From Clostridia bacterium (lineage in GTDB: Bacteria > Bacillota > DSM-521 > Neomoorellales > Neomoorellaceae): 19,839 bases of DNA. The stretch is from the NCBI GenBank assembly GCA_030445875.1, contig JASUSX010000008.1, forward strand, positions 1 to 19,839, given 5' to 3'. This document shows, piece after piece, positions 1 to 19,839 of the stretch (positions are counted from its first letter, which is position 1; every line of letters begins with the position of its first letter). The notes below the pieces were generated by a model. It was not told the DNA's origin. It searched no databases and saw nothing but the letters and a program-made list of their open reading frames with translations. The position numbers and the translations under genes are program-made.

Positions 1-221
1 GCATAGCCGCCGGCCCCATAGGGCCGCAGCCGGTGCGGTTAAGGGAAGTAGAGCAGGTCTTACAGGGCCAAAAGCCTACCCCGGAAGTCATCGACGAGGC
101 GGCCCGGGTGGCGGCGGCAGTGGCGCGGCCGCGGGACTCGGTACTGCGGGGTTCCCGGGAGTACCGGCGGGGGTTGCTGGGGGTTTTAATTCAAAGAAGC
201 TTGAGCGAATTAATTGCCTGA
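1..221 (+). CDS. Molybdenum hydroxylase FAD subunit, C-terminal end (partial)
   Basis: This is the 3' end of a gene that begins before the window. Frame 3 is open from the first base to a TGA at 219-221, giving 72 residues. They start IAAGPIGPQPVR and end in a helical tail with SREYRRGLLGVLIQRSL. The same pattern (GALAPTPLRARQTE, then SQEYRLHLTGVLLKRAFE) closes the full-length FAD subunit at 12882-13730. I therefore assign it to the CO-dehydrogenase flavoprotein C-terminal domain of the xanthine dehydrogenase family. In that family this subunit passes electrons from the 2Fe-2S clusters to FAD and on to an acceptor. The fragment shows that a second molybdenum hydroxylase is encoded just upstream of the window. 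The stop codon is 16 bases before the start of the next gene, so co-transcription is likely. Its substrate and subunit order cannot be seen. Confidence 0.85.
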   Translation, partial: IAAGPIGPQPVRLREVEQVLQGQKPTPEVIDEAARVAAAVARPRDSVLRGSREYRRGLLGVLIQRSLSELIA

Positions 222-237
222 AGAGGGAATAAGAAAA

Positions 238-1206
238 ATGAAAGCTATCATGGCTTTTTACCAGCGCGAGGGGATATTGGCGAACCTGGTAGAGGATTTT
301 CCCGCTGTGGATTTTGTTTTTCCTCAGACCTGGCAGGAGCTGGCCCGCGAACTGCCCGGCGCGGAAATCCTGGTCATCCTGGGGACCCGTTATAACCCGG
401 AAGTCGCCCGGCTGGTCGTCAGTCTTGGTAAAAGCCTGCGCTGGATACAAGCGACTACGGCAGGGGTAGATGCCTTTTTAATTAACGGCTACCCGGCCGG
501 AGCAACTCTAACCAAGGGTACCGGCATCTGGGATGTAGCGGTGGCAGAACACGCTATAGCCTTTATCCTCGCCTTTAAGCGTAACATTGTGGAGCTGGAG
601 AGGACCAGGCAGGCCCGGCTATGGGACCGGGACAGGCTGTGGGCGATGATGGGCTCCCTGGAGGGCAAAACCGTTGGCATAGCGGGCTATGGTAATATTG
701 GCAAAGAAATAGCGAAGAGGCTCCTGGCCTTTGATGTCAAGATTATTGCCTACGACTTATTGCCTAACGTTAAGGATGAAAAAGTGGCAAGGGTTTATAG
801 TGCCGGCGAACTCATAGCCTTTTTGCAACAAAGCGACATCGTCGTCTTAACCTTACCCCATACGCCGGCCACAGAGTATATCCTCGATGCGGAGCAACTG
901 GCCCAAATGAAGCCCACGGCGCTCTTAATCAATGTCGCTCGCGGCAAGCTGATCCGGGAAAGCGCCCTGGTGCAGGCCTTAAAAACGGGTCAGATTGCCG
1001 GGGCGGGTATTGATGTCTTTGAAGAGGAACCTTTGCCCCCGACCAGTGAGTTGTGGGATTTATCCAATGTCATTCTCTCACCCCATTGCGCGGCGACGGG
1101 GGATAATGACCTAATTAATACCTACCGCCTGGTCAGGGAGAACTTTGCCCGTTACCTCCAGGGGGAGGTACTCCGGAACGTCTTCGATAGCAACCGGGGT
1201 TACTAA
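238..1206 (+). CDS. D-isomer-specific 2-hydroxyacid dehydrogenase
   Basis: This is an NAD(P)-dependent oxidoreductase of 322 residues that interconverts a D-2-hydroxyacid and its 2-oxoacid in the cytoplasm. The Rossmann motif GYGNIG is at residues 150-155. The family's catalytic triad is present: Arg235 in NVARGK, Glu264 in DVFEEEP, and His283 in LSPHCA. Length is normal. I start it at ATG 238, which has AGAGGGA at 222-228, nine bases upstream. An in-frame TTG at 214 would overlap the preceding gene and has no good ribosome site. The residue 46-80 region (VILGTRYNPEV to TTAGVDAF) is the substrate-side domain. It resembles glyoxylate/hydroxypyruvate reductases in general style but does not settle the substrate. 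It leads an operon with the 2-oxoacid:ferredoxin oxidoreductase, so its product probably feeds that enzyme. Family call is secure; substrate is unknown. Confidence 0.92.
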   Translation: MKAIMAFYQREGILANLVEDFPAVDFVFPQTWQELARELPGAEILVILGTRYNPEVARLVVSLGKSLRWIQATTAGVDAFLINGYPAGATLTKGTGIWDVAVAEHAIAFILAFKRNIVELERTRQARLWDRDRLWAMMGSLEGKTVGIAGYGNIGKEIAKRLLAFDVKIIAYDLLPNVKDEKVARVYSAGELIAFLQQSDIVVLTLPHTPATEYILDAEQLAQMKPTALLINVARGKLIRESALVQALKTGQIAGAGIDVFEEEPLPPTSELWDLSNVILSPHCAATGDNDLINTYRLVRENFARYLQGEVLRNVFDSNRGY

Positions 1207-1216
1207 CGCGATCTAC

Positions 1217-1224
1217 GGGGGTGA
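1217..1224 (+). promoter_or_regulatory. Ribosome binding site deciding the porG start
   Basis: GGGGGTGA at 1217-1224 differs by one base from GGAGGTGA and lies 11 bases before ATG 1236. It contains the upstream in-frame GTG (1221) that would otherwise extend the protein by five residues. This favours ATG 1236 as the true start. Confidence 0.5.
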
Positions 1225-1235
1225 CTGAAGGACTT

Positions 1236-1784
1236 ATGCAAACAGAGATACGTTTCCATGGTTTTGGCGGGGAGGGCGTAGTAAGGGCCTCGGAATTACT
1301 GGGTAAGGCGGCGGTGAAGTGTGGGAAGTGGGCGCAGAGTTTCCCGTACTTTGGCACCGAGATTCGTGGGGCGGCCGTCAAAGCCTTTACCAGGGTGGGG
1401 GATAACCCCATCAACCAGCGCTGCTTTATTTATGAACCTGATGTCCTGGTAATCACCAACCGGACCCTGGTCCGTGACCGCGAGGTGTGGCAGGGGCTAA
1501 AAGATAGCAGCAAGGTCCTGATCAATGGAGCCGAACCGGAAGAACTGAAGGTACCCGGGCAGGTTTTCTGGCTTAACGCCACCAGCCTGGGGTATGAGCT
1601 ATTCCAGAAACCGATTGTTAATACCCTCCTGCTGGGGGCCCTGATCAAGCTAACGCAACTCGTTCCTTTAACAGCCCTGGCCCAGGTTATCGAGGAGGAA
1701 TTTACCGGGCGGGCCAGGGAGCTGAATGTTAAAGCCATAAATAAGGGCTTTGCCGCCCTGGAGCCGGGGGGAGGGGGGTTATAA
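1236..1784 (+). CDS. porG: 2-oxoacid:ferredoxin oxidoreductase, gamma subunit
   Basis: This is the 182-residue gamma subunit (domain III) of a pyruvate/2-oxoisovalerate-type oxidoreductase. The glycine-rich GFGGEGV motif is at residues 9-15 and the SFPYFGTEIRG motif at 35-45; both are hallmarks of the family. In the holoenzyme this domain packs against the alpha and beta subunits, which carry thiamine diphosphate and a proximal cluster. The enzyme oxidatively decarboxylates a 2-oxoacid to acyl-CoA plus CO2 and reduces ferredoxin. The stop codon and the next start share one base (TAATG at 1782-1786), so translation is probably coupled to the delta subunit. A G6-A-G6 run just before the stop doubles as the downstream gene's ribosome site. 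The gene order gamma-delta-alpha-beta is that of archaeal and Thermotoga four-subunit enzymes. The symbol is a family name; the true substrate could be a branched or other 2-oxoacid. Confidence 0.9.
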   Translation: MQTEIRFHGFGGEGVVRASELLGKAAVKCGKWAQSFPYFGTEIRGAAVKAFTRVGDNPINQRCFIYEPDVLVITNRTLVRDREVWQGLKDSSKVLINGAEPEELKVPGQVFWLNATSLGYELFQKPIVNTLLLGALIKLTQLVPLTALAQVIEEEFTGRARELNVKAINKGFAALEPGGGGL

Positions 1785-2062
1785 TGGCCGAGCATCCATG
1801 GAATAAAAAACGTCCCTTATCAGCCTGGTTACCCGCAGGGTGGTCCGGGGAAAAGGGTGGCACCTTTAGCCGTAACGAAAAGCCGGTGCTGGATAAAGAT
1901 AGCTGTCACCTGTGCAGTATCTGCTGGCTGTACTGCCCCGACGGCGCTATCCGGCGCGGGCAGGTCTACAGCATAGATTACAGCGTTTGCCGTGGTTGTG
2001 GGGTCTGCGCCGCCGAATGTCCCAGGCAAGCGATTACGATGGTATTGGAGGGTTCAAATTGA
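1784..2062 (+). CDS. porD: 2-oxoacid:ferredoxin oxidoreductase, delta subunit (2x4Fe-4S ferredoxin)
   Basis: This small 92-residue iron-sulfur subunit carries two classic 4Fe-4S motifs. One is Cys41, 44, 47 and 51 (CHLCSICWLYC). The other is Cys69, 72, 75 and 79 (CRGCGVCAAEC). It relays electrons from the thiamine/proximal-cluster site of the alpha-beta subunits to external ferredoxin. The first 40 residues are the usual N-terminal arm of PorD, without a signal peptide. The ATG overlaps the gamma stop by one base. The gene ends in a TTGA overlap with the alpha subunit. Length and Cys spacing are normal. Confidence 0.93.
   Translation: MAEHPWNKKRPLSAWLPAGWSGEKGGTFSRNEKPVLDKDSCHLCSICWLYCPDGAIRRGQVYSIDYSVCRGCGVCAAECPRQAITMVLEGSN
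2047..2052 (+). promoter_or_regulatory. Ribosome binding site for the TTG-started alpha subunit
   Basis: GGAGGG at 2047-2052 lies six bases before TTG 2059. It fixes the alpha-subunit start inside the end of the delta gene. The open frame continues upstream to about 1912, but that part lies inside the delta gene's Cys-coding region and lacks family similarity. Confidence 0.65.
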
Positions 2063-3285
2063 CACGGTGCTTTATTTCCGGCAGCATGGCCGTAGCCGAG
2101 GCCGCCCAGTTAGCCGGGGTGCAGGTCATCGCCGCCTATCCCATAACCCCCCAGACCGGTATAGTCGAAGCCCTGGCCCGTAAGGTGGCGACAGGCCTGC
2201 TGGGGGCGGAGATGATACCGGTCGAAAGCGAACATAGCGCCCTGTCGGCGGTGGTCGGGGCTTCTTTAGCCGGAGCCAGGGCTTTTACCGCTACCAGCTC
2301 CCAGGGCCTGGCCCTGATGCATGAGGTCCTCCCCTATGCCTCGGGTCTGCGTTTACCCATCGTCATGGCGGTGGCCAACCGTTCCCTGGCCTCGCCGGTG
2401 ACCATCTTCAATGACCACCAGGACTCGCTGCCGGAAAGGGATTCCGGCTGGATCCAGGTTTACGTGGAGAATGCCCAGGAAGCCTTCGACTACCTCCTGA
2501 TCGCCTATCGCGTGGCTGAGGATGCCCAGGTACTCCTACCCTTTATGGTCTGCCTGGACGGTTTTTCTGTTTCCCATACCTATGAGCCGGTAGATATTCC
2601 GGCGGTCGAACTGGTTAATACCTTCCTGCCACCCTTCCGGGCTAATTATCCCCACCTGGATCTGGCGGAACCTAAAGTTTTTAACGTTATGGCTTTTCCC
2701 GAACACTTCGAGGAATTCCAGCGCGACAAACACGAGAGCAACAGGAAGGTTCTTGGTTTATTAAACGAGGTTTATGACCATTTTGCCCGGGTTTTTGGCC
2801 GCCGGCGGCAAAACCTGGAGGCCTACCGGGTGGAAGACGCGGAATTAGTTTTAGTGGGGATGGGCTCTATGATGGGAACCGTCAGGGGGGTTGTCGATGA
2901 CCTGCGCGCCAGGGGCCAGAAGGTAGGCATGGTCCGCATGGTCTGCTTCCGGCCGTTACCGGTTCAGGAGATTCAGGCGGTACTCCAGGGAGCTGGGGCT
3001 ATTGGGGTGCTAGATCGGGATGTAAGCTTCGGCGCCGGGGGCATTCTGTACCAGGATATAGCGCGCAGCATGTATAATAGCCAGGGTAAACGGGTACCGG
3101 CCGTCAACTTTATAGCTGGCCTGGGGGGCAGGGACGTCAATCCGGCAACGATCCAGAAGTGTTTCTACCGCTTAGCTTCAGTCGCCAGCAGTGGTTATAT
3201 TACCAGCGCGGAGGAATTGCAATGGCCGGACGAAAACGAGGCCTTGTTAAGGGCTTGGGGGGTGGGCGATAAGCATGGCAATTAG
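2059..3285 (+). CDS. porA: 2-oxoacid:ferredoxin oxidoreductase, alpha subunit
   Basis: This is the 408-residue alpha subunit (domains I and II). Domain I carries AYPITPQT (residues 26-33), the thiamine-pyrimidine-side VESEHSA with Glu58, and TSSQGL (79-84). Arg108 in ANRSLASP is the likely counterpart of the substrate-carboxylate arginine of pyruvate:ferredoxin oxidoreductase. Domain II begins near LVLVGMGSMMGT (263-274). As I recall the structural work, oxalate oxidoreductase has arginine where this protein has Thr30 in YPITP, so an oxalate substrate is unlikely. I start at TTG 2059, which overlaps the delta stop in a TTGA junction and has GGAGGG six bases upstream; the resulting length is normal. 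The 3' end overlaps the beta gene by 11 bases. Pyruvate, 2-oxoisovalerate or another 2-oxoacid all remain possible. Confidence 0.92.
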   Translation: MTRCFISGSMAVAEAAQLAGVQVIAAYPITPQTGIVEALARKVATGLLGAEMIPVESEHSALSAVVGASLAGARAFTATSSQGLALMHEVLPYASGLRLPIVMAVANRSLASPVTIFNDHQDSLPERDSGWIQVYVENAQEAFDYLLIAYRVAEDAQVLLPFMVCLDGFSVSHTYEPVDIPAVELVNTFLPPFRANYPHLDLAEPKVFNVMAFPEHFEEFQRDKHESNRKVLGLLNEVYDHFARVFGRRRQNLEAYRVEDAELVLVGMGSMMGTVRGVVDDLRARGQKVGMVRMVCFRPLPVQEIQAVLQGAGAIGVLDRDVSFGAGGILYQDIARSMYNSQGKRVPAVNFIAGLGGRDVNPATIQKCFYRLASVASSGYITSAEELQWPDENEALLRAWGVGDKHGN

Positions 3286-4210
3286 CTTAAAATCTTTGCC
3301 GGAAGAAGAATTCGTGGCCCCGGGCCGGGGTGGATGTGCCGGTTGCCCGGCGGTTTTGGGGGCCCGCATGGCCAGCAAGGTACTGGGTAAAAACACCATC
3401 CAGGTAACCTCGACGGGTTGTATGTGCGTGAATTATGGCTATTACGCGGCAACGAGGTTTCCCTTTGTCCACACCCTGTTCGAAAACGCCGGGTCCATAA
3501 TTTCGGGAATCGATGCCGCTTTGAAGGCCCGCGGGGAGCGGGAGGGTATTAACCTCTTCGCCTATTGCGGCGATGGGGGTACGGTGGACATCGGCTTGCA
3601 GGCCCTTTCGGGTGCCGTAGAGAGGGGACACCGTTTCCTTTACATTTGTTATGACAACGAGGGCTACATGAATACCGGCACCCAGCGTTCCGGGGCCACG
3701 CCCCCTGGCGCGCGTACCAGCACCACCCCGGTAAGCGAGATCTCCCCTGGCGAGGGGCGGCCCTTCCGGCGCAAAAAGGATATGGTGCGTATTATGGCGG
3801 CCCATGGTATTCCCTATGCCGCTTCGGCTTCCCTGGCCTATCCCCTGGACTACCTGCGGAAGATCAAGAAAGCCATTGCTATCGACGGACCCACCTTTAT
3901 TCACCTGCAGAGCCCCTGCCTGAACGGCTGGGGTTTGGCTGAGAGCCAGGGGGTAGCGGTGGCCCGCCTGGCGGTCGAGACCTGCGTGTTCCCCCTGTAT
4001 GAGGTCGAGGAAGGGAGAGTATTGAACATCAATGTGAAGCCCAGGGAGAAAAAGCCTGTGACCGAGTATCTCCAGGTCCAGGGTCGCTTCCGCCATCTCT
4101 TTACGCCCCGGTGGCAGGGAGAGATCGCTAAATTCCAGGCCGAGGTAGACCGTAACTGGGAGATGCTTTTAGCCTTAGAACAGGCGACAGGTAGCAGGGG
4201 GAATCAATGA
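3275..4210 (+). CDS. porB: 2-oxoacid:ferredoxin oxidoreductase, beta subunit (thiamine diphosphate, 4Fe-4S)
   Basis: This is the 311-residue catalytic beta subunit. The thiamine-diphosphate motif runs from GDGGTVDIG (99-107) to DNEGYMNTG (127-135). The four ligands of the proximal 4Fe-4S cluster are visible: Cys21 and Cys24 in GCAGC, Cys49 in TGCMC, and Cys215 in SPCLNGWG. The 25-residue gap from the second to the third Cys matches that of pyruvate:ferredoxin oxidoreductase. ATG 3275 lies 11 bases inside the end of the alpha gene, with GGGGGGTGG at 3257-3265. The stop overlaps the next start as ATGA (4207-4210). All catalytic elements are intact, so the complex should be active. The substrate pocket cannot be read by eye. 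Confidence 0.93.
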   Translation: MAISLKSLPEEEFVAPGRGGCAGCPAVLGARMASKVLGKNTIQVTSTGCMCVNYGYYAATRFPFVHTLFENAGSIISGIDAALKARGEREGINLFAYCGDGGTVDIGLQALSGAVERGHRFLYICYDNEGYMNTGTQRSGATPPGARTSTTPVSEISPGEGRPFRRKKDMVRIMAAHGIPYAASASLAYPLDYLRKIKKAIAIDGPTFIHLQSPCLNGWGLAESQGVAVARLAVETCVFPLYEVEEGRVLNINVKPREKKPVTEYLQVQGRFRHLFTPRWQGEIAKFQAEVDRNWEMLLALEQATGSRGNQ

Positions 4211-5619
4211 TGGCTAACAAAGCGTTGGCAGCCTTTTATTACCCGGAAGGGATAGCCGTTATCGGCGCTTCGCGCAACCCGGGTAAAGCTGGTTATCAGG
4301 TGGTGAAAAACCTCACTCAAGGCAGCTATAACGGGCCGGTCTATCCTGTTAACCCTGCGGTGGGAGACGTTTTAGGTCATAAATGCTATCCCAGCCTGGG
4401 CAGTATCGAAGGCCGGGTATCCCTGATCATCATTACCACCCCGGCCGACCAGGTGGTGGATATTTTCAGGGAAGCCGCCAGGAGGGGCGATGTGCGAGCG
4501 GCTATAGTAGTTTCGGCCGGCTTTAGCGAGACTAAAGACCCGGCCAAGATAGCCATGGAAAAGGAATTCCTGGCGCTTGCCGGCCAGGCCGGGATCAGGA
4601 TTTTAGGCCCCAACTGTACCGGTGTAATCAACACCGCCAACGGCCTGGACACGACCATCGAACCCACCGTGGCCCAGACCAGGGGTGGGATCAGTATCTA
4701 TTCCCAGAGCGGCGCCATGGGCGGTAGTATCCTGCTCTTTATGGAGGACCAGCCCGTTCCCCTGGGGTTTAATAAATGGACCCACTCCGGCAACACCTGC
4801 GATCTGGACGTCATAGATGTACTGGAGTATTACGGCGCGGATCCTGGCACCGAAACCATACTCCTGTATACCGAAGCCATTAACAAGGGCCGGCAGTTTA
4901 TGGAGCTGGCCCGACAGATTGCACCCCGTAAAACCATCCTGGTCCTTAAGGTCGGCCGGACCGAGCTGGGCGTTAAAGCCGCCTACTCCCATACCGGCGC
5001 CCTGGCGGGGAGCAACCAGGTCTACGAAGCCGCCTTTCGCAAATGCGGGGTCCTGCGGATGCTGAATCTCGAGGAAATGGTGGATACGGCCAAGGCTTTG
5101 GCCATGCAGCCGTTACCCCGGGGGAACAGGATCTGTATTCTAACCGAAGCCGGCGGGCCGGGGACGATAGCCATGGATGAACTGGGCACCAGCCCCCTGG
5201 TCACCCTGGCGGAAATATCCCCCGCCGGGCAACAGCGACTGCATGGGGTAGTACCCCCCATATCCATTGTCTGCCAGCCCCAGGGTTACATTGACATCAC
5301 GGCGGCAGCCATGGAGGAGCACCACGCCCGGGCCCTCCAGTGCGTTCTGGAAGAAGATGGCGTTGATGGCGTGATCTTACTTAGTGTGCCGCCTACCTAC
5401 TTAAAGCCGGAAAGCCTGGCCGGGGCTATCATTGAGGCTGTACGTGGTTATAACAAGCCCGTCCTTACGTGTTTGCTGGCCGGCCAGTGGGTCCGGGAGG
5501 CCCGGCGGATGCTGGAGGCAGCCGGGTTGCCCACCTATGCTACCCCGGACAGGGCGGCGCGGGCCATGATTAATATGGTCCAGAGGCAGGAATATTTACG
5601 GGGTTTAGAGGTGAAATAA
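4207..5619 (+). CDS. acdA: Acyl-CoA synthetase (ADP-forming), alpha subunit
   Basis: This 470-residue protein is the CoA-binding and ligase half of an ADP-forming acetate/acyl-CoA synthetase: acyl-CoA + ADP + Pi gives acid + CoA + ATP. Residues 10-140 form the CoA-binding Rossmann domain (IAVIGASRNPGKAGYQV, then GPNCTGVINT at 134-143). Residues 160-300 form the first ligase domain, with the phospho-acceptor His262 in SHTGALAGS. A second ligase domain follows (LTEAGGPGT at 312-320). The length matches the separate alpha subunits of Pyrococcus-type enzymes rather than the roughly 700-residue fused form common in bacteria. It overlaps the beta subunit of the oxidoreductase by four bases (ATGA). 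ATG 4210, in frame, is an alternative start one codon on. The context says it converts the acyl-CoA made by the oxidoreductase into ATP. Acyl preference is unknown. Confidence 0.92.
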   Translation: MMANKALAAFYYPEGIAVIGASRNPGKAGYQVVKNLTQGSYNGPVYPVNPAVGDVLGHKCYPSLGSIEGRVSLIIITTPADQVVDIFREAARRGDVRAAIVVSAGFSETKDPAKIAMEKEFLALAGQAGIRILGPNCTGVINTANGLDTTIEPTVAQTRGGISIYSQSGAMGGSILLFMEDQPVPLGFNKWTHSGNTCDLDVIDVLEYYGADPGTETILLYTEAINKGRQFMELARQIAPRKTILVLKVGRTELGVKAAYSHTGALAGSNQVYEAAFRKCGVLRMLNLEEMVDTAKALAMQPLPRGNRICILTEAGGPGTIAMDELGTSPLVTLAEISPAGQQRLHGVVPPISIVCQPQGYIDITAAAMEEHHARALQCVLEEDGVDGVILLSVPPTYLKPESLAGAIIEAVRGYNKPVLTCLLAGQWVREARRMLEAAGLPTYATPDRAARAMINMVQRQEYLRGLEVK

Positions 5620-5623
5620 AGGG

Positions 5624-6283
5624 ATGGCGACATATCATCTCCTGGAAACAGAGGCCCGCTCTTACCTCCAGAACAAGGGGATTAATGTACCCCCTTACCG
5701 GCTGGCCCGATCGCCGGTAGAGGCAGTAAAGTATGCGGGGGAATTAGATTATCCGGTGGTCCTCAAGGTGGTTGCGCGGGCCCTGGTCCATAAAAGCGAT
5801 GTAGGCGGCGTTCAAATAAACCTGCAAACCCCGGACGACGTGGAAAGGGCGTACCGGGAGATTATGGCTACCGTTGCTGCCCGTGCCCCTGGTAGCCCTA
5901 TAGAAGGGGTGCTGGTGACCAGGCATATCGCGGATGCTCTGGAGGTAATCATCGGCACCAAAGTCGACCCGCAGTTCGGCCCGGTGATCATGTTCGGCCT
6001 GGGGGGAATATTCGTGGAGGTGTTTAAGGATGTAACCTTTGGTATAGCCCCCCTGAGCTACCGGGAAGCCGAGCAGATGGTCAGGAATATCAAAGGCTAC
6101 CCCCTGATCAAAGGCATTCGGGGCCAATCCCGGAAAAACGAGCCGGCCATAATTGACCTTCTCCTCCAGGTTGCCAACTTAATGGTCCAAAATCGCGAAC
6201 TGCGGGAAATAGATCTCAACCCGATTCTGGTAACCGATCAAGAGGCCCTGATTGCTGATGCCCGCATCCTGCTGGAGGCCTAG
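5624..6283 (+). CDS. acdB: Acyl-CoA synthetase (ADP-forming), beta subunit (ATP-grasp)
   Basis: This 219-residue ATP-grasp subunit is the partner of the alpha subunit just upstream. His56 in VHKSDVGGV matches the second phospho-histidine of the family, which moves phosphate between the alpha histidine and ADP. GPVIMFGLGGIFVEV (120-134) and EIDLNPI (196-202) are the ATP-grasp core and metal-site motifs. Length is close to that of stand-alone beta subunits. ATG 5624 has GAGGTGA at 5608-5614, nine bases upstream and inside the end of the alpha gene; the gap between genes is four bases. The pair should form the alpha2-beta2 enzyme known from hyperthermophilic archaea. No truncation is seen. Confidence 0.92.
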   Translation: MATYHLLETEARSYLQNKGINVPPYRLARSPVEAVKYAGELDYPVVLKVVARALVHKSDVGGVQINLQTPDDVERAYREIMATVAARAPGSPIEGVLVTRHIADALEVIIGTKVDPQFGPVIMFGLGGIFVEVFKDVTFGIAPLSYREAEQMVRNIKGYPLIKGIRGQSRKNEPAIIDLLLQVANLMVQNRELREIDLNPILVTDQEALIADARILLEA

Positions 6284-6295
6284 GGGGCTAGTATA

Positions 6296-7369
6296 GTGAC
6301 GGTAGAAAGTGACATAGCGATCAACATCGGAGAACTGCAGCAGTTCTGCCTGGCGGTTTTAGCCCGGGTGGGCTTCGCCCGCGAGGATGCCTCTATTATT
6401 ACCGATTCTCTCATCCAAGCCGACCTGCGGGGCTTAAATACCCATGGAGTGATGCGGCTGCCTATCTATCTCCAGAGATTGCAGGCCGGCAGCATTAACC
6501 CCGCGCCCAGGTTTACGGTCGTCAGGGAATCGCCCTGCCATGTCCTTATAGACGGCGACAATGGCATGGGCCAGGTATGCGGGACTTACGGGATGCAACA
6601 AGCCCTCCAAAAAGCTGCCGCCAGCGGGATCGGTATCGCCGGGGTAAGGAATAGTAACCACTTTGGTATGGCGGCCTATTATGTCCTGCAGGCCCTGAAG
6701 GAGAATATGATCGGGGTGGCCCTGAGCAACACCGAACCCTTAATGCCTGCCCCCGGGGGGGCGGAAGCGGTGGTGGGCAACAACCCCATCGCTGTGGGTA
6801 TACCGGCGCAGAATTCAGACCCTATTGTCCTGGATATGGCGTGCAGCGCGGCTGCCATAGGAAAAATAATCATCGCCCAGAAAAAGGGGGAGCGGATTCC
6901 CGCAGGCTGGGCTACCGATAGGGAGGGTAACATTACCAGCGACCCCCAGGAGGCCCTGGCGGGGGGCTTTCTCCTGCCTGTGGGGGGGCCTAAGGGCTAT
7001 GGCCTGGCTTTAGTGGTTGATGTCCTGTGCGGCGTTCTTACCGGGGGCGGCTTTGGCCGGCAGGTCATGACCCTTTTCTCTGACTTCCACTTAAAACAAA
7101 ACGTCGGCCATCTCTTCGTAGCGCTAAACCCGGCCCTGTTTTTGCCCTTAGAAAGCTTTTTAGCCAGGGTCGACCTGCTTAGCGCCCAGATCAAAAACTC
7201 AGCGAAGGCTAGAGGGGTAGCGGAGATCTTTCTCCCGGGGGAAATAGAGTGGTCTAAATATAAAGAGTCATTGCGAGGGCAGGTAATTCACCTGCCAGCA
7301 CCAGTGGTTGCCGAGCTTAATTCCTTAGCCCGGGGGTTAGGTATGACCTGTCAACTGGGAATTAATTAA
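6296..7369 (+). CDS. Ldh2-family dehydrogenase (malate / L-lactate / ureidoglycolate / sulfolactate type)
   Basis: This 357-residue NAD(P)-dependent dehydrogenase belongs to the malate/L-lactate dehydrogenase family, a fold unrelated to Rossmann-type lactate dehydrogenases. Motifs seen are DLRGLNTHGVMRLP (43-56) with Arg45 and His50, NSNHFG (119-124) with His122, GNNPIAVGIP (161-170), and GGPKGYGLALVVD (230-242) with Lys233. Family members oxidise a 2-hydroxyacid to a 2-oxoacid; known substrates include malate, L-lactate, ureidoglycolate and (R)-sulfolactate. The GTG start at 6296 has AGGGGG at 6282-6287. The gene lies 12 bases after the acyl-CoA synthetase beta gene, so it is in the same operon. 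Two G7 runs (6755-6761 and 6982-6988) occur without breaking the frame. It probably supplies the same 2-oxoacid pool as the D-specific enzyme at 238. Substrate is not assigned. Confidence 0.88.
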   Translation: MTVESDIAINIGELQQFCLAVLARVGFAREDASIITDSLIQADLRGLNTHGVMRLPIYLQRLQAGSINPAPRFTVVRESPCHVLIDGDNGMGQVCGTYGMQQALQKAAASGIGIAGVRNSNHFGMAAYYVLQALKENMIGVALSNTEPLMPAPGGAEAVVGNNPIAVGIPAQNSDPIVLDMACSAAAIGKIIIAQKKGERIPAGWATDREGNITSDPQEALAGGFLLPVGGPKGYGLALVVDVLCGVLTGGGFGRQVMTLFSDFHLKQNVGHLFVALNPALFLPLESFLARVDLLSAQIKNSAKARGVAEIFLPGEIEWSKYKESLRGQVIHLPAPVVAELNSLARGLGMTCQLGIN

Positions 7370-7450
7370 AGGTGGTGATAAGCTTTCCGGCACAGGTGAA
7401 AGACTCCAGCGGGTTGTGGTGGATGTAGTCAGCCAGGAAAGGGAACTAAA

Positions 7451-7479
7451 TTGCCAATTTCGTGATGGTTGGGTCTAAT
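7451..7479 (+). promoter_or_regulatory. Candidate sigma-A promoter for the first HAAT transporter operon
   Basis: TTGCCA (7451-7456), a 17-base spacer and TCTAAT (7474-7479) match the housekeeping consensus at five of six bases in each box. Transcription would begin near 7486, at the very start of the Shine-Dalgarno, leaving a 5' leader of only about 18 bases. That short leader is the main reason for caution. Read-through from the upstream operon is possible because I see no terminator after 7369. Confidence 0.4.
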
Positions 7480-7503
7480 CGCTCAAAAGGAGGCGGGAAA
7501 AAT

Positions 7504-8733
7504 ATGTTCAAGGGTAAGCCCATAGGTAAAATCGCAGCCGGCTTAGGTGCCCTGATTTTCCTCCTGGGGATACTGGCCGGATGCGGCGGTGGCACCAAGA
7601 GCCAGGAAGCTCCCAAACAGGAGGGCGGGAGCCAGAAAAAAGTGGTTAAAATCGCCTTTATTGGCCCCTTGACCGGGCCCAATGCCACGGAGGGGGTAGG
7701 ACCGCGTAACACCTTTGAACTGGCAGTGAACCAGGCCAATAAATCCGGCAAGCTACCCTTTGAGATCAAGTTTCTGGCTTACGATGACGCTTCCAACCCC
7801 GGTACGGCTGCCTCGGTAGCCCAGAAGATAGTAGCAGAACCCGACGTGGTGGCGGCCAGTGGCCACTGGAACACCGCCTGTGCCGAGGCTACCATACCGA
7901 TTTTTAAGGCCGCGGGCATCCCCATGGTTATCTGGGGGGCTATTGGACCCAGCTTGACCAAAGAGGAGAACTTTCCCTATATAACCCGGGTGTGCCCCAC
8001 CTCGGTACAGGAGAATATCCCCCTGGCCGCCTTCGTGATGGACCAGTTAGGGCGGAAGAAGTGGGCCCTAATCTCCAGTACCAGCGTTTATGGCAAAGCT
8101 AATACGGAAGCCTGGCAGGCGGAGGTAAAAAAGCGCTCCGGGGCGGAAATTGTTTCCCTGGATGAGATTACTGACGGTTCGACAGACTTCCGGCCCATCT
8201 TAAGTAAGATCAAGAAATTAAACGTGGACGGTTTGTACTATGGCGGCAATATTATGGAGGCGGCCCTGATCAGGAGCCAGATGAATGAACTGGGGATGAA
8301 GGATATTTTAATGGCCGGTATTTCGGGGATCGTATCCCCCAAATTCATCGAGGTGGCCGGGCAGGCAGCCGAGGGGGTAGTGGTAACCCAGCCGGGTAAA
8401 GAACCCAAGAAGATGCCCGGCGGCAAGGAGTTTATCGAGGAGTACCAGAAGGCGGGTTATAAAGAGCCTTATGGGGCTTACGGGGCTTATGCCTACGACG
8501 CGGCCAATATCATTATTACGGCCTTAAAAGAGGCGGGTACGGACCGCAAAGCCCTGGCCGATAAAATTGGGAAGATCGCTTATACCGGTTTGCTGGGGAC
8601 CACTTCCTTTGATAAAACCGGGCAAACCACCAACTCCCTGTCAACTATCTACGTTATCCAGGATGGCAAATTTGTCGACTGGGATGAATCAAAGTATAAA
8701 ACCGGGGAGAGGAAATTACCCGGCGCGAAATAA
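7504..8733 (+). CDS. livK: HAAT-family ABC transporter substrate-binding lipoprotein (copy 1)
   Basis: This 409-residue extracytoplasmic receptor belongs to the branched-chain amino acid / organic-acid (HAAT) ABC family. A lipoprotein signal peptide ends at the lipobox LAGC with lipidated Cys27, followed by a Gly/Ser/Lys/Glu-rich tether to about residue 46. The type I periplasmic-binding fold starts at VKIAFIGPLTG. The ligand-pocket segment is ASGHWNTACAEATIP (118-132), equivalent to the GH-x-x-S region of LivJ. I start at ATG 7504, with AAAGGAGG at 7486-7493 and a 10-base spacing; the in-frame ATG at 7462 would put 14 polar residues before the signal peptide. It is closely similar over its full length to the second receptor at 16664, including the end GERKLPGAK. 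The ligand is unknown: HAAT receptors bind aliphatic amino acids but also aromatic acids and amides. Confidence 0.93.
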   Translation: MFKGKPIGKIAAGLGALIFLLGILAGCGGGTKSQEAPKQEGGSQKKVVKIAFIGPLTGPNATEGVGPRNTFELAVNQANKSGKLPFEIKFLAYDDASNPGTAASVAQKIVAEPDVVAASGHWNTACAEATIPIFKAAGIPMVIWGAIGPSLTKEENFPYITRVCPTSVQENIPLAAFVMDQLGRKKWALISSTSVYGKANTEAWQAEVKKRSGAEIVSLDEITDGSTDFRPILSKIKKLNVDGLYYGGNIMEAALIRSQMNELGMKDILMAGISGIVSPKFIEVAGQAAEGVVVTQPGKEPKKMPGGKEFIEEYQKAGYKEPYGAYGAYAYDAANIIITALKEAGTDRKALADKIGKIAYTGLLGTTSFDKTGQTTNSLSTIYVIQDGKFVDWDESKYKTGERKLPGAK

Positions 8734-8766
8734 GAGCTGGAACTCAGGCGAGGTGAGCTGTTGGAA

Positions 8767-8807
8767 GGTGGTGGGGCAGGTTCCCCCATGGAACCCGCCC
8801 CACCGCC
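8767..8807 (+). other. Strong intercistronic hairpin between receptor and permease genes
   Basis: Arms 8767-8784 and 8790-8807 pair over 18 positions around the loop CCCAT. There is one A-C mismatch (8778/8796) and one G-U pair. The core is GGTGGGGC and GGTTCC on the left with GGAACC and GCCCCACC on the right. No T-run follows, so it is not an ordinary terminator. It sits 33 bases after the receptor stop. There it could protect the receptor mRNA 3' end or attenuate permease expression, the usual way such operons make more receptor than permease. That role is inferred. Confidence 0.75.
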
Positions 8808-8885
8808 AGCAGCAGGGGGCCATTCATAGCGGCACTTCGCCGTAAGCTGAACGGGAGAAAATAGAGGTGGGCAGGCTTTAATCAG

Positions 8886-8902
8886 AACTGGCGTAGCCAG
8901 TT
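8886..8902 (+). repeat. Short perfect inverted repeat
   Basis: AACTGGC and GCCAGTT form a 7-base perfect inverted repeat around GTA. It lies 12 bases upstream of the heptamer repeat and inside the 228-base gap before livH. It could be a small hairpin or part of a dispersed intergenic repeat. Confidence 0.5.
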
Positions 8903-8913
8903 TCGACAGGTCT

Positions 8914-8941
8914 CCCACATCTCACCTCCCACATCCCACAT
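8914..8941 (+). repeat. Tandem heptamer repeat (CCCACAT)
   Basis: Four contiguous heptamers read CCCACAT, CTCACCT, CCCACAT, CCCACAT. Three are identical and one matches at five of seven bases. They end just before the livH ribosome site (GGGGGT at 8948-8953) and are C/A-rich, so the mRNA here should be unstructured. I see no coding frame across them. Confidence 0.7.
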
Positions 8942-8961
8942 CTATTTGGGGGTCAACTGTT

Positions 8962-9885
8962 ATGGAGCTTATAATCTCACAGATCCTTAACGCGGTAATG
9001 CTGGCTTGCACCTATACCCTGGTGGGGATCGGTTTTTCCCTCTTTTTCGGGGCCATGGATATTGTCGTTTTTTGCCTGGGCGACGTGGCTATCGCCGGGG
9101 CCTTTGCTATTATGGCCCTGAGCACTGTAATGGGGGTTTATGCCAGCCTGAGCGGTATCCTGCCCGCGCCTATCAGCGGTATCATTGTCGTCTTTATAGG
9201 TGCTTGTTTTACAGCCGGCCTGGTCACCTTGATGTACCGGGCGGTCATTGTACCCTTTGAAGGCAAGAATATTAACGCCTCTTTGTTGAGTACGATTGCG
9301 GCGGGCATTGTCATCCGGGAATTGATCGGCCTGTTTTATCCCGAAGGCCGCAACCCCCATGCCTTCCCGCAGCTCCTGCCGGCTGGTTTAATTGGTGACA
9401 ATGTGCTGCTCTCCTGGCGGAATATTATTATCATTGCTATAACATTTATTATGGTTATGCTGCTCTACTGGTTTGTCAACAGGACCAAGACCGGCCTCTC
9501 CATTCAAGCCATATCGCAAAACAAGGAAGCAGCCATTATGGTAGGTATTAACTGGCACCGGATCATCGTTATTACCTTTCTCATTGGCGGCTTTTTATTG
9601 GGTATCGGAGGGTTTTTGACCGCTTCTTATTTTAATTCCCTGCGTTTTGATATGGGGGCCATGTATGGGTTGAAGGGTTTTTGCGTCGCTGTGGTTGGGG
9701 GTCTGGGGAGTATTTACGGGGCCATAGTAGGGGGGCTATTGATTGCTTTTGTTGAGGTCTTTGTAACGGCCTTTATTCCCGGCGGTACGGCTTACAGCAG
9801 TGTAGCCGCGTTCCTGATAGTAGTGTTGTTTATCCTCTTTAAGCCCGAGGGTATTCTGGGTGAAAAGACAGTGGAAAAAGTTTAG
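8962..9885 (+). CDS. livH: HAAT ABC transporter permease, LivH type (copy 1)
   Basis: This 307-residue integral membrane permease has about eight hydrophobic segments, the first from about residue 8. The early GFSLFFGAMDIVVFCLGDVAIAGAF region (24-48) corresponds to the LivH signature near the first helices. The cytoplasmic coupling loop TGLSIQAISQNKEAAIMVGIN (177-197), with Glu189-Ala-Ala and Gly195, contacts the ATPases. It pairs with LivM to form the channel fed by the receptor at 7504. ATG 8962 has GGGGGT eight bases upstream. A 228-base non-coding gap with a hairpin and repeats separates it from the receptor gene. It is strongly similar to the second LivH at 17981, including the end KPEGILGEKTVEKV. 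Confidence 0.93.
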   Translation: MELIISQILNAVMLACTYTLVGIGFSLFFGAMDIVVFCLGDVAIAGAFAIMALSTVMGVYASLSGILPAPISGIIVVFIGACFTAGLVTLMYRAVIVPFEGKNINASLLSTIAAGIVIRELIGLFYPEGRNPHAFPQLLPAGLIGDNVLLSWRNIIIIAITFIMVMLLYWFVNRTKTGLSIQAISQNKEAAIMVGINWHRIIVITFLIGGFLLGIGGFLTASYFNSLRFDMGAMYGLKGFCVAVVGGLGSIYGAIVGGLLIAFVEVFVTAFIPGGTAYSSVAAFLIVVLFILFKPEGILGEKTVEKV

Positions 9886-9912
9886 GGTATTATGGCAGGG
9901 AGGCTCTGAGCA

Positions 9913-11106
9913 GTGGGCAATAAAATATATCGTTATAGCCTGGCAGGATTAAGTACCCTGGGTATCTGTATGGCCCTTTATGTTTGCCTGAGTTCCGCGT
10001 TGCTGGTAGCTTTAATCGTTATAGCCCTGGCCATTGTAATCCTGTCTGTAGGTGAAAGGAAGAATGTAATTGATAAGGTCTATCGATTGATAGGTGACAA
10101 TAAAGCCCTTAACCTGGGGATTATTGCCCTGTTTATCTTACTGTTACCGTTTCTGGTCCAGGGGAACAATTACCTGCTGCATATCGCGATCATGGCCGGC
10201 ATTTTTAGTATTGTTGCCCTGGGCTTAAATTTTCAGATTGGCGGTATAGGGCAGATTAATTTTGCCCCGGCGGCCTTTTATGGTATGGGGGCTTATACCT
10301 CGGCTTTTTTGTCCGTAAAAATGGGCCTTTCTCCCTGGCTGGGGACCCTGTGTGGCTTGCTCATGGCTATTGTCCTGGGGGTGGTGGTGGGCTTTCCCGC
10401 CTTAAAGGCCAGAGGCTATTACCTGTCCCTGGTAACTATTGCCTTACAGATTATATTTACCCTTATGATTGTCAATTCACCCTGGATTGGCGGGCCCAAC
10501 GGCATCCCTGGGATCCCCTCATATCAAATAGGTGGTTTTTCCTTTCGCACGCCGGTGGCCTTAGGGGGTATCCAATTACCCTATCAGGTTAATTTCCTTT
10601 ATTTAGTGTACATCCTCCTGGCCCTTTTTGCTTTGGCCGCCAATCGTCTCTATAACTCCCGTGTCGGCCTGGCCTGGAACGCTATTGAACAGGATCCCAT
10701 AGTGGCGGCCTGCCAGGGTATCAATCTCACCAACACCCAATTGCTGGCCTTTTGCCTGGGGGCTGCCTATGCTGGTATTGCCGGTGCCATATACGGCCAC
10801 TATACCAGCTTTATTGGGGTCGAAAACTTTGATTTCAGCCAATCCCTGATTTTTATTTGCATGGTCATCCTGGGGGGCACGGATAATGTTCCCGGCGTAG
10901 TCCTGGGGGCTGTTTTATTGACGATGATTGATGAGAAACTGCGTGATTTCTCTGGTTACCGGCTGCTCATGTATGGTATTGTGTTAATCATTATCCTCAT
11001 TATCCGGCCGAAAGGTTTACTACCCAAACGTATCCGGGTCTATCAACAAAAGGACAGGTCGGAGTATAGTTCCCATTCGGCGGTAGTAACAGGGGGCAGT
11101 CGATGA
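9913..11106 (+). CDS. livM: HAAT ABC transporter permease, LivM type (copy 1)
   Basis: This 397-residue membrane permease has a hydrophobic N-terminal pair of helices (about residues 8-46). After a polar stretch comes the conserved LivM core from residue 70 onward. Recognisable segments are GLNFQIGGIGQINFAPAAF (104-122), FPALKARGYYLSLVTIAL (161-178), and the coupling loop SRVGLAWNAIEQD..A..QGIN (249-271). The C-terminal 30 residues (after RPKGLLPKRIR) are a polar cytoplasmic tail. The GTG start at 9913 has GGGAGG at 9897-9903. The stop overlaps the LivG start as ATGA (11103-11106). It forms the heterodimeric channel with LivH. Confidence 0.93.
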   Translation: MGNKIYRYSLAGLSTLGICMALYVCLSSALLVALIVIALAIVILSVGERKNVIDKVYRLIGDNKALNLGIIALFILLLPFLVQGNNYLLHIAIMAGIFSIVALGLNFQIGGIGQINFAPAAFYGMGAYTSAFLSVKMGLSPWLGTLCGLLMAIVLGVVVGFPALKARGYYLSLVTIALQIIFTLMIVNSPWIGGPNGIPGIPSYQIGGFSFRTPVALGGIQLPYQVNFLYLVYILLALFALAANRLYNSRVGLAWNAIEQDPIVAACQGINLTNTQLLAFCLGAAYAGIAGAIYGHYTSFIGVENFDFSQSLIFICMVILGGTDNVPGVVLGAVLLTMIDEKLRDFSGYRLLMYGIVLIIILIIRPKGLLPKRIRVYQQKDRSEYSSHSAVVTGGSR

Positions 11107-11870
11107 TGGGCGTCTTAAGGACCGAAAGGGTGTCGATAGACTTTGGGGGACTCAGGGCCGTTGATAACCTGGATTTTCAAATCGGCGATGAAATAGTAGG
11201 TCTCATCGGGCCCAACGGATCCGGCAAGACTACGTTCTTAAATATTATTAGCGGGATCTATAAGCCTACCCGGGGAAGGGTTTACTTCAACGGGGAAGAC
11301 ATTACCAGCCTGCCGCCCCATATGATCCGCGCCAAGGGTATTGCCCGCACTTTTCAAACCAACAGGCTATGCTTAAACTTAAGCATCCTCGACAACATGT
11401 TGCTGGGCCTTTACTGTCAACAGCAAACAACCTGGTGGCAGGCTATTTTTATGAGCTCCTCCAGCTCCCGGGAGATTAAACTGGGTATCGAAAAGAGCCT
11501 GGCCATCCTCGCCCATTTTAACCCCGCGCTTATAACCAGGGCCTATGAGCCGGTAATGACCATCCCTTTAATTGATCGTCGGCGCATTGAGATCGCGCGG
11601 GCTGTGGTCGGTGATCCCCGGCTGGTCTTACTTGATGAGCCGACGGCGGGCCTGAATTCCGAAGAAACCAACCAGATGATTAACGATATAGCGAAGATTA
11701 GAAGGCGTAGTTCCCAGATCAGTATTATTATCATTGAGCATGATATGACGGTAATATCCCGGATAACCGAGAGGGTGGTTTGCCTTAATGCGGGGCAGAA
11801 GATCGCCGAAGGAACTTTTAGTGAAGTGGCGCGTAATGAACTGGTACGTACGGCATATCTGGGGGGCTGA
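11103..11870 (+). CDS. livG: HAAT ABC transporter ATPase, LivG type, with degenerate signature motif
   Basis: This 255-residue nucleotide-binding subunit has Walker A GPNGSGKT (36-43), the Q-loop in ARTFQ (Gln85), Walker B LVLLDE (174-179) with the catalytic Glu, and the H-loop His213 in IIEHD. The C-terminal AYLGG is typical of LivG. The ABC signature, normally LSYGxQRR or LSGGQ just before RxEIARA, reads IPLIDRRRIEIARA from residue 154, so the conserved Gly-Gly/Gln core is missing although the frame is intact. The partner LivF has a normal signature. One of the two composite ATP sites, that using LivF Walker A and LivG signature, may therefore hydrolyse poorly. The start ATGATG overlaps the LivM stop; the second ATG at 11106 is equally possible. 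Family assignment is secure. Confidence 0.92.
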   Translation: MMGVLRTERVSIDFGGLRAVDNLDFQIGDEIVGLIGPNGSGKTTFLNIISGIYKPTRGRVYFNGEDITSLPPHMIRAKGIARTFQTNRLCLNLSILDNMLLGLYCQQQTTWWQAIFMSSSSSREIKLGIEKSLAILAHFNPALITRAYEPVMTIPLIDRRRIEIARAVVGDPRLVLLDEPTAGLNSEETNQMINDIAKIRRRSSQISIIIIEHDMTVISRITERVVCLNAGQKIAEGTFSEVARNELVRTAYLGG

Positions 11871-11873
11871 GTT

Positions 11874-12590
11874 ATGCTCGAGCTGAAAAATGTTAGCACC
11901 CGGTACGGGCAAATACCTATTTTAATGCAGGTTAACATCCAGGTAGCCAGGGGAGAAACGGTATGTATCCTGGGGGCCAACGGGGCGGGCAAGACTACGC
12001 TATTAAAGACTATCCTGGGGATGGTTAAACCCACGGCGGGGGAAATATACTTTAATAAGCAGCGGATTGATTCCCTACCTCCCCATAACATTATTGCCCA
12101 GGGTATTGCCATTGTGCCCGAGCGGGAGGGTTTGTTTCCCAAATTAACGGTGGAAAATAACCTTTTAATGGGGGGGTATTACGAACAGGATCCAGGGAAT
12201 ATCCTGGCCAGGTTAGCCGAGGTATACCAGGCATTTCCCTGGCTCCCCCAGAGGTTAAAACAAAAGGCGGGGACCTTGAGCGGTGGGGAGCGGAAGATGC
12301 TGGGTATTGCCCGGGCCTTGCTGGCCAATCCCCAGTTGCTACTCATGGACGAACCGTCTTTAGGCCTGGCCCCGGCGACTATAAATGAGGTCTTCAATGT
12401 TATCACCCGGATCAAAAGGGACAAGGAGATTACTATTCTTCTAGTGGAACAAAATGCCCGCAAAGCCCTGTTAGTGGCGGAACGCGGCTATGTCCTACAA
12501 AAAGGGGCGGTCATTTTAGAGGGCCCGGCTGCTGCCTTGCAAGAAAACGAGATTGTTAAGAAGTCCTACCTGGCTGCTGGTTCCTTCTAA
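11874..12590 (+). CDS. livF: HAAT ABC transporter ATPase, LivF type
   Basis: This 238-residue ATPase has Walker A GANGAGKT (34-41), signature LSGGE (135-139), Walker B LLLMDE (155-160) and the LivF-typical VEQN (191-194), where Gln193 stands in the H-loop histidine position. It pairs with LivG to power LivH-LivM. It begins three bases after the LivG stop, with GGGGGG at 11861-11866. It is the last gene of the first transporter operon: the stop at 12588-12590 is followed by a promoter-like element and a strong terminator within 120 bases. Length and motif order are normal. Confidence 0.94.
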   Translation: MLELKNVSTRYGQIPILMQVNIQVARGETVCILGANGAGKTTLLKTILGMVKPTAGEIYFNKQRIDSLPPHNIIAQGIAIVPEREGLFPKLTVENNLLMGGYYEQDPGNILARLAEVYQAFPWLPQRLKQKAGTLSGGERKMLGIARALLANPQLLLMDEPSLGLAPATINEVFNVITRIKRDKEITILLVEQNARKALLVAERGYVLQKGAVILEGPAAALQENEIVKKSYLAAGSF

Positions 12591-12616
12591 TTCGATAATT
12601 TTCGCCAAAGAATTAC

Positions 12617-12645
12617 TTGACATGACACTTATTATGGCCTAAAAT
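12617..12645 (+). promoter_or_regulatory. Strong sigma-A-type promoter match upstream of a terminator
   Basis: A perfect -35 box TTGACA (12617-12622), an ideal 17-base spacer and TAAAAT (12640-12645, five of six) form the best promoter match I see in the window. Transcription would start near 12652. It points towards the molybdenum hydroxylase genes, but an intrinsic terminator begins about 13 bases into the predicted transcript. Confidence 0.65.
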
Positions 12646-12664
12646 AATAACTAGGCAAAGGAGT

Positions 12665-12706
12665 CCATAGGATCTTGTTGGAAGATCCTATGGGTTTTTA
12701 TTTTTT
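12665..12706 (+). terminator. Intrinsic transcription terminator / possible attenuator
   Basis: CCATAGGATCTT (12665-12676) and AAGATCCTATGG (12682-12693) form a perfect 12-base-pair stem with the five-base loop GTTGG. It is followed by G, T5, A, T6 (12694-12706). It ends the liv operon 75 bases after its last stop. Because a promoter match starts between livF and this stem, it may also stop most transcripts initiated there and so act as an attenuator for the downstream operon. Confidence 0.9.
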
Positions 12707-12735
12707 ACGCCCCTTTTATTAGTAAACAGTTGATA

Positions 12736-12769
12736 ACAAAATACATTTTAGTTTGTGTACATTAACAAA
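12736..12769. promoter_or_regulatory. Candidate operator: three ACAAA/TTTGT half-sites
   Basis: ACAAA (12736-12740), TTTGT (12752-12756) and ACAAA (12765-12769) alternate in orientation in the AT-rich leader of the molybdenum hydroxylase operon. The last two form an inverted pair with an 8-base spacer. The rest of 12707-12881 is AT-rich, and I see no convincing second promoter or gene in it. Short AT-rich motifs occur by chance, so this is weak. Confidence 0.2.
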
Positions 12770-12881
12770 GGTAATCAATACTCGCAAAGAGAATACAAAA
12801 AGGTAAATGGCAGGATATTCGTAATAGTGGGGGTGCAGGTTTAACCCTGTTGTAAAACCATGTCAGGAGGCGAGGTTTGGT

Positions 12882-13730
12882 GTGAGTAGTTTTGCTTATG
12901 CCGTACCGAAAACGAAGGATGAAGCACTGGCGCTGTTAAACGAACTTGGACCCGGGGGCCGGGTAGTAGCGGGGTGCACCAATATCCTGCCCGATATAAG
13001 GGCCAAAAAAATTACTGCTTGTACCCTGGTTGATATCAGCCGGCTGGCGGAATTGAAGGGCATTAATGTCAGGGGAGAAAAGGTAACTATTGGAAGTTTA
13101 ACAACAATAAATGAATTGCTGCATTCGGAGATTGTCGCCAACCATGGACAGGTTTTATGGCAGGCGGGCCAGCGCTTTGCCGACCCCCTGGTCCGCAACC
13201 GGGCGACCATTGGCGGCAACCTGGCCAACGCCTCCCCGGCGGCCGATGGGGTGGTACCCCTGCTGGCCCTGGACGCGCGGGTGATGGTGGCCAGCCTGGC
13301 CGGGGAAAGGGAAATCCCGGTAGACGCGTTCTTTACCGGGCCGGGCAAAAGCGTCCTGCAGCCCAATGAATTGATTACCGGTGTGTCCTTTGCTAAAACA
13401 ACGACTATGAAGAGCGCCTTTATCAAGTTTGGTTTACGGAAAGCAATGGCCATATCCCTGGCCAGTATCGGCCTGGTGGTAGGGCTGAAGGGTGATAAGG
13501 TGGACCAGGTTCGTATTGCCCTGGGAGCCCTGGCGCCGACACCGTTACGGGCGCGTCAGACGGAGAGTTACCTGGCCGGGAATACCCTCACCCCGGCAGT
13601 AGTAGCCAGGGCCCAGGAGATCGTAAGGACAGAAGTCAAGCCTATCAGCGACGTACGGGCCTCGCAGGAATACCGGCTGCATCTGACCGGCGTCCTGCTG
13701 AAAAGGGCCTTCGAAGCCGCGCTGGCTTAG
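12882..13730 (+). CDS. Molybdenum hydroxylase FAD-binding (medium) subunit
   Basis: This 282-residue flavoprotein subunit belongs to the xanthine dehydrogenase / CoxM family. FAD-binding motifs are VAGCTNILPDI (29-39) and RATIGGNLANASPAAD (107-122), and the C-terminal CO-dehydrogenase flavoprotein domain ends with YRLHLTGVLLKRAF. It passes electrons from the 2Fe-2S subunit to FAD and then to an acceptor. Only two cysteines (32 and 47) are present, so it lacks the extra 4Fe-4S insertion of 4-hydroxybenzoyl-CoA reductase. The GTG start at 12882 has GGAGG at 12866-12870. It is the first gene of an M-S-L operon preceded by a 291-base leader with promoter, terminator and possible operators. The same domain ends the fragment at position 1. 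Confidence 0.92.
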   Translation: MSSFAYAVPKTKDEALALLNELGPGGRVVAGCTNILPDIRAKKITACTLVDISRLAELKGINVRGEKVTIGSLTTINELLHSEIVANHGQVLWQAGQRFADPLVRNRATIGGNLANASPAADGVVPLLALDARVMVASLAGEREIPVDAFFTGPGKSVLQPNELITGVSFAKTTTMKSAFIKFGLRKAMAISLASIGLVVGLKGDKVDQVRIALGALAPTPLRARQTESYLAGNTLTPAVVARAQEIVRTEVKPISDVRASQEYRLHLTGVLLKRAFEAALA

Positions 13731-13744
13731 GGGAGGGTAAGGCA

Positions 13745-14236
13745 ATGGAGCTGCAAAAAGAGATCACCATCACAGTCCAGGTTAATGGCCGGCCGGTTAC
13801 AGCCGTGGTAGCTCCCGAGGAATCCCTGCTGGAGTTTGTGCGCAACCGGGCCGGGGTAACAGATGTCAAGTGCGGTTGTAATAAAGGGGATTGCGGCACC
13901 TGCACCCTGGTGCTGGAGGGACAACCGGTTAAATCGTGCCTGGTCCTGGCCGCCCAGGCCAACAATAAAGAGGTTTGGACCGTCAGGGGCATGGCCGCGG
14001 ATCCCTTGATGCAGGCCTTGCAGGAGAGCTTTGCCACCCATGGCGCTGTCCAGTGCGGTTTTTGCACGCCGGGGATGCTGGTGGCGGCCAGGAGTTTCCT
14101 GGCCCATCACCAGCAACCGGACCGGGAAGCAATCAAGGAAGCCCTATCCGGTAACCTTTGCCGTTGTACAGGTTATAAAAAAATCGTAGATGCCGTGGCG
14201 GCGGTCGCTGCCAGCCAGGCGAGCGCAAGGGATTAA
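13745..14236 (+). CDS. Molybdenum hydroxylase 2Fe-2S (small) subunit
   Basis: This 163-residue iron-sulfur subunit of the xanthine dehydrogenase / CoxS family has two clusters. The plant-ferredoxin-like cluster is bound by Cys45, Cys50, Cys53 and Cys65 (CNKGDCGTC, then SC). The C-terminal helical-domain cluster is bound by Cys104 and Cys107 (CGFCTPG) and Cys139 and Cys141 (NLCRCTGY). An additional Cys43 lies two residues before the first ligand. It carries electrons from the molybdenum centre to FAD. ATG 13745 has GGGAGGG at 13731-13737, 14 bases after the FAD subunit stop. The cytoplasmic enzyme has no signal peptide. Family is certain. Confidence 0.95.
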   Translation: MELQKEITITVQVNGRPVTAVVAPEESLLEFVRNRAGVTDVKCGCNKGDCGTCTLVLEGQPVKSCLVLAAQANNKEVWTVRGMAADPLMQALQESFATHGAVQCGFCTPGMLVAARSFLAHHQQPDREAIKEALSGNLCRCTGYKKIVDAVAAVAASQASARD

Positions 14237-14252
14237 AGGGGGCTAGGTGGAG

Positions 14253-16538
14253 ATGGAAACGACAGTAATTGGCAAGGGTCTGCCCAAGGTCGATGCCTGG
14301 GCCAAGGTAAAAGGGAACATTGTCTACGCGGATGACTTTACCCTGCCCGGTATGCTCTACGCTAAGGTTTTACGCAGTAAATACCCGGCGGCGCGGATCC
14401 TGGCCATTGATACCAGTAAGGCCGAGGCCCTCCCCGGTGTCCAGGCCGTCCTGACGGCCAAAGACGTACCTAACAATAACCTGCGGGCCAAGTTCGGCCA
14501 GAGTACCGACGTTGGGGCCCAGTTTGAGGGCCTCTACCGGGTCCTGGCTGAGGGCAAGGTGCGTTTTATGGGCGAAGCGGTAGCCCTGGTGGCTGCCGAG
14601 AGCCTGAAGGTTGCCGAAGAGGCCCTGGATTTAATCGAGGTCGACTATGAACCCCTGCCGGGCGTCTTTGACCCTGAGGAAGCCTTGCAACCAGGCGCCT
14701 ACCCGGTGGGTGAAAATGAGAGCAACGTTGTCTCCCGCTTTAAGGTGCGCAAGGGGGATGTGGAGGCCGGTTTTGCGGCGGCCGATGTGATCATCGAAAA
14801 TACCTACCGGGTGCCCTTTGTCGACCACGCTTACCTGGAGCCGGAATCAGGAGTGGCCTGGCTGGATGAGGATGGGGTTATCAACATCCGCGTCTCCACC
14901 CAGGTAATCGAGCACTTCCGTACTGTGGCCGAAGTCCTGGGGCTGCCGCAAAACAGGGTCCGGGTCATCGGCACCTGGCTGGGTGGCGGGTTCGGTGGCA
15001 AGGAGGATATCACCGTCGAGAGCTTCCTGGCCCTGTTAACCTGGAAAACGGGCCGGCCGGTGAAGCTAACCTACACCCGGGAGGAATCTATCCTGGCCCA
15101 CAGCAAAAGGCACGCCTATGTCATGAAGTATAAAACCGGGGCCACCCGGGATGGTCGTTTGGTAGCTTTAGAGGCTGAGCTTATCTCCGATGCCGGCGCT
15201 TATACCTATTTGACCCCCTGGGTCTTGCTCTATTCTACCGTCAACGCCACCGGGCCCTACGATATCCCCAATGTCAAGGTAGACACCGTCGCCGTGCTAA
15301 CCAATAACCCCTTTGGGAGCGCCAACCGGGGCTTTGGGGCCATTCAACCCAATGTAGCCTATGAGTCCCAGATGGATGAACTCGCCCGGGTCCTGGGTAT
15401 GGATCCCTTAACCATCAGGCAAAAGAACTGCCTGCGCCAGGGCGGCTCCCTCGCTACCGGCTTTACCTTCGACCGCTACGTGGCAGTGGCGGACGTGGCC
15501 GAGAAGGCCTGGCAGGCCCTGGGGCCGGTACAGGAAAACGAGGATAAAAATATCCGCCTCGGCCGCGGCCTGGCGGTAGGGTTGATGAGTTACGGCCGGC
15601 TGACTTTCCTCCACGATAGCTCCCGCTCCTACGTCAAGCTGGAGCTGGACGGCAGCGCGGTGATCAGGTGCGGCGTACCCGACCTGGGCGGTGGCCAGGC
15701 CCAGTCCCTGTGCCAGATCGTAGCCGAGGAACTGGGCATCCCCCTGGAGAAGATCAAGATCTATATCGCCGATACGGCTTTGACCCCCCTGGCCGGTACG
15801 ACTACAGCCACCAGGCAGCTTTATATGTCGGGCAATGCCACCCTCAAGGCAGCCCGGGAATTGAAGGAGCGCCTGTTAACCAAAGCGGCGGCCATGCTGG
15901 GGGTAAGGGTGGCCTACTTGAAGATCGCCAACGAAGGCATTGAAAGTACAGTGGACCCGCAGCAGCGGATAAGCCTGAAAGAGGTTATCAATGCCTGCGC
16001 TACGGAGGGGATTGAACTCTTTTGCGAGGCCCAGTTCAATGCCCCTTTTACCGAAGTGCCGGCCTCGGAGGTAATTAGCGGCCGTACCTTCGCCGATTTT
16101 ACCTTTGGCGCCCACGCCGTGGAGGTGGCCGTAGATGTCGAGACCGGGGCGGTGGAAGTCCGCAAACTGGTAGCCTGTTATGACGTGGGCAAAGCCATTA
16201 ATGTGCTGAACGTGGAAGGGCAACTGGAGGGGGGCGCCATCTATTGCCTGGGTTACGCCCTGATGGAAGAGCTGGCCGTCGAGCAGGGACGCATTAAGAC
16301 CCCTTCCTTCTCTGAGTACCTGATACCCACATCGGCTGATGTGCCGGATGTGGAGACCATCTTGATCGAGTCCGGGGCTGGCCTTGGCCCCTACGGAGCC
16401 AAAGGGGTGGGAGAACCCGCCTGTAACTCCATCGCCCCGGCTATCCTCAATGCCATCCGGGACGCTGTCGGGGTGCGGGTAACTTCCCTGCCGGCTACGC
16501 CGGAAAAGATAGCCCTGGCCCTGCGGAAAGAGCAGTAG
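14253..16538 (+). CDS. Molybdenum hydroxylase Mo-cofactor (large) subunit
   Basis: This 761-residue catalytic subunit belongs to the aldehyde oxidase / xanthine dehydrogenase family. It hydroxylates an aromatic, heterocyclic or aldehyde carbon using water. The N-terminal a/b hammerhead domain opens with GKGLPKVDAWAKVKG. GGGFGGKE at 244-251 is the cofactor loop. Arg359 lies in SANRGFGAIQP, the active-site loop. The catalytic-base Glu721 is in GAKGVGEPA near the C-terminus. The loop lacks the Cys-Ser-Phe-Arg of CO dehydrogenase CoxL, so CO is not the substrate. ATG 14253 has AAGGGGG at 14236-14242, ten bases away; the in-frame GTG 14247 has only four bases of spacing. The window contains no maturation factor (CoxF/XdhC type). 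Substrate candidates include purines, nicotinate-like heterocycles and aldehydes. Confidence 0.92.
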   Translation: METTVIGKGLPKVDAWAKVKGNIVYADDFTLPGMLYAKVLRSKYPAARILAIDTSKAEALPGVQAVLTAKDVPNNNLRAKFGQSTDVGAQFEGLYRVLAEGKVRFMGEAVALVAAESLKVAEEALDLIEVDYEPLPGVFDPEEALQPGAYPVGENESNVVSRFKVRKGDVEAGFAAADVIIENTYRVPFVDHAYLEPESGVAWLDEDGVINIRVSTQVIEHFRTVAEVLGLPQNRVRVIGTWLGGGFGGKEDITVESFLALLTWKTGRPVKLTYTREESILAHSKRHAYVMKYKTGATRDGRLVALEAELISDAGAYTYLTPWVLLYSTVNATGPYDIPNVKVDTVAVLTNNPFGSANRGFGAIQPNVAYESQMDELARVLGMDPLTIRQKNCLRQGGSLATGFTFDRYVAVADVAEKAWQALGPVQENEDKNIRLGRGLAVGLMSYGRLTFLHDSSRSYVKLELDGSAVIRCGVPDLGGGQAQSLCQIVAEELGIPLEKIKIYIADTALTPLAGTTTATRQLYMSGNATLKAARELKERLLTKAAAMLGVRVAYLKIANEGIESTVDPQQRISLKEVINACATEGIELFCEAQFNAPFTEVPASEVISGRTFADFTFGAHAVEVAVDVETGAVEVRKLVACYDVGKAINVLNVEGQLEGGAIYCLGYALMEELAVEQGRIKTPSFSEYLIPTSADVPDVETILIESGAGLGPYGAKGVGEPACNSIAPAILNAIRDAVGVRVTSLPATPEKIALALRKEQ

Positions 16539-16663
16539 CCGGTTGACCGGAAATATAGTCCCTGGCAAGGGGGTCAGGTCGATGGTAGGGGGGTGGGAAT
16601 GGCGGTACTTGTTGGTTCCCGGAACAGGAGAAGAAATTATAACTAATCCTAGGAGGAGAGCCC

Positions 16664-17887
16664 ATGGTAAAAGGCAAAGCAATTAAGGCGACAGTTTTAT
16701 TAGCCATTGCCCTGCTGGTCATCGCCTTGGTGGCCGGCTGCGGTGGTGGTTCGGGCAGCAAAGGTAAGGACGAGGGTAAAGCTGGCGGCAAAACAGTCAA
16801 GATAGCCTTCCTGGGGCCGCTGACCGGGGCCAACGCCATGCAGGGGGTAGGCGCCCGCAATGCCTTCAAACTGGCGGTCCAGCAGGCCAACGACGCGGGT
16901 AAATTACCCTTCAAAGTGGAAGTAGTAGACCTGGATGATGCCTCCAACCCGGGCACCGGCGCTTCAGCGGCCCAGAAAGCCGTTGCCGATCCCGACGTGG
17001 TGGCTGCCAGCGGGCACTGGAATTCCCCGGTGGCCGAGGCTACCATCCCCATCTTTAAGTCCGCTGAAATGCCCCTGGTAATCTGGGGCGCCATCGGGCC
17101 GACCCTGACCAGTAAGGAAAACTATCCTTATATTACCCGGGTTTGCCCCACCCAGAAGCAGGAGAATCTACCCCTGGCCAACTTTGCCATCAATCAGCTG
17201 GGGCGGAAGAAGTGGGCGGTAATCTCTGACACCACCACCTACGGTAAGAGCAACACCGAGGCCTGGAAGGAAGAGGTCCAGAAGTATCCGGGGGCCGAAA
17301 TCGTTTCGATTGATGAGATCCAGGTGGGCCAGAACGATTTCCGGCCGATCCTGAGTAAAATCAAAGCTGCCAATGTGGACGGCGTATACTTTGGCGGCGT
17401 AGTTATGGAAGCCGCCCTGGTGCGGCGCCAGATGGTGGAACTGGGCATGAAAAACACCCTTCTGGTAGGTATTTCCGGCATTGTGGATGACAAATTCATC
17501 GACACGGCCGGTAAGGACGCGGCCGAAGGCGTCGTCGCCACCAAACCGGGTAAAGACATCAGCAAGCTTTCCGGTGGTAAAGCCTTTGAGGAAGCCTACC
17601 AGAAGGCCGGCTTCAAGGAGCCCTACGGTGCTTACGGTCCTTACGCTTACGACGCGGCCAACATTATCATCGAGGCCTTAAAGCAGGCCGGTACCGACCG
17701 CAAGAAGCTGGTGGACGCCATTGCCAAGATCAGCTATAACGGCCTGCTGGGGACGACGGCCTTTAACGAGATTGGCCAGACGACCAACGTGGCCAGCACC
17801 ATCTATGTGGTGCAGGACGGCAAGTGGGTCGACTGGGATGTATCCAAATATAAGAGCGGGGAACGCAAGCTGCCCGGCGCCAAATAG
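16664..17887 (+). CDS. livK: HAAT-family ABC transporter substrate-binding lipoprotein (copy 2)
   Basis: This is a 407-residue receptor lipoprotein. The signal peptide has a long hydrophobic core (residues 10-22) and the lipobox VAGC with lipidated Cys26, then a Gly/Ser/Lys tether to about residue 43. The binding fold starts at VKIAFLGPLTG. The pocket segment ASGHWNSPVAEATIP differs from copy 1 (SGHWNTAC) exactly at the residues after GHW. Otherwise the two receptors are alike over nearly their whole length, by eye about two thirds identical, with the same end GERKLPGAK. ATG 16664 has AGGAGG at 16651-16656. The 125 bases upstream hold a small palindrome (GTTCCCGGAAC, 16615-16625) and a TATAAC at 16638, but no convincing -35 box. 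The gene may be read from the preceding molybdenum hydroxylase operon. Confidence 0.94.
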   Translation: MVKGKAIKATVLLAIALLVIALVAGCGGGSGSKGKDEGKAGGKTVKIAFLGPLTGANAMQGVGARNAFKLAVQQANDAGKLPFKVEVVDLDDASNPGTGASAAQKAVADPDVVAASGHWNSPVAEATIPIFKSAEMPLVIWGAIGPTLTSKENYPYITRVCPTQKQENLPLANFAINQLGRKKWAVISDTTTYGKSNTEAWKEEVQKYPGAEIVSIDEIQVGQNDFRPILSKIKAANVDGVYFGGVVMEAALVRRQMVELGMKNTLLVGISGIVDDKFIDTAGKDAAEGVVATKPGKDISKLSGGKAFEEAYQKAGFKEPYGAYGPYAYDAANIIIEALKQAGTDRKKLVDAIAKISYNGLLGTTAFNEIGQTTNVASTIYVVQDGKWVDWDVSKYKSGERKLPGAK

Positions 17888-17917
17888 GGCGATCGTTAAA
17901 AGCCAGGTATGAACCGG

Positions 17918-17960
17918 CTTACTGGCTGGTAGCAGTACTATCCTGTTACCAGCCAGTAAG
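17918..17960 (+). other. Strong intercistronic hairpin between second receptor and permease genes
   Basis: CTTACTGGCTGGTA (17918-17931) and TACCAGCCAGTAAG (17947-17960) are perfectly complementary over 14 bases. The stem extends inward by a G-U pair and three more pairs to a 7-base loop. No T-run follows; instead the livH ribosome site AAGGAGG (17966-17972) comes six bases later. It holds the same place as the hairpin at 8767-8807, with an unrelated sequence. It probably stabilises the receptor mRNA or limits permease translation (inferred). Confidence 0.8.
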
Positions 17961-17980
17961 GATTTAAGGAGGCCATACAG

Positions 17981-18901
17981 ATGTTAGTCGTGTCGCAACT
18001 TATGAACGCCATTATGCTGGGCTGCACCTACGCCCTGGTGGCTATCGGCTTTTCCCTTTTCTTTGGGGTGATGGATGTGGTGGTCTTCTGCGCTGGCGAT
18101 GTAGCTATCTTCGCCGCTTTTGCCATCACTGCCCTGGTCAGTATTGCCGGGTTATACGCTACCTTAAATGGCATCCTGCCCAGCTTTGTAAGTGTAATTT
18201 TAATAATTATTGCTGGCGCTTCCATCACCGGACTCTTAATGCTCCTCATGTACCGGACGGTAATTAAACCCTTTGAGGGCAAAAGCTCTTTGATGCCCCT
18301 GTTGAGTACCATTGCCGCCGGCGTTGCCCTGCGGGAATTGATTGGTATCTTCTACCCCCAGGGCCGTAACCCCCAGACCTTTCCCCAATTGCTACCGGCG
18401 GGCACCCTGGCCAATTTTGCCCTGTTTTCCTGGCGCAATATCATCATCATCCTGGCCACCGTGGTCCTGGTAGCCCTGCTGTACCTCTTTGTCAATAAGA
18501 CTAAAACCGGCTTATCCATCCAGGCGGTTTCCCAGAACAAAGAAGCAGCGATTATGATCGGCATTAACTGGCAGCAGATTGTCCTGATCACCTTCCTGGT
18601 GGGCGGGTTTATCCTGGGTATCGGCGGTTTTCTGGTGGCTTCTTATTATGATGTAGTCAGGTTTGATATGGGGGCCATGTACGGCTTAAAGGGTTTCTGC
18701 GCGGCTGTGGTCGGCGGCCTGGGCAATGTTTACGGGGCTATTGTGGGGGGCATGTTAATCGCCTTTGTAGAGGTATTTGTCAGCGCCTTCATCCCCGGCG
18801 GGACAGCCTATGCCAATGTGGTGGCCTTTTTGATGGTGGTGGTCTTTATCCTGTTTAAGCCGGAAGGGGTTATTGGCGAAAAGAGCGTTGAGAAGGTTTA
18901 A
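17981..18901 (+). CDS. livH: HAAT ABC transporter permease, LivH type (copy 2)
   Basis: This 306-residue membrane permease is paralogous to the protein at 8962-9885 and collinear along its whole length, one residue shorter. The first helices contain GFSLFFGVMDVVVFCAGD. The ATPase-coupling loop TGLSIQAVSQNKEAAIMIGIN is nearly identical in the two copies. The C-terminus KPEGVIGEKSVEKV matches too. That conservation suggests both permeases could engage the same type of LivG/LivF partner. ATG 17981 has AAGGAGG at 17966-17972. It is separated from the receptor gene by 93 bases containing the hairpin. Confidence 0.94.
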   Translation: MLVVSQLMNAIMLGCTYALVAIGFSLFFGVMDVVVFCAGDVAIFAAFAITALVSIAGLYATLNGILPSFVSVILIIIAGASITGLLMLLMYRTVIKPFEGKSSLMPLLSTIAAGVALRELIGIFYPQGRNPQTFPQLLPAGTLANFALFSWRNIIIILATVVLVALLYLFVNKTKTGLSIQAVSQNKEAAIMIGINWQQIVLITFLVGGFILGIGGFLVASYYDVVRFDMGAMYGLKGFCAAVVGGLGNVYGAIVGGMLIAFVEVFVSAFIPGGTAYANVVAFLMVVVFILFKPEGVIGEKSVEKV

Positions 18902-18933
18902 TAGGTTTCGCCTTAAGGGAGGCACGGAGTAAA

Positions 18934-19839
18934 GTGGTAAGCAAGGATGGTAAAGGCTTAAACGAAGGTCTACTGGCACTGGCGGTGGGCCTGGGCATTT
19001 GCCTGGTGCTGTATATCGCATTAATAGGTTCCTTGCCCGTGGCCCTGGTGATGCTGGCCCTGGGGCTGGGGCTGATTGTTTATGGCGAACGAACGGGTAG
19101 CATTGAAAGGGTCTACCAGGCCGTGGAGCAGCAGAAAGGCAAGACCATGGTGGTCATTATCCTTTTTGCCCTGGCGTTACCCTTTTTACTCAGCGGCAAT
19201 AACTACCTGTTGCATGTCATCGTCATGGGTGGTATCTATGCTATTGTGGTCCTGGGCCTCAACTTCCAGGTGGGCAGTACCGGGATGGTCAACTTCGCGC
19301 CGGCGGCCTTTTACGGTACAGGTGCTTATACCTCAGCTGTGCTGGCAGTTAAATTCGGTCTCTCCCCCTGGTGGGGTATTCCGGCGGGCATGGTCATGGC
19401 GGCTATTTTGGGGCTGATTTTCGGCTTCCCAGCCTTAAAAACCCGCGGTTATTACCTCTCCCTGGTCACCATTGCCCTGCAGGTGATCTTTACCCTCATG
19501 ATCATCAATACCAACTGGCTGGGGGGACCCAATGGCATCCCGGGCATCCCGGCCTATAAGCTGGCTGGTTTTTCCTTCCGCAAGCCCCTGGAGATTTTAA
19601 GCTTCCGGTTGCCCTACCAGGCCAATTACTTCTACCTGGTTTTTATCATCCTGGGCTTGCTGGCCCTGGCCGCTTCACGGCTGTATAAATCGCGTATCGG
19701 CCTGGCCTGGAACGCTATCGAGCAGGATGAGATTGTCGCTGCCACCCAGGGCATTGATTTGACCAAAATCAAGCTCCTGGCCTTTTCCCTAGGAGCCTCC
19801 TTCGCGGGTGCAGCCGGGGCCCTCTACGCCCACTATACG
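18934..19839 (+). CDS. livM: HAAT ABC transporter permease, LivM type (copy 2, cut by window end)
   Basis: The frame opens at GTG 18934 (AAGGGAGG at 18915-18922) and stays open to the last base, giving 302 residues without a stop. It is the paralogue of the protein at 9913-11106. Shared segments include NNYLLHVIVMGG, GLNFQVGSTGMVNFAPAAFYG, FPALKTRGYYLSLVTIAL, GGPNGIPGIP, and the coupling loop SRIGLAWNAIEQDEIVAATQGI. From copy 1, about 100 residues are missing beyond the window. It has the same hydrophobic N-terminal extension before the LivM core. LivG and LivF genes, or their absence, should be found immediately downstream. Confidence 0.92.
   Translation, partial: MVSKDGKGLNEGLLALAVGLGICLVLYIALIGSLPVALVMLALGLGLIVYGERTGSIERVYQAVEQQKGKTMVVIILFALALPFLLSGNNYLLHVIVMGGIYAIVVLGLNFQVGSTGMVNFAPAAFYGTGAYTSAVLAVKFGLSPWWGIPAGMVMAAILGLIFGFPALKTRGYYLSLVTIALQVIFTLMIINTNWLGGPNGIPGIPAYKLAGFSFRKPLEILSFRLPYQANYFYLVFIILGLLALAASRLYKSRIGLAWNAIEQDEIVAATQGIDLTKIKLLAFSLGASFAGAAGALYAHYT

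Follow-up and report, generated by a model that had tools for sequence, protein, structure and literature searches.

A recurrent oxoacid oxidoreductase and acyl-CoA synthetase gene cassette in a Clostridia bacterium and its possible place in an anaerobic degradation pathway

A run of eight genes and its borders

Can a single run of genes take a 2-hydroxyacid all the way to ATP, and is such a run a unit in its own right? The window analysed here, a stretch of 19,839 nucleotides from a Clostridia bacterium, raises this question, as a sequence-only reading had proposed a complete, self-contained pathway of this kind between positions 238 and 7369. All genes that it claimed are present and intact, in the order given: eight genes on the same strand encode a D-2-hydroxyacid dehydrogenase (D2HDH), the gamma, delta, alpha and beta subunits of a 2-oxoacid:ferredoxin oxidoreductase (OFOR), the alpha and beta subunits of an ADP-forming acyl-CoA synthetase (ACD) and an Ldh_2-family dehydrogenase. 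With gene starts picked by eye from ribosome-binding sites, the junctions within the OFOR measure -1 (gamma/delta), -4 (delta/alpha) and -11 bases (alpha/beta), followed by -4 (OFOR beta/ACD alpha), +4 (ACD alpha/ACD beta) and +12 bases (ACD beta/Ldh_2). The proposed overlaps or gaps of a few bases thus hold at six junctions but not between D2HDH and OFOR gamma, which are 29 bases apart. The run extends 5' of position 238, where a molybdenum (Mo) hydroxylase FAD subunit of the CoxM/XdhB type (3..221, plus strand; PF03450, 57.9 bits, cut-off 25.5), truncated by the contig end to its C-terminal 72 residues, stops 16 bases before the D2HDH start. On the 3' side, Ldh_2 is followed by a HAAT importer, and a scan of the window listed neither promoter-like nor terminator-like sites between the two. 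The sole long terminator-like hairpin (12659..12699, plus strand), a strong one with 18 pairs and a T run, separates the upstream run from coxMSL. As to a riboswitch that could name the substrate, there were seven weak RNA-family matches (three miRNA, two lncRNA, one snoRNA and one sRNA family), none reaching its gathering score.

The proposed family assignments are borne out by profile matches and motif residues. The D2HDH (238..1206, plus strand), an NAD-type D-isomer-specific enzyme, matches PF02826 with 195.2 bits (cut-off 25.1) and reaches no NCBIfam equivalog cut-off; its nearest PDB relatives are glyoxylate reductase and PGDH, and the alignment shows R234/E262/H282 and D172, presumably with catalytic roles, in place. 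The same applies to H50/R54/H122 of the Ldh_2 protein (6296..7369, plus strand, GTG start; PF02615, 409.5 bits), which we likewise take to be catalytic and whose PDB relatives include the malate dehydrogenase 1v9n and the L-sulfolactate dehydrogenase 2x06. Two narrower identities were rejected for it, namely ureidoglycolate dehydrogenase (AllD; TIGR03175, 247.9 against a cut-off of 496.2) and L-sulfolactate dehydrogenase (ComC, with SlcC-type racemisation; NF040650, 298.2 against 500). The OFOR, also on the plus strand, is a four-subunit enzyme of the POR/VOR type, with gamma (1236..1784; TIGR02175, 179 bits, cut-off 81.1), delta (1784..2062; two 4Fe-4S motifs; TIGR02179, 83.3 bits, cut-off 60.05) and the Pfam domains of the POR-like alpha (2059..3285, TTG start; PF01855, PF17147) and of beta (3275..4210; PF02775) all over cut-off. 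The cysteine motifs of beta are in place, and this subunit scores 27.5 of 261.9 with the beta subfamily model TIGR02177. The ACD, again on the plus strand, comprises an alpha subunit (4207..5619; PF13607, 154.8 bits; PF13380, 96.2 bits; PDB 2csu, 4xyl) with Succ_CoA_lig and CoA-binding domains and an ATP-grasp beta subunit (5624..6283; PF13549, 244.9 bits) that matches 4xyl_B, the beta subunit of an acyl-CoA synthetase (NDP forming), at 2.1e-60. Both contain a histidine (alpha H262, beta H56) that we assume to be catalytic, and the acetate-specific ACD model TIGR02717 is not reached (427.6 of 567.15).

A recurrent unit with variable partners

The gene order OFOR gamma-delta-alpha-beta-ACD alpha-ACD beta recurs in four other genomes (five including that of the window), which argues that the gene run is more than a product of chance. 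The window's order and class searches covered the same 22 genomes; searches centred on G386, G130 and G203, whose orders or classes hold only 20, 3 and 10 genomes, yielded no further ones. The OFORs of the five genomes form a single clade (SH-aLRT 100), and an ACD lies at most 4 kb downstream of all of them, compared with one of the 51 other OFORs for which this could be tested (for another 43 it could not), which supports the proposed coupling of the two enzymes. Enzymes acting on hydroxyacids are found in only three of the five loci, always as a pair (D2HDH with Ldh2, D2HDH with LarA, or Ldh2 with a nickel-pincer isomerase) that could serve both enantiomers. Where present, they adjoin the cassette, with Ldh2 downstream in the window and UBA5767 and D2HDH upstream in the window and G386. 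No homologue of D2HDH, Ldh2, LarA, nickel-pincer-22 or GlcD was detected at E<=1e-5 in the 59.8 kb of G130 or in L009, a 9.5-kb contig that stops just past ACD beta. The hydroxyacid step is thus not constant and, judged by gene order, the conserved unit is OFOR plus ACD, so that a self-contained 2-hydroxyacid module is not supported in the form proposed.

The sequence-only reading had also pointed to an ACD in place of the usual phosphotransacetylase and acetate kinase. This argument is weak, because a search for the second of these enzymes found an AckA over the family cut-off in the same genome; in addition, at E<=1e-30, nine of the order's 22 genomes have ACD-alpha-like proteins. A parallel arrangement of other parts is seen on contig C1 of the same MAG, which combines a GlcD-type protein, an Fe-S protein, a LarA-like protein, an Ior-like OFOR, a fused ACD and LivGF.

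Downstream of the run lies a HAAT-type ABC importer (7504..12590, plus strand) with a binding protein (PF13458; start set by eye, the mechanical open reading frame beginning at 7462), LivH, whose NCBIfam matches all fall below cut-off, and LivM, LivG and LivF, named by eye from their translations; G386 has the same gene set. The genes of a second importer (16664..19839, plus strand; binding protein, LivH and a LivM truncated at the window end, named by eye) also follow CoxMSL in G012, G006 and G129. HAAT importers occur in two of the five loci and TRAP importers in three, and the former are therefore not a constant partner. The suggested pairing with Mo hydroxylases fares better, as BLAST places an enzyme of the xanthine-dehydrogenase (XDH) type near the cassette in four of the five loci. 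In the window, it forms a whole trimer (12882..16538, plus strand) of an FAD (12882-13730), an Fe-S (13745-14236; by eye and BLAST only) and a Mo subunit (14247-16538), the first and last with NCBIfam matches below equivalog cut-offs, and the G386 trimer is 81-85% identical. The fifth locus, on a 9.5-kb contig, contains a dihydropyrimidine-dehydrogenase-like (PreA-like) protein that shares 66% identity with its G386 counterpart, and a DUF6282 protein is shared by two loci at 60-61% identity. None of 78 other OFOR loci, most of them shorter and from other phyla, contains a CoxL/S/M match. However, this order is rich in XDH-type genes, with several candidates per genome, so that nearness as such proves little.

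The substrate pocket of the oxidoreductase

PorA and PorB give OFOR alpha and beta their highest scores, which stay below the equivalog cut-offs for pyruvate synthase proper (PorA_Arch NF040682, 488.5 of 550 bits; PorB, 348.2 of 405). The alignment shows that the pyruvate site retains its Thr, Arg and Asn, with alpha T30 and R108 corresponding to Thr31 and Arg114 of PFOR. Unlike nearly all others, the five clade OFORs have V114 in alpha at the Leu121-equivalent and, in beta, the motif GCMCVNYGY (5 of 99 OFOR beta rows) plus a two-residue deletion beside the Ile843-equivalent. This private beta signature appears to sit next to mapped substrate-pocket residues, the mapping being based on sequence alignment rather than a structure model. 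A model of OFOR beta (mean pLDDT 78.5) does not allow the deletion to be assigned to the active site, because pLDDT falls below 50 at residues 57-60 and 131-136; its best fold match is 9bt4_C, the POR of Methanosarcina acetivorans (TM 0.82). This four-subunit pyruvate:ferredoxin oxidoreductase is also the best sequence match (alpha 1.1e-100, beta 8.1e-85) and shares the carboxylate-binding Thr and Arg with the window's OFOR but lacks the clade-specific alpha and beta features. Since pocket-adjacent residues differ from those of POR, the substrate may not be pyruvate. Oxalate oxidoreductase (5c4i) from Moorella thermoacetica, the second-best homologue of both subunits, was rejected as an identity, given that it has YPIRP where the window has YPITP and that its models are not reached (alpha 311.1 of 500, beta 260.9 of 590). 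No plasmid copies of OFOR beta were found in PLSDB at E 1e-80.

Possible roles of the cassette

On balance, we favour a catabolic role in substrate-level phosphorylation, with the cassette as the energy-conserving end of a pathway initiated by a Mo hydroxylase. The neighbouring genes, Mo hydroxylases in four loci and the dihydropyrimidine-dehydrogenase-like gene in the fifth, suggest that it most likely terminates the degradation of a heterocycle or an organic acid. In such a pathway, an N-heterocycle or a related organic acid would first be taken up and then attacked by the Mo hydroxylase. D2HDH and Ldh2, two unrelated NAD(P)-linked dehydrogenases, would then convert both 2-hydroxyacid enantiomers to one 2-oxoacid, probably pyruvate or a close small homologue; the POR-like OFOR would turn the latter into acyl-CoA, CO2 and reduced ferredoxin, and the ACD would release the acid with formation of ATP. 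OFOR and ACD may thus represent a conserved engine and the hydroxyacid enzymes exchangeable entry steps, while the reduced ferredoxin formed may meet the cost of reductive steps on the ring. A hydroxyacid-to-ATP pathway, as originally proposed, is plausible and partly supported. It is tempting to go further and speculate, with considerable doubt, that the separate OFOR clade and its split ACD (five of five cases) form the end of an undescribed anaerobic pathway at which ATP is gained and ferredoxin recycled. In this pathway, XDH-type Mo hydroxylases would act with a PreA-like reductase of the ferredoxin type and the DUF6282 hydrolase to convert a heterocycle by ring opening into a chiral 2-hydroxyacid; pyruvate would not be the substrate of the OFOR, whose reduced ferredoxin would drive ring reduction. 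If correct, this would join two topics that are usually treated separately, anaerobic heterocycle breakdown that depends on Mo hydroxylases and 2-oxoacid oxidation that reduces ferredoxin and forms ATP directly, and provide both a compact testable gene set for tracing such pathways in uncultured Bacillota (the OFOR clade signature, ACD, DUF6282, PreA-like and XDH-type genes) and a concrete candidate OFOR of unknown specificity.

The principle has a functional precedent and is less new than claimed: the luo operon of Desulfovibrio vulgaris (DVU3025-3033) leads from D- and L-lactate to ATP, with a putative ADP-forming synthetase in place of Pta/Ack in six species (PMC4481167). In gene content, the window is consistent with the luo scheme, in which one operon unites lactate dehydrogenases of both stereospecificities, a PFOR and the step that forms acetate and ATP. 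Its dehydrogenases belong to other families, however: where luo has FAD/Fe-S and LldGH-type lactate dehydrogenases, a single-gene PFOR (DVU3025) and a lactate permease, the window has D2HDH and Ldh_2, both of the NAD(P) type, an OFOR of four subunits from another clade and a split ACD, and the loci of the cassette add HAAT or TRAP importers and Mo hydroxylases. A plain lactate operon of this type, producing acetate and ATP via pyruvate and acetyl-CoA beside an incidental Mo-hydroxylase neighbourhood, would account for the logic shared with luo and its putative ADP-forming variants, the top PorA/PorB scores and the retained pyruvate-site residues. We nevertheless consider it rather unlikely in view of the clade-wide pocket-adjacent changes, the Mo hydroxylases in four of five loci and the importers, as no lactate permease was recognised by eye among the open reading frames of the window, whose contig is cut upstream and which contains HAAT importers.

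NAD-linked oxidation is uphill for lactate-like acids, as the 2-oxoacid/2-hydroxyacid equilibrium favours reduction, and the dehydrogenases could therefore also run as reductases. Ring cleavage would then provide a pyruvate-like oxoacid, part of which would be oxidised by OFOR and ACD while D2HDH and Ldh2 dispose of NADH as hydroxyacids. The reductase names of close PDB relatives of D2HDH are consistent with this scenario, as is the reductive urate pathway, which ends in pyruvate (PMC12507026). Yet an NADH sink needs one enzyme only, whereas opposite-handed enzymes, or an enzyme plus a racemase, match the use of a racemic substrate, as in luo, making this direction improbable. An assimilatory direction, in which ACD would spend ATP to form acyl-CoA, which OFOR would reductively carboxylate to a 2-oxoacid for subsequent reduction to the hydroxyacid, is more improbable still: the OFOR and ACD reactions are reversible, but the importers, Mo hydroxylases, amidohydrolases and carbamate kinase nearby look catabolic. 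That OFOR and ACD share one function and the dehydrogenases serve unrelated substrates would agree with the two loci in which hydroxyacid enzymes were not found but is very improbable in view of their direct contact with the cassette in the window, UBA5767 and G386.

Returning to the preferred catabolic reading, related clusters offer partial parallels. Peptostreptococcales have OFOR genes near ADP-forming acyl-CoA ligases (PF13607); in the passages of PMC13285125 that describe them, the link is with indolepyruvate/VOR-type clusters of amino-acid fermenters, and a D2HDH/Ldh_2 pair does not appear. The G386 island resembles the reductive urate cluster (PMC12507026) in its XDH homologues, PF01180 PreA-like reductases, hydantoinase-like enzyme, carbamate kinase, PF00291 protein and an M20 hydrolase that passes one of the two YgeY cut-offs, while in the window only the XDH-type genes of this set were recognised. 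It differs in that its SsnA (one SsnA-like protein; TIGR03314, 221.4 of 455.5), YgfK, D-hydantoinase and YgeX models fall below cut-offs, and its identity with the urate cluster was rejected, most marker models being below cut-off. As a lead only, orotate fermentation may be considered for G386. A literature search combining all of its terms found no paper; the island contains dihydroorotase and aspartate-carbamoyltransferase homologues, carbamate kinase and aspartase over their cut-offs, and a malic-enzyme-like protein.

Organization and limits of the operon

Our results show that the protein families named in the sequence-only reading are all present and intact in the window, as judged from open reading frames and profile matches, and that the gene run they form is real, conserved and coherent. 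Between positions 238 and 7369, the gene order is D-2-hydroxyacid dehydrogenase (D2HDH, 238-1206), the gamma, delta, alpha and beta subunits of a 2-oxoacid:ferredoxin oxidoreductase (OFOR), the alpha and beta subunits of a split ADP-forming acyl-CoA synthetase (ACD) and an Ldh_2-family dehydrogenase (Ldh2, 6296-7369), with successive junctions of +29, -1, -4, -11, -4, +4 and +12 bases. Translational coupling is likely within the OFOR and into the ACD, as predicted from the gene overlaps found there. The run begins earlier than previously proposed, given that the C-terminus of a molybdenum hydroxylase FAD subunit (PF03450) ends only 16 bases 5' of D2HDH. Its 3' end may lie later than Ldh2; none of the promoter- or terminator-like sites listed by a window-wide signal scan falls between this gene and the next. 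The window stems from a 1.57-Mb metagenome-assembled genome (MAG; 163 contigs, 58.8% complete), which was compared within a sample of 22 genomes of its order.

The window has about as many promoter-like (16 vs 13.8, sd 3.8) and terminator-like sites (31 vs 25.1, sd 5.4) as shuffled sequences, so that we give weight only to its sole long terminator-like hairpin, which comprises 18 pairs (12659-12699) and follows LivF. This hairpin carries a T run and is preceded, at a distance of 13 bases, by a near-perfect sigma70-like promoter (11/12), and the two elements (12617-12699, between LivF and coxM) possibly constitute an attenuator ahead of coxMSL. The window also contains two similar sets of HAAT importer genes, one after the OFOR/ACD operon (7504-12590) and one after the molybdenum hydroxylase operon (16664-19839).

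A distinct oxidoreductase clade linked to ACD

The principle of this arrangement is already known from previous reports. The luo operon of Desulfovibrio vulgaris comprises nine genes on one transcript, including D-LDH, L-LDH, PFOR, Pta, Ack and a lactate permease (PMC4481167), and OFORs encoded near ADP-forming acyl-CoA ligases have been described for Peptostreptococcales (PMC13285125). The combination of NAD-type dehydrogenases, a separate OFOR clade, a split ACD and a molybdenum hydroxylase neighbourhood was not found in the open-licence literature searched.

A scan for OFOR alpha across GTDB 220 (one genome per species; 80 of 89 loci kept) identified two loci in which ACD alpha and beta follow the OFOR (tblastn), one in a Desulfosporosinus MAG (L009, 57%) and one in Peptococcaceae UBA5767 (L010, 55%). 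Among the matches listed for OFOR beta at E<=1e-90 (the best five candidates per genome at most), four of the 398 genomes of the phylum were represented, namely the window's own genome, G386 (83%), UBA5767 (G203, 66%) and G130 (64%); in the 22 genomes of the order, the own genome was the only one to match. Searches centred on G386, G130 and G203 added no further carriers, leaving five that are known: the window, G386, UBA5767, G130 (a single-contig assembly) and the Desulfosporosinus MAG.

For a phylogenetic comparison, adjacent alpha (340-480 aa) and beta (250-450 aa) reading frames similar to those of the window (E<=1e-25) were collected, leaving out loci whose genes were truncated, absent or too dissimilar, which yielded 103 pairs, or 99 after duplicate removal. 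In a quick tree of these 99 pairs (LG+G4), the five cassette OFORs form a single clade (SH-aLRT 100, stem 0.47). The branches just outside have support values of 65 and 36, so that the clade has no well-supported nearest relative, and a long-branch warning applies elsewhere in the tree. All five beta subunits of the clade share the motif GCMCVNYGY and a two-residue deletion, seen in none of the other 94 rows. Moreover, each clade OFOR has an ACD alpha gene within 4 kb downstream. Of the 94 others, this was true of one (L142, from a genus mate, in which the ACD is fused) and not of 50 whose downstream sequence extends for 3 kb or more, the remaining 43 being too short (one-sided hypergeometric 1.6e-6, a descriptive figure because the rows are related).

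In Desulfovibrio africanus PFOR, Thr31 and Arg114 recognise the pyruvate carboxylate and Leu121, Ala219, Ile843, Asn996 and Met1202 line the pocket; mutating the residues that correspond to Ile843 and Asn996 influences the specificity of a Sulfolobus OFOR (PMC5020499). According to HMMER alignments, with an inferred numbering offset of one, the window OFOR keeps Thr (alpha 30), Arg (alpha 108) and Asn (beta 133) and carries Val at the positions of Leu121 (alpha 114) and Ile843 (beta 52). Alpha 114, beta 51, 54 and 56 and the deletion are among the positions that are invariant within the clade and occur in no more than 3% of other OFORs. The window OFOR falls below the POR equivalog cut-offs, and a model of its beta subunit, whose active-site loops are unreliable, best matches Methanosarcina acetivorans POR (TM 0.82). 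The conserved Thr, Arg and Asn together with the changed pocket-adjacent positions mark it, at the level of sequence, as a POR-type 2-oxoacid enzyme altered near its pocket, for which pyruvate is a possible but not an assured substrate.

Hydroxyacid enzymes and acetate kinase

The proposed complete pathway from 2-hydroxyacid to ATP applies to the window operon but not to the conserved unit, the OFOR/ACD cassette, to which enzymes for the hydroxyacid step are added variably. The window combines D2HDH with Ldh2, G386 combines D2HDH with a LarA-family protein (407 bits with its top model, malate racemase LarAH6, whose cut-off is 500), and UBA5767 has Ldh2 (52%) and a group 22 nickel-pincer isomerase (454.9 bits, which exceeds the cut-off of 400). 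At E<=1e-5, no match to D2HDH, Ldh2, LarA-type or GlcD-type proteins was observed in the 59.8 kb of G130 or in the Desulfosporosinus MAG, whose 9.5-kb contig stops ~210 bases after ACD beta. Among the matches listed for D2HDH at E<=1e-75 (at most five candidates per genome), two of the 398 phylum genomes appeared, the own genome and G386 (66%). As a control, of the 78 other OFOR loci of the GTDB scan, two had a match to D2HDH, none to Ldh2 and one to both LarA and GlcD. The latter, in a Nitrospiraceae MAG (L073), places LarA-type and GlcD-type matches near a POR and thus represents another hydroxyacid-OFOR neighbourhood. The best argument that hydroxyacids of either handedness would be consumed is one from design, as three different pairs each potentially give access to both enantiomers.

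The window's own genome has a second version of the hydroxyacid/OFOR/ACD arrangement, assembled from other parts. Its contig C1 (L144) encodes a GlcD-type FAD protein with an Fe-S partner, a LarA-like protein, an Ior-like OFOR, a fused ACD (34% to the window ACD), an aminotransferase and LivGF. On contig C151 (L143), an OFOR adjoins Ldh2 (42%); a UbiD-like gene, an MmgE/PrpD protein and, by eye, seemingly Tct-type transporter genes are also present.

The suggestion that ACD takes the place of acetate kinase was not supported, because AckA is encoded in the same genome (492 bits, cut-off 293.4). AckA is found in 17 of the 22 genomes of the order, and ACD-alpha-like proteins (E<=1e-30) in nine. 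ACD is an addition to acetate kinase, not its replacement.

Molybdenum hydroxylases and heterocycle-type genes

The main interest of the system would lie in the specificity of the OFOR clade and its apparent link to heterocycle-type genes. This link, already suspected, was backed by our comparison, with xanthine dehydrogenase (XDH)-type molybdenum hydroxylases near the cassette in four of the five loci: the window (3-221 and 12882-16538), G386 (where a single 75-kb contig carries several) and, by BLAST, UBA5767 (L124 16345-19959) and G130 (L160 171-3794, ~10 kb from the OFOR). At 1e-8, matches to the FAD, Fe-S and Mo subunits (CoxM, CoxS and CoxL) were absent from all 78 other OFOR loci, which are mostly from other phyla and have a median length of 14.4 kb, a reach at which the UBA5767 locus L010 would also show none. 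A HAAT importer is common to the window and G386, and a TRAP transporter, named by eye, to the Desulfosporosinus MAG, UBA5767 and G130 (50-62% for two of three subunits).

The G386 contig (C99; L122, L125, L126 and L127) also bears many amidohydrolase-type genes. Its island includes a copy of the window CoxMSL (81-85% identical), a PF00291 protein and four proteins that exceed a cut-off (homologues of dihydroorotase and aspartate carbamoyltransferase, a carbamate kinase and an aspartase); a malic-enzyme-like protein lies below its cut-off, and of the two YgeY cut-offs an M20 hydrolase passes the first (357.9 vs 321) but falls short of the second (230.6 vs 321.5). A PreA-like DHO_dh/ferredoxin protein of G386 (PreA model 289.6, below the cut-off of 335) is 66% identical to its counterpart upstream in the Desulfosporosinus locus. 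A transposase-like gene, recognised by eye, lies between the G386 cassette and its HAAT genes (L122 15997-17373). In both G386 (L122 2484-3461) and UBA5767 (L124 15337-16299), DUF6282 proteins, a family without known function, sit beside an XDH-type molybdenum hydroxylase and the OFOR/ACD cassette; they are 61% identical and represent a candidate ring-opening hydrolase.

A report on the reductive urate pathway (PMC12507026) gives pyruvate as its end product and reduced ferredoxin as a possible donor, suggested by its authors, for the clostridial ring reductase. By analogy, OFOR and ACD would provide ATP and reduced ferredoxin. G386 differs from the urate cluster in that its scores for SsnA, YgfK, hydantoinase and YgeX lie below the model cut-offs.

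Among the matches listed for the window CoxL at E<=1e-200 (best two candidates per genome), six of 398 genomes were represented, including the own genome. In G012, G006 and G129 (L153, L154 and L155), the order is CoxM-CoxS-CoxL-binding protein-LivH-LivM-LivG-LivF-dihydroorotase-like. Next come, in G012 and G006, a carbamoyltransferase homologue, carbamate kinase and a further XDH-type gene; the G129 stretch ends at an XDH-type gene that directly succeeds the shared order. Judged by its gene content, this cluster looks like a carbamoyl-phosphate-yielding operon for heterocycle catabolism. G325 (53%) does not have the CoxMSL-HAAT-dihydroorotase-like order, and G386 has no HAAT genes at the intervening position. 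The window is cut within the same CoxMSL-HAAT order as in G012, G006 and G129, which predicts the genes beyond its end and supports the contig's place in the genus.
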